64,000 nucleotides of DNA from a virus. The stretch is from positions 1-64,000 of IMG/VR virus record IMGVR_UViG_3300032087_003094; one strand, given 5' to 3'. Below the pieces are notes generated by a model that was not told the DNA's origin, did not search any database, and saw nothing but the letters and a program-made list of their open reading frames with translations. Below, piece by piece: positions 1 to 64,000 of the stretch (the first letter of the stretch is position 1; each line of letters begins with the position of its first letter). The translations under genes were made by a program, and so were the position numbers.

Positions 1-94
1 ATATGGGGATTATATTATTTTTGATGTAGGGCAGGACGGCTGTATAGTTAACTATTCAAATAAAATTAATATTGAAGATTGGGAAGGAGAGTAA
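1..94 (+). CDS. C-terminal end of a conserved phage protein (partial)
   Basis: The gene is cut by the left edge of the window; about 30 codons remain, ending in TAA at 92-94. The visible tail (IIFDVGQDGCIVNYSNKINI) is the same as the end of the 141-residue protein at 39128-39553. The only coding difference is that here the stop replaces the final Gln codon (GAG TAA versus GAG CAA TAA). No function is known. Its value is structural: bases 1-91 match 39457-39547 exactly, which marks the genome-length repeat. Confidence 0.8.
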   Translation, partial: YGDYIIFDVGQDGCIVNYSNKINIEDWEGE

Positions 95-99
95 TAACA

Positions 100-345
100 A
101 TGAGTGAATATTCACAAGGTATCTGCCAAGACGGCACCGCAATAATGAAAGATGGAGAAATGCTAACAATTGAAGAAATTTTATCGGAGCTTAGAAAGGC
201 CGAGCAACTACAAAAAGAGAATGAAGAAAGCTTTAGAAAGGGGTTTTGGGCTGGTTATGAGGATTCTAAATGTTTTCCTGATGAAAGTAACATATTGCAG
301 CGCTATACAGCTCTAATCGAAAATAGGAATAGCCATGACCAATAA
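100..345 (+). CDS. Small early phage protein, coiled coil (unknown function)
   Basis: 81 residues from ATG 100, just after the preceding stop; an upstream in-frame start at 79 lies inside the previous gene and is not preferred. The C-terminal 45 residues (QLQKENEESFRKGFWAGYED, then FPDE and NILQRY) match 39556-39804 almost exactly. The N-terminal half is unrelated: here a plain acidic helix, there a Cys-rich zinc-finger-like segment. Family unknown. It looks like a shared C-terminal module with exchangeable N-termini. Confidence 0.75.
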   Translation: MSEYSQGICQDGTAIMKDGEMLTIEEILSELRKAEQLQKENEESFRKGFWAGYEDSKCFPDESNILQRYTALIENRNSHDQ

Positions 346-366
346 AATAACAATACATAACGAGTC

Positions 367-381
367 AAACTAGTTTATAAT
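367..381 (+). promoter_or_regulatory. Early-operon promoter core with palindromic operator
   Basis: TATAAT at 376-381 directly abuts a perfect 10-bp palindrome, AAACTAGTTT (367-376). The whole block from AGTCAAAC to the start of the leader hairpin is conserved at 39823-39840. No good -35 lies 16-18 bp upstream, so the promoter may need an activator, or the palindrome may be a repressor site. Confidence 0.55.
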
Positions 382-388
382 GCATATA

Positions 389-445
389 CGCGGCTAAGAG
401 CTTGATTGATCCCTTGCTTTCCTCCCTCCCCTTGAGTTAGCCGCG
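389..445 (+). promoter_or_regulatory. Structured leader hairpin of the early operon
   Basis: CGCGGCTAA (389-397) pairs perfectly with TTAGCCGCG (437-445), enclosing a C/T-rich loop of about 39 nt, between the TATAAT and the first early gene. There is no T run, so it is not a simple terminator. The second unit keeps the base of the stem (GCGGC/GCCGC, 39849-39896) but has a different interior. Possible leader or antitermination element. Confidence 0.5.
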
Positions 446-486
446 CATTATTTCGATAAAGGGGATAAAAACTTGAGGGGTTACAA

Positions 487-999
487 ATGATAGACCTAAA
501 AACCTGCACAAGAGCCGATTTTATAAAGGCTTACACAAACCTAGAAAACTCACATAAGCACCTAGAAAGCGAAGTTCATTATCTTAACGAACGCCTCCAG
601 GAATACGAAGGCATTCAAACTGATGATGAAAAAGAAGCTGAGTTTCAGAAATTCTGGACGATGTATGAAAAGAAAGGAAACCTCAAAACTACTCGCGCTA
701 GATGGAACAAGCTAAGTAATAAGAAAAAGAAGCTAATATTCGACCATCTACCCAAGTACATAAAATCAACCTATAAAGATGCGAGATACCCATCAAGAAA
801 GAACGCAGAAGTCTATATCAGCAAAGAGGCATGGCTTGATGAGATAATCGAGAATAAAGACTATCAGAAGTTTTCACCACAGCCAGCAGTGGGAAGCGCA
901 TCATTTAAGCCAAGCCCGATAAAAAATAGAAGCAAGGAGCTTGAAAGGCTTAGAGAGGAAAGTAAATCGGTCAACATTAAAGAGAGGTTAGGATTATGA
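487..999 (+). CDS. Putative replication-associated protein
   Basis: 170 residues. The N-terminus (1-50) is a predicted coiled coil. Residues 53-120 contain the FQKFWTMYEKKGN..TRARWNKLS block followed by KNAEVYISKEAWLDEII. This resembles the C-terminal FW.YP..K / W.KL / WL domain common in phage replication-initiation-like proteins. The C-terminus is basic and proline-rich. It overlaps the next gene by 4 bp (ATGA). The unit B copy (39934-40447) is one base longer and frameshifted. No helicase or polymerase accompanies it, so a replication role is inference. Confidence 0.55.
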   Translation: MIDLKTCTRADFIKAYTNLENSHKHLESEVHYLNERLQEYEGIQTDDEKEAEFQKFWTMYEKKGNLKTTRARWNKLSNKKKKLIFDHLPKYIKSTYKDARYPSRKNAEVYISKEAWLDEIIENKDYQKFSPQPAVGSASFKPSPIKNRSKELERLREESKSVNIKERLGL

Positions 1000-1856
1000 A
1001 GCCTGTAATGGTGTGCAGTTTTAGCGGCGGACGAACTTCGGCTTATATGGCCAAGTGGCTAATCGACAACAAATCAAATGAATTCGATTTAAAATTTGTT
1101 TTTGCTAACACCGGCCTCGAGCATGAAAAAACTTTAGATTTTATTAATCGTTGTGATAATGAGTGGAGGTTAAATCTAGATTGGATCGAGGCTGTTACGC
1201 ATAAAGAGCTAGGAAAAGGTCAAACCTATAAAGTGGTAGACTTTAATGCTGCCTCAAGGAGCGGCGAGCCTTATAAGCTTTTAGCGTCTATCGAAGGCAT
1301 TCCATGCCCAACGCGACCAATTTGCACCGACAGACTAAAGAGCGCAATCTTAATCAAGTACCGAAACCAGTTTGGGAAAAAAGCGCGTAGTGCTATAGGA
1401 ATAAGGATTGATGAAATAGATCGCATGAATCCAAATTTTGACAAGCAAAGAATTATTTACCCTCTTATATCAATGCGGCCCACAACCAAGTCGGAGATAT
1501 TAGACTGGTGGCGCCAGCAACCTTTCGATCTGGAGATTGAGGAGCATTTAGGTAATTGTGTAACGTGCTGGAAAAAATCAGATAGGAAGCTTTTAACTAT
1601 AGCAAAAAACCACCCTGAAAGCTTTGAAGTTTATAGGGAAATAGAGAAAAAACATAGCTCGATACTCTCAAAAAAAGATGGAAGCATTGAAGGGGTAGAT
1701 AAGAAGATTTTTAGGAATAAGCGCTCAGTGAATGATATTTTTGAAGCGTCGAAAGGCGGGTTTGTGGAGTTTAAAGAGCTTGATAGCGGGTATCAGTTGG
1801 ACCTGCTGGGGTTGGATAGTTATAACGGCTGCTCGGAATCTTGCGAGCCGTTTTAG
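996..1856 (+). CDS. PAPS reductase-like / adenine nucleotide alpha-hydrolase family protein
   Basis: 286 residues. The N-terminal CSFSGGRTSAYM (7-18) is the pyrophosphate-binding loop (SGG.TS) of the PAPS reductase/DndC-like superfamily. NTGLEHEKTLDF and CPTRPICTDRLK follow in family order, then a Cys pair near NCVTCWKKSDRK and a Cys-rich C-terminus (NGCSESCEPF). Phage members of this family have no settled role; relatives act in sulfur transfer to tRNA or DNA. In unit B a DNA adenine methyltransferase occupies the corresponding early slot, which hints at a nucleic-acid modification role. That last point is inference. Confidence 0.75.
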   Translation: MKPVMVCSFSGGRTSAYMAKWLIDNKSNEFDLKFVFANTGLEHEKTLDFINRCDNEWRLNLDWIEAVTHKELGKGQTYKVVDFNAASRSGEPYKLLASIEGIPCPTRPICTDRLKSAILIKYRNQFGKKARSAIGIRIDEIDRMNPNFDKQRIIYPLISMRPTTKSEILDWWRQQPFDLEIEEHLGNCVTCWKKSDRKLLTIAKNHPESFEVYREIEKKHSSILSKKDGSIEGVDKKIFRNKRSVNDIFEASKGGFVEFKELDSGYQLDLLGLDSYNGCSESCEPF

Positions 1857-1880
1857 CTAAATTAAAGAGAGGTTAGGATT

Positions 1881-2054
1881 GTGAGTCAAGACAAAAAAGA
1901 AAACTATTGCGCTAGATGTTCAAATTCTATCGGCGAGTCTAATGGTATAAGCAGAATTCATAATAGTTTCACTGGTAAAGTTTTATATAAAGGGTCTGGA
2001 ATTTGTGGCGTATGCAGCTCTGAAATTTGGAGAGAGGTAAAGAGTAATGAATAA
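1881..2054 (+). CDS. Small zinc-ribbon-like protein
   Basis: 57 residues from GTG 1881, with an upstream GAGAGGTTAGGA that serves as RBS. Two Cys pairs, YCARC near residue 11 and CGVC near residue 46, look like a four-Cys zinc site. The next ORF overlaps its end by 8 bp. No counterpart is seen in unit B. Function unknown. Confidence 0.55.
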   Translation: MSQDKKENYCARCSNSIGESNGISRIHNSFTGKVLYKGSGICGVCSSEIWREVKSNE

Positions 2055-2202
2055 CGGATTAATAATCTACCAAGTGATGAGGGTTTTAGCAGCTCAGCCC
2101 TTTGTTGAGATTGTAAACTTTCAGCAGAAGAGAATAAGTAAGCATAACAAAAACCCGCAAAATCATTTTGGTTACAATTTTGAGAGGATTAGCTGTGAAT
2201 AA
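2047..2202 (+). CDS. Small hypothetical protein
   Basis: 51 residues, beginning at ATG 2047 inside the end of the previous gene and ending by overlap with the next (TAA 2200-2202; GTG 2195). Basic, with no recognisable motif. Support is only the overlapping spacing typical of this operon; it could be non-functional. Confidence 0.4.
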   Translation: MNNGLIIYQVMRVLAAQPFVEIVNFQQKRISKHNKNPQNHFGYNFERISCE

Positions 2203-2278
2203 CAATAACTGGATAGATGTGAATCACTGTAGATTGTGCAGCGAAGTTAATCAAAACGCCACCAAAGCAAAAGGATAG
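2195..2278 (+). pseudogene. Internally deleted copy of a small zinc-finger protein
   Basis: 27 codons from GTG 2195, beginning NNNWIDVNHCRLC and ending KAKG. The unit B locus (40444-40629) has the same ends, with about 34 extra codons between two similar AGATT(A/G)TG(T/C)G copies. The version here looks like a deletion between those copies that removed the second Cys pair. Remaining function is doubtful. Confidence 0.55.
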
Positions 2279-2281
2279 CGA

Positions 2282-2449
2282 ATGAACTGGCAACGCAAAA
2301 ACAAATACTACACTGATAGCGGCCCGTATCGAATATGCTGGACAGATGCCAGACCCACGTTATTTATGTGCAGTTATAAAAAAGAGTTCATCGGCAAGTC
2401 AAACAATGCCGAGGAAGCCAAGCGAATTTGTGAAAACCACTCTATTTGA
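2282..2449 (+). CDS. Small conserved phage protein
   Basis: 55 residues, beginning MNWQRKNKYYTDSGPYRICW. A close homologue lies at 41370-41540, also immediately before the convergent repressor gene. The compact two-strand pattern (YYTDSGPYRICW then LFMCSYKKEFIGKSNNAEEA) is reminiscent of small phage DNA-associated proteins, but no family is recognised. Conservation in two otherwise mosaic units supports it as a real gene. Confidence 0.65.
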   Translation: MNWQRKNKYYTDSGPYRICWTDARPTLFMCSYKKEFIGKSNNAEEAKRICENHSI

Positions 2450-2471
2450 TAGAAGGGTTAGATATGTTAAC

Positions 2472-2660
2472 TCACTCACCTAAAGCTATAAGCTCTGACA
2501 ATTTGATATTCCAATAATCTGCATATTCTTGAAGTGTTGAAATCTTGATATCTTTACTTCGTTTTTGATAGTTGATGGTGTTAATAGACTTATCTAGCCC
2601 GCTAGCAACATCAGAAGTCGAAGAATTAAATTTAACCATGGCCATTTGTAAACATTTCAT
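2472..2660 (-). CDS. Cro/CI-type HTH repressor
   Basis: One of only two convincing minus-strand genes in the window. 62 residues; the pattern SDVASGLDKSINTINYQKRS then ISTLQEYADYWNIKLSELIA fits an XRE/Cro helix-turn-helix with little else. The Met residues at 6 and 8 are alternative starts. It is divergent from the 2742 operon, with an operator-like palindrome between. In unit B the slot holds a ribbon-helix-helix-like protein. Likely a switch repressor. No integrase or full-length CI is visible. Confidence 0.7.
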   Translation of the reverse strand: MKCLQMAMVKFNSSTSDVASGLDKSINTINYQKRSKDIKISTLQEYADYWNIKLSELIALGE

Positions 2661-2676
2661 ATTTTAGTTAAAATAC

Positions 2677-2708
2677 CTATTGTAATAGTTCGATTGTTAG
2701 ATTATACT
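2677..2708 (+). promoter_or_regulatory. Rightward early promoter with operator palindrome
   Basis: TTGTAA (2680-2685), a 17-bp spacer and TATACT (2703-2708) form a good sigma-70 promoter for the 2742 operon. CTATT-GT-AATAG (2677-2688) is a palindrome over the -35, placed to serve the divergent HTH repressor. From the -10 to the ATG the leader is almost identical to 41750-41788, whereas sequence upstream of the -10 differs. Confidence 0.7.
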
Positions 2709-2741
2709 AGATTCATCAGATAAAGTTAAGGAATAAATTAA

Positions 2742-3119
2742 ATGAGTCAATTAACATTTTTTGAACAGTACATAGAATCAGTATTTCATCTTGAGGATGT
2801 AACGTACATCTCAGACGAGCAAGCATTGTCAAATCTAGGATTTATGCAAGCCAATCATCCTGATGAATACCAAGAGATAATCGACCAAGTGAACGCTAGT
2901 TACGAGCCTCCAGAGGGTAAAGAGTGCGACCTTGACGAGCTAACCGACGCTATCACTAATAGAAATCCAATGAAATTCGTTATGGAATTAGAGCGATTAA
3001 TGATAGTCGAGCTCAAAGCTTACATTGACGAAGTGCAGCAAGAAATCGCATACAAGAGCGCGAATCCAGAGCGTGATAGCTCTTACGAAGCTAAGCAAGC
3101 AAGGGAGATAGCGTTATGA
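2742..3119 (+). CDS. Conserved early phage protein, acidic (unknown)
   Basis: 125 residues, acidic, mostly helical, with no recognised family. About 93% identical by eye to 42365-42742, so it is one of the best-conserved proteins between the two units. It is first under the switch promoter here and second in unit B. Strong conservation suggests a core early function. The downstream membrane peptide overlaps its stop (ATGA). Confidence 0.8.
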   Translation: MSQLTFFEQYIESVFHLEDVTYISDEQALSNLGFMQANHPDEYQEIIDQVNASYEPPEGKECDLDELTDAITNRNPMKFVMELERLMIVELKAYIDEVQQEIAYKSANPERDSSYEAKQAREIAL

Positions 3120-3202
3120 AACTAAAATCAAGAGCATTAACATTCTTTGAAATGTGGCTAATTATATTATCAATGCTAGCTATTTACGGAGTGATATTCT
3201 AA
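3116..3202 (+). CDS. Single-span membrane peptide
   Basis: 28 residues: a short basic head (MKLKSRA), then a hydrophobic helix. Coupled to both neighbours by overlaps (ATGA upstream, TAATG downstream). Unit B has an unrelated-sequence but equally sized single-span peptide in the same position (43446-43541). That positional conservation supports a real, perhaps superinfection- or membrane-related, function. Confidence 0.55.
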   Translation: MKLKSRALTFFEMWLIILSMLAIYGVIF

Positions 3203-3375
3203 TGAAAACAGAAACTCAAGAAATGGAGAGCAATTTAGCTCTCGCATGGTTCGAGGGTGTTTATACTCAAGACCAAGCGCAGGTATCGGCTGAGCTGCAA
3301 AGTGTAAGCTTTGAAAATGTAGTCAATGAATACTCAAAACTTTATCACGAAACGGAGAGCTTGAGTAATGGATGA
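3202..3375 (+). CDS. Conserved small early protein (unknown)
   Basis: 57 residues from ATG 3202 (TAATG overlap); an upstream in-frame start at 3154 would extend into the membrane peptide gene and is rejected. The sequence ETQEMESNLALAWFEGVYTQ is nearly identical to the unit B protein at 43538. Acidic helical protein directly upstream of the annealing-protein gene in both units, overlapping it by 8 bp. Confidence 0.7.
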   Translation: MKTETQEMESNLALAWFEGVYTQDQAQVSAELQSVSFENVVNEYSKLYHETESLSNG

Positions 3376-3817
3376 ATTAGATAGATTCAAGCGGCCGTTC
3401 TCTGAAAATGAAATACATTGGAGGGTTGGCAGAAAATCAAAGGATGGAAACACAGCGACTGCTCTAGCTTATATTAACGCTAGAGATGCAATGAAAAGGC
3501 TTGACGAGGTCGTTGGGATTGATGGCTGGCAAGATGATTACCAGGAAACAGCAACAGGTCGAGTTATTTGTAAGTTGTCCGTGAAAATTGGCGATCAGTG
3601 GATAACTAAATCCGATGGTGCTGGCGGGACTAATATTGAAGGTGAGAAGGGTGGCATATCTGACGCATTTAAAAGAGCTGCGGTTAAGTTTGGTATAGGC
3701 CGATACCTATACTATCTTGATGGGTCTCGTTATTTACCTGTCGATAAATGGGGGAAATTTACAACCCTCCCTCAACTGCCAGATTGGGCAAAACCTAAAA
3801 AGGATAAAAAGCAATGA
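3368..3817 (+). CDS. Rad52/22-like single-strand annealing protein
   Basis: 149 residues. FKRPFSENEIHWRVGRKSKDG, ALAYINARDAMKRLDEVVG..GWQDDY, then EKGGISDAFKRAAVKFGIGRYLYYL are hallmark blocks of the phage Rad52/Rad22-type annealing family. Such proteins anneal complementary ssDNA during recombination and repair and are usually neighbours of SSB-like proteins, as here. The unit B counterpart at the same position is an Erf-family protein, a non-homologous replacement. The basic C-terminus (KPKKDKKQ) overlaps the next gene by 4 bp. Confidence 0.9.
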   Translation: MDELDRFKRPFSENEIHWRVGRKSKDGNTATALAYINARDAMKRLDEVVGIDGWQDDYQETATGRVICKLSVKIGDQWITKSDGAGGTNIEGEKGGISDAFKRAAVKFGIGRYLYYLDGSRYLPVDKWGKFTTLPQLPDWAKPKKDKKQ

Positions 3818-4311
3818 CTGCATTATATGAATTAACTGATCAATACAACAAAGCTCTAACCGAGCTATTAGATATTGAAGGCCTAGACAGTGAGTCATTC
3901 AGTGACACAATGGAAGGTTTGGAGCTAGAGCTTAAAGATAAGCTTTTTAATACTGCTGCCTATATGCAGAATATTGAAGCCGATGCAAAAGCCTTAAAAG
4001 AGGCCGAAGATAGAATTAAAGCAAGGCGAATCATTATTGAAAATAAAGCCAAACTACTAAAAGAGTACGTAAGATTTAATCTCGAACTGTCTGGGATCCC
4101 AAAAATTGAACGCCCAGAGTTTAAGCTGTCACTAAGAAAAGGTGTCGAATCTGTAAATGTGAAAGAGGAATCGTTAGTCCCTCAGAAATACATTGTTACT
4201 AAAACAATAAAATCAGTAGACAAAAAGCTAGCAGCAAAAGCTTTAAAATCCGGCGAAATTATTAACGGCCTAGAGCTAAAGCGCGGCAAGTCGTCACTAG
4301 TAATTAAATAA
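3814..4311 (+). CDS. Gp157 family phage protein
   Basis: 165 residues. A long helical N-terminal half (LYELTDQYNKALTELLD...AAYMQNIEADAKALKEAEDRIKARR) is followed by the compact end containing GIPKIERPEFKLSLRKG and VPQKYIV. This order is typical of the siphovirus Gp157 family, which often sits beside annealing proteins and SSBs. Members have been linked to phage resistance, but the mechanism is unclear. There is no counterpart in unit B. Confidence 0.85.
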   Translation: MTALYELTDQYNKALTELLDIEGLDSESFSDTMEGLELELKDKLFNTAAYMQNIEADAKALKEAEDRIKARRIIIENKAKLLKEYVRFNLELSGIPKIERPEFKLSLRKGVESVNVKEESLVPQKYIVTKTIKSVDKKLAAKALKSGEIINGLELKRGKSSLVIK

Positions 4312-4341
4312 ATCAACCATTAACCACAAAAGGGTAATTAA

Positions 4342-4659
4342 ATGAAATACGGTGTAAATCTTAAGATTGACGTTTCAAAGATTGAAAAAGGTAGATTATT
4401 CAAAGGAGCTAAAGGTACTTATTTGGATGCTCAAGTGTTTATCGATGTTAATAATGTTGGCGAATTCGGTGATAACGGAATGATAGTTCAGCAAATAACC
4501 AAAGAAGAACGCCAAAACGGCGTGAAAGGGCAAATACTGGGCAATGCCACAGTGTTCTGGAAAGGTCAGAGTGATAACAATCAAACTAAACAGCAAACAC
4601 CAAGCCAGCCTCAAGAGCAGAGCTTTGATAATAGTTTTGACGACGACATACCCTTTTAA
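4342..4659 (+). CDS. SSB-like DNA-binding protein with SSB acidic tail
   Basis: 105 residues. The body (1-77) does not show the canonical bacterial SSB motifs seen in 44383-44844. The last 11 residues, [11 protein letters not shown], are identical to that SSB's tail and form the classic peptide that recruits host repair proteins. A Q/N/P-rich linker precedes it. It lies downstream of the annealing protein, in the SSB slot. I infer a non-canonical ssDNA-binding protein. Confidence 0.7.
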   Translation: MKYGVNLKIDVSKIEKGRLFKGAKGTYLDAQVFIDVNNVGEFGDNGMIVQQITKEERQNGVKGQILGNATVFWKGQSDNNQTKQQTPSQPQEQSFDNSFDDDIPF

Positions 4660-4679
4660 CCATAAGGAAGGTAACGAGA

Positions 4680-4961
4680 ATGAAAATTAATAAATTTATA
4701 ACTATTTCAAGTAGAGGTTCTTGTCGTTTAACAGCTTCTAGCCCGCGCTTAGAAGTGGATGAAATATCTATGAACTTAAAGATAGAAATACCTGACGCTA
4801 TTTTTAAAAAGCCAAGACTTGAAGCTAGTATCACCGTTCCAGATGAGGCTGCAGCTACCGAAGCAATGAAAAGCATTGTCTACGATAATGTTGAAGAAAT
4901 TGTCAATCAAGCAACTGGACTGAATTTTTCAATTTCAGTAAAGAAATATGACGATGAATAA
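4680..4961 (+). CDS. Hypothetical early protein
   Basis: 93 residues, possibly with an alternating beta/alpha fold (SMNLKIEIPDAIF, ASITVPDEAAATEAMKSIV). The RBS region is the recurring AACCATAAGGAAGGTAACG junction element. The 3' end overlaps the start of the truncated ORF at 4954. Function unknown. Confidence 0.6.
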   Translation: MKINKFITISSRGSCRLTASSPRLEVDEISMNLKIEIPDAIFKKPRLEASITVPDEAAATEAMKSIVYDNVEEIVNQATGLNFSISVKKYDDE

Positions 4962-4986
4962 CCTAACACAAGAGCAAGCTAAATAA
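4954..4986 (+). pseudogene. Ten-codon remnant of an early gene
   Basis: ATG at 4954, then NNLTQEQAK and TAA at 4984-4986. It has the exact start and stop contexts of the 80-residue protein at 45937-46179, but 210 bp are missing. Breakpoints fall in ACAAGAGCAAG versus ACAAGAGAAAG, so this is a direct-repeat deletion. It preserves the ATG overlap with the next gene. Confidence 0.6.
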
Positions 4987-5411
4987 TGACGTCCTTTACC
5001 ATAAACTCAAAGCAAGCAGTGGAAAGCTTCCAAGAGTTTATACAAGAAGAATTCATAAAAGAAAAATACTTGATAGCTAAGATAGTCAAGGCTACTAGGC
5101 TGCAAATACAAAACCGATGGATTCAAAAGTTTTATAATATGGTATCAGGTCAAACAGGACAACCAAGGCAAACGCTAGTCAACCACTGCAAGTATTATCA
5201 CGGCATGCCTATACTGTTAGCAGACCAGCCAGAACAAGCGGAACTATGGCGTAAAATGATGATTCCGTTAACAGAGCAAGAAAGGCTTGCAGCTATGGAA
5301 ATAACAGCTGTAACAAGCTTGATGGACGTTCACGAGTGTTCAGATTATATTAAACAATTAATAGCTCATTTTGACCACTGTGAGCTACCAAGAAAACAAT
5401 GGAGAGAGTAG
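4986..5411 (+). CDS. Conserved early protein, possibly NinB-like
   Basis: 141 residues, about 97% identical to 46179-46604. The opening MTSFTINS, then YLIAKIVKATR and a Gln/Trp-rich helical middle, is faintly reminiscent of NinB recombination proteins, which also lie upstream of ninG. The closing TSLMDVHECSDYIKQLIAHF would fit a small helical domain. The NinB link is weak; the conservation and the position near ninG are what can be seen. Confidence 0.7.
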   Translation: MTSFTINSKQAVESFQEFIQEEFIKEKYLIAKIVKATRLQIQNRWIQKFYNMVSGQTGQPRQTLVNHCKYYHGMPILLADQPEQAELWRKMMIPLTEQERLAAMEITAVTSLMDVHECSDYIKQLIAHFDHCELPRKQWRE

Positions 5412-5725
5412 TGATAATTCTAAAAGATGATGAATGTCTTGAAAAGATGGAGCCTCTAAGGGAGGAGTGGGCGCAAGAAGCTATCGATAAATACAAAAAA
5501 ATGATTATTGATCTAGATGCGCTTCACCTTAAAGCCTTCGCAGATCAATCAAACCCATCATTAACTATGACAAGTTATAGCAATATTAAGGCGATCGAAG
5601 CGAGAAAGGCAATCATAGAAGACCCATTCAGAAAAGCGCTACTCAAGCAAATTACCCTCTTAATGCAATTTGACAAACCTAGATTTTTGGTGGCTAAACA
5701 AAGAATAAATAATGCCAAACGCTAA
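5399..5725 (+). CDS. Hypothetical early protein
   Basis: 108 residues, charged and helical, overlapping the previous gene by 13 bp and the ninG-like gene by 14 bp. It has no resemblance to the 81-residue protein in the same slot of unit B (46592). Function unknown; a swapped accessory gene. Confidence 0.6.
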   Translation: MERVVIILKDDECLEKMEPLREEWAQEAIDKYKKMIIDLDALHLKAFADQSNPSLTMTSYSNIKAIEARKAIIEDPFRKALLKQITLLMQFDKPRFLVAKQRINNAKR

Positions 5726-6281
5726 ACTAAAATGCGTACAGTGCGGAAAAAGATCCCCCCGAGAGGAAATGGAAAAGGTTAACAATATAAGCTCAGTATG
5801 CGGTTTAGATTGCAAGGTTGAATGGGCGGCCAATAAGGGCAAAAAAGCAGTTAAGGATAAAGCCAAGAAAGACCACGCACTAAGAAAGAGGGTATTTTAT
5901 GCAAACGATCTCAAAACAAGAAAAGCAGCAGCAAAAAAAGCATGTCACGAATATATTAGGCTTCGAGATAAAGGAAATCCCTGCATTTGCTGCGGAAGGC
6001 CTCTTGGCTATAAGTTCGACGCAGGACACTACCTTGAGTCGGGCAATAATCCCAAAATTAGATACGATGAAAATAACATCCACGCACAAAGCGTCTACTG
6101 CAATCAGTATCAAGGTGGAAACTCAGATGACTACCGTGGCCGCCTTATTGCCAAGATTGGAGTTGACGAGGTTGAAAGATTAGAATCAATGAAAGGCGGC
6201 ACAGTAAAGCGAACCGCTCAAGATTACAAAGATATTGAAGATTACTACAAAGATAAGATTAAACTATTAGAGGGTAAGTGA
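5712..6281 (+). CDS. ninG: NinG (Rap-like) recombination protein
   Basis: 189 residues. The N-terminal Cys motif CVQCGKRSPRE with a second CGLDC is followed by a basic helical stretch. The NinG core follows: CICCGRPLGYKFDAGHYLESG near 92-112 and NIHAQSVYCNQYQGGNSDDYR. Lambda NinG/Rap is a Holliday-junction endonuclease. Unit B has a divergent homologue at 46852 with the same N-terminus. It is near the end of the early operon, upstream of a conserved RNA element. Confidence 0.9.
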   Translation: MPNAKLKCVQCGKRSPREEMEKVNNISSVCGLDCKVEWAANKGKKAVKDKAKKDHALRKRVFYANDLKTRKAAAKKACHEYIRLRDKGNPCICCGRPLGYKFDAGHYLESGNNPKIRYDENNIHAQSVYCNQYQGGNSDDYRGRLIAKIGVDEVERLESMKGGTVKRTAQDYKDIEDYYKDKIKLLEGK

Positions 6282-6488
6282 ATGGCTTCAAAAAAAGTAA
6301 TAACCTATGAGCTAGATCAAGATAGTGGCCTATTAACAATCTACTGCAACTTAATAAAAGTTGTTGAATGGTCCTGCGATGATACGGATAGTGTTGAATA
6401 CCTTATGGATGACTTCAAAAAGATTTTTGATTTGGGGGTTTCTTTTGGCTCACAGGTTAAAGATGAAATTATGCGTGACGGTCATTAA
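6282..6488 (+). CDS. Small hypothetical protein
   Basis: 68 residues, starting immediately after the ninG stop. Acidic, with beta then alpha character (VITYELDQDSGLLTIYCN, SVEYLMDDFKKIFDLG). No homologue in unit B, where the RNA element follows ninG directly. Function unknown. Confidence 0.55.
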   Translation: MASKKVITYELDQDSGLLTIYCNLIKVVEWSCDDTDSVEYLMDDFKKIFDLGVSFGSQVKDEIMRDGH

Positions 6489-6544
6489 GTGATGATAGAA
6501 AAAATACAAACAGGACGGCAATATAAAAGATAAGCAGCTTAACA

Positions 6545-6615
6545 GCGTCTAGCACTTCTTTTCTGTGGGTTTTGGCCGAATATCCCAACTCCCACCTTAT
6601 GCTGGGCGCTTTTTT
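6545..6615 (+). ncRNA. Conserved structured RNA / terminator-like element at the early-late boundary
   Basis: An outer stem of 10 bp (6545-6554 with 6600-6609) is followed by T6. An inner stem GTGGG/CCCAC (6565-6569 with 6591-6595) and an apical TTGG/CCAA (6572-6575 with 6585-6588) lie inside. The unit B copy (47475-47545) keeps the loop sequence GGTTTTGGCCGAATATCCCA but changes stem pairs in a compensatory way (T-A to C-G in the inner stem). Candidate terminator, attenuator or put-like antiterminator. Confidence 0.7.
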
Positions 6616-6635
6616 ATTGAATGTAAGGAGTGAGG

Positions 6636-7124
6636 ATGATAACCCAAGAAAAATTAAATGAAATTTTTTATTATGACGGTTTTGATCTCTACTGGGCTAA
6701 ACCTACAGGCAGAATGAGGAAGGGGGATTTGGCTGGTACTGATTCTCACGGTTATAGGCAGGTTCAAATCAATAAAAAAATATACAGGGTTCACCGTATT
6801 ATATGGTTTATGGCATTTGGGCATTTTCCTTACGGTGTCATTGATCATATTAACGGCAACAGGTCAGATAATAGACTGCAAAATCTAAGAGATGTCACGT
6901 ATAAAGAAAACAATAGAAATCAGAAAATATCCAAGATAAATACCAGCGGAATGACTGGGGTTTCATGGAATTGGAGGAGGAAAAAATACAGTTCTTATTT
7001 TTGGAGGAATGGAAAGCAAAACTACTTAGGGTTCTTTTCTTCTTATAAAGACGCTGTTAATGCAAGGTTGGAAGCCAATAAAAAACACGGATTTCATAAA
7101 GGTCATGGAAAAGCCGCGGTTTGA
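6636..7124 (+). CDS. HNH homing endonuclease with AP2-type DNA-binding domain
   Basis: 162 residues from ATG 6636 (RBS TAAGGAG; an upstream GTG at 6630 overlaps the RBS). VHRIIWFMAFGHFP..VIDHINGNRSDNRLQNLRDVT (about 57-92) is the HNH core. SGMTGVSWNWRRKKYSSYFW...YLGFFSSYKDAVNAR is an AP2-like DNA-binding unit. Free-standing endonuclease inserted between ninG and the lysis genes. Unit B lacks it here, consistent with a mobile gene. Confidence 0.9.
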   Translation: MITQEKLNEIFYYDGFDLYWAKPTGRMRKGDLAGTDSHGYRQVQINKKIYRVHRIIWFMAFGHFPYGVIDHINGNRSDNRLQNLRDVTYKENNRNQKISKINTSGMTGVSWNWRRKKYSSYFWRNGKQNYLGFFSSYKDAVNARLEANKKHGFHKGHGKAAV

Positions 7125-7149
7125 GGTGGCTGGATATATAGTTTATAAT
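7121..7149 (+). promoter_or_regulatory. Late/lysis promoter
   Basis: TTGAGG (7121-7126), a 17-bp spacer and TATAAT (7144-7149), lying across the stop of the HNH gene. The TAGTTTATAAT word recurs in the early promoter at 372-381. No gene lies between it and 7190. Confidence 0.55.
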
Positions 7150-7189
7150 TAAAACTCAACTAACTTAAGGCTTATGAAATGAGTTTATC

Positions 7190-7357
7190 GTGTTTTATGC
7201 AATCGTCCAAGATAACTCTTGGCGAATATACAGAAAGGGATGGGGAAGACCTGTCCTTTCTGGATTCGGCGAGATTGAAACTGCAATAGAAATATCGCGG
7301 TTATATGACGTTGTATTAACAGAATTTTATAACCTTCCAGCATTGAGGATAGCATAA
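7190..7357 (+). CDS. Small conserved phage protein
   Basis: 55 residues from GTG 7190; upstream in-frame codons reach a TGA at 7175. The pattern NSWRIYRKGWGRPVLSGFGEIETAIEI matches the unit B protein at 47692 (WRISENNKTVLSGIGSTQQA), in the same place after the RNA element. Basic beta-alpha protein, function unknown. The next ORF overlaps the stop (TAATG). Confidence 0.6.
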   Translation: MFYAIVQDNSWRIYRKGWGRPVLSGFGEIETAIEISRLYDVVLTEFYNLPALRIA

Positions 7358-7428
7358 TGAACGATCTATATATTGACGGCGGAGATGGACAAGGCGACGA
7401 TCCACCGGACAACGACTCAAAAAAATAA
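7357..7428 (+). CDS. Very small Asp/Gly-rich peptide
   Basis: 23 codons (starts MNDLYIDGGDG), coupled by a TAATG overlap to the gene before and 3 nt from the next. Strongly acidic. Coding status is supported only by spacing. Confidence 0.35.
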   Translation: MNDLYIDGGDGQGDDPPDNDSKK

Positions 7429-7431
7429 ATA

Positions 7432-7911
7432 ATGGGCGCATATTTTTCAATAGCAGCATTAGCTCTATGCTTATTTGCAGATAGAAAGCACAAACTCACG
7501 GCCACACTGTTAGCTGCTGAGTTTTTTGCTATGTGGGCTATTCATTACTTTGGGCATACTGTTTTTGGTGTTTTAGGTGAGCCCGAACTTTATTTAACTT
7601 ACATTTTAGCTCAGATGCCTATACTATTTTTTATGTGGCTAACTCATTGCTCTTTGTATGTCCGATGGTTGATCACAATATCTCTAGTGTATAATGTTTT
7701 AACTATTTCTCAGTATTCACTCAATGTGATTGAGTTTTACGGAAACTATAAAATATTCATGCAGGTTATAATGGTGCTTCAATTAGCATTTCTAGTGTGG
7801 GCGAACAGGTATGTCACTGTCTATCGAAGAAGTAAAAAACCTAATCATATTAGCAATGGCTATAAGCTGTTTAATATTCGCCCTCGGATGGGTGTTAGGG
7901 GTAAGGTTTGA
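7432..7911 (+). CDS. Polytopic membrane protein in lysis region
   Basis: 159 residues with about four to five hydrophobic segments (ISIAALALCLF, LLAAEFFAMWAI, YILAQMPILFFMWL, WLITISLVYNVL, IFMQVIMVLQLAFLVW) and a basic C-terminal tail. It could be a holin of unusual type or a membrane effector. There is no counterpart in unit B, where a single-span protein (47863) sits in this slot. Confidence 0.6.
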   Translation: MGAYFSIAALALCLFADRKHKLTATLLAAEFFAMWAIHYFGHTVFGVLGEPELYLTYILAQMPILFFMWLTHCSLYVRWLITISLVYNVLTISQYSLNVIEFYGNYKIFMQVIMVLQLAFLVWANRYVTVYRRSKKPNHISNGYKLFNIRPRMGVRGKV

Positions 7912-8023
7912 AAAATCAAGAGCTAGAGCAGAAGCAGAGCGAGACCGTATTAGCCGAGGCTTTGACAGGATTCGCAAAAATTCAGACCCAGCTGGCGGAA
8001 AATCAAGCAGAACAAACAGCTAG
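7811..8023 (+). CDS. Overlapping single-span membrane protein (candidate)
   Basis: 70 residues in a third frame, spanning the end of 7432-7911 and the start of 7908-8357. A clear N-terminal helix (NLIILAMAISCLIFALGWVL) is followed by a charged tail. Embedded frames of this type occur in lysis cassettes. The RBS is weak, so it may be a chance ORF. Confidence 0.35.
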   Translation: MSLSIEEVKNLIILAMAISCLIFALGWVLGVRFEKSRARAEAERDRISRGFDRIRKNSDPAGGKSSRTNS

Positions 8024-8357
8024 CACCAATAAAAGAATAGATAAGCTATCAGATAAGATGGGAGAACTGGTTGAGGTCATGGTTAGGTCTGAGGAAAGGC
8101 ATAATACTCACTCAGAAAAGAATGAGCGATTAGAAAAAAACCAGATTGAGCTAGGTAAAGAATTTAAAGACTACAGAAAAAACAATGATGATCGCATTGT
8201 AGATATAGAAAAGCAGGTTTTATTACTAGAAAACGACGACAAATCCAACAAAGAGAACTCAAAAGACAGGAAGCAATTAAGGAATACAATTATTGGCGGA
8301 GTGGCCGTTGTTATGATTTTATCTATCCTTGGCATTGTGTTTGGGGTTAAGCCATGA
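7908..8357 (+). CDS. C-tail-anchored coiled-coil membrane protein
   Basis: 149 residues, with a TTG start overlapping the previous stop (TTGA). A long charged coiled coil (1-120) is followed by one C-terminal membrane span (TIIGGVAVVMILSILGIVFG). Unit B has a smaller protein of inverse topology at 48318. It lies just before the lysis enzyme and overlaps it by 4 bp. Probably lysis- or holin-associated. Confidence 0.6.
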   Translation: MKNQELEQKQSETVLAEALTGFAKIQTQLAENQAEQTASTNKRIDKLSDKMGELVEVMVRSEERHNTHSEKNERLEKNQIELGKEFKDYRKNNDDRIVDIEKQVLLLENDDKSNKENSKDRKQLRNTIIGGVAVVMILSILGIVFGVKP

Positions 8358-8752
8358 GTGCATTAGAGCAAATCAAGATAAAAAGGTCATACCTAGAGAA
8401 TTGCACTATAGGCTATCTGACTTATGGAGACTTTAATTGTTTTACTCTTGAACTTCCTGATTTAGATAACCAAACAAATATATCTTGCATACCAGAAGGC
8501 ACATATGAATTTAAAACAAGGCTAAGCAATAAGAATGGCTTTGTCTTAGAGCTTCAAGATGTGGAAGATAGAACTTACATTCAAGTTCATTCAGGCAATT
8601 TCACAAGCCAAATTCGCGGCTGCATCTTGGTTGGTGATTCTCTGAAAGATATCAATCAAGACAGTATCCCAGACGTAACTAATTCAAAAAACACACTAAA
8701 GAAACTGCTTGAGCTTGTTGGCGATAGTGGCGAAATTAGAATTCGAGGTTAA
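8354..8752 (+). CDS. DUF5675 family protein, probable lysis enzyme
   Basis: 132 residues. FTLELPDL, SCIPEGTYEFKTRLS, IQVHSGNFTSQIRGCILVGD (about 75-94) is the DUF5675 signature with conserved His and Cys. The family is common in phage lysis regions, but its enzymatic activity is not firmly established to my knowledge. The exact slot in unit B encodes an M15 peptidase endolysin (48572), which argues that this protein degrades peptidoglycan. That functional step is inference. Confidence 0.75.
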   Translation: MSALEQIKIKRSYLENCTIGYLTYGDFNCFTLELPDLDNQTNISCIPEGTYEFKTRLSNKNGFVLELQDVEDRTYIQVHSGNFTSQIRGCILVGDSLKDINQDSIPDVTNSKNTLKKLLELVGDSGEIRIRG

Positions 8753-8753
8753 T

Positions 8754-8873
8754 ATGAGTGCAGAAACGGTAATTGAAAGAGGTGGGGATTGGCGTCCTTG
8801 TTGCGGGTATTTTGTTTTTGACGACGAAGTTTGTGAATGTGAAAAACGTCGAGAAGGTGGTGGAGACGGCTAA
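8754..8873 (+). CDS. Small Cys-rich protein
   Basis: 39 residues, with RPCCGYFVF and VCECEK suggesting a Cys4 metal site, ending in a Gly-rich tail. It starts 2 nt after the DUF5675 stop and overlaps the holin start (TAATG). No counterpart in unit B. Confidence 0.45.
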   Translation: MSAETVIERGGDWRPCCGYFVFDDEVCECEKRREGGGDG

Positions 8874-9091
8874 TGAATGATCTAGTTAAAGACGTAAACG
8901 GCAAAGTCTGCAATGCTAAAATCATGTATAACATGGGCGTTATTGTTGGTCTTTTTGTTATAGCTGCAAAAGCCATTATGGCTGATGGTCCAGACTATAG
9001 CGGGTTGGCGGTGCTGTTTGCTGGTATCACAACTCCATTAGGGGCGGTTTACTACGGACGTAACAAAACCAAGGCAGATAGTCATGTTTAA
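8873..9091 (+). CDS. Putative holin (two membrane spans)
   Basis: 72 residues: MNDLVKDVNGKVCNAKI head, span one (NMGVIVGLFVIAAKAIM), SPDYSGL-like turn, span two (LAVLFAGITTPLGAVYYG), basic tail. The unit B homologue at 48907 keeps the head and the PDYSGLA turn. The position between the lysis enzyme and the spanins fits a small two-span holin. Confidence 0.75.
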   Translation: MNDLVKDVNGKVCNAKIMYNMGVIVGLFVIAAKAIMADGPDYSGLAVLFAGITTPLGAVYYGRNKTKADSHV

Positions 9092-9254
9092 ACCACCCGA
9101 GGTCTTTAAGCTGTTTTACACACAAGAAGAGATAGCCAATATGACTAAGCTAGATGTTTTTAAATACAAGCTATGGGAGGCTTGGTATAATTTTTCCGAG
9201 TGGTTTTTAACATTAAGAGAAAGCGATAATCGATGGATGAATAGAAATGTTTAG
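9084..9254 (+). CDS. Small hypothetical protein in lysis cassette
   Basis: 56 residues rich in Trp/Phe/Tyr (YKLWEAWYNFSEWFLTLRES), possibly membrane-peripheral. It overlaps the holin by 8 bp and the i-spanin by 8 bp. Absent from unit B. Confidence 0.5.
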   Translation: MFKPPEVFKLFYTQEEIANMTKLDVFKYKLWEAWYNFSEWFLTLRESDNRWMNRNV

Positions 9255-9579
9255 CGGAATATGGGCAAAGATAACGGCTGGACTTTCTGTGCTGGTGGGC
9301 ATCTTATTTTTAATGCTTAGGGGTGAAAAATCCAAGCGTAAGTCTGCTGAATTTGAAGCGTCTACCGAAAAGGGTAATAGAGAGCTTCTTGAGAAAGAAA
9401 AAACAGTCCTAAATAAGATAGAAGAAGACCGCAAAGTGTGGGATGAAGAGCAAGCTGAATCTCACCTAGATAACGTTGTCGAATTGGAGAAACTAAAAAA
9501 TGAAGATAATGATTCTGTTGTTGTCGATTCTATGCTCAGCATGTACAACAAAGACAGTAACAAAGATAAAGCTAATTGA
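9247..9579 (+). CDS. Inner-membrane spanin subunit (Rz-like)
   Basis: 110 residues: an N-terminal span (ITAGLSVLVGILFLMLRG), then a long charged coiled coil, the i-spanin layout. The o-spanin-like lipoprotein begins inside it in another frame (9500). Unit B has the same pair at 49097/49278. The pair is expected to fuse inner and outer membranes at lysis. Confidence 0.75.
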   Translation: MFSGIWAKITAGLSVLVGILFLMLRGEKSKRKSAEFEASTEKGNRELLEKEKTVLNKIEEDRKVWDEEQAESHLDNVVELEKLKNEDNDSVVVDSMLSMYNKDSNKDKAN

Positions 9580-9793
9580 TATACCGCCAAAGTACCTTGT
9601 TGGCTGTGAAAACCCTAACTTTGAAACATCCAAACAAGCTATTGATGCAGCTAAAAATGGCGACTACAAACAGTTTTCTATTGATCAAGCTATACACAGC
9701 CAGAAGCAAGAGAAGGAAATCACAAGATGCGATAAAAACATCCAGGATTTAATAAAGTACCAAGAGGAACTAAAGAGCCATGACAATGATTAA
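9500..9793 (+). CDS. Outer-membrane spanin lipoprotein (Rz1-like)
   Basis: 97 residues. A short signal peptide ends at a lipobox-like LCSAC (about 11-15), then TTKTVTK. It starts 80 bp before the i-spanin stop in a different reading frame. That embedded layout plus the lipobox is why I call it o-spanin. It is longer than lambda Rz1 and ends in a charged helical region. Confidence 0.7.
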   Translation: MKIMILLLSILCSACTTKTVTKIKLIDIPPKYLVGCENPNFETSKQAIDAAKNGDYKQFSIDQAIHSQKQEKEITRCDKNIQDLIKYQEELKSHDND

Positions 9794-9959
9794 CGTACAA
9801 TTAGAAGAAAATGGCCCAATCACCCAAATGGACAAATCCAAATTAAAGGAAGTTAAATCAATTGATGCAACAGGTGATAATAGCGCCCACATAACCGAAT
9901 ATTGGCTAAACGACAGATGCGTCCACCGGTCTGTTAATGTACACCTAAAAAAGATATAA
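9780..9959 (+). CDS. Small hypothetical protein
   Basis: 59 residues overlapping the o-spanin by 14 bp. A beta-rich pattern (MINVQLEENGPITQ, HITEYWLNDRCVHRSVNVHL) resembles nothing I can name. A virion-associated role is possible because the next genes are structural. Confidence 0.5.
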   Translation: MTMINVQLEENGPITQMDKSKLKEVKSIDATGDNSAHITEYWLNDRCVHRSVNVHLKKI

Positions 9960-9986
9960 TAAGGCTCTTTCAAAGAGGATTAACTA

Positions 9987-10412
9987 ATGGCCAACTCGCA
10001 AGAACTTTGCAACAGTTTCAAAACTGATAACATGGCAGGTAATATCGCGCTAGGTACTGACACCTTAAACGCAGCATTATATCTAGCCACTGCAACTATC
10101 GATAAAAACACCACTGTTTACACCGCAACTGGTGAAGTGTCCGGCACAAACTATGTGGCAGGTGGCGTGGCAGTTACCACTGCAAACCCTCCAGCCTTAG
10201 ATGGTGATACAGCCCATTTCACCCCAAGCGCTTCAATTGTTTACTCTAACGTAACCCTTTCGACCGCTTTTGATGCTGTCTTGCTTTACAGAGCTACAGG
10301 CCTTAACGCGGTTTCAGTGCACACATTCTCAAGCCAAACAGTTACAGCGGGCGACTTTACCTTAACCATGCCTACTGATGACGGCACAACAGGCCTAATT
10401 CGATTAACATAG
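9987..10412 (+). CDS. Virion-associated beta protein
   Basis: 141 residues, Ala/Thr-rich and beta-stranded. NIALGTDTLNAALYLATA, NYVAGGVAVTTANP and FDAVLLYRAT follow the same plan as the phage proteins at 52091 and 49559 here (gene start, GSDTLKFALTNT, YTAGGTAV, FRYVVLYND). This is a widespread but unassigned phage family, probably decoration or fibre-related. Confidence 0.65.
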   Translation: MANSQELCNSFKTDNMAGNIALGTDTLNAALYLATATIDKNTTVYTATGEVSGTNYVAGGVAVTTANPPALDGDTAHFTPSASIVYSNVTLSTAFDAVLLYRATGLNAVSVHTFSSQTVTAGDFTLTMPTDDGTTGLIRLT

Positions 10413-10428
10413 GTCGGAGCTATGACTC

Positions 10429-11559
10429 ATGACCTTAACAATCGGAAAGACTAGCTTTGACTGGGCGCCCAACACCATAGACGACACTATAAGCTCTTTT
10501 GATAGCCCCGAGTCCCCTAATTGGCGCGTATCAAACCTTGTCGCCGGAACTAAAGTAAATCTAGGCACTGGCACAAACACGTCCGATGTAGGATATAACC
10601 CTTTCACTAAACGATTTGGATTCATTCGTAACAACTTTGGCACTGTCACTGAAATAAGTGAATCGGACATTGTTAATAGCGTAGCCTCCCCCACCTTAAT
10701 TAGAGCCGTTACTATTTTAGGTTTGGGTGGTTTGAATGATACCGAGGGTCTTACTGATGTTTATCAGAATTTAACGGAAGGTGGGTACGAGTTTTGGTTT
10801 TGTATCGAGAATGGTGGAAGAAACTGGATCTATAACGCCCCCTTCACTGAAGATGACATGTTCAGCACTTCTAATGTTAACGTTACTCAAAGACAAGAGT
10901 TAATTGTTGCAAAAAATTCAGCTGGAACCAATGACGGCTTAGAGGGGGTAGGATTTCACCTGACCAATCAGCAATTATTAGCATGCCAGGAAGGTGCTGT
11001 GGATGTTAGAAGGCTATTCTTAATGAACAGGCCTACCAATAGAGATACAGATTACAGTTATTCAAACACGGGGGCCCACACTGGAGCAGATAACGCCGCA
11101 ACATTAACCGATTCAGCTCAAGATTGGGAGGTTAACCACTGGACCGGTGAGAACATCGACAATATTACCGACGGCTCATCAAATAGCAGCGTCACATCGA
11201 ACACAGCAACAACCATCACAGCTACTCTATCAGGCGGCACAGATAACGACTGGGACACAGGTGATGAGTACTTAGTGGGTGATGGCAATTTAGTGGTAAC
11301 AGAGCCTTTTGATGCTGACTCGGTAATCCCGTCTGGAGAGCTAGCAAGTTGTATATTTCACCCGCCTACAGGTCATATGCTGCTGTTATCAAGTTCTGGA
11401 ACATCTGTCTATCAATACACCTTCGACGGAACTCTAATCGACACCTTAGATATATCAGGGCAATCGTTTGGAAATGCGGAAGGTTTATGTATGCATGGTG
11501 ACAACCTGGTAATTATGGGGGAGGTGGACGAATGCGTTTATTACACCTATACGCCATAG
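10429..11559 (+). CDS. SdiA-regulated (YjiK)-like beta-propeller phage protein
   Basis: 376 residues. Propeller-like segments (VGYNPFTKRFGFIRNN, EGLTDVYQ, GVGFHLTNQQLLACQEGA, AEGLCMHGDNLVIMGEVDE) resemble YjiK/SdiA-regulated domains. Residues about 215-290 contain an inserted TLSGGTDNDWD module, also found in the tailspike gene at 33322. The related propeller in unit B is fused into the 691-residue protein at 50016. It lies among virion genes and probably binds a surface ligand. Confidence 0.55.
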   Translation: MTLTIGKTSFDWAPNTIDDTISSFDSPESPNWRVSNLVAGTKVNLGTGTNTSDVGYNPFTKRFGFIRNNFGTVTEISESDIVNSVASPTLIRAVTILGLGGLNDTEGLTDVYQNLTEGGYEFWFCIENGGRNWIYNAPFTEDDMFSTSNVNVTQRQELIVAKNSAGTNDGLEGVGFHLTNQQLLACQEGAVDVRRLFLMNRPTNRDTDYSYSNTGAHTGADNAATLTDSAQDWEVNHWTGENIDNITDGSSNSSVTSNTATTITATLSGGTDNDWDTGDEYLVGDGNLVVTEPFDADSVIPSGELASCIFHPPTGHMLLLSSSGTSVYQYTFDGTLIDTLDISGQSFGNAEGLCMHGDNLVIMGEVDECVYYTYTP

Positions 11560-13545
11560 ATGGCTGATTATTTAGGCTCAGCAGTAGCTGCAGACGGCGA
11601 TAGTTATACGGTTAATACTGGTGCTGATTTTTTAGTCTGGATACCTTACGGCTACAGAAGCGGCACAACAACAGCTAGCGGGCAAGATTTTGGCGGCGCT
11701 GCGCTAACGGAGGTTCAAGACAACAGTATCAACTTGGCTGGTCTTGGTGATCCAACAATAAACCTATCTTACAAAGTTGCCCCCGTTCTTACTGCGCAAA
11801 CTCTTAGTCTAACTTGGTCGGGCGCTTTAACTGATGAGAATGGTTATGGGATTTCTCTTGAAGATGTTGATCAAATAAACCCAATACCAGCAGTCAATGG
11901 TGAAGACTCTGGAACCTACACAACAGACAACTCGCCATCGCTAACTTATGACGCGCCCGCAGGCGCAACAGTGCTTTACTATAAGTTTCATTGCACAAAC
12001 GGCGCCAGCACAATAGGAACCCCTACAGGATTTACTTTAGTAGCTAATGACATTCTACTGACTACTCCAGCATATAGACAGGTATCAATCTTTAGAAAAA
12101 AGGTAACAGCTGACGAGACCGGTGAAACTGTAATAGCGACAACCTCTGGAAGCTCGCCAATAGGGGGCTGTCATGGGCTTGTTGTAATTCAATCACCCGT
12201 AGTATTGCCAGGGGTTAATATAGCTACCGTTGGCGGTGATGACGTTGTAGAGATAGGTGAAAACAATGTAATTATCGCTGGCACAGGATTTGAGGCAGTT
12301 CAAGGTACTGGCGATATAACAATTAGCCCATCTGATAATGTAGCAGACCCTTTAGCGGTAACTATATCAACAGTTGATTCGTGGGCTGACACTAGCATTC
12401 AATTCGATATACCCTCAGCTATAAGCCTCCTGTATGGGGACGTTTACTTTTTTGTCACAAATGACAGCGCAGAGGTTAACGCTAGCGGGCATTTAGCCTC
12501 ATTAACCACGCCAGCCGGAAGGCAGTATTTAACCATAAGAGAGCAAAACGATTTAGGTGTTCTTTTAAATACCACCGGAATAGAGTTAGATGCTGACCAG
12601 CTAGAATGGCAAACCCTATCCAATGGCGGCGGAACAGTTTATATAGGCCCATCAGGCACAGTTTACATTTACAATTATGCTGGCTCAGTGCCGGCAACTG
12701 AAGAAATTTATATAAGGCTTGGAGATGATACTGATAAAACGTGGTCAGCAGACGCGCTAGAAACAATCACTATAGGCTCACTCTCTGCTACGCTATCAGG
12801 TGTTTCAGGTGTTTATGTCGCTGGAAATCTATCGGTAGAGACAAATATTGCATTAACTGGAAATTCTGGAGCGTACGCAGTAGGCAGCGTGACTGCATCC
12901 ACAGCTATCGATATAGAGCTAACAGGAAATGCAGGAACTTACAGTGTTGGAAGTGTCGATAACCAAACACAAATCAACCTAACGGGCGTAGCTGGAGCAT
13001 ATTCAGTAGGCAACCTAGACAATCAAACCGATATATCAATCACTGGTAATGCAGGCTCTTATGCCGTCGGAAACGTTGTGCCTGTAGGTGATGTTACCAT
13101 TCCATTAACCGGCAACTCTGGAACTTACTCGGTAGGTAATTTATCACCAGAAGGCGATCAAACATTAGCTGTAACAGGTAACGTCGGAACTTATCAAGTA
13201 GGCAATGTAACCGTATCAACAGCAATTAACACACCAATAACTGGAGTAACTGCTTCCTATTCTGTTGGAAATCTAGAAAATGCCACACAAGCTCAATTAA
13301 CAGGCGTTTCAGGCTCTTATGATGTAGGAAGTCTAGGCGTTGCCGGACCAGTCACTACGTTTATAACCGGCGTAAGTGGAAGCTTCTCAGTAGGCTCTAT
13401 GGGCGTAATAAACCAAATAGACCAAACAACCAGAAACAACGCAAGAACAAGTTTTGAAGCAAGGCAAAATAGAGAATCAAGTTCAGGCGCAAGAGCTAAC
13501 AGAACAAGTAACTCATCAGTGCGACCAAACAGAACCAGCAGATAA
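11560..13545 (+). CDS. Repeat-containing virion surface protein (Ig/IPT-like)
   Basis: 661 residues. The N-terminal domain with SGQDFGGAALTEVQD matches the start of the unit B protein at 50016. An IPT/TIG-like segment (about 220-310) follows. About ten tandem 20-25-residue repeats (LTGNAGTYSVGSV type, about 410-620) precede an Arg/Asn/Ser-rich basic tail. Probably a fibrous virion or adhesion protein. It starts directly at the preceding stop. Confidence 0.6.
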   Translation: MADYLGSAVAADGDSYTVNTGADFLVWIPYGYRSGTTTASGQDFGGAALTEVQDNSINLAGLGDPTINLSYKVAPVLTAQTLSLTWSGALTDENGYGISLEDVDQINPIPAVNGEDSGTYTTDNSPSLTYDAPAGATVLYYKFHCTNGASTIGTPTGFTLVANDILLTTPAYRQVSIFRKKVTADETGETVIATTSGSSPIGGCHGLVVIQSPVVLPGVNIATVGGDDVVEIGENNVIIAGTGFEAVQGTGDITISPSDNVADPLAVTISTVDSWADTSIQFDIPSAISLLYGDVYFFVTNDSAEVNASGHLASLTTPAGRQYLTIREQNDLGVLLNTTGIELDADQLEWQTLSNGGGTVYIGPSGTVYIYNYAGSVPATEEIYIRLGDDTDKTWSADALETITIGSLSATLSGVSGVYVAGNLSVETNIALTGNSGAYAVGSVTASTAIDIELTGNAGTYSVGSVDNQTQINLTGVAGAYSVGNLDNQTDISITGNAGSYAVGNVVPVGDVTIPLTGNSGTYSVGNLSPEGDQTLAVTGNVGTYQVGNVTVSTAINTPITGVTASYSVGNLENATQAQLTGVSGSYDVGSLGVAGPVTTFITGVSGSFSVGSMGVINQIDQTTRNNARTSFEARQNRESSSGARANRTSNSSVRPNRTSR

Positions 13546-13554
13546 TGCTATAAT
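13546..13554 (+). promoter_or_regulatory. Extended -10 promoter before terS
   Basis: TGC-TATAAT at 13546-13554, a perfect extended -10, immediately after the preceding stop and 36 nt before the GTG of the small terminase gene. No clear -35. Confidence 0.5.
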
Positions 13555-13590
13555 TAACCCGACAACAGCAAAGAAAGAGAGATAAAGATA

Positions 13591-14010
13591 GTGAACACTA
13601 ACCTGACAGACAAGCAAAGACGCTTTGTAGAATTTTATTGTGGTGAATGTAAATTTAACGCAACTCAAGCAGCTATTAAAGCTGGGTACAGTAAAGCATC
13701 TGCAGATGTGATTGGATGTGAGAACTTAGTAAAACCTAGTATACAAAAAGCAATACAAGCTTTTATGGATAAAGTAACAGATGAGGCTCTAGTAACGACA
13801 GAATGGGTAGTAGAAAGGCTTAAACTTGAATCAGAGAGGGATGATGAAGGGTCAAGTCATTCAGCTCGTATAAGCGCTCTTGGAAAGCTTAGCGACTATA
13901 CCGGCGGATTTGATAAGAATAAGAATCATACTGTTCACTCTGGCTCTGTAGGATTTAAAGATATCACCCAAATGACAGATGAAGAGCTCGAAAACGAACT
14001 CAATCAGTAG
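13591..14010 (+). CDS. Terminase small subunit (Terminase_2 type)
   Basis: 139 residues from GTG with an AAAGAGAGA RBS. LTDKQRRFVEFYCGECKFNATQAAIKAGYSKASADVIG is the classic N-terminal HTH of the Terminase_2 small subunit family; the C-terminus (ITQMTDEELENELNQ) is typical too. It recognises packaging DNA and loads the large subunit. Unusually, about 2 kb of small genes separates it from terL. Confidence 0.92.
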   Translation: MNTNLTDKQRRFVEFYCGECKFNATQAAIKAGYSKASADVIGCENLVKPSIQKAIQAFMDKVTDEALVTTEWVVERLKLESERDDEGSSHSARISALGKLSDYTGGFDKNKNHTVHSGSVGFKDITQMTDEELENELNQ

Positions 14011-14052
14011 CATACTGACCTGAGTCGACCTCGAACGCGACTAACGTGCAGT

Positions 14053-14080
14053 AGCCTCCCTTTATCACGGAGGCTTTTTT
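14053..14080 (+). terminator. Intrinsic terminator after terS
   Basis: AGCCTCC (14053-14059) and GGAGGCT (14069-14075) form a perfect 7-bp stem with a 9-nt loop and a T run to 14080. Confidence 0.9.
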
Positions 14081-14122
14081 ATGCCCAAAACACTAAATAT
14101 AACGAATAATTCCTTTAATCTA

Positions 14123-14150
14123 TTGATTATGATGAATAGTTCGGTATAAT
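14123..14150 (+). promoter_or_regulatory. Promoter for the packaging operon
   Basis: TTGATT (14123-14128), 16-bp spacer, TATAAT (14145-14150), 30 bp upstream of the first small gene and just after a terminator. It appears to restart transcription for the operon running to terL and portal. Confidence 0.65.
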
Positions 14151-14180
14151 AGTTAGCGTATTTGAAAAAAGGAGTATCTA

Positions 14181-14276
14181 ATGTTTGAGCTTATTTTAAT
14201 AGCCACTTTATGGGTGATTATATTCTCGCTTTGGGGTATAGAATGCGCGATAAAAAAGTTAAGAGGCGGCCAGTAA
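14181..14276 (+). CDS. Single-span membrane peptide
   Basis: 31 residues, nearly all one helix (LILIATLWVIIFSLWGIECA) with a basic tail, RBS AAAAAAGGAG. First gene after the promoter; overlaps the next by 1 bp (TAATG). Function unknown. Confidence 0.5.
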   Translation: MFELILIATLWVIIFSLWGIECAIKKLRGGQ

Positions 14277-14572
14277 TGACAGGGGTGACATTTGACAGAG
14301 GCCTTTTAATATGGGTTGTTGGCGAGAGGCAGCATTATGTTAAAGGCATGATGAGAGCCATCGATAAAGCTAGGAATCCAAGTTTAATTTATGATAAACG
14401 CTTCTCTAAAACCGACGGGCTTCGAGTTATACGATCATTCGAGAGAGTTAACGAAATACCATTTGACCCCTACAACAAAACGCACCTTCTTTACATCTCA
14501 AGGATGGCTGGGCACGAACACTTTTTCAGAAGGTTTAAAAAAGTTATGCAGGAAGCTGGATTGAGGGGGTAA
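14276..14572 (+). CDS. Hypothetical basic protein
   Basis: 98 residues from ATG 14276; an in-frame GTG at 14210 lies inside the membrane-peptide gene and is rejected. Basic, alpha/beta (GVTFDRGLLIWVVGERQHYV, HFFRRFKKVMQEAGL). No family recognised. Confidence 0.55.
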   Translation: MTGVTFDRGLLIWVVGERQHYVKGMMRAIDKARNPSLIYDKRFSKTDGLRVIRSFERVNEIPFDPYNKTHLLYISRMAGHEHFFRRFKKVMQEAGLRG

Positions 14573-14575
14573 GCA

Positions 14576-14740
14576 ATGAGCGCATCACAAACAGCCAGAC
14601 TTATGGGAGCATCATCTATCAAAGATATAGCCTCATACTATGGTAAACACCCAGATACGATTCAAAACTATTACAAGAATAACCGTGAGCTATTTAATGC
14701 CATGGTTAAATACTATGTTGAGAATAAGGAGGTGGAATGA
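14576..14740 (+). CDS. Small HTH-like DNA-binding protein
   Basis: 54 residues. ASSIKDIASYYGKHPDTIQNYYKNNRELFNAM has helix-turn-helix character, similar to small phage transcriptional regulators. Sits in the inter-terminase operon; overlaps the next gene by 4 bp (ATGA). Confidence 0.6.
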   Translation: MSASQTARLMGASSIKDIASYYGKHPDTIQNYYKNNRELFNAMVKYYVENKEVE

Positions 14741-15093
14741 TGCCATACTCTGCGTTGATTTACGCTGCCGCTGAGGCGGAGCGATCTTACTGGTCAAAGC
14801 AAGTGCCTATAGATTATGATCGATACAAGGACGACTGTATTCTAACTGGCTCCCATGTGCCAACTTACACCCAGTACGTGCTAGGCTGCAAAATGGATAG
14901 AGATATAAGGATGGCCAAAGCTAGAGAGGAGAAGGCTAAGGATGAGGCTGTAGATTGGGAGGTGTTTTGCAATAGATTTTACCGAGAAGAGGTAGAGCTG
15001 AGATCAAAAAGGTCGAAGTTTAATCTTGTAGCAAGCTATATATTGCTAGGTATTATCAAGACTGTTGAATTTATAAGGGAAAAGAGGCAATGA
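14737..15093 (+). CDS. Hypothetical protein with C-terminal hydrophobic helix
   Basis: 118 residues. A charged helical body is followed by a short hydrophobic run (LVASYILLGIIKTVEF) near the end. In the overlapping small-gene chain. Function unknown. Confidence 0.5.
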   Translation: MMPYSALIYAAAEAERSYWSKQVPIDYDRYKDDCILTGSHVPTYTQYVLGCKMDRDIRMAKAREEKAKDEAVDWEVFCNRFYREEVELRSKRSKFNLVASYILLGIIKTVEFIREKRQ

Positions 15094-15284
15094 ACAATAA
15101 AGATATAAAAACATTAGAAATAAGGGTTAGAAATTTAGAACGTATGGTTTATTGCATGACTGGGCTAATACTTCGTCGCGCAGATAAGGATGACTTTCTT
15201 GAGTCTTTGAATAGTTTTAATATATCCCTAGACCGCCTTGGTGTTGACAAGTCTGCTACGGATTTTATAAAGGAGGTCGAATGA
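15090..15284 (+). CDS. Small coiled-coil protein
   Basis: 64 residues with a heptad-like N-terminal helix (IKTLEIRVRNLERMVYCMTGLI). Overlaps its neighbours by 4 bp on each side, indicating translational coupling. Confidence 0.5.
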   Translation: MNNKDIKTLEIRVRNLERMVYCMTGLILRRADKDDFLESLNSFNISLDRLGVDKSATDFIKEVE

Positions 15285-15625
15285 TTTTTTGGAGTGAAGA
15301 TGAATATAACAGGCTGGATGAGGCCAAAAGTAGGAATGATGCGCTGTTTTTAAATAGTCTTATATGTCCACAGGCTCACCGATCTCTATTCACCACTTCA
15401 GCCACGCAGCGCTTGAGCGGTTTACAGCAGAACAGCAACCAAGCAGAGATAGATAGGTTCTTTAAATTGCGAGAAAAATCAGCCAGCAAGTCGTTTGAAG
15501 TAGAGATTAAGGTGGCGCTTGACGATCTTCATGATAGCGTTTTCAGCGTCATTGAAGAATCCATTTGCGAGCTTAAAATTTCAGATAAAACAATAATGCC
15601 TTTAAGGGGTGAGGGAAATCAATGA
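15281..15625 (+). CDS. Hypothetical protein
   Basis: 114 residues, mixed charged, no recognisable motif. Member of the coupled small-gene chain between terS and terL; 4-bp overlaps on each side. Confidence 0.5.
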   Translation: MIFWSEDEYNRLDEAKSRNDALFLNSLICPQAHRSLFTTSATQRLSGLQQNSNQAEIDRFFKLREKSASKSFEVEIKVALDDLHDSVFSVIEESICELKISDKTIMPLRGEGNQ

Positions 15626-15834
15626 CTAAAAAAATTAACTGGAAATCAAGAGCGGCTGAAATATACCACATATCACTAGCTGAAGCTGAAGAGCTAAAGG
15701 AGTCTGGAAATACCAAAGACGCGCCACTAGCATTCATGAAGATAGGTGCAGCTATGGCACTACAAGACTTGTTGCTCGAGTATGGTGTAGATGTCGAGCA
15801 AGAAAAGAAATCTAAGATAGTGCTGCTGTCATGA
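15622..15834 (+). CDS. Small helical protein
   Basis: 70 residues, predicted helical (WKSRAAEIYHISLAEAEELK, FMKIGAAMALQDLLLEYG). 4-bp overlaps on both sides. Function unknown. Confidence 0.5.
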   Translation: MTKKINWKSRAAEIYHISLAEAEELKESGNTKDAPLAFMKIGAAMALQDLLLEYGVDVEQEKKSKIVLLS

Positions 15835-16070
15835 GTGAGTTCAAGTTAAATGATAAGGTTTGGGTTATTCGAAACAATGAAGTGTCGGAGGTTGTTGTTT
15901 GCGGAGTTACTGATGAGCTAGTTGCTAAAGGTGGGATGGTTAGGGAATGCTCTTATTACTTTGTAGCAGATTCTGACCTTTTTGTAGATATTCAAGGGCG
16001 CATGAAGCTAGAGCAGCATTTAGTTTTTAGAACTAAAGAGGCTTTAATAAAAAGCTTGTTAGATGAATAA
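15831..16070 (+). CDS. Small beta-rich protein
   Basis: 79 residues. FKLNDKVWVIRNNEVSEVVV and SYYFVADSDLFVDIQG suggest a small SH3-like beta barrel. It overlaps terL by 8 bp, so its translation is probably linked to terminase. Confidence 0.5.
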   Translation: MSEFKLNDKVWVIRNNEVSEVVVCGVTDELVAKGGMVRECSYYFVADSDLFVDIQGRMKLEQHLVFRTKEALIKSLLDE

Positions 16071-17556
16071 AAAAAATCCAGCTAAGAAAAAAAGGGCTGA
16101 GCTAGAAAGAAAAGTCCTAATCAAAAGAGAGTTAGAGAGGCGTAAGAAAGCTAATCTAGCTTTTGATCAATACAATCAGTTTTACGACTGGCAAAAAGAC
16201 TTCTGCGCAGCCACCGCTGATTACTTCGAGTCGTGTCTATGTGCAGCAAATCAAATCGGTAAGACGTTCACCGGTACAACTATTGACTCGTTCCATCTCA
16301 CCGGCGACTATCCAGAAGGCTACCAAGGGCATAAGTTTGACTTCGCTCCTTTGTGCTGGGGTCTTGGTTATTCTATGGAAAAGTGTCGAGACCTACTACA
16401 AAAAGCTTTGTTCGGTGATTATGTTGGTAAAGAGTTTACTGGCGGTCTAGTCCCTAAAGATAAGATAGTAAGCTGGGAGTCTGCCACTGGGACGCCTAAT
16501 GCAATGAGAACAGTTAGAGTTAGGCATAAAACTGGCGGCACATCAGTTATTCAATTCTGGTCATATACTCAAGGCCAGCATGCCATTATGGGAGATGTTG
16601 TTGACTGGTTCCATGTGGATGAAGAGCCGAGAGACCAAACAATCAGACCTCAAGTTCTAACCAGGACTATTAATGGTGACAAAGGCAAAGGTGGTAGAGG
16701 GATATATACCTTTACTCCTGAGAATGGTCGAACAGAGCTAGTCATTAAGTTTATGGACGACCCAAGCAAAGACCAGTTCTTTATGCAGAAAGGCTGGATT
16801 GATGCGCCTCATATCACAGAAGAGAAACGGGAAAGGATGCTCGAACAGTATCCGGCTCATCAGAGAGATATGAGAACCAAAGGTATTCCAATGCTAGGTC
16901 ATGGTCGAATCTATGACTTGTCCGAAGAGTTTATTAAGTGTGACCCATTTGAAATCCCAAGTCACTGGTTTGTTATTGGGGGAATGGACTTTGGTTGGGA
17001 CCATCCTCAATCTCAAGTTAAACTGGTTGAAGATAGGGATACTGGCACGTTTTACTTAACTCACTGCTGGAAAGCCTCTAAAGTTTCTGCCAATGACGCT
17101 TGGGGCGCCGTTAAATCATGGCAATCTAATATTCCTGTAGCTTGGCCTCATGACGGACTGCAAAACGAGAAGGGTCGAGATGATGCCGTACAACAGAAGG
17201 TTCATTATCAAAATGCTGGATTTAGAATGACCTCGGAACATGCTACTCACCCCCCAATCAACAAAGCCGGAAAGATCCACGCGGGAGGAAATAGTGTCGA
17301 GCATGGGCTTTACGAAATAAGAGATTTAATGTGCAAAGGCAAGTTTAAAGTGTTTAGTGGATGCCTAGAGTTTTTTAACGAGTTCAATCAATACCATAGA
17401 GATGACAAAGGTAAAATTGTAAAAGTAATGGATGACATCTTGGACGGAGTGCGCTACGCCTATATGATGCGTCGATATTCTGTTAGAATTGGTGATATAA
17501 TGGCACCAATCAAGAAAGTTTACATACCCCAGCCTTTAAAAACTATGGGAAGATAG
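16063..17556 (+). CDS. terL: Terminase large subunit
   Basis: 497 residues. After a very basic N-terminus, the Walker A-like AANQIGKT (61-68) and Walker B VVDWFHVDEEP (about 185-195) mark the packaging ATPase. GGMDFGWDHP and the late DDILDGVRYAYM carry the nuclease-domain acidic residues. The family resembles P22-type large terminases, consistent with headful packaging. It is clearly different from the unit B terminase (53526). Confidence 0.93.
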   Translation: MNKKNPAKKKRAELERKVLIKRELERRKKANLAFDQYNQFYDWQKDFCAATADYFESCLCAANQIGKTFTGTTIDSFHLTGDYPEGYQGHKFDFAPLCWGLGYSMEKCRDLLQKALFGDYVGKEFTGGLVPKDKIVSWESATGTPNAMRTVRVRHKTGGTSVIQFWSYTQGQHAIMGDVVDWFHVDEEPRDQTIRPQVLTRTINGDKGKGGRGIYTFTPENGRTELVIKFMDDPSKDQFFMQKGWIDAPHITEEKRERMLEQYPAHQRDMRTKGIPMLGHGRIYDLSEEFIKCDPFEIPSHWFVIGGMDFGWDHPQSQVKLVEDRDTGTFYLTHCWKASKVSANDAWGAVKSWQSNIPVAWPHDGLQNEKGRDDAVQQKVHYQNAGFRMTSEHATHPPINKAGKIHAGGNSVEHGLYEIRDLMCKGKFKVFSGCLEFFNEFNQYHRDDKGKIVKVMDDILDGVRYAYMMRRYSVRIGDIMAPIKKVYIPQPLKTMGR

Positions 17557-17557
17557 A

Positions 17558-19618
17558 ATGCTAACAGCTACAGACGTAAGAGACCTCCACGACAAAGCTT
17601 ATACCCACGGACAAACAACAAGAGAAAAAGCGGCAGACGATTTACTGTTTTTTTGGTTAAGCCAGTGGGATGACACACAGCTAGGAGGCTCATCGCTTCA
17701 GTATCGTGGCCAATTCGATATGCTTCGAAAGGCTGCTCGTCAAATTATATCAGACATTAAAGCAAACCCAGTGCAGGTTGACTTCGAGCCAATTGAAGAC
17801 ACTGACGAGTCAGGCGCAGACATTATTGACGGCATGTATCGTTCAGATATGCGTAACAATTCAGCATTAGAGGCAAGAGAAAACGCTATCACGGAATCAA
17901 TTGTTTGCGGCGTTGGCGCATGGGAGCTCTACACTACCTATAAAACTAGACGAAACGGCGACAATCGACAGATAATCAACCGCAGGCCGCTATTTGAAGC
18001 CAACAATCAAGTATTCTGGGATCCTAACGCAAAGCTTAATGACAAATCGGACGCTAATTACGTGTCGTGCTTGGTTGGGTATTCAGAAGATGGATATAAG
18101 CAGCTTGTTAAAGAGTTAGGTGGCGATGAGGTAGATGATGTTCCTAAGTCGTTCGCATTTCCTGAGCACTCCTACGTTTTCCCATGGCTTACTGGAAACA
18201 CCGATTATTACGTCACTCGATTCTATCATCGAACCAAGAAGAAAGTTAAGATATTCCTATTTGCTGATGCGATTGGTAGCGAGCAAGAGGTTAGAGAAGA
18301 TGATCTCGACGATAAAGAAGACGAATTGATTGATAATGACTTTCAGTTAATCGACGAAATCGAAAAGGAAGTCTACGAGGTTAAGCTTTACATCGTGGGC
18401 GGCGGTGATGAGGTATTAGATTGCTCAGTTATACCTGGTGAGCATATACCAGTCATCCCCAATTACGGAGAAAGGGCTTTTGTTGAAGGTGAGGAGCATT
18501 ACGAAGGTATAGTCAGGCTAGCAAAAGACCCTCAAAGGCTGAGAAACTTCCAGCTGTCCTATCTTGCAGATATTGTATCTAAGAGCCCGAGACAGAAACC
18601 TATATTCTTTCCTGAGCAGATACAAGGTTTCGAGTATATGTATGAAGAAGCTGGGGCTGATAACAACTTCCCTTACCAACTTCAAAACATGAAGGACGCT
18701 AACGGAGACCCGTTACCAATTGGCGCTCAAAGTGTTATGCCTGAACAGCCAATGCCTCAAGCTCTTATCGCAAGTATACAAGCGTCAAGAGAAGCTATTA
18801 ATGATGTAGCCAGTGAAGGTCTACCCCAAAATATTACTGATATGGATTTAAGTGGTGAGGCTTTAGTCCAAATAGAAAAATTATTTGATAAGCAATCTTT
18901 TATTTATCAACACAACCTTAAAGCAGCTCTTAGGCGCGATGGTGAGGTTTATGCCTCAATGGCTTCTGTTGTATATGATACAGAGCAAGAAGTCTCACTA
19001 GTTAAGCCTGACGGTGTAGCATCTAAAGAAGTTATCAATCAGCAGGAGATAGATCCAGAAACGCTACAACTTGTAGTCAAAAATGACGTCAAAAGTTACA
19101 TATTTGACGTCTATGCCGACATTGGACCAAGCTTTCAATCCGTTAAAGAGCAGAGCCGCAAAGAGTTAAAGGAGATGATTAACAGTGAAGCCCCTGACAG
19201 TCCTATGCGTCAAATGATGCTGCTTGAATATATGACTATGATTGATGGTGTAGCGTTTAAATCAATGAGAGAGTACGCGAGGAATCAATTGGTGCTACAG
19301 GGTTATGCTGAACCTGAAACTGATGAAGAGAAGCAGATGCTTGCTCAACAGCAGCAATCACAACAAGAACAACCAGATCCAGCTCTATTGATAGCTCAAG
19401 CTGAAATGGGTAAGGCTCAGGCTGAGCAAATGAATGCTCAATCCAATATGATGGATACTCAAATAGATCAATATAATGCAGAAACTAGCAGGGCTAAAGT
19501 TATGGTTGATGCTAAAAAAGCGGATGCCGAGATAAACTTCAAGAACATCCAATCACAAGGCGCTCGAATAGACAACGTAAGAAAAGTCACCGGCGCAGAC
19601 CTAAGGCAGAGAGCATAG
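17558..19618 (+). CDS. P22-like portal protein
   Basis: 686 residues, near P22 gp1 length (725). Recognisable P22-portal-type blocks are DDLLFFWLSQWDD..GGSSLQYRGQFDMLRKA, IPVIPNYGERAFVEGEEHYEG and LRNFQLSYLADIVSKSPRQK. The Gln-rich helical C-terminus (about 600-670) would form the barrel. Forms the dodecameric DNA channel. It starts 1 nt after terL. Confidence 0.9.
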   Translation: MLTATDVRDLHDKAYTHGQTTREKAADDLLFFWLSQWDDTQLGGSSLQYRGQFDMLRKAARQIISDIKANPVQVDFEPIEDTDESGADIIDGMYRSDMRNNSALEARENAITESIVCGVGAWELYTTYKTRRNGDNRQIINRRPLFEANNQVFWDPNAKLNDKSDANYVSCLVGYSEDGYKQLVKELGGDEVDDVPKSFAFPEHSYVFPWLTGNTDYYVTRFYHRTKKKVKIFLFADAIGSEQEVREDDLDDKEDELIDNDFQLIDEIEKEVYEVKLYIVGGGDEVLDCSVIPGEHIPVIPNYGERAFVEGEEHYEGIVRLAKDPQRLRNFQLSYLADIVSKSPRQKPIFFPEQIQGFEYMYEEAGADNNFPYQLQNMKDANGDPLPIGAQSVMPEQPMPQALIASIQASREAINDVASEGLPQNITDMDLSGEALVQIEKLFDKQSFIYQHNLKAALRRDGEVYASMASVVYDTEQEVSLVKPDGVASKEVINQQEIDPETLQLVVKNDVKSYIFDVYADIGPSFQSVKEQSRKELKEMINSEAPDSPMRQMMLLEYMTMIDGVAFKSMREYARNQLVLQGYAEPETDEEKQMLAQQQQSQQEQPDPALLIAQAEMGKAQAEQMNAQSNMMDTQIDQYNAETSRAKVMVDAKKADAEINFKNIQSQGARIDNVRKVTGADLRQRA

Positions 19619-19655
19619 TTTCAATAAATTTGCAGCTGGTACTTAATAGTTTTAT

Positions 19656-19713
19656 ACTATAGGTACTGGCGAGTGAGTACGCAAACCCGAATATAGGCGG
19701 TCTTACCTATAGT
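19656..19713 (+). promoter_or_regulatory. Structured leader between portal and scaffold genes
   Basis: ACTATAGGTA (19656-19665) pairs perfectly with TACCTATAGT (19704-19713) around a 38-nt loop in the 120-bp gap before the scaffold GTG. No T run follows. P22 scaffold synthesis is autoregulated post-transcriptionally, so a translational control site is plausible but unproven. Confidence 0.5.
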
Positions 19714-19738
19714 TATCGTTCACTACGAGGATAATCAA

Positions 19739-20788
19739 GTGGAAACATTATCGTTAAGCGAGCTTAAAGCTCAAAACGAGGCTGCTGAACAGCCTAAAGA
19801 TACACCGGAAGATGAGTATGTTGAGGTGGATAACGAAACTTTAGAGCCGATTGAGGTTGAGGAACCCGAAGAGCTAGAAGTTGAAGAAGAAGCTGAGACT
19901 GATGACGAAAAGTCAGAACCAGAAGGTGAATTGGAAGACTGGCAGAAGACCGAAGACGATAATAAAAGCGGTTTCATTCCAAGCGCTGAAGCTAAACATC
20001 TACGTCTAAAAAACAAAGATTTAAAGGCTCAGAAAGAGGAAAGAGACGCCGAGCTAGAAGAGCTTAGACAGAAAGTTGAAGCCTTATCTAATCAACCCAA
20101 GAAAGCTGAGGATGTTTTACCTCCAAGGCCGGTATTAGAGGATTATGATTATGATGAGAAGCTTCATGGTGATGCGCTTGAGGCGTGGTTTGATAAAAAG
20201 ATCGAGTTAAAACTTAACAAAGGTCTCGAGTCAACCCAGCAAGATAGGGCTAAACAGCTTGAAATTGAAGCGGCAAACAAAGCTCGGGAAAATGCAGTTC
20301 ATGAGCATTTAAACAAAGCAAGCAAATTAATTGCTGAGAAGAAGATAACCCAAGACGCTTGGCTAGCTGGAGATTTATTAATCCGGCAGACTTTGGATCA
20401 AGTGTTTCCAGGTTCAGGCAATGAAGTTGCAGATCAATTTGTCTCACTCATGGAAAGCAATGGCGAAGGTAGCGAGAAAGCTTGGTTTTACTTAGGCAGA
20501 AATCCTAAAGCCCTTAATGAGTTCAAAGACAAACTAATGAACGACAAGACAGGCGCTAGCGGAGTTATGTATTTAGCTAAGATTCAAGAGAAAGCCTCAA
20601 AACCTCCACGTAAAAAACGTAGTGACGCACCAAAACCAGCAGCGGAACTCAAGGGTGACGCAGCAACCGGAACAGCCAAGTCATTAAAGAAGCAATATGA
20701 CAAAGCGGTAAAGGATGGCGACACTCAAGGCAGAATTGACGCCAAGAGAGCAGCCAAAAAAGCTGGTGCAGATGTGTCCAAATGGTAA
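19739..20788 (+). CDS. Scaffolding protein
   Basis: 349 residues from GTG (TACGAGGAT upstream). Extremely Glu/Asp-rich N-terminus (1-70), helical middle, and Lys/Arg-rich C-terminus (PPRKKRSD...KRAAKKAGADVSKW), the P22 scaffold layout in which the basic tail binds coat. It lies between portal and coat, as in P22. Confidence 0.85.
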   Translation: METLSLSELKAQNEAAEQPKDTPEDEYVEVDNETLEPIEVEEPEELEVEEEAETDDEKSEPEGELEDWQKTEDDNKSGFIPSAEAKHLRLKNKDLKAQKEERDAELEELRQKVEALSNQPKKAEDVLPPRPVLEDYDYDEKLHGDALEAWFDKKIELKLNKGLESTQQDRAKQLEIEAANKARENAVHEHLNKASKLIAEKKITQDAWLAGDLLIRQTLDQVFPGSGNEVADQFVSLMESNGEGSEKAWFYLGRNPKALNEFKDKLMNDKTGASGVMYLAKIQEKASKPPRKKRSDAPKPAAELKGDAATGTAKSLKKQYDKAVKDGDTQGRIDAKRAAKKAGADVSKW

Positions 20789-20801
20789 AAGGTAACTAAA
20801 A

Positions 20802-22067
20802 ATGTCTAGTACAGGTAAGATTGTAGAAGTAATGTTTGAGTCCGCGTTAGAGACTTACGAAACCCAAGACATGATGCTCCCCTTAACGAATTTCTTTGAG
20901 CCGGAAGCGGGCGACATGCAGAACTCGGGCAACTTTATTTGGCGCCCAGTCCAGCAACATGCACCAATTATCGACGGCTGGGATTTAACAGGGTTAGAAA
21001 CTGATATTATCGAGGAGACCTATCCTGCGATTCTAGGAAGCCCTAAAAATGATTTTGTAGAGCAGCGTGCTGATGATTTGCGTGATATGACGTTCTGGAA
21101 GCGCAGAGGCGAGCAGTCTGGTAGGCGTCAAGCGTCTAACCTTAATCAAACTATCGCGACAGCAGTGGCCACACAAGGCTCCTTATTCTATCGTGATGTA
21201 GCATCGACCAGTGGTTATGATTTCATTGCTCAAGGTCAAGCTATCATGAATGAGAGGCAAGGCGCTCAAAGTGAAAGATGTTACGTTCTTAATGATCGCT
21301 CAACACTTCGTTTTGGTCAGGATTTAGCAGCCAGACAAACTCTTCAGGGTCGCCCTGCGGAAACTTGGAACACTGGTCAAATCGGCCAAAATGTAGCCGA
21401 GTTTGATGTCTACACTGGCTCATATTTGCCAAACCTAGTAGGCGGTGCAAATCCAGCAACTACCGTAACAGGAGCACAATCATTCGCTCCAGAAGGTGGA
21501 ACGGTTGACGCAGCTACCGGCGTTTGTACTAATGTTGACTATCGTTCAGCAGAGATTCCGGTCGCAGATTCAAGCGGTTACAATATTGGAGACAAGGTTA
21601 CTATTGGCTCTCTTAATGCTGTTGGTCTTGATGACAAAACCGACACTGGTGAGTTGATGACATTCACTATTGTGGCAAAACCTTCAGGAACCAGTATCAC
21701 TGTATATCCTAAACCCATTGCGGCTGATGATGCGGCATTATCAACTTTAGAAAAGGCTTATGCTAATGTTAATACAACAATTGCAAACCTTGATACAGTA
21801 GATCGTTTAAATACAGACGCTTCAGCAAAAACCAATTTATTTTGGGATAAAGACGCTGTTGAGGTTCTTGGTGGCAGCATTCCAGCCAACTTGTTTAAAG
21901 AGTTTGACGGCATGAAGGTTGTTTCTAGCACTATGAGCAACGGTCAGACTATGTACATGGTCTACGATGGCGACATTGCTAAAATGACATTCAGATACCG
22001 CTTATTCACTTGGTTTGGCGTGACAATTGCCAACCCTAGCCAGTGTGGTGTTTCAGTATCAGGCTAA
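20802..22067 (+). CDS. P22-like major capsid (coat) protein
   Basis: 421 residues (P22 gp5 is 430). Family blocks are ESALETYETQDMMLPLTNFFEP, NSGNFIWRPVQQHAPIIDGWDLTG, FVEQRADDLRDMTFWKRRGEQSGRRQASNLN and the C-terminal YRLFTWFGVTIANPSQCGV. The mid region (about 225-330) is the insertion-domain part. HK97 fold expected. Followed by a strong terminator. Confidence 0.92.
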   Translation: MSSTGKIVEVMFESALETYETQDMMLPLTNFFEPEAGDMQNSGNFIWRPVQQHAPIIDGWDLTGLETDIIEETYPAILGSPKNDFVEQRADDLRDMTFWKRRGEQSGRRQASNLNQTIATAVATQGSLFYRDVASTSGYDFIAQGQAIMNERQGAQSERCYVLNDRSTLRFGQDLAARQTLQGRPAETWNTGQIGQNVAEFDVYTGSYLPNLVGGANPATTVTGAQSFAPEGGTVDAATGVCTNVDYRSAEIPVADSSGYNIGDKVTIGSLNAVGLDDKTDTGELMTFTIVAKPSGTSITVYPKPIAADDAALSTLEKAYANVNTTIANLDTVDRLNTDASAKTNLFWDKDAVEVLGGSIPANLFKEFDGMKVVSSTMSNGQTMYMVYDGDIAKMTFRYRLFTWFGVTIANPSQCGVSVSG

Positions 22068-22087
22068 CTTAAGCTTTAGTGTTGTAT

Positions 22088-22116
22088 GGGGTGGCTTTTG
22101 GCTGCCCCTTTTTTTT
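22088..22116 (+). terminator. Intrinsic terminator after coat gene
   Basis: GGGGTGGC and GCTGCCCC pair (two G-U) around TTTTG, followed by T8. Overlaps the next extended -10 by 1 base. Confidence 0.85.
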
Positions 22117-22124
22117 GCTATAAT
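22116..22124 (+). promoter_or_regulatory. Extended -10 promoter
   Basis: TGC-TATAAT directly after the terminator and 23 bp before the next ATG. It re-initiates transcription for connector and tail genes and has the same form as the one at 13546. Confidence 0.55.
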
Positions 22125-22147
22125 GAAAGAAAACCGGAGATTAATAT

Positions 22148-22387
22148 ATGTCAGTTGTTATTTGGAAAGATGGTGTTAGTTCTTTATGCGAACCTAAATA
22201 CCTAGCTAATGAGCTAGCCGCTGGTTACACGTTGGAAAATATCAAAAAGGAAGTTAAGAAAGAAGAAAGTGATGAGGATAAAGATATTAGACTACAAGCA
22301 AAAGAGCTAGGCATTAAAAGCCCTCACAACAAAAAAATACCAACGTTGATAAAAGAAATCGAGGCCAAGTTAAATGATAGCGACTAA
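22148..22387 (+). CDS. Small virion-assembly protein with HeH/LEM-like C-terminus
   Basis: 79 residues. The C-terminal IRLQAKELGIKSPHNKKIPTLIKEIEAKL looks like a HeH/LEM helix-extended-loop-helix. The N-terminus WKDGVSSLCEPKYLANELAAGY is found in small genes just after capsid genes. A different small basic protein (59342) takes this position in unit B. Confidence 0.6.
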   Translation: MSVVIWKDGVSSLCEPKYLANELAAGYTLENIKKEVKKEESDEDKDIRLQAKELGIKSPHNKKIPTLIKEIEAKLNDSD

Positions 22388-23123
22388 AGATGATCTCCTT
22401 ATTGGGGCCTTTGATGAATTGAGGATTAGCGGCTTAACTGTTGACCCCACCCCAAAAGAAAAGCAACAGGCGCTAATCAAGATGGAGGAAATAGCGGCCG
22501 AATATGAAAGCCGCAACATCTGCATCAACTATCTTTTTGAGGATGAGCCAGACCCGAGCACCACCAGCGGGATACCACCTCAATTCAATCAAATGATGAA
22601 AACTAATGTTGCAGTGAGATTGATACCAATGTTTGGTAAAAACTCTCAAGCGTCCCCAGCATTAATGGATTTAAAAAAACAAGCTTCAGGCGCCCTATCC
22701 AACGCTAGCGCTAGGACTGCAGTCGTTAATGAAACGAACTACCCAGACAGGCAGCCAGTAGGCTCTGGGAATAACTTTAGATGGGGTCAGAAATGGCGTA
22801 GATTCTACAAAGAATCTCCTAATGCACCTATATCTTGCTCAACAGAAAAAATGCAACTAAATACGATAGATAGCTTTATTGCATCGTGGGCTAATTTCCT
22901 TGGTGAAGGTGAAACAATATCCAGTTATGAGATAAAATCTAGTAATGGTCTAACTATTTCTGGCGATCAAATACAAAACGACAGCACCGAGGTTTTTTAT
23001 AGGGCGCTTGCTACTTTATGCGGTTACCAAACCGTGACCATATCTATTGTAACAACATCTAGCACCCCTGAATTTGCTGACGTCAGAACAATTAACTTTA
23101 ATGTTATTGATAATTTAAGCTGA
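22374..23123 (+). CDS. P22 gp4-like tail accessory / head completion protein
   Basis: 249 residues; the first 160 match the P22 tail accessory factor gp4 plan (KDDLLIGAFDELRISG, EYESRNICINYLF, IPPQFNQMMKTNVAVRLIPMFG). gp4 is 166 residues, so the extra 85 (SFIASWANFLGEGETISSYEI...) form an added beta domain. Expected to bind beneath the portal and extend the neck. Confidence 0.82.
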   Translation: MIATKDDLLIGAFDELRISGLTVDPTPKEKQQALIKMEEIAAEYESRNICINYLFEDEPDPSTTSGIPPQFNQMMKTNVAVRLIPMFGKNSQASPALMDLKKQASGALSNASARTAVVNETNYPDRQPVGSGNNFRWGQKWRRFYKESPNAPISCSTEKMQLNTIDSFIASWANFLGEGETISSYEIKSSNGLTISGDQIQNDSTEVFYRALATLCGYQTVTISIVTTSSTPEFADVRTINFNVIDNLS

Positions 23124-23183
23124 TATAATAGCGCTAGGCCGTGTCGGGCGGCCTAGGTAGCGCTACCGTCCACCATCCCGACA
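23121..23183 (+). promoter_or_regulatory. Pseudoknotted hairpin leader with extended -10
   Basis: TGA-TATAAT (23121-23129) overlaps the preceding stop. TAGCGC+TAGGCC (23129-23140) pairs with GGCCTA (23150-23155) and GCGCTA (23160-23165) with a 4-nt bulge. Loop TGTCGGG (23142-23148) is perfectly complementary to CCCGACA (23177-23183), giving an H-type pseudoknot. It lies 63 nt before the next start codon. Confidence 0.6.
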
Positions 23184-23246
23184 ACCCGATAAGCTTTGTC
23201 CTCCCGACCTTGGACATGGAAGTTCAATTTTTTAATGAGGCTTATC

Positions 23247-25271
23247 ATGGCGTTTAATCAATTTAAACTCGACCGCTCAAACTCTCAATCTCGCGGAATT
23301 TTCGATTCTTATATCTATTCAACCTCAGACACTATTGCGGAAGTTCAGGCAACTTCTTATTTCATAGAGAGCCGTTTTGCCGGAAGAGTCCCTGAGAAAT
23401 GGGTCGGCAGCTTTATTACTTGCAAGTGTGCTGACGGAGTATACGAAGGTGAGATAGATGAAAATGGCACTGCTCAACCTATTGCTACAGGCGCAGCCGA
23501 TGGAGATGTGGTTGGCCCAGCGTCCAGCACTGATACGTCGCTTGTTTTATTTAGTGGCGCGACCGGAAAAGTCATTGATGAGGCCCCTGTAACTGTCGAC
23601 TTAGATGGGAAGATGACTTTTACAAATCTAAATAATGTTAAGGGTTCTTTTGTCGGGGTTAATGTTTATGAAATATTAAGCGCTTCAGATTTAGACGACT
23701 TAGCTGTAGGTGGTGTTATTACAGTTAATTCGGTTACTGTTTTTCTATGGAATAGTATCGATACAGAAATAGAGTCTGACGTGAGGATTGTCTGTGAAAA
23801 TGGCGGAATATTTCAAGTTCAATCCTCGGCTGGCAGAATGGTCTGGATATACACCGGAACCGATACGTTCATATCGGGTGACGGAGCATTTACAGCAATC
23901 AATATGACCCTAGAGAGCAATTCAGGAAGTGCTAAGTTTATTGATTTAGGTACTAGAGCTCTATTACTAGAAAATGCGGGAGTTAGAGGTTGGAATGATT
24001 TGGGAGAGTTTTTCGGCGGAGTTGTGAATCTAGATTCCACTAGATTTATAGCAAACTCAACCACTCTATCACTAAGAAATTGCAGCAGTATAACTATTGA
24101 TAAAGTGTCGCCTATTGCCTTAGCTCCAGGGCTTAACATGATCACAATAACTAATCAGTTTGCAAAAACGCAAGCTGTAAGAATTTTATTTGCGACTGGG
24201 GCTATATCAAGCACTAGTAACATAGTTAGGATCGACCCTGCAGTACTTGATGGCTCTAGATTCTTAGTGACCGGTTGTACAGTTTCAGGTGGCGGCGTAT
24301 TTGATACATCGGGCTCCAGTGGTACATTTACCGCTGTTGCAGATGCGACTATTGCGACAACCACTGTAACTAGCGTCACCGATTCGGGAGGGCTAGCAAG
24401 ATTCAATTATACTGGCTCCAGTGTGCACGCTGGCCAAATAGTTGAGCTCACAGGCTTTGCTACGAGCTCCTACAATACGAGCGGGAGAGTCATAACCACT
24501 GCTGGCGCTGGTTTTTTTGAGTTTGAAAATGTCAGTTATAGTGTTAATGATAGCGGATCTTTCACTTCCAATTCTGTTACGTTAACCGACATTGGAACCG
24601 CTCTAGTTGATGGCGATACCATTACTGTCAATACCGATTCCTCAACTGATTACGATGGCGGTTCATATGTTTACAATCAACAGCTTGACAGCTTTCAAAT
24701 AAACAGAGAGTTTACAGTTACAGCTAGCGGAACTTGGAGTGCGGCAGGATTGGATGGTTCAGATTCAAGAGTTATTGCTATATCTAATGTTGGCTTTGAA
24801 GATAGCTCGTATATTGGCAGCGGCTTTGTTAATGATAACTCAGTACAAACGACTGGCATTGTTAATGGTGTATATCAGGACATAGTTTTTGGCACGGCTG
24901 GTAGCTCATTAATACAGGCGACCAATACCGAAAGATTTAAATTAATTGATGATGTCAGTGGTACTTGGGAATGCACCTCAAATGAAGAGGTTAACGGGGA
25001 GATAACAAGCCCAATAACAGCAGTCAGCTCCGGAGGGGCTAGAGAGTTTTTATTTAAGTGGGTAATTGACCGAAGAGATGGGAATGGTTTTGTTGATATG
25101 ACTAACGCAGCTATAGCAATGAATGAGATTGGATCGTCTGCTGGTAATACTTCATTCGCCGCTCCTATATCAATGCAAAAAACATGGAGAATGAAACCTC
25201 AAGTAACTAGACAGGATGGAAGTAGCGATTTAACAATAAGATATGCTCAAATCTACATAAGAGGAAAATAG
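23247..25271 (+). CDS. Fibre-like virion protein
   Basis: 674 residues from ATG 23247, preceded by AATGAGG; the upstream in-frame start at 23196 lacks a good RBS. Ser/Thr/Gly-rich, beta-stranded throughout. The N-terminal AFNQFKLDRSNSQSRGIFD and early ICKCADGVYEGEID-type block look like an attachment domain. A C-terminal head domain ends in LTIRYAQIYIRGK. The unit B protein at 62153 has a comparable plan. Probable head or tail fibre. Confidence 0.6.
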   Translation: MAFNQFKLDRSNSQSRGIFDSYIYSTSDTIAEVQATSYFIESRFAGRVPEKWVGSFITCKCADGVYEGEIDENGTAQPIATGAADGDVVGPASSTDTSLVLFSGATGKVIDEAPVTVDLDGKMTFTNLNNVKGSFVGVNVYEILSASDLDDLAVGGVITVNSVTVFLWNSIDTEIESDVRIVCENGGIFQVQSSAGRMVWIYTGTDTFISGDGAFTAINMTLESNSGSAKFIDLGTRALLLENAGVRGWNDLGEFFGGVVNLDSTRFIANSTTLSLRNCSSITIDKVSPIALAPGLNMITITNQFAKTQAVRILFATGAISSTSNIVRIDPAVLDGSRFLVTGCTVSGGGVFDTSGSSGTFTAVADATIATTTVTSVTDSGGLARFNYTGSSVHAGQIVELTGFATSSYNTSGRVITTAGAGFFEFENVSYSVNDSGSFTSNSVTLTDIGTALVDGDTITVNTDSSTDYDGGSYVYNQQLDSFQINREFTVTASGTWSAAGLDGSDSRVIAISNVGFEDSSYIGSGFVNDNSVQTTGIVNGVYQDIVFGTAGSSLIQATNTERFKLIDDVSGTWECTSNEEVNGEITSPITAVSSGGAREFLFKWVIDRRDGNGFVDMTNAAIAMNEIGSSAGNTSFAAPISMQKTWRMKPQVTRQDGSSDLTIRYAQIYIRGK

Positions 25272-25312
25272 CGCCACCCAAACAAGCTAACGCGGGACTG
25301 TTTATTATTGTG

Positions 25313-25331
25313 TGGTACAATGGCTTATAAT
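25313..25331 (+). promoter_or_regulatory. Promoter before the gp10-like gene
   Basis: Two overlapping possibilities: extended -10 TGG-TACAAT (25313-25321) and TATAAT (25326-25331), in a 77-bp gap before ATG 25349. No consensus -35. Confidence 0.4.
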
Positions 25332-25348
25332 TTTAAATAGGTAGCGCT

Positions 25349-26752
25349 ATGGAATTAAAACTCCCAATTTCTATAGGTGATAAGCACGGCTCAGAAACCG
25401 ATTATCGCGATCAATTATTAGTTAACTACACTTTAATTTCTAGAGAAATAAAAGGCGATCAAGGATATATATTATCTCATCCAGGGCTAACTCTTCTTGG
25501 TAACGCTGTAGGGGTAGATCGGGGTGGGTGGTTCAATCCGCGCCAAAACTCTCACCTTAGGGTTTCAGAAACTACATTAATATCCCTTAATACAAACGGC
25601 TCTTATGATGCTGTCGGCGTTATTCCAGGCTCTCAACATGTCATCATGGATAACTCCTTCGAGACTCAAGGTATCTTATCAGATGGTAGATTTTGGCTGT
25701 ACGATGGCGCAACATTAGCTGAGGTAATAGACGAAGATTTAGGCTCGCCTATAGACTTTAAATGGATAAATGGCGTCTACTTTTTCACTGATGGCGAAAA
25801 CCTATATCATACTACAGCAACATCTGAATTTAACATAGACCCGTTAACCTTTGCCACTTCTGAATTTTCACCCGATAGAACATACGGGCTGATAAAAAAT
25901 GAGCAAAACCAAATGGTTGTTCTTAACAGGTACACTATTGAATGGTTTAGAGATACTGGCGCCGCTGTAAACTTTAGATTTGAGAGAATTCAAGGTAAGG
26001 CCGTTAAGGTCGGAATTGTCGGCACTAATTGCAAGGTCGAGATGAATGGTCAGATATTTATTCTTGGTGGCAGGAAAAACGAAGACCCGAGCGTTCATAT
26101 TGTATCAGGCGGAAAGAACTCCAGAATAGCCACTAGAGAAATAGACAAGCTGATTAATGCTTACACCGAGGCTGAACTCCAATCTGTTGTCATGGAGACG
26201 AGGACTCAATATGGTGATCAATTTATTATCATAAGACTACCTGATACAACGCTTTTGTATAACTTCACCATCGCCTCTAAATATGGCAACAAATATGGCT
26301 GGACAATAGCCAAAACAGGTGTTGTTGACAGTTCTCCATGGAGGGGAAGAAACGGTGTGTTTGATCCGAGGCTGTCAAAGTGGATTTATGGTGACTCGCT
26401 TGATGGCTCTATTGGTTATCTTGATGAAATGACCGCCGCTCAATATGGCGAGCAAATGGAAGGATTGTTTTATAGTCCGATCGTTAAATTGGAAACGTTT
26501 AGCATTAATGAGATGGAGATGGAAACCATACCAGGCTTTCATTCTGGCCCTATCACTGTATTCATGTCTCAATCTCTTAATGGTGTTAATTACGCGCAAG
26601 AATATAAATTTTTAGAAAGCGAAGAATTCAATTACGATTTGAGGTTTATTGGCAGGAATATCGGTTATGTGAGGGATAATTTCAACTTCAAATTTAGAGT
26701 TGTTTCCACCGGTAGAACCGCATTTGGAGGGTTGGAAATAGAATATGATTAA
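25349..26752 (+). CDS. P22 gp10-like packaged DNA stabilisation protein
   Basis: 467 residues (P22 gp10 is 472). DYRDQLLVNYTLISREIKGDQGYILSHPGL opens as the family does. A propeller-like series follows, with FFTDGENLYHT, NRYTIEWFRDTGA, FILGGRKNEDPSVHIVSGG and WTIAKTG..SSPWRGR. It closes the portal-neck channel and holds DNA in. The family is shared with 60452 in unit B despite different heads. Confidence 0.9.
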   Translation: MELKLPISIGDKHGSETDYRDQLLVNYTLISREIKGDQGYILSHPGLTLLGNAVGVDRGGWFNPRQNSHLRVSETTLISLNTNGSYDAVGVIPGSQHVIMDNSFETQGILSDGRFWLYDGATLAEVIDEDLGSPIDFKWINGVYFFTDGENLYHTTATSEFNIDPLTFATSEFSPDRTYGLIKNEQNQMVVLNRYTIEWFRDTGAAVNFRFERIQGKAVKVGIVGTNCKVEMNGQIFILGGRKNEDPSVHIVSGGKNSRIATREIDKLINAYTEAELQSVVMETRTQYGDQFIIIRLPDTTLLYNFTIASKYGNKYGWTIAKTGVVDSSPWRGRNGVFDPRLSKWIYGDSLDGSIGYLDEMTAAQYGEQMEGLFYSPIVKLETFSINEMEMETIPGFHSGPITVFMSQSLNGVNYAQEYKFLESEEFNYDLRFIGRNIGYVRDNFNFKFRVVSTGRTAFGGLEIEYD

Positions 26753-27023
26753 GTCAAATCAAACCATTGAGGATTGGAGCGACTGCTCTACAGAGCATAC
26801 TGGATGGTCAGACAACTCTGTAGAGGACTATATGGCTGTAAAGGGTGACTTGCAAAGAGTTGAAGGGTTAATCAATGATGGTGCGCTGTCTCCACAGTTC
26901 GGCACTGGAAGCCCGGAGGGCGTAGTTATAGCTAATTATTCCTTAAAGTACATCGATACAAGCGTTCCAACAGAATACTACAACCCAACATTTGGTTCCG
27001 ATACTGGATGGGTAGCATTGTGA
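26745..27023 (+). CDS. Small virion-associated protein
   Basis: 92 residues. LSPQFGTGSPEGVVIANYSLKYIDT..EYYNP..GSDTGWV is the common phage tail motif (GSPEGVV/YVDT/GTTGWV) found in small tail-end proteins. Overlaps both neighbours. Confidence 0.6.
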   Translation: MIKSNQTIEDWSDCSTEHTGWSDNSVEDYMAVKGDLQRVEGLINDGALSPQFGTGSPEGVVIANYSLKYIDTSVPTEYYNPTFGSDTGWVAL

Positions 27024-27553
27024 GTTACTTTATTTCTGGATTGCCAAGAAGTAGGACGGCATGGTTATCAGTGTTTATGTCTCAATCAGGACAGTATTGC
27101 CATCATGACGGCTTTAATCATTGCCAATCGATGGAGGAGTATCGAAATAAAATAAAAGGCTGCGGCGACAGCTCTACTGGATTAACTTTAATTAACTTAA
27201 ATAAAGATTTTCCAGACTCCAAAGTGGTAATCATAGAAAAAAACGAACAAGAGTTTGAAAGATGTGTTGAATGGTGCGATGCAATGTACGGAAAAGGCTC
27301 GCGTGGCAACTTGATTGAGATGAGGGAAAAGCAAAAGACAATAGAAGGGCTTAGGGTGAATCAATACGATTTGGACAATAAGTTAAGAGACATCTGGGAG
27401 TATTTGGTCGATACGCCGTGGAGTAATAGATATTTAAAATTAACACAATTTAACATTCAGTCAGATCCCTTTAACATCAATTTACAAGCAGCAAAATCAC
27501 TATATGAAAGCATTCAACAAGATAAGCTCAACAGTAGACGCGTCCAAAGCTAG
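27020..27553 (+). CDS. Sulfotransferase-like P-loop protein
   Basis: About 177 residues from GTG 27020 (GTGA overlap with the previous stop; ATG 27008 is an alternative). FISGLPRSRTAWLSVFMSQ (N-terminus) is the PAPS-binding loop of sulfotransferases. Only the N-terminal half of the fold is clear and the protein is short. It sits with an AspH-like oxygenase inside the tail gene cluster; both look like acquired morons. Confidence 0.65.
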   Translation: MSYFISGLPRSRTAWLSVFMSQSGQYCHHDGFNHCQSMEEYRNKIKGCGDSSTGLTLINLNKDFPDSKVVIIEKNEQEFERCVEWCDAMYGKGSRGNLIEMREKQKTIEGLRVNQYDLDNKLRDIWEYLVDTPWSNRYLKLTQFNIQSDPFNINLQAAKSLYESIQQDKLNSRRVQS

Positions 27554-28088
27554 GCAAGAGCTTTATAATAATTATGGATTATTTGGTGAATTTAATGCCA
27601 GAAAAGAGGCTGGTCCAGTGCATGCAGATATGGATGATATATGGCTAAGATATGGCGATATATCTGGAATGAATGAAAGTGGGGACTATTCAAAAATAGC
27701 CGACGAGCATGACTCTATCTGGCTTAAAAACTTACCTGAATGTAAAAAGCTGTGTTTTAAGGTTATGTCCTTAGTGGATGGGGAAAGGTTGGGAGGTGTT
27801 TTAATTACAAAGTTACCTCCTGGGGGAAAAATACAGCCGCACGCTGATTCTGGCTGGCACGCTGAATATTATGACAAATACTACATCCCAATCCAGAACG
27901 CCAAGGGCGCGATATTCGGTTTTGAATGTGGTATTATAGAGCCAAACTATGGTGATGTATGGGCGTTTGATAATTCCTATACTCACTGGGTGGAAAACAA
28001 CTCTGATGAAGAGAGGATAGCGATGATTATTTGTATTAAGCAATCTAAAATGGATAAGTCAGGCTTTATGCTTGGCGATAGAGTGTAA
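27504..28088 (+). CDS. Aspartyl/asparaginyl beta-hydroxylase-like oxygenase
   Basis: 194 residues. GGVLITKLPPGGKIQPHADSGWHAEYYDKYYIP (about 98-130) gives the HxD iron ligands. GDVWAFDNSYTHWVENNSDEER..MIICIK gives the distal His and the Arg that binds 2-oxoglutarate. This is the AspH/2OG-Fe(II) fold. It overlaps the sulfotransferase by 50 bp, suggesting co-expression. Target unknown; virion or host protein modification is possible. Confidence 0.8.
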   Translation: MKAFNKISSTVDASKARQELYNNYGLFGEFNARKEAGPVHADMDDIWLRYGDISGMNESGDYSKIADEHDSIWLKNLPECKKLCFKVMSLVDGERLGGVLITKLPPGGKIQPHADSGWHAEYYDKYYIPIQNAKGAIFGFECGIIEPNYGDVWAFDNSYTHWVENNSDEERIAMIICIKQSKMDKSGFMLGDRV

Positions 28089-28090
28089 AA

Positions 28091-28660
28091 TTGCCTTGGG
28101 GTTACGCTGCCGCGGCGGTAGGCACCTATTTAGGCTCTAGAGAAGCAGGTAGGGGAGCAGAGAGCGCGGCTAGAACAGAAGCTGACGCCATGAATAGAGC
28201 GCTAGATTATCAGCAAGAGGTTGAGAGGCTTCCGCTTGAGATTAGAAATCAGTTTTTGCCATTAATGTCCGATTTTTACTCTGGAGGGGAAGGTCAAAAC
28301 CAGTTTATCGAAGACACTAAATCAAGTCCTTTTTATCAACAGATGATTCAAGCAGGACAGGAAGGTGTATTGGCTAATGCTGGCGCTAGAGGTTTAACTC
28401 GATCAGGGAACACGGCACAAGATTTATCCCTATCCAATCAAAATGTTTTAAATAGCCTTGTTAACCAAAGGCTTGCTGGCGTCTCCACGCTTGCTAACCA
28501 GCCATTAAATACCAACGCAATAGCTAACTCTATGAGCGGCATTGGTCGAACTATGGGTCAAGGTCAGATTGCTCAAGCTAACGCTATGCAGCAGGGTTAT
28601 GGCGGGATGTTCGACGCAATCATACAAGGCACGAATGAATACAACAGGAGCGGCGGCTAA
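28091..28660 (+). CDS. P22 gp7-like DNA ejection protein
   Basis: 189 residues from TTG 28091. Small Gly/Ala-rich start (WGYAAAAVGTYLGSREAGRG), then helical Gln-rich segments (GARGLTRSGNTAQDLSLSNQNVLNSLVNQRLAGV) typical of internal virion proteins. First of three successive ejection proteins in P22 order (7, 20, 16). Confidence 0.75.
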   Translation: MPWGYAAAAVGTYLGSREAGRGAESAARTEADAMNRALDYQQEVERLPLEIRNQFLPLMSDFYSGGEGQNQFIEDTKSSPFYQQMIQAGQEGVLANAGARGLTRSGNTAQDLSLSNQNVLNSLVNQRLAGVSTLANQPLNTNAIANSMSGIGRTMGQGQIAQANAMQQGYGGMFDAIIQGTNEYNRSGG

Positions 28661-29775
28661 TGAATCGTTTTTCGGTCAATCCTTTAGGTGGGTTTAATCC
28701 AGTTCAAGCTGTTACGAATATCAAACAGCAGAACCGCGAAGAAGATGCACAAAAAGCTCAACTTCAAGCAGATAGGGATAAGAGGTTGGCATTCGCCAAT
28801 GCCGCTAGTGGCGACCCTCAAGCTATGATCAAGCTTGCAGAGGCTGACCCTAATCTATTTCAATGGATGGATCAGAGAAACGCTAAAAGAGCTGCCACAG
28901 AGGGTGCTGCAAGAGCGCAAATAAAACAGCAAGCAGAACAGCAATGGCTGATTAGATATGATCAAGCTTTAGAATCTGAAGACGAGCAAGCAAAGCAAGC
29001 TTTAATGCAAGAAGCGATCGACGACCCTAATAATGATTTAGAGCATGGCGCAATTGGCAAAGACCCAATGGCAGATAGAGCTATTACCAAGGCCATCTTG
29101 TTTAATTCGATGGGTAAAGATGCCTATAATCAGTTTTATGGACAGGATAGAGGGCTTGAGAAAGGTGTTTTTTCAATAACTCAAACGCCAACTGGCTTTT
29201 TAAGATTAAACAATAAGACAGGTCAAGTTACTGAAATATCAAGCTCATCAAAAGAGGCAGCTGAAGCAAGAAAGGCTGAGAAAGAAAGAATTGAGCAGGA
29301 GCTTAAGCAGTCTAATACAACTTTTGATAGATCTAAAAAAATAAGAGATAGGTACGATAAGCAGAGTGGTGACTTTGTTAAGGTTAGGGATGCTTTTGGT
29401 CGTATTGAGGCTTCCTCTAGCGATCCAGATCCAGCAGGAGACCTATCCTTAATATTTAATTACATGAAAATGCTAGACCCAGGCTCAACCGTAAGAGAGG
29501 GCGAGTTTGCAACCGCCGAAGGAGCTGCCTCAGTTCCCGAAAGGTTTAAGGGGGCTTACAATAAAGTTATAAGTGGCGAAAAGCTGACAGAAAAGCAAAG
29601 AAACGGCTTTGTTAATCGAGCCAAGATGCTTATGAAAAAAGCAAACTCTCAACAGTCTAAAGATAAAGCAGAAGCTATCAGGCTTGGAAAGCAGTTTGGT
29701 ATCACAGAGAATGATATTTTTGGTGTTCAGCCTGAAGAGCCAGCAGCAAACGCAGTCAACTGGAGCGACCTGTAA
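28660..29775 (+). CDS. P22 gp20-like DNA ejection protein
   Basis: 371 residues, helical and Gln/Glu/Ala-rich with several coiled-coil stretches. The C-terminal MLDPGSTVREGEFATAE..GVPERF-like block is common in phage injection proteins. 1-bp overlaps with both neighbours (TAATG). Confidence 0.75.
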   Translation: MNRFSVNPLGGFNPVQAVTNIKQQNREEDAQKAQLQADRDKRLAFANAASGDPQAMIKLAEADPNLFQWMDQRNAKRAATEGAARAQIKQQAEQQWLIRYDQALESEDEQAKQALMQEAIDDPNNDLEHGAIGKDPMADRAITKAILFNSMGKDAYNQFYGQDRGLEKGVFSITQTPTGFLRLNNKTGQVTEISSSSKEAAEARKAEKERIEQELKQSNTTFDRSKKIRDRYDKQSGDFVKVRDAFGRIEASSSDPDPAGDLSLIFNYMKMLDPGSTVREGEFATAEGAASVPERFKGAYNKVISGEKLTEKQRNGFVNRAKMLMKKANSQQSKDKAEAIRLGKQFGITENDIFGVQPEEPAANAVNWSDL

Positions 29776-31745
29776 TGGATGTCACACTTCCTAACGGAAA
29801 AGTCATAAAAGGCGTTCCTGACGGCACCCCTAAAGAGGTTGTTATGCAGAAGGCTATAGATTCTGGGCTTGCTGTGGCTTCAGATTTTCCAGTTGAGCAA
29901 CCTCGGGCGCAAATTCAACCTGAAGAGGATGTCGGATTTATTGATAAGTTATCGACCATTGTGTCTGGTTCTGATAGAACAACTCCTGAAATAGAAGCTC
30001 TCCCAACCATCGGCAACGCTCCAGAGTTTAGCGAAATGTCTAGCGACGCATTTAAGGCTAATTTAGGAACCTTTACAACTGGCGACTTGTCCGAGCAGGC
30101 GAAAATAATTAAACAGCAATATGGCGATAGGGTTAATTTCAGGCGGGATGAGAAAGGGAATTACATAGCGGACTTTCCATCGGGTTCTTATGCTTTAAAT
30201 AAGCCAGGCCTATCTCTCCAGGACATTCCAAAATTTATGGGTGATATTTTAGCTTTCAGTCCAGCAGGGAGAGCCACAACAATACCTTCCGCGATAGGTA
30301 GGAGTGCCACTGGTGAGGCGTTGCTAGAGGGCGGAGATGTGGCTTTAGGTGGAGACTTTGACGCTGGAGAGGTAGCAACTTCCGCCGCTCTTGGGGGCGT
30401 ATTCAAGGGTGCTGAGGATTTGCTTGGCGCTGCGTGGAGAGCTTTGAGAGGGAAATCCCCAGATGAGGCTGCTGCTCTACTAAAATCAGCAGAGGATTCC
30501 GGCATACCAATTATGACTAGCGATGTCATGCCGCCTCAAACATTCCCTGGTAAGGTGGCCCAGCAAACGGGTGAGAAGATACCATTGGCTGGAACTGCTG
30601 GAGCAAGAGAGGGTCAACAAGAGTTTCGAGTACAGGCAGTTGATGAGATCGCTCAAAAGTATAATTCGTTTAGCTATAAATCTATAATTGATAGTCTGAA
30701 AAGTAAAAAAGATAGAGTTAAGCTTGCGGCCGGCAATGTATTAGAATCCGCCGGAAACAAGCTGGATGATGCGGGAGTAATACCAACCGATAATACAACT
30801 AAAAGAATAAATAGCGTTAAGGAAGAGCTTTCTAAGCCTGGAGTAATGACTCAATCTAGCGCTTTGGATGATTTGGCCGAAATTTCTAATGCGGTAGGGT
30901 CGGCGCCTCAAACCTATTCAACATTAAAGGAAAATAGGACAGCCTTTAGAGAAGTTGTTGATGGTCTAGATCCAACAGCTAGGAGTCAACTTTCAACTAG
31001 GGCGAAATCTCTTTTAAAAAGTGTCGAGCATGCCATGACTGCTGACATGAAGGCTTTTGCTAAAAACAATCTTACGCCACAAGAATTCATGAAGCTTAAT
31101 AAGGCTAATGCAGTTTACGCAGAAGAGGCTAAAAAACTAACAAAAACCAAACTTAAAAACATTTTAGATAAGGGTGATTTCACTCCTGAAAACGTTAAAC
31201 AATTATTATTTAGCAAGAACCAGTCAGATATGAAGCTGCTTTATGATGGATTAACTCAAACAGGTAGAGCTAATAGTCGAGCGGCCATTATTAATAAAAT
31301 TGTGTCCGATTTATCTTCTAGGCAAAGCGGGTTGACGCCAAATTCTTTTGCATCCCAGCTTAAGAAATACGACCCTCAAATAAAGACCTTTTTCAAAGGC
31401 AAGGAAAGAAAGCAATTAGAGGGTTTAAGAAGGGCTTTGGAGGCAACCAGAAGAGCGCAGGATGCAGCAGTGACAACGCCAACAGGTCAATCTCTTGCTG
31501 GAGGGTTAACTGCTTACTCAGCCTTTACAGACTTAGGCGCCACGCTAGGCATAGGAGGCACGGCAGGAGGATTAGCAAGGCTTTACGAGTCTGCTCCAGT
31601 TCGAAATGCTTTACTGAATCTCTCCGGCGCTCCAAAAGGCTCGACGGCATTTGAGCAGGCCTTGCGAGAGGTGAACGAATCTTTGCTAGTTGCAGCTCAA
31701 GCAATGCGGAGCGAATTACAGGATAGAGAAGAATCCCAAGAATAA
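29775..31745 (+). CDS. P22 gp16-like DNA ejection protein
   Basis: 656 residues (P22 gp16 is 609). The N-terminal DVTLPNGKVIKGVPDGTPKEVVMQKAI is a motif found at the start of phage injection proteins. Mid Ala/Gly-rich amphipathic segments (ALGGVFKGAEDLLGAAWRAL) and long helices follow. Likely ejected to help DNA cross the inner membrane. Last gene before the tailspike unit. Confidence 0.78.
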   Translation: MDVTLPNGKVIKGVPDGTPKEVVMQKAIDSGLAVASDFPVEQPRAQIQPEEDVGFIDKLSTIVSGSDRTTPEIEALPTIGNAPEFSEMSSDAFKANLGTFTTGDLSEQAKIIKQQYGDRVNFRRDEKGNYIADFPSGSYALNKPGLSLQDIPKFMGDILAFSPAGRATTIPSAIGRSATGEALLEGGDVALGGDFDAGEVATSAALGGVFKGAEDLLGAAWRALRGKSPDEAAALLKSAEDSGIPIMTSDVMPPQTFPGKVAQQTGEKIPLAGTAGAREGQQEFRVQAVDEIAQKYNSFSYKSIIDSLKSKKDRVKLAAGNVLESAGNKLDDAGVIPTDNTTKRINSVKEELSKPGVMTQSSALDDLAEISNAVGSAPQTYSTLKENRTAFREVVDGLDPTARSQLSTRAKSLLKSVEHAMTADMKAFAKNNLTPQEFMKLNKANAVYAEEAKKLTKTKLKNILDKGDFTPENVKQLLFSKNQSDMKLLYDGLTQTGRANSRAAIINKIVSDLSSRQSGLTPNSFASQLKKYDPQIKTFFKGKERKQLEGLRRALEATRRAQDAAVTTPTGQSLAGGLTAYSAFTDLGATLGIGGTAGGLARLYESAPVRNALLNLSGAPKGSTAFEQALREVNESLLVAAQAMRSELQDREESQE

Positions 31746-31758
31746 CAGAAAGAACCAT

Positions 31759-31781
31759 ATAACCTCCTTAAAAAAGGTTAT
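31759..31781 (+). other. Intergenic hairpin before tailspike genes
   Basis: ATAACCT (31759-31765) and AGGTTAT (31775-31781), 7-bp perfect stem with a 9-nt loop containing A5; no T run on this strand. The opposite strand would read an imperfect terminator. Function unknown. Confidence 0.4.
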
Positions 31782-31820
31782 TATAACATATAAGCCATAA
31801 ACCAATACTAGAGGCGAAAG

Positions 31821-32981
31821 ATGACTGAAATTACTAACCCTTATATCTATATTCCTGATCCAGATAAATCTAGAGCTTTATTTAACGCTCAGCTTTACTT
31901 TGGCCTACCTGATACCGATCCAACTATAGCCTCCAACCAGAAGCTCGTTAGAGGCATTCAAGAGGATGGCATACCTGTTAGCTTAGCGCAGCCCGTGCTA
32001 ACAAATTCAGGCGGCGTTCCTGAGTTAAACGGCAAGCCTTTAAGGTTGGACATTTCTGGCGATTACTCTTTCGCTGCTAGAGATAGACTTGATGTCCCAA
32101 AGTACTATGCACCAAACGTAGAAAACCCAGAAAGCGGAAGCGATGGATTTAGTGGCGTAGTTGTTATTGAAGATCAAGAGTTATCACTAGGTCAATTAGA
32201 TGTTACGTTTTCAAATGTTGGAGCAAATGAGTCTGTCTTCTATCTACAAACGAATATAGGTGATCAAGGTTTTTTAGCTAAAGATATCGATTACACCGTT
32301 AAAAACTCAACCACAATCACATTAACAAGCTCAAAAAACGCTGGCGATAAAGTTATTGGAAGGCAGAATGACCCAACCGGACAACTAGTTCCAGTTAACG
32401 ATGATGCTGAATCGCTGTTAGTTTTTTCAGACTTGGCAGACGCTGCTGCAAGCGCGGCAGCAGGTAACTTGGTTGCAGGTAACACTGTCACTTTAAATGG
32501 CAATGCAGTTTCAGGGGATGGTCTTGGAGGTGATAAATATTTAGTCCAAGTTACAGGCCCAGCCAATGACGGAGTGAATTATTTAGATTTAAATGGCACG
32601 CTTCAACTAGCATTGCAAAACAACTATTATAGATTTCAAAATTACTCTGAAACTATAGCAGTCGCCTCCTCTGCTGCTGGCGTTCTGAATATAAATCTTA
32701 ATAGCGGATCTTCACAACAAATCATATTAACAGAAAGCATATCAAGCTTAGCTTTTGTTAATTTTAATCCAGGCGGCGATTACTCAAGCACGGTAACGTT
32801 AAAAGTTCAACAAGATGGTGTTGGCGGGTGGGGTATAACTTGGCCAGCATCTATAGTATGGGCTGGAGGTATTGCCCCATCAGTGACTGCAACGGCTAAT
32901 GCTATAGACATGTACGGATTTACAACTTATGACGCCGGCGTGAGCTGGTTTGGCTTCTCTCTGGGTGCGGACTTCTCATGA
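31821..32981 (+). CDS. Tailspike head-binding/adaptor protein (P22 TSP N-domain)
   Basis: 386 residues. IYIPDPDKSRALFNAQLYFGLPDTDPTIASNQ..VRGIQEDGIPVSLAQPVLTNSGGVPELNGKPLRLDISGDYSFAARD is the P22 tailspike head-binding domain. No long beta-helix follows; instead a beta-rich C-terminus ends in ITWPASIVWAGG..GFTTYDAGVSWFGF. Likely an adaptor to which the spike encoded at 33322 attaches. Confidence 0.8.
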   Translation: MTEITNPYIYIPDPDKSRALFNAQLYFGLPDTDPTIASNQKLVRGIQEDGIPVSLAQPVLTNSGGVPELNGKPLRLDISGDYSFAARDRLDVPKYYAPNVENPESGSDGFSGVVVIEDQELSLGQLDVTFSNVGANESVFYLQTNIGDQGFLAKDIDYTVKNSTTITLTSSKNAGDKVIGRQNDPTGQLVPVNDDAESLLVFSDLADAAASAAAGNLVAGNTVTLNGNAVSGDGLGGDKYLVQVTGPANDGVNYLDLNGTLQLALQNNYYRFQNYSETIAVASSAAGVLNINLNSGSSQQIILTESISSLAFVNFNPGGDYSSTVTLKVQQDGVGGWGITWPASIVWAGGIAPSVTATANAIDMYGFTTYDAGVSWFGFSLGADFS

Positions 32982-33325
32982 TTGGGGTAGCTAAAAACTT
33001 TGCAGCGACAGTTGCATCAACAACATACAGTGCTTTTGTTACCCCCTTTGAGGCTGTTGCTATTGGCCCCCCTGGAAGTTTAACAACAAACACTGTGACA
33101 ATTAACGTCTCAGGCGGCGCACCCCCTTATACATATGCTTGGTTAAAGCTGATTGGTGATGATATCACTGTAGCAGATACAACTGCTGCGTCTGTAACGT
33201 TTTCAGCCTCTGGAGCCAATGGAGACGGCAAGCTTGCTGTCTTCAGATGCACAGTAACAGATAACGCCTTAGACGAAGTCTTTGTCGATGTTAACGTATC
33301 TTTTTCATTTGGAACGCAATTATGA
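32978..33325 (+). CDS. Ig/PKD-like virion protein
   Basis: 115 residues, beta-rich, with TVTINVSGGAPPYTYAWLKLIGDD...VFRCTVTDNALDEVFVDV, an Ig/PKD-like fold. Coupled by 4-bp overlaps between the adaptor and the spike genes; probably a tail surface component. Confidence 0.65.
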   Translation: MIGVAKNFAATVASTTYSAFVTPFEAVAIGPPGSLTTNTVTINVSGGAPPYTYAWLKLIGDDITVADTTAASVTFSASGANGDGKLAVFRCTVTDNALDEVFVDVNVSFSFGTQL

Positions 33326-35466
33326 TTAAATTTGACACTGCAGTATCTTTCATTAATAACCATCTAAACCCTTCAGGCTACAGCGCGGGGCAGATAATCT
33401 CGTTTGAAGGCTATACAACCACTGGTGATAAAGGTGCGGCGAGGTGGCGCTCTCTTGGCACTGTTGGGACGGCAAGCGTAGATCCATTAACAAACAACAG
33501 CCCCAACCTATCAGACGCCTCTGGAAATGAGTTTGTGCTGGTTGGTGAGGGCGTTATCGATTTAAATGTGCTTGGCGGAACAGGGGTCTCATACCAAAAC
33601 ATTGCTGATGCAGCAGGACTTGTTTACTCTCAAGGGCTTACAAGCAACCCGAACGTCTCAGACAGGTATATTATAGCTGACGAGGCCGGAATGGTGGCTA
33701 GGGCCAACCCTCAAGTGGATGAGGCTTACATCGTATCAGACAGAGCTGATGGCATATTTGACACTGTAACAGTCGGAACTACTGCAAACGTAGACCTACC
33801 CAACACTTATAATATTATCGTATCAACGGTTGATGCGACTAAGTGCTTTGTGTTGAGAGTTCAAGATGCTGTTTACGCTAAGCAGCTGGGTATGTTTGAC
33901 GGGGTATCAGACGATGCTCCTGCATGGCCTATATTCTTATCTTTATCAACTCAATGCTTTGGCGCTGAGGGCTCAACATCAATAACATCGGAAGAGATAG
34001 TTTTACCCGAAGGGGTGACGTTAGACCTGCTTGGTGGGGCTATTAAGGCAGATCCAGACCTACCAAATACAGGCAATATTGTTAAATTATCAAATGCCAA
34101 GTCGATAATTAAAAACGGGAAGGTTGATGGGAATAAAAGCAATTTAAATAATGCTTTTGCATCGGGAACAACTGGTAATTGCATATATATAACGACTGGG
34201 GCTGACGGTTCAAGGGCTATCGATATAGAGGCGTTTAACGGGCCGACAAATGGGATTGTAGTTGTTGGTAATGCTGTTGACGACATACAGATTGTTGGCT
34301 TTAACTGCCATGATAATGATTTTACAGGGACAGGTGTGGAACTACTTAACAATGGCGGCGGCGAGCCTTCAAATATACTTATTAAAGATGGCATTACAAA
34401 GAACAACAACACAGGCGGCGGAATTAGAATTCAGGCTTGTAATGGGTATGTTATCGATAATTGCGTTGCGGTAGACGAGCAAAAAGAAGGCTTGGTTATA
34501 GGTGTTGCTGAGGCGAATGGTGTTTGTGTTGGTAAAATAACAAATTCTACATTCGGCACTGCTAATGCGGCTACTGATGGAATATCTATTGATGGTATGG
34601 TTGGTGGGGGTGGGGCGCAGGCTGGAAAAATAAACACATGCCTTGTTCAGATGGCAAATGTTAGAGCTGAGGGTGCTGGAGGCGCGACCGGTTTAAGGGT
34701 TGAGAATTTTGCTAGGGTAGAAGGGGTTAATGTAACAAGTAATAATTTCACCAACGGCCACAACTACAACTCAAACGCATCGGTATCAATTTACAACCCA
34801 TGTGCATTGAACAGCGGTGGATCTGGTTTTGATATAGACGCCAAAGTGTTTTTGTCAAGACCCAAGGTCGAGATCTGGAGTTCAACGGGTGATGCGGTGT
34901 TATTTAGAGCTAATAGCGGAGGCTCTGCAATATTGAGTGGTAATTTTGGCGCGCAAATAAGAGAGTCAGGATCACATGACGGTGCTGGCAACGCATCAAC
35001 ATTATCAGATAGTACTGCCAACTTCATTGCGGATGAACTGGTGGGCTTTTTTGTTAGGAATACCACTGACGGATCACAGGGTGCAATAACAGCAAACACA
35101 GCAACCACGGTAACAGCTACATTGTCAGGCGGGACTGATAATGACTGGGACGCCTCAGATGTTTACGAGATTACTTCTGAAAACGGTCAGGATGCGTTAG
35201 GCGTTGTTGGCACTCCGGCCGATATAAGGTTTGAGGTTCAATCCTTTACGGGTACGAGAAATACCGTAGGCGGTGTTGGTGGGTCTGTTCTTAATACGTG
35301 GGAGGTTGTCGATCTTGGATCTAAAAACATGGTTGAGCTTATAGACGGGATAGCCGCTCCAGCATCTGAAACTGGGCGAGCAAAAATGTATATAAATTCG
35401 TCAAACGGGGATCTACAAATAATATTTGGCGATGGCGTGACTAAAACAATAGTAACCGATATTTAA
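33322..35466 (+). CDS. Tailspike with parallel beta-helix
   Basis: 714 residues. The N-terminal GYTTTGDKGAARWRSLG is the common pectate-lyase-like tailspike start. MFDGVSDDAPAWPIFLSLS (about 195) opens the beta-helix. Repeated short strands such as NGIVVVGNAVDDIQIVGFNCHDND and GGGIRIQACNGYVIDNC continue to about 520. A TLSGGTDNDWD module (about 590-615) precedes a compact C-terminal domain. It probably binds and cleaves surface polysaccharide; catalytic residues cannot be assigned. Confidence 0.8.
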   Translation: MIKFDTAVSFINNHLNPSGYSAGQIISFEGYTTTGDKGAARWRSLGTVGTASVDPLTNNSPNLSDASGNEFVLVGEGVIDLNVLGGTGVSYQNIADAAGLVYSQGLTSNPNVSDRYIIADEAGMVARANPQVDEAYIVSDRADGIFDTVTVGTTANVDLPNTYNIIVSTVDATKCFVLRVQDAVYAKQLGMFDGVSDDAPAWPIFLSLSTQCFGAEGSTSITSEEIVLPEGVTLDLLGGAIKADPDLPNTGNIVKLSNAKSIIKNGKVDGNKSNLNNAFASGTTGNCIYITTGADGSRAIDIEAFNGPTNGIVVVGNAVDDIQIVGFNCHDNDFTGTGVELLNNGGGEPSNILIKDGITKNNNTGGGIRIQACNGYVIDNCVAVDEQKEGLVIGVAEANGVCVGKITNSTFGTANAATDGISIDGMVGGGGAQAGKINTCLVQMANVRAEGAGGATGLRVENFARVEGVNVTSNNFTNGHNYNSNASVSIYNPCALNSGGSGFDIDAKVFLSRPKVEIWSSTGDAVLFRANSGGSAILSGNFGAQIRESGSHDGAGNASTLSDSTANFIADELVGFFVRNTTDGSQGAITANTATTVTATLSGGTDNDWDASDVYEITSENGQDALGVVGTPADIRFEVQSFTGTRNTVGGVGGSVLNTWEVVDLGSKNMVELIDGIAAPASETGRAKMYINSSNGDLQIIFGDGVTKTIVTDI

Positions 35467-35497
35467 GCCAATAAAGAATATTGCTTAAAGCCGCAAA

Positions 35498-35543
35498 CCC
35501 GCTCGAAATTAAATTTGACAGCGGGCATTATTTTATCTATCCT
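35498..35543 (+). promoter_or_regulatory. Hairpin and promoter at start of small-gene block
   Basis: CCCGCT (35498-35503) pairs with AGCGGG (35520-35525), then a T-rich stretch: a weak terminator for the tailspike. TTGACA (35515-35520), 17 bp, TATCCT (35538-35543) is a good promoter for the downstream small genes, overlapping the hairpin. Confidence 0.65.
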
Positions 35544-35572
35544 ATTACTACAGTAATTAATGAGGAGTCAGA

Positions 35573-35752
35573 ATGATAAAGAAAAGAGGTCCAAAACGAT
35601 TAACCGAGGATGAGCGCAGAAAGCGATTTCAGATGGTTGTATCGCCAGCTACATCAGAGTGGCTAGAATCTCAACCTGAGGCCGCTGGAAGGGTTGTAGA
35701 TAGGTTGGTAGAGAATCATCGAATCAAACAAGACTACGACAGTAAGGGGTAA
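35573..35752 (+). CDS. Small basic protein, possibly ribbon-helix-helix-like
   Basis: 59 residues: MIKKRGPKRLTEDERRKRFQMVVSPATSEWLESQP..GRVVDRLVENH. A strand (FQMVVS) followed by two helices fits RHH-type DNA binders. RBS TGAGGAG. First gene of the block; could regulate it. Confidence 0.55.
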   Translation: MIKKRGPKRLTEDERRKRFQMVVSPATSEWLESQPEAAGRVVDRLVENHRIKQDYDSKG

Positions 35753-35755
35753 ATT

Positions 35756-35869
35756 ATGAATAACGAGCAAGATAACGCAACAGAGGGTCAAGTAAGCCTA
35801 TTATGGCTAGGATTAATTGCGCTAGGATTTTGGTTAAGCGCATTATTTATAGGGTGGTTAGTGTCATGA
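35756..35869 (+). CDS. Single-span membrane peptide
   Basis: 37 residues: polar acidic N-terminus then one span (LLWLGLIALGFWLSALFIGWLV). Overlaps the following ATG by 4 bp. Confidence 0.5.
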   Translation: MNNEQDNATEGQVSLLWLGLIALGFWLSALFIGWLVS

Positions 35870-36315
35870 GAACCATTCAAAGCAGAATACAGCACTGTAA
35901 AAACAGAGTTCCGATCGCCGCGCCAAAAGTTGAAGAAAGCGCAAAGCTTCAAGCTGATGTGGACGCGTGGCTAGCGAAGGGTAACGAGATTTACGACGCT
36001 GATAAAAAAGAGGCTAATTTCAGGAATGATATTGAAAAATCTCGAGCCTACAAAAGGCGCACCAAGCCAGTATTAAACCTATCCATGTGGCGCTTTAGAG
36101 GTGAAGATACCATCCTAACCACTAAAGATATGGTCAGAGTTTTAGAGTGCTCCAGCGATTGGGTTGTGACTGAATACACTAAGAAACATCTTATTCCAGC
36201 GCCCTATAAAATCAGAGATTTAGATGGAAAAGTAAAAATAACCAAGAAAAATCACAACGCCAACTATTGGAAGTTAGGCGATTTAATTAAACACAATAAG
36301 GAGCTAGAAAAATGA
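35866..36315 (+). CDS. Winged-helix/excisionase-like DNA-binding protein
   Basis: 149 residues from ATG 35866; the in-frame ATG at 35803 lies inside the membrane-peptide gene. ILTTKDMVRVLECSSDWVVTEYTKKHLIPAPYKIRDL (about 85-122) resembles a MerR/excisionase-type helix-turn-helix. Basic overall. No integrase is present for an Xis partner, so a regulator is more likely. Confidence 0.55.
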   Translation: MRTIQSRIQHCKNRVPIAAPKVEESAKLQADVDAWLAKGNEIYDADKKEANFRNDIEKSRAYKRRTKPVLNLSMWRFRGEDTILTTKDMVRVLECSSDWVVTEYTKKHLIPAPYKIRDLDGKVKITKKNHNANYWKLGDLIKHNKELEK

Positions 36316-36533
36316 GACAATCAACCGAACTAAGCAACTTAGTCGCTAGGCACCTGCAAGGCCAAGTACCACCTACCGTAGTCAACGAGTTTAACAAGCT
36401 AATTGTAAAAATGCGTAAAGATGAATCAACTATTGCGGATGCTGTGGATAAGTTTGAAGCTATCCACAACCCTCAAGTTGGAGCAAACAACCTAAACGGT
36501 GAAATTCTTAAGGGGAAGCTTTTTGAAATTTAG
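36312..36533 (+). CDS. Small helical protein
   Basis: 73 residues (LSNLVARHLQGQVPPTVVNEFNKLIVKM...ADAVDKFEAIHN), probably all-helical. 4-bp overlap upstream; unknown. Confidence 0.5.
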   Translation: MRQSTELSNLVARHLQGQVPPTVVNEFNKLIVKMRKDESTIADAVDKFEAIHNPQVGANNLNGEILKGKLFEI

Positions 36534-36684
36534 ACTTGAATCGCTCGTGAAGAGCTACAACAAGCCTAAGAAGCGCGATATAGAGAAAGACGTAGAAGTT
36601 ATCGATTTAGAAGAGAAAACGCCGTCAGAGCCAGATTTCGAGCTTGCTGACGCCATGATAGAGTATTCTAGGGAGAAATTATGA
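36523..36684 (+). CDS. Small charged protein
   Basis: 53 residues from TTG 36523 (RBS AAGGGG). A start at 36499 would lie deep in the previous gene. Basic head, acidic tail (DIEKDVEVIDLEEKTPSEPD). Overlaps the next gene by 4 bp. Confidence 0.45.
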   Translation: MKFRLESLVKSYNKPKKRDIEKDVEVIDLEEKTPSEPDFELADAMIEYSREKL

Positions 36685-36917
36685 AAGATGCTATTTTAGT
36701 TGTGCTAATTGTCTTTACGGCTGCTCTTAGCTTTATCTTTGGTGCGATATGGGAGCAGAGGCAAAATTTCAAGAAAGGTCGCCAACCAACATGCCAAAGC
36801 GAATTAAAAGACCCATGCCAAGAGATACACGGGTTAAACACTAAAGGCATGCGAGATTACAAGCCTAAGTATGACCGTAATTTAAAACAAGTAGTATTAA
36901 CATGTGAGGTGGAGTGA
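36681..36917 (+). CDS. Single-span membrane protein with CQSE motif
   Basis: 78 residues. N-terminal span (ILVVLIVFTAALSFIFGAIW) then GRQPTCQSELKDPC. The next gene has the same layout, and a 20-bp identical DNA segment (36786-36805 and 37031-37050) covers PTCQSE. Likely a duplicated gene pair. Confidence 0.5.
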   Translation: MKDAILVVLIVFTAALSFIFGAIWEQRQNFKKGRQPTCQSELKDPCQEIHGLNTKGMRDYKPKYDRNLKQVVLTCEVE

Positions 36918-37114
36918 TGAGAAGCGCGATAATCGGGTTTTGTATAGGCTTATTGGCTACAATGATTGCTTTTCTAGCGGTTCTCACTTTCAGGTTTCTG
37001 TTGATTGTCAATTTTGGCGACCCGCAGCAGCCAACATGCCAAAGCGAATTCAGCCAGCAAATCAACCAGTATCGAGTATGGCCAGAATATCCCACACAAG
37101 GGAAAGCGGCCTAA
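36917..37114 (+). CDS. Membrane protein paralogous to the previous gene
   Basis: 65 residues from ATG 36917 (TGATG overlap; GTG 36914 is an alternative). N-terminal span (IGFCIGLLATMIAFLAVLTFRFLLIV) then PQQPTCQSEF. Shares the motif and a 20-bp DNA identity with 36681-36917. Confidence 0.5.
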   Translation: MRSAIIGFCIGLLATMIAFLAVLTFRFLLIVNFGDPQQPTCQSEFSQQINQYRVWPEYPTQGKAA

Positions 37115-37145
37115 TCGAATAGTCATTGAATGCGAGGATAAGTAG

Positions 37146-37370
37146 ATGAAAATAGAAACGAGAGCAACTTTATATGATTGGGTAGAGTTTAAGGTTGAAT
37201 GTGGTAGCACAGTAATTAACGAGGATATTCATCCAGAGCAGGCGGCCGACCTAATTGAGCAGCTTGAAAGCGCTATAGACGATCTAAAAGGGCTAGCTAG
37301 AGAGGTTGATGTTGAAGAGATATTCGCAGGGACCAGAAAGAAAGTCGAATCTTTAAATATTAGAGGATAA
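37146..37370 (+). CDS. Small acidic protein
   Basis: 74 residues, beta N-terminus (RATLYDWVEFKVECGS) then a helix (PEQAADLIEQLESAIDDLKG). RBS GAGGATAAG. Unknown. Confidence 0.5.
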   Translation: MKIETRATLYDWVEFKVECGSTVINEDIHPEQAADLIEQLESAIDDLKGLAREVDVEEIFAGTRKKVESLNIRG

Positions 37371-37376
37371 CAAACA

Positions 37377-37685
37377 ATGAGCATAGAAAACCATAAGTGG
37401 AGTGATGAAGATTTAAGTCTTTTTGACACCTCTGAATCTGAATATGCAGGGTTATTATTTAGCCTAAGATGCAATTCTATCATGAGTTCGTTTAGCGATT
37501 TTTACATCAACAAACAAGACGCCATAGCTATAGCCAAACACTTTAACGTAGACAATGAGTCTCTAGTGGAGGGTATAAAGGAGTTGATTAACTCTGTTGA
37601 CTGCTCGTCTTGCTGCCCAAACACAGAGGTATTCTCAATTGACGACCTACAAAAACTAATAACTAAGGAGGATATAGAAGAATGA
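37377..37685 (+). CDS. Acidic protein, possible anti-defence or host-interaction protein
   Basis: 102 residues, net strongly acidic, with a CSSCC cluster near residue 78. No family recognised. Size and acidity resemble small phage inhibitors, which is only an impression. Confidence 0.45.
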   Translation: MSIENHKWSDEDLSLFDTSESEYAGLLFSLRCNSIMSSFSDFYINKQDAIAIAKHFNVDNESLVEGIKELINSVDCSSCCPNTEVFSIDDLQKLITKEDIEE

Positions 37686-37918
37686 GTAATGTAATAGAGT
37701 TTCCGCAAACTGATGTTGAGTATATATTCAACAGTACTGGCGAAATTGTAGAGTCAATTATCATCGATTTATCAAGACTAAAAAGCATCGAACTAAGAAG
37801 GGATGAGTCAGACGAAGTCAGAGGCCGCATAACTAGACTGTGTATTGCTTGGCTAGCTTTAGAGAATCCAGAGGTATTAAATTTTGATGATGAATTAAAT
37901 GAGGAGGATGGAGAGTGA
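37682..37918 (+). CDS. Small acidic protein
   Basis: 78 residues (VIEFPQTDVEYIFNSTGEIVESIIIDL...), ending in an acidic tail. 4-bp overlaps on both sides. Unknown. Confidence 0.5.
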   Translation: MSNVIEFPQTDVEYIFNSTGEIVESIIIDLSRLKSIELRRDESDEVRGRITRLCIAWLALENPEVLNFDDELNEEDGE

Positions 37919-38148
37919 ATGATATAGAGTTTATTATCTTGTGGTTTTTGTCTGGATTTTTGCCATTTTTATTATCAGGGATTGTGATGGAATCAAGAAG
38001 CCCTAAAATTGATTTTGAGTTGGTGTCGCTTTCGATTTTGTCTGGCGGCTTTGGATTTTTATCGTTTTTTTTATTTTTTCCAGTATTTATATTTATTTGC
38101 TTCCAAAGGGTATTCTTTTTTATTAATGATAGGAGGGCTAGACAATAA
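37915..38148 (+). CDS. Two-span membrane protein
   Basis: 77 residues from GTG (GTGA overlap). Two very hydrophobic segments (FIILWFLSGFLPFLLSGIV; LSILSGGFGFLSFFLFFPVF) and a basic end (NDRRARQ). Last gene before the structured RNA region; the RNA promoter overlaps its stop. Confidence 0.55.
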   Translation: MNDIEFIILWFLSGFLPFLLSGIVMESRSPKIDFELVSLSILSGGFGFLSFFLFFPVFIFICFQRVFFFINDRRARQ

Positions 38149-38166
38149 CCAAGAATGAGGTATAAT
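38139..38166 (+). promoter_or_regulatory. Near-consensus promoter driving the RNA locus
   Basis: TAGACA (38139-38144), 16-bp spacer, perfect TATAAT (38161-38166). Expected start about 38172-38174, a few bases before the first structured element. No ORF follows for about 680 bp. Confidence 0.75.
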
Positions 38167-38171
38167 TAAAA

Positions 38172-38309
38172 GGCTGATTGAAACCGGCGTCAAGAATCAC
38201 AAAACGAGAAAGAGACTTTAAGTAAGAATCCAGAAGCCTAGTTGTTAAATCGTTTTGTGTAACTAGAGATGCTTGTTTCAACTGGGTTCTTTCTTAAGGT
38301 CTTTTTTTT
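38172..38309 (+). ncRNA. Predicted double-pseudoknot small RNA
   Basis: Stem B: 38214-38233 with 38282-38301, 20 bp with one T-T mismatch, followed by T8 (38302-38309). Inside it are AAGC/GCTT (38234-38237, 38271-38274) and CTAGTT/AACTAG (38238-38243, 38261-38266). Two upstream strands pair back: CACAAAACGA (38198-38207) with the apical loop TCGTTTTGTG (38250-38259), and TTGAAAC (38178-38184) with GTTTCAA (38275-38281). Looks like a terminated, compact RNA. Not recognised as a known family. Confidence 0.7.
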
Positions 38310-38332
38310 CGCCTCAAGTTTCCTCAGTAAAT

Positions 38333-38446
38333 AGATGATATATGTGGTGGAGTTAGTTGTAACCGTGGCGCGCGGATATAGTTACATGCTGGCAATGGCC
38401 TTATTCAGTTGACTAGACCGGCCTAGCTCCCCTTCATATATCATCT
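38333..38446 (+). ncRNA. Structured RNA domain 2
   Basis: A perfect 12-bp closing stem, AGATGATATATG (38333-38344) with CATATATCATCT (38435-38446), stacks on GGAGTTAG/CTAGCTCC (38349-38356, 38423-38430). Inside, TGTAAC/GTTACA (38358-38363, 38381-38386) and a GGC/GCC-rich arm make a multibranch. No ORF. Whether it is joined to the upstream RNA by read-through is unknown. Confidence 0.6.
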
Positions 38447-38447
38447 A

Positions 38448-38566
38448 CAATTAGCATATCAACGACCACTTGTCACAGATTGGGTTTAAGTCCCTTTTGG
38501 AGATAACTGGCGGGAATATTAATTCCGACGATGCCGTTTCAATAGGTGACGTTGATATGCTAATTG
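38448..38566 (+). ncRNA. Structured RNA domain 3
   Basis: A perfect 17-bp closing stem, 38448-38464 with 38550-38566, begins 1 nt after domain 2 ends, so the two may stack coaxially. Interior arms: ATTG/CAAT (38479-38482, 38540-38543), GGC/GCC (38509-38511, 38533-38535) and GGAAT/ATTCC (38513-38517, 38522-38526). Confidence 0.62.
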
Positions 38567-38668
38567 ACAAGTCCTTAAGAATTTAGATTCTTGTTCAGCA
38601 AAAAATGAAAATGAATGCCTATAGCTAAAGGCTTTAAACAGCAAATTTACAAAGTTTTACATTTTCTA

Positions 38669-38786
38669 CTTATCACTACGACATTTAGACCGTGGACAAA
38701 GCAGGTTAAGTTGATGTGCCAACTATCTTAAGCTGGATATCGGAGCGACAACTCTAAAAACTGTTCTGCATATTGAGAGTGATAAG
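38669..38786 (+). ncRNA. Structured RNA domain 4
   Basis: A 9-bp closing stem, CTTATCACT (38669-38677) with AGTGATAAG (38778-38786), encloses CCG/CGG (38690-38692, 38741-38743) and a bulged hairpin (38702-38735). A separate hairpin AAGAAT/ATTCTT lies just before it (38577-38592). Confidence 0.55.
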
Positions 38787-38797
38787 AATATAGATTT

Positions 38798-38827
38798 ACC
38801 TTTATATCAACTAAAGGTCTAATGACC
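38798..38827 (+). promoter_or_regulatory. Mutually exclusive hairpins upstream of early gene
   Basis: ACCTTT/AAAGGT (38798-38803, 38813-38818) competes with GGTC/GACC (38816-38819, 38824-38827), just before the RBS of the 38851 gene. Possible attenuation or translational switch; short stems, so tentative. Confidence 0.35.
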
Positions 38828-38850
38828 ACTATTAACTAAAGGAAAACAAT

Positions 38851-39108
38851 ATGAAAGTAGAAGAAACACTGAAAGAGCGAGGAGAGCGATACGGAAGCTT
38901 TGATGGTTATGCACTGCAATTAGAAGCATTGAAAAATGCGGTTGATTTGGAGGCTTCGTCACTTAATTGTGTGCACAAAGCCGGAATGGAGATGATATTA
39001 ACTAAAATAGCTAGGATTATGAATGGCGATCCTGATTATGTTGATAACTGGCATGATATAGCTGGATATGCAACATTGGTAGAAAGAGATATTGAAAAGA
39101 ATTTTTAA
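38851..39108 (+). CDS. DUF6378 family phage protein
   Basis: 85 residues: TLKERGERYGSFDGYALQLEALKNAV then HKAGMEMILTKIARIMNGDPDYVDNWHDIAGYATLVE, the conserved pattern of DUF6378. The His/Glu-containing helices recall all-alpha NTP pyrophosphatase-like proteins, which is a guess. RBS AAAGGAAAA. First gene after the RNA region. Confidence 0.8.
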   Translation: MKVEETLKERGERYGSFDGYALQLEALKNAVDLEASSLNCVHKAGMEMILTKIARIMNGDPDYVDNWHDIAGYATLVERDIEKNF

Positions 39109-39127
39109 CTAAATAGGAGATAAGAGA

Positions 39128-39553
39128 GTGATAGCAAACGTAATGGTAAAAAAGAATATTGATGTTAAGTACCTAAAGGTTTCGGCGAATGTTCGATATT
39201 GGGGAGATTCAGAAATTAACGGCGAAATGTCAGATGATGAAGGTGAGGGAGTCCCGTTTAAAAATGCAGAGTTATGGGAGCCTGTCATTGATGTTGATAA
39301 AGGGGCGGTTTGTGACTGGCCTATTGGTACTGTAGCAAAATTTCATTTTAAGGTTTGCGATGCTGGCAGTTACTATTTGTTGGATGATAACTTTAATGAA
39401 TTGTTATCAAGGGTAAATAATTACGTTCCTGACGGTTTATGTCATGGCGATGAAGGATATGGGGATTATATTATTTTTGATGTAGGGCAGGACGGCTGTA
39501 TAGTTAACTATTCAAATAAAATTAATATTGAAGATTGGGAAGGAGAGCAATAA
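39128..39553 (+). CDS. Conserved early phage protein (unknown)
   Basis: 141 residues from GTG 39128 (RBS AGGAGA). Beta-rich; VSANVRYWGDSEINGE and ELWEPVIDVDKGAVCDWPIGTVAKFHFKVCD, then IIFDVGQDGC. Widespread-looking phage hypothetical; function unknown. Its last 91 bp are duplicated at the window start, placing the unit junction inside this gene. Confidence 0.75.
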   Translation: MIANVMVKKNIDVKYLKVSANVRYWGDSEINGEMSDDEGEGVPFKNAELWEPVIDVDKGAVCDWPIGTVAKFHFKVCDAGSYYLLDDNFNELLSRVNNYVPDGLCHGDEGYGDYIIFDVGQDGCIVNYSNKINIEDWEGEQ

Positions 39554-39555
39554 CA

Positions 39556-39804
39556 ATGAGTAACAAGTGTAAAAATTGTGATTCAGGTATTTATTGCCAT
39601 GATTGCGGGGTGTGTGGAGAGTGTCACACTAGAAAGATATGGGTATTAAAAGAGCAAATAGAGCAACTACAAAAAGAGAATGAGGAAAGCTTTAGAAAGG
39701 GTTTTTGGGCTGGATATGAAGACGCTAGATGCTTTCCTGATGAAAATAACATATTGCAGCGCTATGCAGCTCTGACTGAAAATAGGAATAGCAATGACCA
39801 ATAA
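39556..39804 (+). CDS. Small early protein with zinc-finger-like N-terminus
   Basis: 82 residues from ATG 39556. NKCKNCDSGIYCHDCGVCGECH carries six Cys (two or three CxxC), then the same QLQKENEESFRKGFWAGYED tail as 100-345. N-terminal exchange between the two units is clear. Confidence 0.75.
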   Translation: MSNKCKNCDSGIYCHDCGVCGECHTRKIWVLKEQIEQLQKENEESFRKGFWAGYEDARCFPDENNILQRYAALTENRNSNDQ

Positions 39805-39825
39805 AATAATAATACACAACCAGTC

Positions 39826-39840
39826 AAACTAGTTTATAAT
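39826..39840 (+). promoter_or_regulatory. Early-operon promoter core with palindrome, unit B
   Basis: Palindrome AAACTAGTTT (39826-39835) abutting TATAAT (39835-39840), the same as 367-381 in unit A. Confidence 0.55.
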
Positions 39841-39848
39841 ACATATAC

Positions 39849-39896
39849 GCGGCTAGGTTTAGCGACCGAAAAACAAACCCCTTATTTGTTTGCCGC
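39849..39896 (+). promoter_or_regulatory. Structured leader hairpin of early operon, unit B
   Basis: GCGGC (39849-39853) pairs with GCCGC (39892-39896); an inner AAACAAA/TTTGTTT stem (39871-39877, 39885-39891) is specific to this unit. Position and basal stem match 389-445. Confidence 0.5.
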
Positions 39897-39933
39897 TCAT
39901 ATTTCATAAGGGCTGATGCTAAAGGAGCGTTAA

Positions 39934-40447
39934 ATGATAGATCTAAAAACCTGCACAAGAGCCGATTTTATAGAGGCTTACACAAATCTAGAAAACTCTC
40001 ACAAGCACCTAGAAAGCGAAGTTCATCATCTTAACGAGCGCCTGCAGGAATACGAAGGCATTCAAACTGATGATGAAAAGGAGGCGGAGTTTCAAAAAAT
40101 TCTGGACGATGTACGAAAAGAAAGGAAATCTCAAAACTACCCGAACTAGGTGGAATAAGCTAAGCAATAAGAAAAAGAAGCTAATATTCGACCACCTGCC
40201 AAAGTATGTGAAATCAACCTACAAAGATGCTCGATACCCATCAAGAAAAAATGCAGAGGTCTACATTAGTAAAGAAGCATGGCTTGATGAAATTATTGAG
40301 AATAAAGACTATCAGAAGTTTTCACCACAGCCAGCGGTAGGAAGCGCATCATTTAAACCAAGCCCGATAAAAAATAGAAGCAAGGAGCTAGATAGGCTTA
40401 GAGAGCAGAGTAAATCGGTTAACATTAAAGAGAGGTTAGGGTTATGA
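39934..40447 (+). pseudogene. Frameshifted replication-associated gene
   Basis: 514 bp versus 513 bp for the intact unit A gene (487-999). An A6 run at 40094-40099 (unit A has CAGAAATTC) shifts the frame and gives a stop after 71 codons; the remaining protein continues in the +1 frame from within the same region (ORF 40070-40447). The frame is otherwise intact and conserved, so it may be recent mutation, sequencing or consensus error, or slippage expression. Confidence 0.65.
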
Positions 40448-40629
40448 GTAGCAATAACTGGATAGATGTGAATCACTGTAGATTATGTGGCGGTCCTATA
40501 AATTATGATAGGGGTATAGTGCTGACAAGTTCACCACCTCAATATTAAGGGCGATGCCAAGATTGCGGAGATTTAACAAATAGATTGTGCGGCGAGGTTG
40601 ATCAAAACACCAACAAAGCAAAAGGATAG
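40444..40629 (+). pseudogene. Small Cys-rich protein gene with in-frame stop
   Basis: 61 codons if read through an in-frame TAA at 40546-40548. Upstream HCRLCGG..., downstream GRCQDCGDLTNRLCGEV: two Cys pairs that would form one zinc site are separated by the stop. Unit A has a deleted version (2195-2278). Either both are decayed, or the stop is read through. Confidence 0.55.
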
Positions 40630-40635
40630 TAAATA

Positions 40636-41373
40636 ATGATTGAGATACATAATATTGATTGCATGGAATATATGAAAAGCATGAGTGATGAAAGCGTTGA
40701 TTTGATTGTTACCGATCCGCCTTATGATATAAAAAACACAACATCGGGCGGCGACTCCGATCTTTCTCGCAGCATCCAATCTCAACATGATCAATTAATC
40801 AGAGACAATATAACCAACTCCATAGATTATTCTAAAGTTTGCGCGGAGATGGTTAGAGTCTGTAAGAAGATAAATATCTATATATGGTGCAACAAAGCCC
40901 AAATTCCCTACTATTTGAAAGAGTTTTACGCCGATAGGGGCTGCTCGTTCGATATTATTAAATGGGTTAAAACAAATCCCGTACCGGCTTATTGCAACAA
41001 ATATATGACAGACACCGAATATTGTTTATATTTCAGGAAAGGCGGTTATTGCATGCCTCAAAATTCGTCTGATGCATCAACGCTATATAGTGCACCAATA
41101 AACCAGCTAGATAAAAAGAAATATAAACATCCAACCATAAAACCTGTTGATATCCTCAAGCGGCTAATAAGGAATAGTTCAAAAGTTGGCGATCTGGTAT
41201 TTGATCCTTTTGCTGGTTCGGGTAGTACGGGGGTTGCATCAGCGATTGAAGGCAGGGGGTTTATAGGGTGTGAGCTTTTGCAAGAATATACCGATATTGC
41301 TAGGTATAGAGTAAGCGAGATAATAGGGGGCAACAAAGTCAACTCTCACACTGGTCAAGCGGCACTGTTTTGA
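40636..41373 (+). CDS. DNA adenine/cytosine-N4 methyltransferase (beta-type motif order)
   Basis: 245 residues. DPPY (27-30) comes first and FDPFAGSGSTGVAS (about 196-209), the SAM-binding motif, near the end; HPTIKPVDILKRLI between them is motif X-like. DPPY favours N6-adenine. It is an orphan with no restriction partner, likely for protection from host restriction or regulation. Occupies the early region where unit A has a PAPS-reductase-like gene. Confidence 0.9.
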   Translation: MIEIHNIDCMEYMKSMSDESVDLIVTDPPYDIKNTTSGGDSDLSRSIQSQHDQLIRDNITNSIDYSKVCAEMVRVCKKINIYIWCNKAQIPYYLKEFYADRGCSFDIIKWVKTNPVPAYCNKYMTDTEYCLYFRKGGYCMPQNSSDASTLYSAPINQLDKKKYKHPTIKPVDILKRLIRNSSKVGDLVFDPFAGSGSTGVASAIEGRGFIGCELLQEYTDIARYRVSEIIGGNKVNSHTGQAALF

Positions 41374-41540
41374 ACTGGTCAAGAAAGCACAAATACTACA
41401 CTGATAGCGGCCCATATAGAATATGCTGGACAGATGCTAGGCCACCGCTATTTATGTGTAGTTATAAGAAAGAGTTTATTGGCAAGTCGAACAATGCCGA
41501 TGAAGCCAGGCGAATTTGTGAAAGCCATTCACTCACCTGA
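41370..41540 (+). CDS. Small conserved phage protein
   Basis: 56 residues from TTG 41370 (TTGA overlap). Homologue of 2282-2449 (KYYTDSGPYRICWTDARP). The 3' end overlaps the convergent repressor gene by 12 bp. Confidence 0.65.
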   Translation: MNWSRKHKYYTDSGPYRICWTDARPPLFMCSYKKEFIGKSNNADEARRICESHSLT

Positions 41541-41699
41541 AGCTACAAAGCTAGAGTTATTCTCTTTTTCAAGTTCTTCTTCTATCAGTTGAGCAATGAT
41601 ATCCTGTTTTGTTTTGATGATAGCATCTCTATTTTTTCTGATAGCCGATAAGGTGCTTAAGTTTTCGTTAGCCAAGTCTGAGATTTTAATTGTTTTCAT
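41529..41699 (-). CDS. Ribbon-helix-helix-like repressor
   Basis: 56 residues on the minus strand. MKTIKISDLANENLSTLSAI then KTKQDIIAQLIEEELEK fits an Arc/CopG-like strand-helix-helix. Same locus and divergent arrangement as the HTH repressor of unit A (2472-2660), and both proteins end in the same GE-stop context (GGTGAGTGA). Likely the switch repressor of unit B. Below the usual ORF length cut-offs, so easy to miss. Confidence 0.65.
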   Translation of the reverse strand: MKTIKISDLANENLSTLSAIRKNRDAIIKTKQDIIAQLIEEELEKENNSSFVASGE

Positions 41700-41709
41700 G
41701 TATTCACCT

Positions 41710-41755
41710 AAGTAGTCAAAAAAGTAGTTGCATAATTAGTAAGATGAAGTATACT
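41710..41755 (+). promoter_or_regulatory. Rightward promoter with direct-repeat operator
   Basis: TTGCAT (41728-41733), 16 bp, TATACT (41750-41755). AAGTAGT occurs twice (41710-41716 and 41722-41728, 12 bp apart), matching how RHH proteins bind tandem sites. From the -10 onward the leader equals that of unit A (2703-2741). Confidence 0.65.
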
Positions 41756-41788
41756 AGATTCATTGGATAAAGTTAAGGAATAAATCAA

Positions 41789-42364
41789 ATGAAAACAACA
41801 TTAGGTAAGATTTGGGAGTTCGGTCCTTGCTGTAGAGAGGATGAGTCTGGCGGGTGGGGTTTGCTAACTAAAAACTTAGGAACTAGCGATCACTCAAAAG
41901 AAGTTGATTTGATGGAAATATTAAAATCAAACGGAATTAAAGATGCAGTTTGGGCTTTAAGATGTTTTGATTATCTTGATTATTGCCTTTTTCTTGCTGA
42001 TGTTGCAGAAAGCGTACTTGATATTTATGAGAAGAAAAACAGTTCAAGCGCTCCGAGATTAGCAATTCAGGCAGTTAGAGATTATAAGGCTGGAGGTATA
42101 ACAAAAGAAAAATTACGATCTGCTGCTGATGCTTATGCTGCTTATGCTGCTGCTGATGCTTATGCTGCTGCTTATGCTGCTGATGCTGCTTCTGCTTATG
42201 CTGCTGCTTATGCTGCTTATGCTGCTGATGCTGCTTATGCTGCTGCTGATGCTGCTGCTGATGCTTCTGCTGCTGCTGATGCTTCTGCTGCTTATGCTGA
42301 TGCTAGATCAAAAAAATGGGATGAAATAGAACAATTATTCATTAAGCATTTTGGAGATAAATAA
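41789..42364 (+). CDS. Early protein with alanine-rich repeat tract
   Basis: 191 residues. N-terminal CREDESGGWGLLTKNLG, LMEILKSNGIKDAVWALRCFD matches a widespread phage/prophage family whose C-terminal part is A/Y/D repeats. Here residues 112-172 are only Ala, Asp, Tyr and Ser. Then KKWDEIEQLFIKHFG closes it. Inserted between the switch promoter and the conserved gene at 42365; absent from unit A. Function unknown. Confidence 0.7.
   Translation: MKTTLGKIWEFGPCCREDESGGWGLLTKNLGTSDHSKEVDLMEILKSNGIKDAVWALRCFDYLDYCLFLADVAESVLDIYEKKNSSSAPRLAIQAVRDYKAGGITKEKLRSAADAYAAYAAADAYAAAYAADAASAYAAAYAAYAADAAYAAADAAADASAAADASAAYADARSKKWDEIEQLFIKHFGDK
42122..42304 (+). repeat. GCT/NAT trinucleotide repeat tract
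   Basis: 61 consecutive codons drawn only from GCT, GAT, TAT and TCT; every Ala is GCT. In-frame expansion or contraction by slippage would change length without frameshift. Confidence 0.85.
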
Positions 42365-42742
42365 ATGAGTCAATTAACATTTTTCGAACAGTATGTAGAA
42401 TCAGTATTCGGCCTTGAAGATGTAACTTACATCTCAGACGAGCAAGCGCTATCAAATCTAGGTTTTATGCAAGTCAACCATCCTGATGAGTATCAAGAGA
42501 TAATCGACCAAGTAAACGCAAGCTATGAGCCGCCAGAGGGTAAAGAATGCGACCTCGATGAATTAACAGACGCTATCACTAATAGAAACCCAATGAAGTT
42601 CGTTGTGGAATTAGAGCGATTAATGATAGTCGAGTTCAAAGCTTACATTGATGAAGTTCAGCAAGAAATCGCATACAAGAGTGCAAATCCAGAGCGTGAC
42701 GGCTCTTATGAGACTAAGCAAGCAAGGGAGATGGTGTTATGA
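42365..42742 (+). CDS. Conserved early phage protein, acidic (unknown)
   Basis: 125 residues; near-identical to 2742-3119. Overlaps the next gene by 4 bp. Unknown function but evidently core. Confidence 0.8.
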
Positions 42743-43449
42743 GAGAGATTAAGTTCAGGGCGTGGGATAAAGATAAAAGCAAGGGTTATCTGATGCACGG
42801 CTATCAGTATAGAAAAGCTGAATATCACCCTTTAGCCACTTCTCGCGGTTATGTTTTAGAGCATAGGCTTGTTATGGAGAATCATCTTGGTAGGTATTTG
42901 GAAAAAGGGGCGGTTATCCATCATAAAAATGGTGTTAGAGATGATAACAGGTTGGAAAACTTAGAGTATCATCAAGAGCAGTCTAGGCACGCAAAGTCAC
43001 ATGATTCCGGAGTTAGAAATAAAAACGGGCAGTTTGTTGCAGAATCGCAAGAATTTCAAAACAAAAAATTTAAACTTTTTAATAAAAATTCTAAACAGGT
43101 TCAAATTTTTACTCTGCAAAAGCTTATATCTACAACATTTAGAAGAAGTCAATTTGAGTATTGCGGAGAGTTTACCGGTCTAAAAGACAAGAATGACGTT
43201 GAGATTTATGAGGGGGATATAGTTAAAGTAGTATATGAGGAATATCCAGATGAAGATTTTGCGATCGGAAAGGTGTGGTGGTTTCAATGCTATTATCCGG
43301 CTTTTGATGTTTATGTTCCTTCGGAGCGAGCAAAGACAGGATTTGAAAGCTACTCTGATGGATATAACGCGTTCACATGCGATGAAATATCAATTGAGGT
43401 AATCGGCAACATCTACGAAAACCCAGAACTACTAGAGGTTAAACAATGA
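42739..43449 (+). CDS. YopX protein interrupted in frame by an HNH endonuclease
   Basis: 236 residues. [12 protein letters not shown] (1-12) is the YopX start and [29 protein letters not shown]...[16 protein letters not shown] the YopX end. Between them (about 18-132) is a HNH nuclease: [40 protein letters not shown] plus a NUMOD-like tail ([12 protein letters not shown]). Usual YopX is about 120-150 residues. No self-splicing residues are visible, so it is a fusion or invasion, not a clear intein. Confidence 0.85.
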
Positions 43450-43541
43450 AACTAACAATAGAAGAAAGAAAAGAGCTAGCATGGGTAATAGCTGGCTGCA
43501 TATTTTTAATATCATTAATGAGTTTGGTGGAGTCGATATGA
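43446..43541 (+). CDS. Single-span membrane peptide
   Basis: 31 residues: charged head ([11 protein letters not shown]) then one span. Same position as 3116-3202 in unit A. Overlaps the next ATG by 4 bp. Confidence 0.55.
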
Positions 43542-43720
43542 AAACAGAAACGCAAGAAATGGAGAGCAATTTAGCTCTCGCGTGGTTCGATGGTGTTTAT
43601 ACTCAAGATCAAGCACAAGTATCTGCCGAGCTTCAAGGGTTGAGTTTTGAAAATATAGTAAACGAATACTCAAAGCTTTATCACGATGCAGAAAGCGCGG
43701 GGGCTTATCAATGGAATTAG
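43538..43720 (+). CDS. Conserved small early protein (unknown)
   Basis: 60 residues from ATG 43538; an upstream in-frame start at 43481 is inside the membrane peptide. Homologue of 3202-3375 with a different last ten residues, where the adjoining annealing gene changes family. Confidence 0.7.
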   Translation: MKTETQEMESNLALAWFDGVYTQDQAQVSAELQGLSFENIVNEYSKLYHDAESAGAYQWN

Positions 43721-44367
43721 TAGAAAAATTAGCAAATATTCAACAACGCTTAGTTGCGCCAAAAGGGCAAACTAACAAGTTTGGCGGGTACAAATATCGA
43801 TCTTGCGAGGATATTTTAACGGCCTTAAAACCATTACTTGATGATTGCGCGCTTACCATTACCGACGAAATTCAAATGATAGGCGACCGCTTTTATGTAG
43901 TCGCAACAGCAACATTAACAAACGGCAAAGACTCAATTAGTGTTAAAGGCTACGCTAGGGAGTGCGAAAGCAAAAAAGGGATGGATGATAGCCAGTTAAC
44001 CGGCTCGTGTAGCAGCTACGCTAGAAAGTACGCCCTAAACGGCTTGTTCTGTATTGATGACTCAAAAGACGCTGATGCGATGGACAATAGAAAACCGCAA
44101 CTGCCAAGCAAGCTAAAAAAGATTTATCAGCAAGCGCGTGAGCACTACGATGCTGGTGATTTGCAGGCGGTTAGAGAGGTTTTAGCTAGCTTTGAAATGA
44201 TTGAGCAACAAAGAGCGGTAATGCTTGAGTTCGTATCAAATGAAAGAGCGGCAATAACCAAATATGTAAAAGAAAACGCGGATAGTCGGTGCGATGTCCA
44301 AAAAGCGGATTACTTAACAGCGAAAGAGCATGATCAACTGTGTAAAAACTACGGATTCAACGGATAA
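43711..44367 (+). CDS. erf: Erf-family single-strand annealing protein
   Basis: 218 residues. LANIQQRLVAPKGQTNKFGGYKYRSCEDILTALKPLLDDCALTITDEI and KGYARECESKKGMDDSQLTGSCSSYARKYALNGLFCIDDSKDAD are classic Erf blocks, with SYARKYAL the core. Promotes annealing and circularisation or recombination. Replaces the Rad52-like gene of unit A. Confidence 0.92.
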   Translation: MELVEKLANIQQRLVAPKGQTNKFGGYKYRSCEDILTALKPLLDDCALTITDEIQMIGDRFYVVATATLTNGKDSISVKGYARECESKKGMDDSQLTGSCSSYARKYALNGLFCIDDSKDADAMDNRKPQLPSKLKKIYQQAREHYDAGDLQAVREVLASFEMIEQQRAVMLEFVSNERAAITKYVKENADSRCDVQKADYLTAKEHDQLCKNYGFNG

Positions 44368-44382
44368 CAAAAGGGTAATAAA

Positions 44383-44844
44383 ATGAAAGGCGTAAACAAA
44401 GCAATAATAGTGGGGACGTTAGGTAAAGACCCAGAAATTAGATACGCTCCAGCAGGCGCAGCAATAACAAATATCAGCGTTGCAACAAGCGAAAGCTGGA
44501 AAGATAAAAATTCTGGCCAAAAACAAGAGAAGACAGAATGGCATCGAGTGGTATTTTTTGGGAAGCTGGCTGAAATTGCTGGCGAATACTTGAAGAAAGG
44601 CTCTCAAGCTTATATTGAAGGCAAGCTTCAAACCCGTAAATGGCAGGATAAACAAGGTCAAGACCGTTACACAACTGAAATCGTTGTTGATGGCTTTAAC
44701 GGCGTTATGCAAATGTTAGGCGGCAAGGGTGACAACAATCAAGCAAAGCCGCAATCAGAAAGTCAAGGTAGTCAACAATACCAAAAAGACGCACAGCAAG
44801 CGCAGCAATTTGATAATAGCTTTGACGACGACATACCCTTTTAA
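44383..44844 (+). CDS. ssb: Single-stranded DNA-binding protein
   Basis: 153 residues. [71 protein letters not shown] is the canonical OB-fold SSB. A Q-rich linker leads to the FDDDIPF interaction tip. Paired with Erf upstream. Confidence 0.95.
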
Positions 44845-44857
44845 CCATAAGGAATAG

Positions 44858-45088
44858 ATGATGTTTGAATCGGTAGCGGTATGGGCAGATGTTGGGCATG
44901 GAAAGTTTTTAACTAAAGACAGACACCTTACTAGTAGAGAGGCTCGGACAGTCTGCGAATTGTTGGAGAAAAACGGCTTTGGAGGTGAGGGTTTAGTATT
45001 TCCAGAGTCAACAGAGGTTAGAGAAATTAACACCGACGGCTCGCACTTAACAGAATTCGAGAAAAAAGCTGGCTTCGACGGTAAATAA
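44858..45088 (+). CDS. Small hypothetical protein
   Basis: 76 residues (second Met at 44861). SVAVWADVGHGKFLTKDRHLTSREARTVCELLEKNGFGGEG... No family recognised; between two junction elements. Basic-acidic mixed, probably soluble. Confidence 0.6.
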   Translation: MMFESVAVWADVGHGKFLTKDRHLTSREARTVCELLEKNGFGGEGLVFPESTEVREINTDGSHLTEFEKKAGFDGK

Positions 45089-45105
45089 TCAACCATAAGG
45101 AATAG

Positions 45106-45237
45106 ATGATGGGACCAATAAGATTTAGTTTTAAACCATTAGTGGTAATAGCCATTCTTCTTTCTGCGGTTGTAGGGTGGGCGGTCATAGAACTTTTGAT
45201 ATGGCTGATTAAAAATGTCAGTGTAACTTTTGGATAA
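45106..45237 (+). CDS. Single-span membrane peptide
   Basis: 43 residues, one span (LVVIAILLSAVVGWAVIELLIWLI). Flanked by junction elements. Confidence 0.5.
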   Translation: MMGPIRFSFKPLVVIAILLSAVVGWAVIELLIWLIKNVSVTFG

Positions 45238-45244
45238 GGAATAG

Positions 45245-45517
45245 ATGATGAGTGTAGGCGGGAAAGTAATAGATCATAAAATATTCGATGAAAAAGTTTA
45301 TATAAACACAACTGACGGTAGTGAGTGCGCTATCTATGTGGAAAGAGACAAAAACTCAGAGTCGGTATCAATTAACGATGTTGTTTGGTGGCAGGGCGAT
45401 AAAGCATACTGGACTACAAAGGATAGAAAGGCTCAGGTTGAAACAGTCTTATTTAGACGCGGCTTTTCTGGTGTTCCTTATCCGCACGACAAGCCAGAAG
45501 TGAAGCCTAAATATTAA
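45245..45517 (+). CDS. Small hypothetical protein
   Basis: 90 residues (ATGATG start). GGKVIDHKIFDEKVYINTTDGSECAIYVERD and SVSINDVVWWQGDKAYWT make a beta-barrel-like pattern known in small phage early proteins. Cassette between junction elements; function unknown. Confidence 0.6.
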   Translation: MMSVGGKVIDHKIFDEKVYINTTDGSECAIYVERDKNSESVSINDVVWWQGDKAYWTTKDRKAQVETVLFRRGFSGVPYPHDKPEVKPKY

Positions 45518-45534
45518 CCAACCATAAGGAATAG

Positions 45535-45801
45535 ATGATGATTGAGCTATCTAATAATCAAATTTCAATACTAGGCAAGCCAAATTTTGCATGCGCACCT
45601 ATTGCAAAACTACTGATAAAGCATTCGATTTATGAAGATAAAGAAAACAAGGCGGAATATGAGCAAGCTGTTTTCATCCATTGGGCGAGTGATTTGCTTG
45701 AAAAATTTGGTGATGGCTGGGTTGATGAAGCAAAAAGAATAATTGACAAGCTGTTAGAAGCCGAATCTTTAATCAACCATAAGGAAGGTAACGAGAAATG
45801 A
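45535..45801 (+). CDS. Small hypothetical protein
   Basis: 88 residues, helical (QAVFIHWASDLLEKFGDGWVDEAKRIIDKLLEAES). Cassette between junction elements; the last codons contain the following junction. Confidence 0.6.
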   Translation: MMIELSNNQISILGKPNFACAPIAKLLIKHSIYEDKENKAEYEQAVFIHWASDLLEKFGDGWVDEAKRIIDKLLEAESLINHKEGNEK

Positions 45802-45944
45802 GGTGGCTTTGGATAAAAATTAGATGTTTCTTTGGTTGGCATGTATGGGCTTGGAAACTTAGAAGCGGGTCAATCATCTATATGCAAGGTGACCCTCCAA
45901 GTGATGTTAAATGTAAATATTGTGGAGAGATATGGGATGAATAA
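45798..45944 (+). CDS. Small zinc-finger-like protein
   Basis: 48 residues: Trp-rich N-terminus (RWLWIKIRCFFGWHVWAWK) and a C-terminal CKYCGE. Related in style to small phage HW.W/CxxC proteins. 8-bp overlap with the next gene. Confidence 0.5.
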   Translation: MRWLWIKIRCFFGWHVWAWKLRSGSIIYMQGDPPSDVKCKYCGEIWDE

Positions 45945-46179
45945 CCTAACACAAGAGCAAGTGAGGGAAAAAAGAATTAATGCGTTTTGGAACGGTGTTT
46001 TACTTAACTGGTATTTTAGTGGTAAGTATTGGTATTGCGGGACAGCTAAAAGAAATGCCAAAGTGAATGGAATAACTTGCAGAAAAAGTGGCAGCGGAAA
46101 CAACAAAGACGAGGCTTTTCAGGATTTTAGGAATGCTAATGGGGTTTATGATTGTCAGCCACAAGAGAAAGCTAAATAA
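45937..46179 (+). CDS. Small AP2-like or DNA-associated protein
   Basis: 80 residues from ATG 45937; an in-frame upstream start at 45832 would overlap the preceding gene fully. YWYCGTAKRNAKVNGITCRKSGSGNNKDEAFQDFRNA has a beta-beta-alpha feel. The unit A copy is reduced to ten codons (4954-4986). Confidence 0.6.
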   Translation: MNNLTQEQVREKRINAFWNGVLLNWYFSGKYWYCGTAKRNAKVNGITCRKSGSGNNKDEAFQDFRNANGVYDCQPQEKAK

Positions 46180-46604
46180 TGACCTCTTTCACCATAAACT
46201 CAAAACAAGCCGTTGAAAGCTTTCAAGAGTTTATACAAGAAGAATTTATAAAAGAAAAATACTTGATAGCTAAGATAGTCAAGGCCACAAGGTTGCAAAT
46301 TCAAAATCGATGGATACAACAGTTTTACAATATGGTGTCAGGTCAGACAGGCCAGCCAAGGCAAACGCTAGTCAACCACTGCAAGTATTATCACGGCATG
46401 CCTATACTGCTAGCAGACCAGCCAGAACAAGCGGAACTATGGCGCAAGATGATGATTCCGCTAACGGAAGAAGAAAGGCTTGCAGCTATGGAAATAACGG
46501 CTGTAACTAGCTTGATGGACGTTCACGAGTGTTCAGATTATATTAAACAGTTGATAGCTCATTTCGATCACTGCGAGCTACCAAGAAAACAATGGAGAGA
46601 GTAA
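46179..46604 (+). CDS. Conserved early protein, possibly NinB-like
   Basis: 141 residues; differs from 4986-5411 at only a few positions. Upstream of ninG in both units. The NinB relationship is only suggested by size and position. Confidence 0.7.
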   Translation: MTSFTINSKQAVESFQEFIQEEFIKEKYLIAKIVKATRLQIQNRWIQQFYNMVSGQTGQPRQTLVNHCKYYHGMPILLADQPEQAELWRKMMIPLTEEERLAAMEITAVTSLMDVHECSDYIKQLIAHFDHCELPRKQWRE

Positions 46605-46837
46605 TGAAAGTAGATGAGTATGATGTGCCAAGGCTTATTCAAAAAATGGAATACAGCTACTCTGCAATGGCGTTTACGGTTTTATTCTTTAATGATAGGC
46701 AAAGCTCATTCCCTACTGATCTTGTATGTCCATCCATAGGCTTAATGCAAAGCAAGCCAACAAGAATGCAGTGGCTGGAGGCTGAAAACAATATAAGAAA
46801 ATACGTTGATAAGAATTGGAAATCAATGAATTCTTAA
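46592..46837 (+). CDS. Hypothetical early protein
   Basis: 81 residues from 46592 (ATG 46604, TAATG overlap, is an equal alternative and would give 77). MKVDEYDVPRLIQKMEYSYSAMAFTVLFFN... no family. Fills the slot of the unrelated 5399-5725 gene. Confidence 0.55.
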   Translation: MERVMKVDEYDVPRLIQKMEYSYSAMAFTVLFFNDRQSSFPTDLVCPSIGLMQSKPTRMQWLEAENNIRKYVDKNWKSMNS

Positions 46838-46851
46838 GAGATAGCTAAATA

Positions 46852-47472
46852 ATGCCAAACGCTAAACTAAAATGCTGCAACTGCAAAGATAGGTTCAAGC
46901 GCGAATCTATGACCAAATTACCAGTGGGCAACTTCTGTAGCCAGGATTGCATTGTTGAGTACGCAGCTAATAAGGGCAAGAGGGCAGTTAAGAGGCAAAT
47001 AGCAAAAAAAAAGAAAAAAGACAACCTAGAAAAAAAGCTTTTTAATATTAACGATGTCAAGAAGCAGTTAGAGCTAACACAGCCTGTATTTAACAAGCTT
47101 AGACGATTACAAGAGTTTGAATGGTTCAAGCAAAGAGGTTTGGAGCCTGAGTGTATAAGTTGTGGAAAAAAGAATATGGACTGGTGTAACGGCCATTTTA
47201 AAACGGTAGGCTCTCAGGGAGGCTTAAGGTTCGACCCTATGAACAGTTATTTGCAATGTAATCGATATTGCAACAAAGGGCTAAGTGGGAATATTGAAGG
47301 CAATAAAAACACTCGAGGCTATAAGGTTGGACTGGCTGAGAGGTTCGGCGCTGACAGGGCTAAAGAGATAATAGAATACTGTGAGATTGATCAAGTAAGA
47401 AAGTGGACTGGTCAAGAGCTATTTGAAATGAGAAAAGAATTCAACAAGCAAATTAGAGATTTAGAAGCTTAA
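46852..47472 (+). CDS. ninG: NinG-like recombination protein, divergent
   Basis: 206 residues. The first 55 residues parallel unit A NinG (MPNAKLKC.NC..R, CSQDCIVEYAANKGKRAVK). The core CISCGKKNMDWCNGHFKTVGSQGGLRFDPMNSYLQCNRYCNKGLSGN is a NinG/HNH-like variant with altered spacing. Same N-terminus with a different nuclease core suggests domain exchange. Confidence 0.82.
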   Translation: MPNAKLKCCNCKDRFKRESMTKLPVGNFCSQDCIVEYAANKGKRAVKRQIAKKKKKDNLEKKLFNINDVKKQLELTQPVFNKLRRLQEFEWFKQRGLEPECISCGKKNMDWCNGHFKTVGSQGGLRFDPMNSYLQCNRYCNKGLSGNIEGNKNTRGYKVGLAERFGADRAKEIIEYCEIDQVRKWTGQELFEMRKEFNKQIRDLEA

Positions 47473-47474
47473 CA

Positions 47475-47545
47475 GCGTCTAGCACTTCCTTTCTGCGGGT
47501 TTTGGCCGAATATCCCAACTCCCGCTTTAGGTTAGGCGTTTTTTT
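47475..47545 (+). ncRNA. Conserved structured RNA / terminator-like element, unit B copy
   Basis: Starts 3 nt after the ninG stop. Outer stem 47475-47483 with 47531-47539 (G-U allowed) then T7. Inner stem GCGGG/CCCGC replaces GTGGG/CCCAC of unit A, and the loop sequence is unchanged. Same place relative to the small gene at 47692. Confidence 0.7.
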
Positions 47546-47582
47546 ATATTTTTGATACAATAAAAGAGTTCTGCTGAAACGA

Positions 47583-47634
47583 GGGGCTGTTTGCCCCACT
47601 AAGCCGCCTTTCCTAACAGATTGGCGGTTTTTTT
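47583..47634 (+). terminator. Tandem hairpins with intrinsic terminator
   Basis: GGGGC/GCCCC (47583-47587, 47593-47597), then CCGCC/GGCGG (47604-47608, 47623-47627) followed by T7. A strong early-operon terminator, downstream of the conserved RNA. Confidence 0.85.
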
Positions 47635-47691
47635 ATCCCTGTTGTATAATTACCTATCTTTTAATCAAGGTGTAAGAACAATGCCGATACA

Positions 47692-47853
47692 ATGGTCAAG
47701 CTATCCGTATTTAATAAACGGTGGCGAATCTCAGAAAACAACAAGACTGTATTGTCTGGGATTGGATCTACCCAACAAGCGATAGCAATTGCTAAGCGTT
47801 ACGGGTTTGTATTGTCAGAGTTAAAGTATATTGATTATTTGAAAGCGGCATAA
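47692..47853 (+). CDS. Small conserved phage protein
   Basis: 53 residues, homologous in outline to 7190-7357 (W-RI core, VLSGIGS, basic). First gene of the late/lysis operon, about 40 nt after TATAAT at 47645. Shorter than usual ORF cut-offs. Confidence 0.6.
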   Translation: MVKLSVFNKRWRISENNKTVLSGIGSTQQAIAIAKRYGFVLSELKYIDYLKAA

Positions 47854-47862
47854 GGTTTAGGA

Positions 47863-48153
47863 ATGAACGAAGGGAATACTTTGATCCAGATTAGCGGAGA
47901 TAATAAGGGCTCAATACCCTTAATAATTATTTTCCTGCTTGTCACAATTGGCTTGCTTATGTGGGTCACGCTTAGTCTAATCTCTCTGCGAGATACATTT
48001 AAAGAGGCTAAGACGGAGATAAGAATTCTTCAAATGCACATCCAAGACCAAAATGCTATTTTAATTCGAGAGGGCATTAAAAAGCCTGGAGACTCGACAA
48101 CGGGACCAACGGACCCAGATAAGCTAGAGGTTAAAAGTAGTGAGCGCTATTGA
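47863..48153 (+). CDS. Single-span membrane protein
   Basis: 96 residues: short polar N-terminus, span (IPLIIIFLLVTIGLLMWVTLSLI), charged coiled coil. Lysis region; may be an antiholin- or holin-like protein. Confidence 0.55.
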   Translation: MNEGNTLIQISGDNKGSIPLIIIFLLVTIGLLMWVTLSLISLRDTFKEAKTEIRILQMHIQDQNAILIREGIKKPGDSTTGPTDPDKLEVKSSERY

Positions 48154-48325
48154 ATGTAAGATTATTATATGCGGGAATGAGGCTGGAAACGCTTCCCAAT
48201 CATCAAAGGATGTTGTGAGCGATTTAGCCAAAAATCCAGAGCTTGCAAAAAAAGTAATCAGCGTGCAGGAAGATTACGTTGCAAAAATGCACAAGGCGCT
48301 TTCTGAGCTAACGAAAAATGACTGA
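48140..48325 (+). CDS. Small hypothetical protein
   Basis: 61 residues; N-terminal CKIIICGNEAGNA then charged helix. Overlaps both neighbours (14 and 8 bp). Unknown. Confidence 0.5.
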   Translation: MSAIECKIIICGNEAGNASQSSKDVVSDLAKNPELAKKVISVQEDYVAKMHKALSELTKND

Positions 48326-48575
48326 TAAAGCGAGGATTATAACTTATTGGCCGGTCGCTTTAGTTACCGTTGTTCACATTCTTGCAGTTGGCGTTTTGTA
48401 TGGAACATTAACCACTGAAATGCAGACGTTTAACAAGTCGCTTATTAATGTCGTTGATGAGCTAAAAGAGACTAATCGCTCTATACAAGGCTTGAAGGAG
48501 AAAGATATTGAGTTGGGTTTTTTGCAAAAAAGGCTTGATGAAAAAGTTAAGCGGCTAGAGACTAAGCATCCATGA
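48318..48575 (+). CDS. Membrane-anchored coiled-coil protein
   Basis: 85 residues: N-terminal span (PVALVTVVHILAVGVLYGTL) and heptad-rich tail. Overlaps the endolysin by 4 bp. Functional counterpart of 7908-8357 by position but with opposite topology. Confidence 0.6.
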   Translation: MTDKARIITYWPVALVTVVHILAVGVLYGTLTTEMQTFNKSLINVVDELKETNRSIQGLKEKDIELGFLQKRLDEKVKRLETKHP

Positions 48576-48907
48576 CGCTAGGGCAAAAGCAAAGAAAGTT
48601 CACTTTAATGATTAGCGATTTGATCTGTTGGGCTTATAATCACGGTTACGAGTTAACATTTGGTGACGCTTACAGAGATAGGCGACTGCATGGTAATATA
48701 GGCGAAAAGAAAGCTTACGGCCATAAAAACAGCAACCACAAGCAGCGACTAGCTGTCGATTTTAATCTATTTAAAGATGGCGAATATCTAACCTCAACAG
48801 AATCTCATAAACCCCTTGGTGAATACTGGGAGTCAGTAGGTGGGACTTGGGGTGGTCGATTTAATGACGGCAACCACTACAGCTTAGAGCATAACGGGTA
48901 TAAATAA
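48572..48907 (+). CDS. M15-family peptidase endolysin
   Basis: 111 residues. FGDAYRDRRLHGN, KNSNHKQRLAVDFNLFKDGEYL, YWESVGGTWGGRFNDGNHYSLEH: the SxHxxxLAVDxN and DGNHxxxEH zinc-binding motifs of Peptidase_M15_4 (T5 endolysin-like L-alanyl-D-glutamate or D-Ala peptidases). Cleaves peptidoglycan stem peptide at lysis. No signal sequence, so a holin is needed. Confidence 0.9.
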   Translation: MTLGQKQRKFTLMISDLICWAYNHGYELTFGDAYRDRRLHGNIGEKKAYGHKNSNHKQRLAVDFNLFKDGEYLTSTESHKPLGEYWESVGGTWGGRFNDGNHYSLEHNGYK

Positions 48908-49104
48908 TGAATGACATGGTAAAAGATAAATCCGGTAAAGTATGCGCTGCAAAGATAGCGTATTGGATAACATTAATATCATGCCTTGTTAAAATATTCA
49001 TGCAAGAGTCCCCAGATTACTCAGGACTAGCTTTATTTCTATCGCCTGTAGCTGCAACTTACTTCGGGCGTAACTGGTCTAAGGAGCATAAGAAAGATGC
49101 TTAA
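48907..49104 (+). CDS. Putative holin (two membrane spans)
   Basis: 65 residues; MNDMVKDKSGKVCAAKI head and SPDYSGLALFLSPVAATYFG second span match 8873-9091. 1-bp overlap with endolysin. Confidence 0.75.
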   Translation: MNDMVKDKSGKVCAAKIAYWITLISCLVKIFMQESPDYSGLALFLSPVAATYFGRNWSKEHKKDA

Positions 49105-49354
49105 AGGTATTTGGTTAAAGGTGGCGGCATTCTTCGCAGCATTAAGTGGTATTCTGTTAGTTTGGGGTAGGCGCCAGCAAAGCCAAAGAGAAAAGGCAGA
49201 GCATGAAGTAAAAATCAAAGACACTATCGAAGAAATCGACGCAGAGCAGGAATTATTCGAGCAGGAATTGAGAAAAGATGAACAAAAACGAATTAATCAA
49301 AAGGTTAAAAACAGCCAGTTTGCTAGTAGGCGTGATCGCGCTTCCAAGTTGTAG
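49097..49354 (+). CDS. Inner-membrane spanin subunit (Rz-like)
   Basis: 85 residues: N-terminal span (VAAFFAALSGILLVWG) then charged coiled coil. Embedded o-spanin begins at 49278. Related to 9247-9579 in layout. Confidence 0.72.
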   Translation: MLKGIWLKVAAFFAALSGILLVWGRRQQSQREKAEHEVKIKDTIEEIDAEQELFEQELRKDEQKRINQKVKNSQFASRRDRASKL

Positions 49355-49559
49355 CAGTTTAGAAATAGCTCATAGCGACCTAAATTGCGTACTATATCCT
49401 GATAAATCACTTGCTGATAGAATGAGTGATGAAGAATTAAACTCAATGTCTGACGAAGTGTTTAATAAGGTAGAGATTCATATAATCAGCTACCAAGAGC
49501 GCATGAATACTCAATGTGAAGCAATTAAGAAGCATAATCAATTACACGGTGATAAATAA
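49278..49559 (+). CDS. Outer-membrane spanin lipoprotein (Rz1-like)
   Basis: 93 residues with a signal peptide ending in ALPSC, a usable lipobox, after a basic N-terminus. Overlaps the i-spanin by 77 bp in another frame. Confidence 0.7.
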   Translation: MNKNELIKRLKTASLLVGVIALPSCSSLEIAHSDLNCVLYPDKSLADRMSDEELNSMSDEVFNKVEIHIISYQERMNTQCEAIKKHNQLHGDK

Positions 49560-50014
49560 TGGCTCAAGGTGATTTTCAACTTTTTGAAGAATTTGCATTA
49601 AGTCTTGGTAGGGGTGACCACGACCTAACTAGTGACACTATTTCTGTAATTCTGATAACTACACTCCCTACAGCCTCCGACACAACGCCAGACAGAGCCG
49701 ATTATACAGAATGCTCAGCTGGAGGAAGTTATGCAACAGGCGGTATAGCTTTAACTAGAACTTACACTGAATCGGGCGGGGTCGGAACCTTTGACTTTAC
49801 TAATGATCCAGAGTGGGCGGCAGCGGCATCAAGTCCAGAAAACATTAAAGCGGCTCTATTTGTTAACGATACGCACACCGGAACGACCGACGCTATAGGC
49901 TTTACAGATCTAACTACCGACAACGGAACGACAGCCATCTCAATGGTGGCAGGCAAAATAAAAGTTGTTGCCAATCCGTCTGGAATGTTTACTGTAACGG
50001 TAAACGCCGCATAA
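49559..50014 (+). CDS. Virion-associated beta protein
   Basis: 151 residues; ALSLGRGDHDLTSDTISVILITTLP, YATGGIALTRTYTES, AALFVNDT follow the same family plan as 9987 and 52091. First gene of the accessory virion block. Confidence 0.65.
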   Translation: MAQGDFQLFEEFALSLGRGDHDLTSDTISVILITTLPTASDTTPDRADYTECSAGGSYATGGIALTRTYTESGGVGTFDFTNDPEWAAAASSPENIKAALFVNDTHTGTTDAIGFTDLTTDNGTTAISMVAGKIKVVANPSGMFTVTVNAA

Positions 50015-50015
50015 A

Positions 50016-52091
50016 ATGGCTTTTGTTTCTGGGGCTACCACCAACCCATCAGCATCCTACAACCCTGCTAGCGGCACTAATACAATGCTTGTCTGGGTTA
50101 CTGGTGCTACCGGTGTCGGTACGGCTACAGTTAGCGGTCAAGATTTTGGTGGGACTTCAATGTCCGAGATTGCCAATTCTGACCAATCAGTCGATTTAGC
50201 GGGTAGTGGTGATCCTACAATTGCATCAGCCTTCCTATTAACTCCAGGAACAACAAGCCAAACCTGCTCCCTAACATGGTCTAGCTCTCGCCTAAACGAA
50301 GGCGGCTATGCGTTCACAGTGGGCGATGCTGGAAGTATAACCGGAACATCAGGTGGCACTTATTCAGGTTCAGGAACTACCGAGCCAAGCTTAAGTTACG
50401 ATGCAGAGGACGGTGATACAGTTGTTTATGTTAGGCAGCATTGCCGCGGTGGTGGGGCTATATCATGGACAGCGCCGACCAATTTCACGGAAAGGTCAAA
50501 TATCGCTCTAGTTACAAGTCCTGGACGTCGCTCAATGGCTGTATGGACTCGAGATGTAACAAGTACACTATCTGGCCAAACAGTTCAAGCAGGCGAATCA
50601 GCAGACGGTAACGGCGTTCATCATGTATTCGTTATTAAAAAATTCTCATCTGATGTGACAGCTAATATGACACTAGAGACTATCTCAATCGATAGTTTTA
50701 ACATGTTTGTACTGGCATCAAATATAGCCTCTCTAATCAACACAGTAGACAATTATGAATTAGTCGGAAGTGGAGTGTCTAATTTTGGCGCAGGAGGCTC
50801 AAATACCTCCGATGCTACCTATAGGGATGAAACTGACGAGCTAATCACTATTAGAAATGGCAGTGCAACAGCTGATGTTTATGATTTGGGAAGTTACGGC
50901 ACTGCAACAAAAACCATCACGCTAAACTTTGACGGCTCAGATTGTGAAGGTATTTGCGATATGGGTGGCGGTGAGTTTGCTACTTGCTCAGAGGATGGTG
51001 GAAGATACCAATTTAATATCTATGATTGGCCTAGCGACGTAGGAACGACCGCAACCAGCAAGCAAGAATTCACAATAGCCGCTAATGCCGCTAATAACAA
51101 CAGTCAGCTGGAGGGGATTGGTTACGACCGAGCAAACAAGATATTTTATTTGGTCGGCGAAGGTGAAGAAACTAGTACGGATAGGGAGTTTTTTAAGGTC
51201 TTGCGCCCCGGGGTTAATGGTCGTTTTGGTGATACGTCTACTAGTTATGCTTACAATGATGCGGATGACGGTGACGGATGGTCGCTAGATGATTATATTT
51301 CTCAGCCTTGGGACCCTGAAACGGCTTTTTCATCGTATGGCGCAACGGGTGCGACGTTTGACTTGTCGAGTATTGACTTTGATCACGATTCTGGCAATGT
51401 TTTAATCGCCTCGCACACAGGTCAAAAGGTTTTGCAGGTTGATGTTACTGACGGTTCAGTAGTTGCTGAGGTAGACAATACAGACCTAACCCAAATGGAA
51501 GGAATAGCAATACTTCCAGATGGCAAGCTGATGATGATGGGTGAAGCTGACGAGTATCAAATATTCGAATCAATTACCACAATTAACATGACTACTGCAA
51601 CAATGACAATTCAAGGGCATAATATGACCATTGAAACGGCTGTTGCGGAAGTTATGACGGCTGATTCAGGCAGTTATTCAACAACAGGAACAGATTTAGA
51701 CTTAAGGGCTGGTCGAAAAATATCAGCTGATAGCGGTGCCTACTCTACAACTGGAACAAATATAGACCTAGTTGGAGCGTTTAAGTTGCTGGCCGAGGCT
51801 GGGAGCTACTCAGTATCAGGAACTGATGCAGCTTTATCTAAAGGCTCTCGCCTAGAGGCTGAAACTGGTTCATATTCTTACACTGGCACAGCTTTAGATT
51901 TAGATATTGCTGCAAAAATGACTTTAGATAGTGGATCTTATATAATAACCGGAACAGATATATCTCTTTTAGATGGCGAAAGCCTCTGGACAGACACAGC
52001 TATTACAGAAGTATCTTGGGCAGATACAGCCTTAGATGGCTCTACTTGGACAGATACAACAAGCACGTCAACAACTTGGATTGATTTATAA
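50016..52091 (+). CDS. Fused adhesion-like virion protein with beta-propeller and repeats
   Basis: 691 residues. Domain 1 (1-210: SGQDFGGTSMSEIA) equals the N-terminus of the unit A 11560 protein. Domain 2 (about 240-520: GICDMGGGEFATCSEDGG, LEGIGYDRANKIFYLVGEGEE, LSSIDFDHDSGNVLIASHTGQ, MEGIAILPDGKLMMMGEADE) is the YjiK/SdiA-regulated propeller equal to 10429-11559. Domain 3 has about five GSYSTTGTDLDL repeats. A domain-shuffled fusion of two unit A genes. Confidence 0.65.
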   Translation: MAFVSGATTNPSASYNPASGTNTMLVWVTGATGVGTATVSGQDFGGTSMSEIANSDQSVDLAGSGDPTIASAFLLTPGTTSQTCSLTWSSSRLNEGGYAFTVGDAGSITGTSGGTYSGSGTTEPSLSYDAEDGDTVVYVRQHCRGGGAISWTAPTNFTERSNIALVTSPGRRSMAVWTRDVTSTLSGQTVQAGESADGNGVHHVFVIKKFSSDVTANMTLETISIDSFNMFVLASNIASLINTVDNYELVGSGVSNFGAGGSNTSDATYRDETDELITIRNGSATADVYDLGSYGTATKTITLNFDGSDCEGICDMGGGEFATCSEDGGRYQFNIYDWPSDVGTTATSKQEFTIAANAANNNSQLEGIGYDRANKIFYLVGEGEETSTDREFFKVLRPGVNGRFGDTSTSYAYNDADDGDGWSLDDYISQPWDPETAFSSYGATGATFDLSSIDFDHDSGNVLIASHTGQKVLQVDVTDGSVVAEVDNTDLTQMEGIAILPDGKLMMMGEADEYQIFESITTINMTTATMTIQGHNMTIETAVAEVMTADSGSYSTTGTDLDLRAGRKISADSGAYSTTGTNIDLVGAFKLLAEAGSYSVSGTDAALSKGSRLEAETGSYSYTGTALDLDIAAKMTLDSGSYIITGTDISLLDGESLWTDTAITEVSWADTALDGSTWTDTTSTSTTWIDL

Positions 52092-52513
52092 TGGCAACTT
52101 ACACAAAATTTAATCAAACGGTAGCCGATGTAAATAACGGTGTTCATAACATGGGTTCTGACACATTAAAATTTGCATTAACAAACACAGCGCCGGTGGC
52201 TGGAAATACGGTATTTGCGAATATCACTGAAATATCAGCAGGAAACGGTTATACAGCAGGCGGTACAGCGGTAGCAATTACAAGCTCAACCCAAACAGGT
52301 GGGACGTATTCTTTAGTACCTACGGCTGATGTAGTATTCACGGCCTCAGGCGGTAGTATTGGGCCGTTTAGGTATGTAGTTTTATACAATGATACGCCAA
52401 CAAGCCCAGCAGACCCTCTTATAAGTTATTATGACAGAGGTTCATCATTGACCTTGCTAGACACTGAAACCTTTACGGTAGATGTTGGCGCAACCTTGTA
52501 CACATCGAGCTAA
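52091..52513 (+). CDS. Virion-associated beta protein (GSDTLKFALTNT family)
   Basis: 140 residues. KFNQTVADVNNGVHNMGSDTLKFALTNTAP, NGYTAGGTAV, GSIGPFRYVVLYND is a very recognisable phage family of unassigned role, usually near terminase or capsid genes. 1-bp overlap with the fusion gene. Confidence 0.75.
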   Translation: MATYTKFNQTVADVNNGVHNMGSDTLKFALTNTAPVAGNTVFANITEISAGNGYTAGGTAVAITSSTQTGGTYSLVPTADVVFTASGGSIGPFRYVVLYNDTPTSPADPLISYYDRGSSLTLLDTETFTVDVGATLYTSS

Positions 52514-52515
52514 TT

Positions 52516-52644
52516 ATGGGAAAAGGTAGCGGCGCAAGAAAATTCACCAAAGAAGGTGCAGACAATTACAGAAGTAATAAATTCTGGGATAGCTTGAAAG
52601 ATGTAAAACAAAGCCATGAAAAGACCGTCAATAAAAAGCCTTGA
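52516..52644 (+). CDS. Small basic protein
   Basis: 42 residues, basic (GKGSGARKFTKEGADNYRSN). Overlaps the next ORF by 29 bp; coding status moderate. Confidence 0.4.
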   Translation: MGKGSGARKFTKEGADNYRSNKFWDSLKDVKQSHEKTVNKKP

Positions 52645-52873
52645 GAATTACGCATCAAGACCGGTATTGGTTTTTTCAGGCTCGATACTGGTCTTATCAA
52701 TAGCGCTAAATAATATAGGCTTCAAAGGTGTTATAGACGCATGGGTTAAATCAATAGAACACAAGATAGAGCAAAACCCTAGCGATATACAGTTAAAACT
52801 AAACGAACTAGAAAAACGATTAGAAAAAGTGGAACATCTCGCCCACAAAAGCGGAGATAAACAACACGAATAA
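52616..52873 (+). CDS. Membrane-anchored coiled-coil protein
   Basis: 85 residues with one span (PVLVFSGSILVLSIALNNIG) and a charged helix (QLKLNELEKRLEKVEHL). Unknown, near terS. Confidence 0.55.
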   Translation: MKRPSIKSLENYASRPVLVFSGSILVLSIALNNIGFKGVIDAWVKSIEHKIEQNPSDIQLKLNELEKRLEKVEHLAHKSGDKQHE

Positions 52874-52892
52874 CCGAGAGGACTCGTAACCA

Positions 52893-53159
52893 ATGAAGCT
52901 TCAAAAAAACAAATATGGCAAGAGCTTTTTGGGAGGGTGCTATAAACGTAGCTACCCAAGCAAGAAAGATGCAAAAGTCGCTATGAAATCATCTAGAAAG
53001 GTCGGCAAAAAAAGAATGAAATCTTTCTATCTATGTAAAGCATGCGAAAAATTCCACTTAAGCCATTTAACAACTAAAGAGTTTCTAAGAAAACAGGCCG
53101 ATTATAAATTGATGGATTTTCTTAAAGGCAATTTAGCAGGTGAGAGCCATGGCCGGTAG
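52893..53159 (+). CDS. Zinc-binding basic protein
   Basis: 88 residues, Lys-rich, with FYLCKACEKFHLSH (CxxC...HxxxH) as a zinc-finger-like site. Probably DNA-associated; sits just before terS and overlaps it. Confidence 0.6.
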   Translation: MKLQKNKYGKSFLGGCYKRSYPSKKDAKVAMKSSRKVGKKRMKSFYLCKACEKFHLSHLTTKEFLRKQADYKLMDFLKGNLAGESHGR

Positions 53160-53526
53160 ACCTACAGAGTGGAGTGAAGAGCTAGAGCAGGAAGCTTGGA
53201 ACTATATCAAAACATTTGCAGAACACGGGCATGCCGTCCCAAGTGTAGTAGGATTGTGCTCAGTATTAAATCGAGGAAAATCAACTATTTACGATTGGGC
53301 TGGTCAAGACGATAAACAATTTTCGGATATATTAGCCGCAATTAAGCAAGAACAAGAGCTTGTAACCTTCAATAAAAGCCTTACAGGGGAGTACAACGCA
53401 ACGATAGCAAAGCTACTACTAGGCAAGCATGGCTACCACGATAAACAAAGCACAGAGCTGTCTGGGAAGGATGGAAACCCCATAGAGATAGATCAGAGCT
53501 GGACGGTAGAGGTGGTAGGCGAATAA
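53149..53526 (+). CDS. Terminase small subunit
   Basis: 125 residues from ATG 53149 (GTG 53140 is an alternative). MAGRPTEWSEELEQEAWNYIK, HAVPSVVGLCSVLNRGKSTIYDW is a HTH of Nu1/P22-gp3-like small terminases; the C-terminal KHGYHDKQSTELSGKDG is typical. Directly precedes terL with 1-bp overlap. Not related to the unit A terS. Confidence 0.88.
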   Translation: MAGRPTEWSEELEQEAWNYIKTFAEHGHAVPSVVGLCSVLNRGKSTIYDWAGQDDKQFSDILAAIKQEQELVTFNKSLTGEYNATIAKLLLGKHGYHDKQSTELSGKDGNPIEIDQSWTVEVVGE

Positions 53527-54947
53527 TGCCTAAAATGCAAATCCCTAGAAAGCTCCTACCTTTAATCAAAAAGAAAAAAAGATTCAAAGTGATTATAGGT
53601 GGTAGAGGCTCAGGAAAGTCTCACACTGTAGCCGATATATGCTTAATGGACGCCCAAACAAAAGGAATTAAAACAGGCTGCTTCCGAGAATTCCAAAATT
53701 CAATCAGTGATTCCGTATACTCACTATTAACTGATGAGATAGAAAGATTAGAACTCCAAGGTTTCGAGATACAAAACAACCACATATTAAGAAAGGGGCA
53801 AGAGGCTTTTACGTTTAAAGGGCTGGCCAGAAATCCTGAATCAATTAAATCTATGCATGGTTATGAGCGATTCTTTGTCGAAGAAGCTCAAACTATCAGC
53901 TCCAAGTCGCTTAAGATGTTAACGCCTACTCTAAGGGTAGAGGGTTCTGAGGTCTGGATGGTTGGCAATCCTGCTAGTAGTGCAGACCCTTTTAGCCAAA
54001 GATTCATAGTCCCATTCCAAAAAGAGCTGGATAAGAATGGCTATTATGAAGATGATTTGCATCTAGTTATAGTTTGCAACTATTACGACAACCCATTCTT
54101 CCCCCAAGTATTAGAAGAAGAGAGGGTTTATGATTACGAACATTTAGATAGAGCTGAGTATGATCATATATGGCTAGGCAAATTCAATGACACGGTAGCT
54201 AACGCAATTATTAAGACAGAGTGGTTTGATGCTGCTATTGATGCACACAAGAAGCTTGGATTCAAACCAAGGGGTGCAGTGGTGGCCAGTCATGACCCTA
54301 GCGACACCGGTCCAGACGATAAAGGCTTGGCAATACGCAAAGGCTCAGTATTCTTAGATGTATTAGCTAAAGATTCTGGGGATGTTAATGAAGGTGCTGA
54401 TTGGGCTACAGAAATAGCCATAAATCATAACGCTGACTTGTTTACATGGGATTGTGACGGGATGGGGGTTAGTCTTAATAGACAAATATCATCATCATTT
54501 GATGGCATAAACTGCGAGGTTAGAATGTTTAAAGGCTCCATGGGCGTGGATGACCCAGATCAAATATATGAACCATTAGACAACATCAAAGAGCCAAAAA
54601 CCAACAAAGAAACGTTTAAAAACAAGCGGAGCCAGTATTACTGGAGGCTTAGAGACAGGTTTTACAATACGTATAGAGCAGTTGTTAAGGGTGAATACAT
54701 CGACCCAGATGAACTAATAAGCCTGTCGTCAAACATTAAAGACTTGCAAGCTTTAAGAAGTGAGATTTGTAGAATACCTAGAAAACCAAACGGATCTGGA
54801 TTAATACAAATAATGTCTAAAGATGACATGCTTAAGTTAGAAATACCATCACCAAATATGGCTGACTCTTTAATGATGAGTATGGAGCTTCCCGATATTG
54901 CTGAAAGCTTTGTACCGCTTAACTACCAGTCTATTAGCTATGCCTGA
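53526..54947 (+). CDS. terL: Terminase large subunit (PBSX/Terminase_3 type)
   Basis: 473 residues. Walker A GGRGSGKS (25-32), CFREFQNSISDSVYSLLTDEI, Walker B-like FFVEEAQTIS (about 117), nuclease residues in ASHDPSDTGPDDKG and TWDCDGMG. Family is the PBSX type, distinct from unit A terL. ATP-driven packaging motor with headful or site-specific cutting. Confidence 0.94.
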   Translation: MPKMQIPRKLLPLIKKKKRFKVIIGGRGSGKSHTVADICLMDAQTKGIKTGCFREFQNSISDSVYSLLTDEIERLELQGFEIQNNHILRKGQEAFTFKGLARNPESIKSMHGYERFFVEEAQTISSKSLKMLTPTLRVEGSEVWMVGNPASSADPFSQRFIVPFQKELDKNGYYEDDLHLVIVCNYYDNPFFPQVLEEERVYDYEHLDRAEYDHIWLGKFNDTVANAIIKTEWFDAAIDAHKKLGFKPRGAVVASHDPSDTGPDDKGLAIRKGSVFLDVLAKDSGDVNEGADWATEIAINHNADLFTWDCDGMGVSLNRQISSSFDGINCEVRMFKGSMGVDDPDQIYEPLDNIKEPKTNKETFKNKRSQYYWRLRDRFYNTYRAVVKGEYIDPDELISLSSNIKDLQALRSEICRIPRKPNGSGLIQIMSKDDMLKLEIPSPNMADSLMMSMELPDIAESFVPLNYQSISYA

Positions 54948-54956
54948 CAATAGTTT

Positions 54957-54984
54957 TTGTCTATATGCTTTATTATGATAGAAT
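54957..54984 (+). promoter_or_regulatory. Promoter before portal gene
   Basis: TTGTCT (54957-54962), 16 bp, TAGAAT (54979-54984), in the 67-bp gap between terL and portal. Confidence 0.45.
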
Positions 54985-55014
54985 TAACATGTTTAAATCA
55001 CACGAGTTCAGCCC

Positions 55015-57060
55015 ATGCCTAATATGTCAGATCAAGAATTGCTATCAATTATAAGCAATGCTGAATCGCAAGCAGTAATCTATAACGGTGAATTTAGCCG
55101 TATTAACGAAAGACTTCTAAAAGACTACCTCCAAGACCCTTATGGCGACGAGGTGGCCGATCAATCTCAAGTTATATCACCAGACGTTCAAGACGTTGTT
55201 GAGTCCGATATGCCATCATTAGCAAGGGTATTCCTCGGCTCTAGTCAACCGGTAGTGTTCGAACCTAGATCAAACAATGAAGATGAAATAAAAGAAGTCG
55301 AAGAAAAGAATAAGTACGTCAATTATCTAATAATGAATAAGCCTGATTCATATCAAACACTATTCAACTGGATGAAAGATGCAGAAATACAAAAGAACGG
55401 AGTATTAAAATACTTTATCGAGGACTCAAGAAAAACGGAAGAAGTGTCGTATTCTGGAGTTAATGAAGATGAGCTACAACAGATTGTATTAGATTTACAG
55501 CGCGACCAAGTAAAAAAGATTGAAGTAGCATCAAGCTCAGAGGATGAATTTGGGTCATTTGATATTACATTTAAAGTGACTAGAGGCTCACAAGAGCTAA
55601 AGATAATCAATGTTCCTAATGAGCAATTTCTTATATCTAAGAACGCATCAACGCTTGATAATGCCGAATTAGTGGGCGACAAGGTTAATAATAAGACCCG
55701 TGGTCAATTGCTTTCTGAGGGTATTGATAGAGAATTAATTAATCAATTACCTAGGGTGTCGGTGCAAAGAGACAACAATTCAACTCTTAAGAATATCAGG
55801 AATAGAGATACAGGCCAGTCAGTTGAAGGTGAAGAAATAAACGACTGGGCTAACGAGCTGGTAGAAATTACAGACCTTTATGTAATGGTTGATTATGATC
55901 AAGACGGAGTAGCAGAAAGGCGACATATTCTAAAGTCTGGTAACCACATATTAATCAATGAAGCCTTCGATCATGTTCCATACGCCTCATTAAGTTGCTT
56001 ATTAATGCCTCACAAAGCTATCGGCAGAAGTCGAGCAGAGCTTACACAGCAAACACAGAGAGTTAAAACCGTACTAATGCGTCAAACTCTTGACAATATG
56101 TATGCTGTTAATAGGCCTCGAAATGTATTGCATCCCGATGTAAATATCGACGACTACCTACAAATGCGACCTAATGGAGCGGTAAGGCTTAAGTCTAAAA
56201 CTCAAGTTAATCCAGCTAACGCTGTAGTCCCTTTAGTTGTACCCCCTATGATGCAGCAATCACTACAAGTGGTTCAATACATGGACTCAGTAAGAGCGCA
56301 ATCAACAGGCACTTATCTAGCCTCTCAAGGGCTGGATGCTGACTCAATCGCTAAAGAAACAGCCACGAGATTTATGGGCGTACAAGAAAAAGGCGATGAA
56401 AAAATTGAACTAGTGGCCAGAACTATGGCTGAAACTGGATGGAGAAAACTCTATGAGGGTGTCGCTTGGATGGTCTCTCACTTCCAGGATGAAGAAACAG
56501 AGATATTTGTCCTTGGTGAATCTTTAAAGGTCAACCCTTCTGGCTGGCGTTATGAACACTTTGTATCGTCTAAAGTGGGTTTAGGTGCAGGAAGTCCTGA
56601 AAAGATGGTTGAGTCAATGCAGGGTATCTTGGGAATTCAGCAGCAATTACAAGCTGCAGGCTCGCCAATGGTTGACCAAGTTAAGCTGTATAATACGCTT
56701 GATGACATTATTAAAGGTTTAGGCCTTAAGCAGACGGATAAGTTCTTTAATGACCCAGAAAAGCCAGAGCAATTATTATTGGCTGAAAATGAAATATTAA
56801 AAGCTCAGTTATTGCAAACACAACAATTGCTAGAGCAATCACAAAACCCGTTAGCCGAAGCTGAAACTATCAAGGCTCAAGCTAGGCTGATAGAAGCTCA
56901 AGGTAAAAGTGGATTAGAGGCGGCAAAAATAGCAGAGAATGCAAGACAGTTTAATATAAAAACCGCCCAAGATGCTAAACAACATCAAGACGATTTAGTA
57001 TTTGATTTAACTAAGCTGGAAGTTGATAGCGGTGTCAATATTCAAGGGGCCAACGTATGA
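55015..57060 (+). CDS. Portal protein
   Basis: 681 residues. DYLQDPYGDEVADQSQVISPDVQDVVESDMPSLARVFLGSS is the start typical of portal proteins of SU10/P22-related podophages; LLMPHKAIGRSRAELTQQTQRVKTVLMRQTLDNMYAVNRPRNV and the Gln-rich C-terminal helix support it. Not similar to unit A portal at sequence level. Confidence 0.88.
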   Translation: MPNMSDQELLSIISNAESQAVIYNGEFSRINERLLKDYLQDPYGDEVADQSQVISPDVQDVVESDMPSLARVFLGSSQPVVFEPRSNNEDEIKEVEEKNKYVNYLIMNKPDSYQTLFNWMKDAEIQKNGVLKYFIEDSRKTEEVSYSGVNEDELQQIVLDLQRDQVKKIEVASSSEDEFGSFDITFKVTRGSQELKIINVPNEQFLISKNASTLDNAELVGDKVNNKTRGQLLSEGIDRELINQLPRVSVQRDNNSTLKNIRNRDTGQSVEGEEINDWANELVEITDLYVMVDYDQDGVAERRHILKSGNHILINEAFDHVPYASLSCLLMPHKAIGRSRAELTQQTQRVKTVLMRQTLDNMYAVNRPRNVLHPDVNIDDYLQMRPNGAVRLKSKTQVNPANAVVPLVVPPMMQQSLQVVQYMDSVRAQSTGTYLASQGLDADSIAKETATRFMGVQEKGDEKIELVARTMAETGWRKLYEGVAWMVSHFQDEETEIFVLGESLKVNPSGWRYEHFVSSKVGLGAGSPEKMVESMQGILGIQQQLQAAGSPMVDQVKLYNTLDDIIKGLGLKQTDKFFNDPEKPEQLLLAENEILKAQLLQTQQLLEQSQNPLAEAETIKAQARLIEAQGKSGLEAAKIAENARQFNIKTAQDAKQHQDDLVFDLTKLEVDSGVNIQGANV

Positions 57061-57353
57061 ATGAGATTGAGCAGGCAAGGCAAGCTAAAAGCGACCTTAA
57101 TCGAGCAGAATTAGCTAGACAAGTTAAAGATAATTCAATCTATCAAGAGGCTTTTATGATGTTTAGAGCTGAATTGATGGAGAAATTTACAACAACAAAC
57201 TACAAACAAAGTGATGAGCGCGATGAAATATGGCGCAAAATGCAAACAATTCAATACGTCCAAGACTACCTAGAGGAAGTCATGGATACTGGGAAACTTG
57301 CAAACGAGACTCTTTCTATTTTGGAAAGGGCTAAAAAAACTATAGGATTATAA
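57057..57353 (+). CDS. Small helical protein between portal and scaffold
   Basis: 98 residues, all-helical, charged (ARQAKSDLNRAELARQVKDNSIYQEAFMMFRAELMEKF). Conserved gene position in SU10-like phages; possibly a head-assembly cofactor. 4-bp overlap with portal. Confidence 0.6.
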   Translation: MNEIEQARQAKSDLNRAELARQVKDNSIYQEAFMMFRAELMEKFTTTNYKQSDERDEIWRKMQTIQYVQDYLEEVMDTGKLANETLSILERAKKTIGL

Positions 57354-57354
57354 A

Positions 57355-58335
57355 ATGTTAGACAACCATCTTGGATCTAATGAAGAATCATTATTGAACA
57401 GAATTTCTCAAGTCAGAAACCCATCGGAGCCAAATGAGCCAACCGAAGTGGAAGAAAGCCTTGAGGTTACACCAGAAGAAGTAGAGGCGGAATCAGTCGA
57501 AGAATTAGCAACTGATGAAGTCGAGCTTGAAGCTGAGGAGTTGGATGAGTCAGCACCACAAACTGAAGAATCTGAAGAGTTTTACGTCGATATAGATGGG
57601 CGTGAAATATCCTTTAGTGATATCAAGGAGTGGGAGCAGGGCAACCTAAGACAATCCGACTATACTCGCAAAACACAAGAAGTAGCCGATAAGCGTAAAG
57701 CCTTAGAAGCTCAAGAACAAAGCCTTACTAGTAAAACAGCGGAGCTAGATGAAAAAATAGCAATGCTTGATACTTATATCGCTGAGTTTGACACGTCCGA
57801 AATTGATGGCATGTCACTTGATGAATTGCGAGATCTTGACCCAGGTCAGTACTTGAAGGTAAAAGAAGATCAAGAGAAAAGAAAAGCAGCCTTGGAAGCC
57901 GCCAAGAACTCTCGATCAACTTTATCTAGCGAAGAAATGCAAGCAAAGCAAAACGTTGAACTGTCAAAGCTTATTAAAAACAATCCTCAATGGATTAAAG
58001 ACGGCAAAGAAACCGAAAACTATCAAAACGATATGTCTATGGTTATGAGCTATCTAGATAAGTTAGGATATGATGACGCATCAAAGCAAGGAATCCTGAC
58101 TAATGGTCACGGACAAGTCTTTCTAGATGCAGCAAGGTTCAATGCAAGCAAAAAAGCTAACGCATCAATTGCCAAGAAAGTACGAAAAGCGCCTACGGTC
58201 ACTAAACCAAGTGGAGCAAGTAAGAGTCAGGCAACTTTAGCCCTAGAAAAAGCTAGAGAACACCATAAAAAGGTGGGAACTCCTGAGTCAGCGCTTGCAT
58301 TAAGAAAAGCTCAACGAAAATTTAAAGGTGAATAA
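57355..58335 (+). CDS. Scaffolding protein
   Basis: 326 residues with a Glu-rich N-terminus (1-75), a coiled-coil middle (QEVADKRKALEAQEQSLTSKTAELDEK), and a basic C-terminus (KVRKAPTVTKPSG...KAQRKFKGE). Located directly before the capsid gene. Layout like unit A scaffold but sequence different. Confidence 0.82.
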   Translation: MLDNHLGSNEESLLNRISQVRNPSEPNEPTEVEESLEVTPEEVEAESVEELATDEVELEAEELDESAPQTEESEEFYVDIDGREISFSDIKEWEQGNLRQSDYTRKTQEVADKRKALEAQEQSLTSKTAELDEKIAMLDTYIAEFDTSEIDGMSLDELRDLDPGQYLKVKEDQEKRKAALEAAKNSRSTLSSEEMQAKQNVELSKLIKNNPQWIKDGKETENYQNDMSMVMSYLDKLGYDDASKQGILTNGHGQVFLDAARFNASKKANASIAKKVRKAPTVTKPSGASKSQATLALEKAREHHKKVGTPESALALRKAQRKFKGE

Positions 58336-58337
58336 TT

Positions 58338-59291
58338 ATGGCAACTCCAACCAACACAACTAGTACATACGATGCGATTGGTAATCGCGAAGATTTGGCC
58401 GATGTAATTTATGACATTAGCCCAACTAAAACCCCGTTTATTAGCGGTATTGCTCACGTTCCTGCAACAGCAACTAATCACGAGTGGCAAACTGATAGTT
58501 TAGGCGCAGCGGCTAACAACGCCGTTATTGAGGGTGACGACGCTACAACCACAGCAGCGGTAGCAAGCGTTCGATTAGGTAACCGAACTCAAATCAGCAG
58601 CAAGGTTCCTCGCGTTACTCGAACTCAGCGACAAGTCAATTCGGCTGGCCGTGGTGATGAGCTTGACTATCAGATTATGAAAATGTCTAAGCTTCTCAAG
58701 AATGATATGGAAACTGCACTTTTAGCTAATAAAGCTAAGGTCACAGGTTCTGAGTCGGTCGCTAGAGAGCTTGCTGGTATCGAGTCTTGGATAGCTTCAA
58801 ACACTGATTTAGGTACTGGTGGCGTGGCTCCAACTGGTGATGGTACGGACGCAAGAACATCAGGAACAGACCGTGCATTTGCTCAAACTCAACTGGACGG
58901 TGTTTTGGCTGATATTTGGGATGCAGGTGGTGATCCGGACACAATCATGGTTGGGTCGACTGTTAAGCAGGCCTTATCGGGTTTGGTTAATGGTGGCGCA
59001 TCTGGTGCAGCCCAAAGAACTATCGACGGCACCGGGTCGACTGTTAACACGTCTATTGATGTTTACGTGTCTGACTTTGGTGATTTGGCGGTAGTTCCGA
59101 ATCGTTTTCAGGTTCAAGAGTCCATGCTTATTTTAGAGATGGATAAGTGGGCTATGGCTTCACTAGCAGAGTTTCAAGAGACCGAGCTAGCAAAAACCGG
59201 TGATTCAGATAGAGTTCAAATCCTATCAGAATACACTCTAGAAGCTAGAAACGAAGCAGCAAATGGTATTGTTTCTGACCTTAACGGGTAA
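58338..59291 (+). CDS. Major capsid protein (SU10/DUF5309 type)
   Basis: 317 residues. TSTYDAIGNREDLADVIYDISPTKTPFISGI, NHEWQTDSLGAA, SKVPRVTRTQRQVNSAGRGDELDYQIMKMSKLLKNDMETALLANK are DUF5309 hallmarks. HK97-fold expected. Unrelated to the P22-type coat of unit A. Confidence 0.93.
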   Translation: MATPTNTTSTYDAIGNREDLADVIYDISPTKTPFISGIAHVPATATNHEWQTDSLGAAANNAVIEGDDATTTAAVASVRLGNRTQISSKVPRVTRTQRQVNSAGRGDELDYQIMKMSKLLKNDMETALLANKAKVTGSESVARELAGIESWIASNTDLGTGGVAPTGDGTDARTSGTDRAFAQTQLDGVLADIWDAGGDPDTIMVGSTVKQALSGLVNGGASGAAQRTIDGTGSTVNTSIDVYVSDFGDLAVVPNRFQVQESMLILEMDKWAMASLAEFQETELAKTGDSDRVQILSEYTLEARNEAANGIVSDLNG

Positions 59292-59307
59292 TCTTAACAA
59301 TTAGATT

Positions 59308-59321
59308 GGGGCGAAAGCCCC
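59308..59321 (+). terminator. Intrinsic terminator after capsid
   Basis: GGGGC-GAAA-GCCCC (59308-59321) followed by TTTCTTT. GNRA-capped stem. Confidence 0.8.
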
Positions 59322-59341
59322 TTTCTTTAACAGGTGAATAT

Positions 59342-59500
59342 ATGAGCGAAGAAAAAAAGAAACCTAAACCAAAAAAAGCAAAAGTTCTAGTATTAAGAAA
59401 TTGCTGTGATTTGGAAGGTAATCAATTAAAGAAAGGTCAGCAGGTTGTAATTAGCTCAAAATCCTTAGATGCTCTCAAGGAAGTAAAGGCCGTAAAATGA
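59342..59500 (+). CDS. Small Lys-rich protein
   Basis: 52 residues; Lys/Pro-rich start (KKKPKPKKAKVLVLRNCC) and LKKGQQVVISSKSLDALKEV. Known small ORF after capsid in podophages; role unknown. Overlaps the next by 4 bp. Confidence 0.6.
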   Translation: MSEEKKKPKPKKAKVLVLRNCCDLEGNQLKKGQQVVISSKSLDALKEVKAVK

Positions 59501-59832
59501 ATGGCGTACTGCTTGATGATGATAAGTTTACAGGTATTAAAGAGGTCTATCACAAGGAAGGTAACAAGATTACCATCCACAAGAGTGCTGACGTATCTAA
59601 AGAGCTTAATCAAAATCAAATAGAATATAATAACGCCTCATCAGGTTGGAAAGGGCATTTTCATAAAGTGGCATCAATTCCCACTATTATGATCGAGATA
59701 TGGCGCGAAGAATTAAAGAGAAAAGGTTGTCCAGACGTCAATCCTCTATCAAAAAACAACAGGCCGTTTCTGATGGCAAAGTTAAATAATGGCGATTACG
59801 CAAAGCTTAGAACAAAAGGCGGCAATATATGA
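59497..59832 (+). CDS. Hypothetical virion protein
   Basis: 111 residues; KITIHKSADVSKELNQNQIEYNNASSGWKGHFHKVASIPTIMIEIWREEL...FLMAKLNNGDYAKLRTKGG. This set of features is frequent in podophage head regions. Overlaps the adaptor by 4 bp. Confidence 0.6.
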   Translation: MNGVLLDDDKFTGIKEVYHKEGNKITIHKSADVSKELNQNQIEYNNASSGWKGHFHKVASIPTIMIEIWREELKRKGCPDVNPLSKNNRPFLMAKLNNGDYAKLRTKGGNI

Positions 59833-60455
59833 GTCTTAACACATATAACAACTTAAAAAAGTCAATTATTAATTGGTCTAAGCGTTCAGATTTGGATTTG
59901 TTGGTAGATGATTTTATAGACCTCACAGAAGTGGATATGTTTAAATCGAGCAGAATTCACGAAGCTTTAGAGATAAGGGGTGAAGAAACAACCTCAAGCG
60001 CCAGTGTTAGCACTAAGTTTTTTGCGCTGCCTGATAACTATCACTCATGGCGATCAATACGCCTTGCTTTATCTGATGGTAGCGGTGAAATAAACTACAA
60101 GGCACCTAACCAGCTGCAAAGAAGAGGCGGCACGGGCATGCCAAGGTATTTTACTATTGGCTCTCAGGTTGAATTCGATATAACGCCAGATCGAACGTAC
60201 ACTGTAGAAGTTAACTATTTTAAAAAGCCGGCTTCTTTATCGCCAACACAAACAACTAATATTGTTTTAGATAACCACCCAGATATCTACCTGCATGGTG
60301 CGCTGTATATGCTGTTCAATTACGCTCAAGACGACCAGCAAGCACTAAGGCATCAAGCTTTATACTCAGACGCTATAAACGGCGCTAACCAAGCCGATGA
60401 AGATGGAAGGTATGGGCCGGCTCCATACGCTAGAATTGACGGGCCTACGCCGTGA
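59829..60455 (+). CDS. Head-tail adaptor protein
   Basis: 208 residues. NNLKKSIINWSKRSDLDLLVDDFIDLTEVDMFKSSRIHEAL and YTVEVNYFKKPASLSPTQTTNIVLDNHPDIYLHGALYMLFNYAQDD identify the phage adaptor family found after the capsid. Equivalent in place to gp4 of unit A. Confidence 0.8.
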   Translation: MSLNTYNNLKKSIINWSKRSDLDLLVDDFIDLTEVDMFKSSRIHEALEIRGEETTSSASVSTKFFALPDNYHSWRSIRLALSDGSGEINYKAPNQLQRRGGTGMPRYFTIGSQVEFDITPDRTYTVEVNYFKKPASLSPTQTTNIVLDNHPDIYLHGALYMLFNYAQDDQQALRHQALYSDAINGANQADEDGRYGPAPYARIDGPTP

Positions 60456-61858
60456 CATTTAAAAAAAACATTCCAATTAATATAACTGGGCCAAGCTACC
60501 AAAGCAGGTCTAAGCCTTTGTCTGTCCAGCAGACTAAAAATTTGTATCAAACAGTTGTAGAAGAAGGTAAAGATAATTACGTAATGCAGCAGTTTGCAGG
60601 ATTGACCCTTAAGGATTCAGCATCAGGGATTGACCGCGGCATGGTTAAAATGAAAGGCGTTCCCTACTGGGTATCAGGCAATAACCTGTATTCATTTAAT
60701 AATCAAGGGTTACTAACCAACTTAGGAGCTATTCCTGGTGGTGATCGATGCATCCTATCAAATGACGGAACCAATATAATTATTGTTTCAAGCTCGGGCG
60801 TTTTTAAGTATGACGGCGCAATAACCGAAGTAACAGACTCTAATATTACTGGTTCAGCAGCGGTAACATTTCTTAACAGTCAGATGATTTACACTAAGGA
60901 CCGGTTATTCACTATTGCCAACCCCAATCAACCAGACTCAGCAAGCGGGTTAAACTCAGCAGCAGCAGAATCTAAACCTGATGATTTAGTGATTGCTTAC
61001 GCATTTCAACAAAACGCCTACATGTTTGGAAAAGAATCAACCGAGCCGTGGTGGAATACTGGTGAAGGAAACCCTCCCTTAGCTAGGATTGATGGTCAAA
61101 TCTTTGAGGTTGGCTGCGCCTCTAAATATTCAGTGGATAACACAGATGAGTTTTTATACTGGCTAGGAGATGATTTTGCTATTTATAGAGCGACTGGAGG
61201 CAATAAAGATAGAGTTTCCACCGCTGCTATATCTCATGCAATTGAGAGTTATTCAAAAATAGATGATGCAATAGGTCAAACTTTCACGCTAGAGGGAATT
61301 AATTTCTACATGATAACTTTCCCATCAGCCGACAAAACGTGGTGCTTAAATGAGTCCCTTGGGAGTAATGGATGGTTTGAGTTATCCAGCGGATTAAATG
61401 ATGGTAAGTACCAAATTACTAGCATTATTCAAGCTTATGGTAAGTTGTGGGGCGCTGATGATGGTAATTTGTACGAGTTAGATGTTGATGTTTTTGACAA
61501 CGCTGGCCAAGAGATACAGCGAAGAAGGGTAACGAGCTCGATCAACGGTAAGGTTTTAGGTGCTCCAGGTGCCAGGTTGCAAATGAGCCGCTTTGAGGTG
61601 TTGATGGAGAAAGGTAACGGCCTTGCAAGTGGTCAAGGTGATGACCCCAGGATTCAATTTGAAGTCTCTTATGATGGCGGGAGATCGTGGGTCCCGAAAG
61701 GGTGGGGAAGGGTTGGCCGTAGAGGCGAGTTTGTCATTAAGGTTGAAATGTTTAATCTTGACTCATTTTTAGACTGTATTGTGAGGCTAACAACGACTGA
61801 CGCCAATAAATATACTTTGTATTCGGCATCGGCTGATTTAAGGCTTGCGGGGTGGTAA
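60452..61858 (+). CDS. P22 gp10-like packaged DNA stabilisation/neck protein
   Basis: 468 residues. SYQSRSKPLSVQQTKNLYQTVVEEGKDNYVMQQFAGL start, repeated blade-like segments, AFQQNAYMFGKESTEPWWNTG and FELSSGLNDGKYQITSI. Same fold family as 25349 by order. Links different heads to a similar tail plug. Confidence 0.8.
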   Translation: MTFKKNIPINITGPSYQSRSKPLSVQQTKNLYQTVVEEGKDNYVMQQFAGLTLKDSASGIDRGMVKMKGVPYWVSGNNLYSFNNQGLLTNLGAIPGGDRCILSNDGTNIIIVSSSGVFKYDGAITEVTDSNITGSAAVTFLNSQMIYTKDRLFTIANPNQPDSASGLNSAAAESKPDDLVIAYAFQQNAYMFGKESTEPWWNTGEGNPPLARIDGQIFEVGCASKYSVDNTDEFLYWLGDDFAIYRATGGNKDRVSTAAISHAIESYSKIDDAIGQTFTLEGINFYMITFPSADKTWCLNESLGSNGWFELSSGLNDGKYQITSIIQAYGKLWGADDGNLYELDVDVFDNAGQEIQRRRVTSSINGKVLGAPGARLQMSRFEVLMEKGNGLASGQGDDPRIQFEVSYDGGRSWVPKGWGRVGRRGEFVIKVEMFNLDSFLDCIVRLTTTDANKYTLYSASADLRLAGW

Positions 61859-61859
61859 A

Positions 61860-62150
61860 ATGGCTAACGTAAACCCGCCACCACAAATAAAACTACCAAA
61901 GAAGTTTCAGCAAGACAGGGATGCAAGGATATATTTCGACCATTTAAGTCGGGTTATACTTCAATTATGGGAAAGAACAGGCGGAAGTAGCGATCTAATT
62001 AGCGAGGCCGCAACAAATTTTAACACTAGCTCAGCCTCAGCTATATTTGATATATACAGTAGGATTGGGTCTGACATACCGGTAACTATCGATACAACTG
62101 GATTTACTATCGACAACACAAAGCAAACAACCGACAAAACAGAGGTCTAA
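61860..62150 (+). CDS. Small virion-associated protein
   Basis: 96 residues from ATG 61860; the in-frame TTG 61845 lies in the previous gene. PPPQIKLPKKFQQDRDARIYFDHLSRVILQLWERTGG is a known podophage tail-region motif. Unknown role. Confidence 0.65.
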   Translation: MANVNPPPQIKLPKKFQQDRDARIYFDHLSRVILQLWERTGGSSDLISEAATNFNTSSASAIFDIYSRIGSDIPVTIDTTGFTIDNTKQTTDKTEV

Positions 62151-62152
62151 CC

Positions 62153-63454
62153 GTGGCTCAACAGAATTTAACAATAGGCACAGCAGACGCCAAAGCGGGT
62201 GACACTTATTTTGACGCCTTCACAAAGGTTGAGGCTAATTTTACAGAGCTTTACTCTCAAAACCTAACGGGTAGAGTTGTTGTATCTAGCGCAAGCGATT
62301 TAGCTGGTACTTTGGATAGCACTAAAGAATATTTTTTGGATGGCGTTATTGATATGGGGTCTCAGTCTATCGAGGTTCCATCAGGCGGCCTATACATCAG
62401 CGGCTACAACTTTGATACTTCAAAACTAACATCTGCACAAAGCTCTTACACAATGTTTACTTCACCAACTGGCGGAAGTGGTAACGTGGTATTTAAAGAC
62501 TTCGCTATCGAGGTAACAGGTACAGGCTCTCAGGTTTATAATTTAGAATCTGACACAGGAGCAGAAGCTTTTGAGGTCGCAAGAATAAACTATAACAACT
62601 GCACAAGTCTTGGAGAGATTGACAACTACAGACAGGGGTTAGAGATTGGTACTGGTCGTTTTGGTGGATCGCCTAGCCTAACCCTAACGGGTGCGTGGTC
62701 TGGTGGCTATCTTGCCGAAACGCTAATAGTTAGGAGTCTGACCGATGGGTCGTATTCTCTATTTCAAGCGGGGGCTGGGTTTGTTATGGCTTCACGGTTT
62801 AGAAGCAATATTAATGCTGACCTACCAGCAACTGCAAGTCTATTAGATTTTGCGCCTAGCAACTTTACCAACCCCTCAACGCTACAATTACAAGGGTGTA
62901 TATTGTCAAGGTCTGGCTCTTTTAATGCAGCGGACACCAATTTAACGCCTAATATCGACTCAACAGACCTAGAAAGCTCTTGGCGTGACAATATCGGCTT
63001 ACCTAATACATTTGAGGGCGGCACATCAACAATCACAACCGAGACGGCGACAACAGTCAGCGCATCTAGTACTTATTATGATTTAGCTGGCACTTGGACC
63101 GCTACTGACCTCCAGCACTTTGACGCACCATCTAACGGGCAGCTTAGGCACACCGGCCAATCGCCAATAGAATATAGAGTATCTGGAAATCTGGTTATTG
63201 ATGGGACTGCTAATGATGAAATTAATGTAAAAATAAGAAAATACGATGACAGTGCAGCTACTTTTAGTGATGTTTTAATACAGGCTAGGCAGATCAACTC
63301 ATTAGTAGGCGCTAGAGATGTGGCCTTTTTTACTCTAATCGCTAACGTAACACTAGAACAAAATGATTACATTTACTTACAAGTCAGCAATGAAACCGCG
63401 GCCAACAATGTAACAGTTGAGCTCGATTCTTTCTTTATGATTGAGACTAGATAA
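62153..63454 (+). CDS. Fibre-like virion protein
   Basis: 433 residues from GTG. N-terminal TIGTADAKAGDTYFDAFTKVEANFTELYS is a widespread attachment motif of tail-region proteins. The following beta-rich middle and C-terminal head-like domain (YYDLAGTWTATDLQHFDAPSNGQLRHTGQSPIEYRVSGNLVIDG) suggest fibre or spike. Plan similar to 23247. Confidence 0.65.
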   Translation: MAQQNLTIGTADAKAGDTYFDAFTKVEANFTELYSQNLTGRVVVSSASDLAGTLDSTKEYFLDGVIDMGSQSIEVPSGGLYISGYNFDTSKLTSAQSSYTMFTSPTGGSGNVVFKDFAIEVTGTGSQVYNLESDTGAEAFEVARINYNNCTSLGEIDNYRQGLEIGTGRFGGSPSLTLTGAWSGGYLAETLIVRSLTDGSYSLFQAGAGFVMASRFRSNINADLPATASLLDFAPSNFTNPSTLQLQGCILSRSGSFNAADTNLTPNIDSTDLESSWRDNIGLPNTFEGGTSTITTETATTVSASSTYYDLAGTWTATDLQHFDAPSNGQLRHTGQSPIEYRVSGNLVIDGTANDEINVKIRKYDDSAATFSDVLIQARQINSLVGARDVAFFTLIANVTLEQNDYIYLQVSNETAANNVTVELDSFFMIETR

Positions 63455-63789
63455 TGGCAACTCCAACTCAATTGGCAGACAGCGCGACCAACTCGGTAGC
63501 TGATACAGCTCAGGCAATCTTTACAGCGCCATCGACAGGTAATGGCGTTTTAATCGATAGCTTTACAGCTGCAAATCAAAGTACCGCGAATGCAAGTTAC
63601 AAGGCTTACATAACAGGTCTAGGCGAGCCGGCTACTAATCCAGTCATACCCTACAGAATAGTCGTTTGGAATGAGATAGATTTAGGGGGTGGGTTAATAA
63701 ATCAATTAATCCCTCCTGGGGGAGCCTTGCAAGTAGAGCAGTCTACAGCTAATAGTATTTATTTTACAGTCTCGGGTAAGGCGGTTTGA
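63454..63789 (+). CDS. Small virion-associated protein
   Basis: 111 residues; LADSATNSVADTAQAIFTAPSTGNGVLIDSFTAANQSTANASYKAYI, beta-rich decoration-like. Overlaps neighbours by 1 and 4 bp. Confidence 0.6.
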   Translation: MATPTQLADSATNSVADTAQAIFTAPSTGNGVLIDSFTAANQSTANASYKAYITGLGEPATNPVIPYRIVVWNEIDLGGGLINQLIPPGGALQVEQSTANSIYFTVSGKAV

Positions 63790-64000
63790 TTTGCGAGGTT
63801 TTAAGCAACCCAAAGGAAATAAAAAGCCTTGTTTTAAAGGTTAGTCAATTAGCTTTTGAAGATGGTGTAAATGCCGACAATTGGACGCCAAAAGCATTTG
63901 GTAATAATTGTTGGTTAGCGATTAAAGAGGAAGGTGAGATATTTGGCTTGGCGGCTTTTAGGGCTATACAAGCGCACACGGTTGAAATACACATGTATGC
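63786..64000 (+). CDS. GNAT-like acetyltransferase (partial)
   Basis: About 71 residues from TTG 63786 (TTGA overlap), cut by the window end. LICEVLSNPKEIKSLVLKVSQLAF...WLAIKEEGEIFGLAAFRAIQAHTVEIHMY fits the first half of a GNAT fold. GNAT genes occur among P22 structural genes (gp14-like). The catalytic part is outside the window. Confidence 0.55.
   Translation, partial: MICEVLSNPKEIKSLVLKVSQLAFEDGVNADNWTPKAFGNNCWLAIKEEGEIFGLAAFRAIQAHTVEIHMY

Follow-up and report, generated by a model that had tools for sequence, protein, structure and literature searches.

Within the window, by which we mean the whole 64,000-nt stretch of the virus record IMGVR_UViG_3300032087_003094 analysed here, the longest run of DNA free of genes covers positions 38149-38850 (702 bp) and holds no ORF of at least 50 or at least 60 codons on either strand. 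The runner-up ORF-less stretches measure 211 bp at the 50-codon limit and 615 bp at the 60-codon limit. A preliminary description of this DNA had reported 702 bp devoid of ORFs of 60 codons or more, and a near-consensus promoter pointing into the block; both observations are borne out, the first with the exact bounds given above. The promoter is of the sigma-70 type (TAGACA-16-TATAAT, 11 of 12 consensus positions; 38139-38166, + strand), with the transcript expected to start at about 38172-38175, and the first downstream gene (85 aa) lies at 38851-39108 on the same strand. About 1 kb downstream of the locus is the sole Rfam match in the window, int-alpA RNA (RF02996, 46 bits; 39846-39912, +), which is likewise a phage RNA but a separate 67-nt element. 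Farther on, an ORF at 41789-42364 (+) contains a long repetitive stretch rich in Ala/Tyr/Asp (AADAYAAAYAADAAS...).

Fold energy and pair composition both favor the + strand. The locus folds 6.7 SD better than its shuffles on this strand and 3.6 SD better on the - strand (z = -6.7 and z = -3.6; 20 dinucleotide shuffles), and on the + strand G-U pairs outnumber A-C mismatches by 20 to 8. Together with the comparisons below, these features make us confident that the + strand of 38149-38850 codes for a structured RNA, representing an undescribed family in marine phages.

The locus recurs within its own record and well beyond it. The record is 74,480 bp long and has a second copy (copy B) at 73154-74083, 35 kb away; the gene upstream of copy B matches that of the window copy, and the region downstream is the same except for one extra small gene. 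Blocks of the record are repeated at 82-95% identity (1-5414 against 39457-46607, and 35756-39247 against 70894-74480), as if two related phage genomes stood in tandem, either as tandem prophages or through an assembly join. Elsewhere, phages of Vibrio and Pseudoalteromonas, together with contigs of IMG/VR, provide more than 25 homologous gene-free loci. The first BLASTN search against phage genomes gave short weak matches only, and the four that were inspected, in Vibrio and Pseudoalteromonas phages, each lay inside a 550-700-bp stretch with no annotated genes or doubtful ones. Repeat searches from those gaps linked more phages, and pattern scans of IMG/VR added contigs. Filtering for three conserved motifs in fixed order yielded 25 loci; in the 3' domain, two of these duplicate others. 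A covariance model of that domain (R1, 193 positions) added L049, L066, L046/L067, L086/L093/L098, L094/L095 and L096, and matched phage BS5 (L035) at E = 0.005. A pattern scan of genome contigs produced, among the matches listed, nearly all chance hits, none of which passed the three-motif filter. R1 found no match in host genomes among the 6-23 candidates scored per genome, which are too few to speak for absence. The plasmid matches to a query from phage Seahorse were discarded, being confined to the tRNA part among the matches listed.

Members of the family share a common plan, in which a sigma-70 promoter is followed by a 5' domain of about 130 nt, a variable linker, a pseudoknotted 3' domain of about 170-240 nt and then the next gene. 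A TTGNNN/TAGACA-16/17-TATAAT promoter stands at the equivalent place in 19 of the 24 members scanned. A promoter 42 nt long with an inverted repeat (CCCCACTTTGCATTTGTGTGGAGTGGG; L009:1627-1668) recurs at 90-100% identity in about 270 Vibrio phage records, where it may serve as a regulated promoter common to these phages; we rejected it as a marker, by itself, of the RNA, since phages K207 and 381E49-1 have it before ordinary genes, without the RNA. Vibrio phage NF has two different members (L033, L034); a phosphatase gene near the terminase follows one of them and a phosphoesterase gene the other.

The 5' domain (38167-38309, +) consists of a leader, a long hairpin P1, two pseudoknots and a terminal U8 run. 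P1, which the preliminary description had noted as a 20-bp stem, pairs its 5' arm (GACTTTAAG.AAGAATCCAG; 38214-38233) with 38282-38301, forming about 19 base pairs that are interrupted once. The leader pairs into the P1 loop twice. In PKa, TTGAAAC at 38178-38184 pairs with GTTTCAA at 38275-38281; in PKb, CACAAAACGA at 38198-38207 pairs with TCGTTTTGTG at 38250-38259. Other members form the same helices with different sequences, for example GTCGAAG/CTTCGAC and TTTGGCGA/TCGCCAAA for PKa, and GGTAAAAGTA/TGCTTTTACC and GATAATTGGT/ACCAATTATC for PKb. When cognate arms were compared with arms swapped among 23 sequences, P1 gave z = 10.6, PKa z = 6.4 and PKb z = 6.6; these values may partly reflect relatedness, because one comparison intended as a control, though an imperfect one (the leader against the last 26 nt), reached z = 4.4. 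The U8 run (38302-38309, +) directly 3' of P1 gives the hairpin a terminator-like appearance, and a short transcript may stop there. A segment at 38569-38581 (+) is complementary at 12 of 13 positions to 38291-38303 in the P1 3' arm; this competing pairing was seen only here and in close relatives of the phage.

A small hairpin, GCCT..AGGC at 38617-38632 (+), leads into the 3' domain and has CGCTTTCTAGCG-type counterparts in relatives. The 3' domain itself (type I; 38656-38837, +) is defined by two alignments (A1 and A2), by pair counts and by R1. Its helix S1 has a two-part 5' arm at 38665-38677 (+), in which S1b (CTTATCACT) pairs with 38778-38786 and S1a (TCTA), past an AATA bulge, with 38791-38794; the 9-bp stem described at first is S1b with its partner (38669-38677/38778-38786). 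Two further helices cross S1 to make a pseudoknot: S2, in which TTAGACC at 38685-38691 (+) pairs with GGTCTAA at 38816-38822, and S3, in which 38709-38718 (+) pairs with 38803-38812. The most conserved segment (38745-38769, +) is a hairpin GCGACA..TGTTCTGC around CTAAAA, followed by ATATTG. PKa, PKb, S2 and S3, none of which a nested fold can show, were missing from the preliminary description. The window locus thus carries every element by which we recognize a type I member: the promoter, P1 with its two pseudoknots, a linker, and S1 crossed by S2 and S3.

Testing the stems for compensatory changes among related phages, as the preliminary description had proposed, revealed extensive ones. In the 3' domain alignment (25 sequences, 28 pairs), 87.6% of cells are paired, and sliding the structure by 1-3 columns lowers this to 30-36%. 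Double-change cells number 105 against 35.1 in shuffles, and the covariation score is 0.391 against 0.153; none of 500 shuffles was as high in either measure. The covariation picture is much the same for S2, S3 and one inner helix when the alignment is trimmed. As a control for relatedness, partners were swapped among 11 sequences less than 80% identical, which gave z = 6.2 for S1 and z = 5.0 for S3, where the highest of 379 control window pairs reached 3.9. S2 is mostly invariant (permutation p = 0.17), but both of its arms are replaced in copy B (TGAGGGT/ACCCTCA) and in phage NF (GACCC/GGGTC). Vibrio phage K43b, missed by R1, forms S1 with 8 perfect base pairs and S2 and S3 with 7 each, in the same knotted order, an arrangement reproduced by none of 500 mononucleotide shuffles.

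These compensatory changes, extending across 90-130 nt and including pseudoknots, speak directly to whether the inverted repeats could instead act as DNA, in a packaging site, an origin or a recombination hotspot. The linker is indeed a hotspot for exchange, and in several phages' gene clusters the locus lies near terminase or head genes. Nevertheless, the promoter is always on one side, one strand prefers G-U over A-C, and the genome position varies, with two loci in phage NF; we therefore regard a DNA element as very improbable.

The same kind of 5' domain is also joined to 3' domains that do not match type I (L034, L037, L041, L223, L225, L229 and L230), so joint action of the two ends is not a necessity. 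A descriptor scan for the type I fold at the 3' ends of L034, L037, L040, L041 and L223 did not rise above shuffles, and we do not claim the fold for these. The 3' parts of two Vibrio phage loci (L223, L225) and of Pseudoalteromonas phage H105/1 (L041) share stretches such as CTCTGTGTG..TTCACAAC and TTGAGTACC, and perhaps represent a second type of 3' domain. A helix S0 linking both ends is weakly supported (p = 0.03).

Between the ends lies the variable linker (38310-38600, +), occupied in this phage by two helical modules. The module called domain 2 (38332-38447, +) is closed by the hairpin stem 38332-38356/38423-38447; described earlier as a perfect 12-bp stem at 38333/38435, this stem is present and perfect at its base, but 84% over the whole arms. 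Domain 3 (38448-38566, +) is closed by the perfect 17-bp stem already noted (38448-38464/38550-38566). The two modules abut with 0 nt between them (38447/38448), not the 1 nt originally given. Copy B and L229 retain the closing stem of domain 2 with a replaced interior, and L230 lacks the domain cleanly; domain 3 is common to copy B and the two IMG/VR contigs L229 and L230. The linker of L012 is short, with nothing sizeable in it. Other linkers contain tRNA genes (L032, L047, L061, L223 and L229): tRNA-Trp/Arg/Gly in Seahorse, tRNA-Ser/Arg in L047 and L061, and a divergent tRNA (36.6 bits) in phage 242E40-1. The linker of NF has a tRNA remnant (21 bits). In L229, the closest relative of the window linker, a stretch of about 1 kb combines a tRNA (39.9 bits) with domains 2 and 3, which lie next to it and are shared with the window locus. 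Linkers differ completely between relatives, and since the content of domains 2 and 3 and of tRNAs varies among L229, L230 and other relatives, the linker is on sequence grounds a place of exchange. The initial picture of four structured domains holds insofar as the structures exist, but they are not equivalent: the conserved ends are domain 1, with P1, and domain 4, while the linker modules, domains 2 and 3, are optional.

This modularity bears on the second half of the earlier proposal, that the locus is either a new large phage RNA or an array of small RNAs. The locus could give rise to two or more products, namely an sRNA of about 140 nt ending at the U-run, tRNAs or hairpins, and a processed 3' fragment; the U-run after P1, the modular 3' ends and linkers that are entirely different between relatives would all be consistent with this. 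Such an array is less likely, however, since the block has a single promoter at its head and its two ends are found again in combination, only the middle being exchanged. No second conserved promoter is seen inside the locus, and the two ends keep a fixed order across more than 20 loci. We consider separate small RNAs unlikely, and a new large phage RNA the best reading, given the lack of an Rfam match, the homologous gene-free loci and the compensatory changes.

The surroundings of the 3' domain bring in the main rival, a cis-acting leader. Here an attenuator hairpin and U-run, with pseudoknots deciding between termination and read-through, and a 3' pseudoknot near the ribosome binding site would control transcription and translation of the next gene behind the promoter. 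All 22 members whose 5' domain could be aligned have a run of T5-T9 immediately after P1, the loci scanned show nothing resembling a terminator behind the 3' domain, and the RNA and the downstream genes point in the same direction. Of 22 members, 20 have a start codon 10-39 nt past the 3' domain, usually with a purine-rich Shine-Dalgarno sequence, a spacing that fits such a leader. On the other hand, almost every member precedes a different gene, and these genes are unrelated, coding for methylases, a phosphatase or short unknown proteins, with no one fixed gene type. The phages of V. breoganii (L008, L039) keep the fold with the next ORF 112-218 nt away and no Shine-Dalgarno sequence, HS5 (L007) and K43b (L221) have no U-run after P1, and tRNA genes within a leader would cut it in processing. 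We judge a cis-acting leader possible, with an appreciable but clearly minority share of our confidence.

The large-RNA reading invites comparison with known phage RNAs. GOLLD and ROOL are large phage RNAs that form cages; the cage of GOLLD is a homo-oligomer, and the level of GOLLD RNA rises during lysis. The preliminary description named GOLLD and ROOL as the nearest idea in size and setting while recognizing neither RNA; of the two, GOLLD proves a good guess. Rfam 15, GOLLD and ROOL included, was searched at relaxed thresholds with the window locus and its relatives, and nothing significant was found except tRNAs. The GOLLD covariance model (RF02032) gave no match at E<=10 on 38100-38900 or at E<=1 on the relatives, and the ROOL model matched neither the locus nor the relatives. 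GOLLD has been described in terms of cage formation and of a 5' region, a tRNA-bearing linker and a 3' region (PMC12286853), and the layout here is the same: a phage-borne large RNA with 5' and 3' regions and a variable linker that sometimes carries tRNAs. In contrast to GOLLD, the fixed parts total about 370 nt rather than about 830 nt, the helices differ, and most relatives have an RNA of about 430-700 nt (L229 alone reaches about 1 kb), whereas GOLLD reaches about 800 nt or more in many members. ROOL likewise occurs in phages and prophages, has a similar length (659 nt in one example), and combines pseudoknots with a variable linker (PMC12286853). Because the layout is that of GOLLD without detectable homology to GOLLD or ROOL, we regard this as a new family with a probable GOLLD-like mode of action, and not as a GOLLD.

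Vibrio phage ICP1 offers a further parallel in its ncRNA of about 800 nt, the most abundant ICP1 transcript (PMC7567579). It too comes from a large ORF-less locus in a Vibrio phage, but unlike the window family it has no tRNAs. We rejected it as a homologue, as R1 had no match in the ICP1 genome (L220) at E<=1 and the descriptor scan was not above shuffles. The ICP1 locus (L220:10098-11108, -) has no Rfam family above threshold and so seems to be a further large phage RNA without a family entry. A literature search of open-licence papers, in which absence is not proof, found no paper describing the present family. In those parts of the Seahorse genome paper that a term search brings up, three tRNAs are present and noncoding RNA is not mentioned (PMC7012835).

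On balance we lean, at slightly better than even confidence for the statement as a whole with the structured RNA included, toward a single large structured ncRNA of about 680 nt in this phage, whose family most likely serves as a GOLLD-like scaffold holding its linker. Transcription would begin at the RNA's own host-type (sigma-70) promoter and run toward the downstream genes of the phage. The 5' and 3' ends would fold independently as pseudoknotted domains joined by the linker and, by analogy with GOLLD, would assemble into a long-lived RNA scaffold, perhaps homo-oligomeric, that is produced in large amounts in the course of infection. The linker would carry cargo, which in some members is phage tRNAs and in this phage the plain helical domains 2 and 3. 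Given a U-run behind P1 and no 3' terminator, a partial stop combined with read-through is suggested: some transcripts may end after the 5' domain, and the rest may continue into the next gene, with the 3' end made by processing. It is tempting to speculate, with distinctly less assurance, that the family is a new class of phage RNA capsule, independent of GOLLD and ROOL, in which the knotted ends form a multimeric shell around an exchangeable linker of tRNA or structured RNA that provides a landing place for tRNA genes.

A further family with the GOLLD layout, without detectable homology and found in cultivated marine phages, would point to a convergent need for such RNAs. It also gives phage-host pairs in which the role of such cage-forming RNAs can be tested by deletion.
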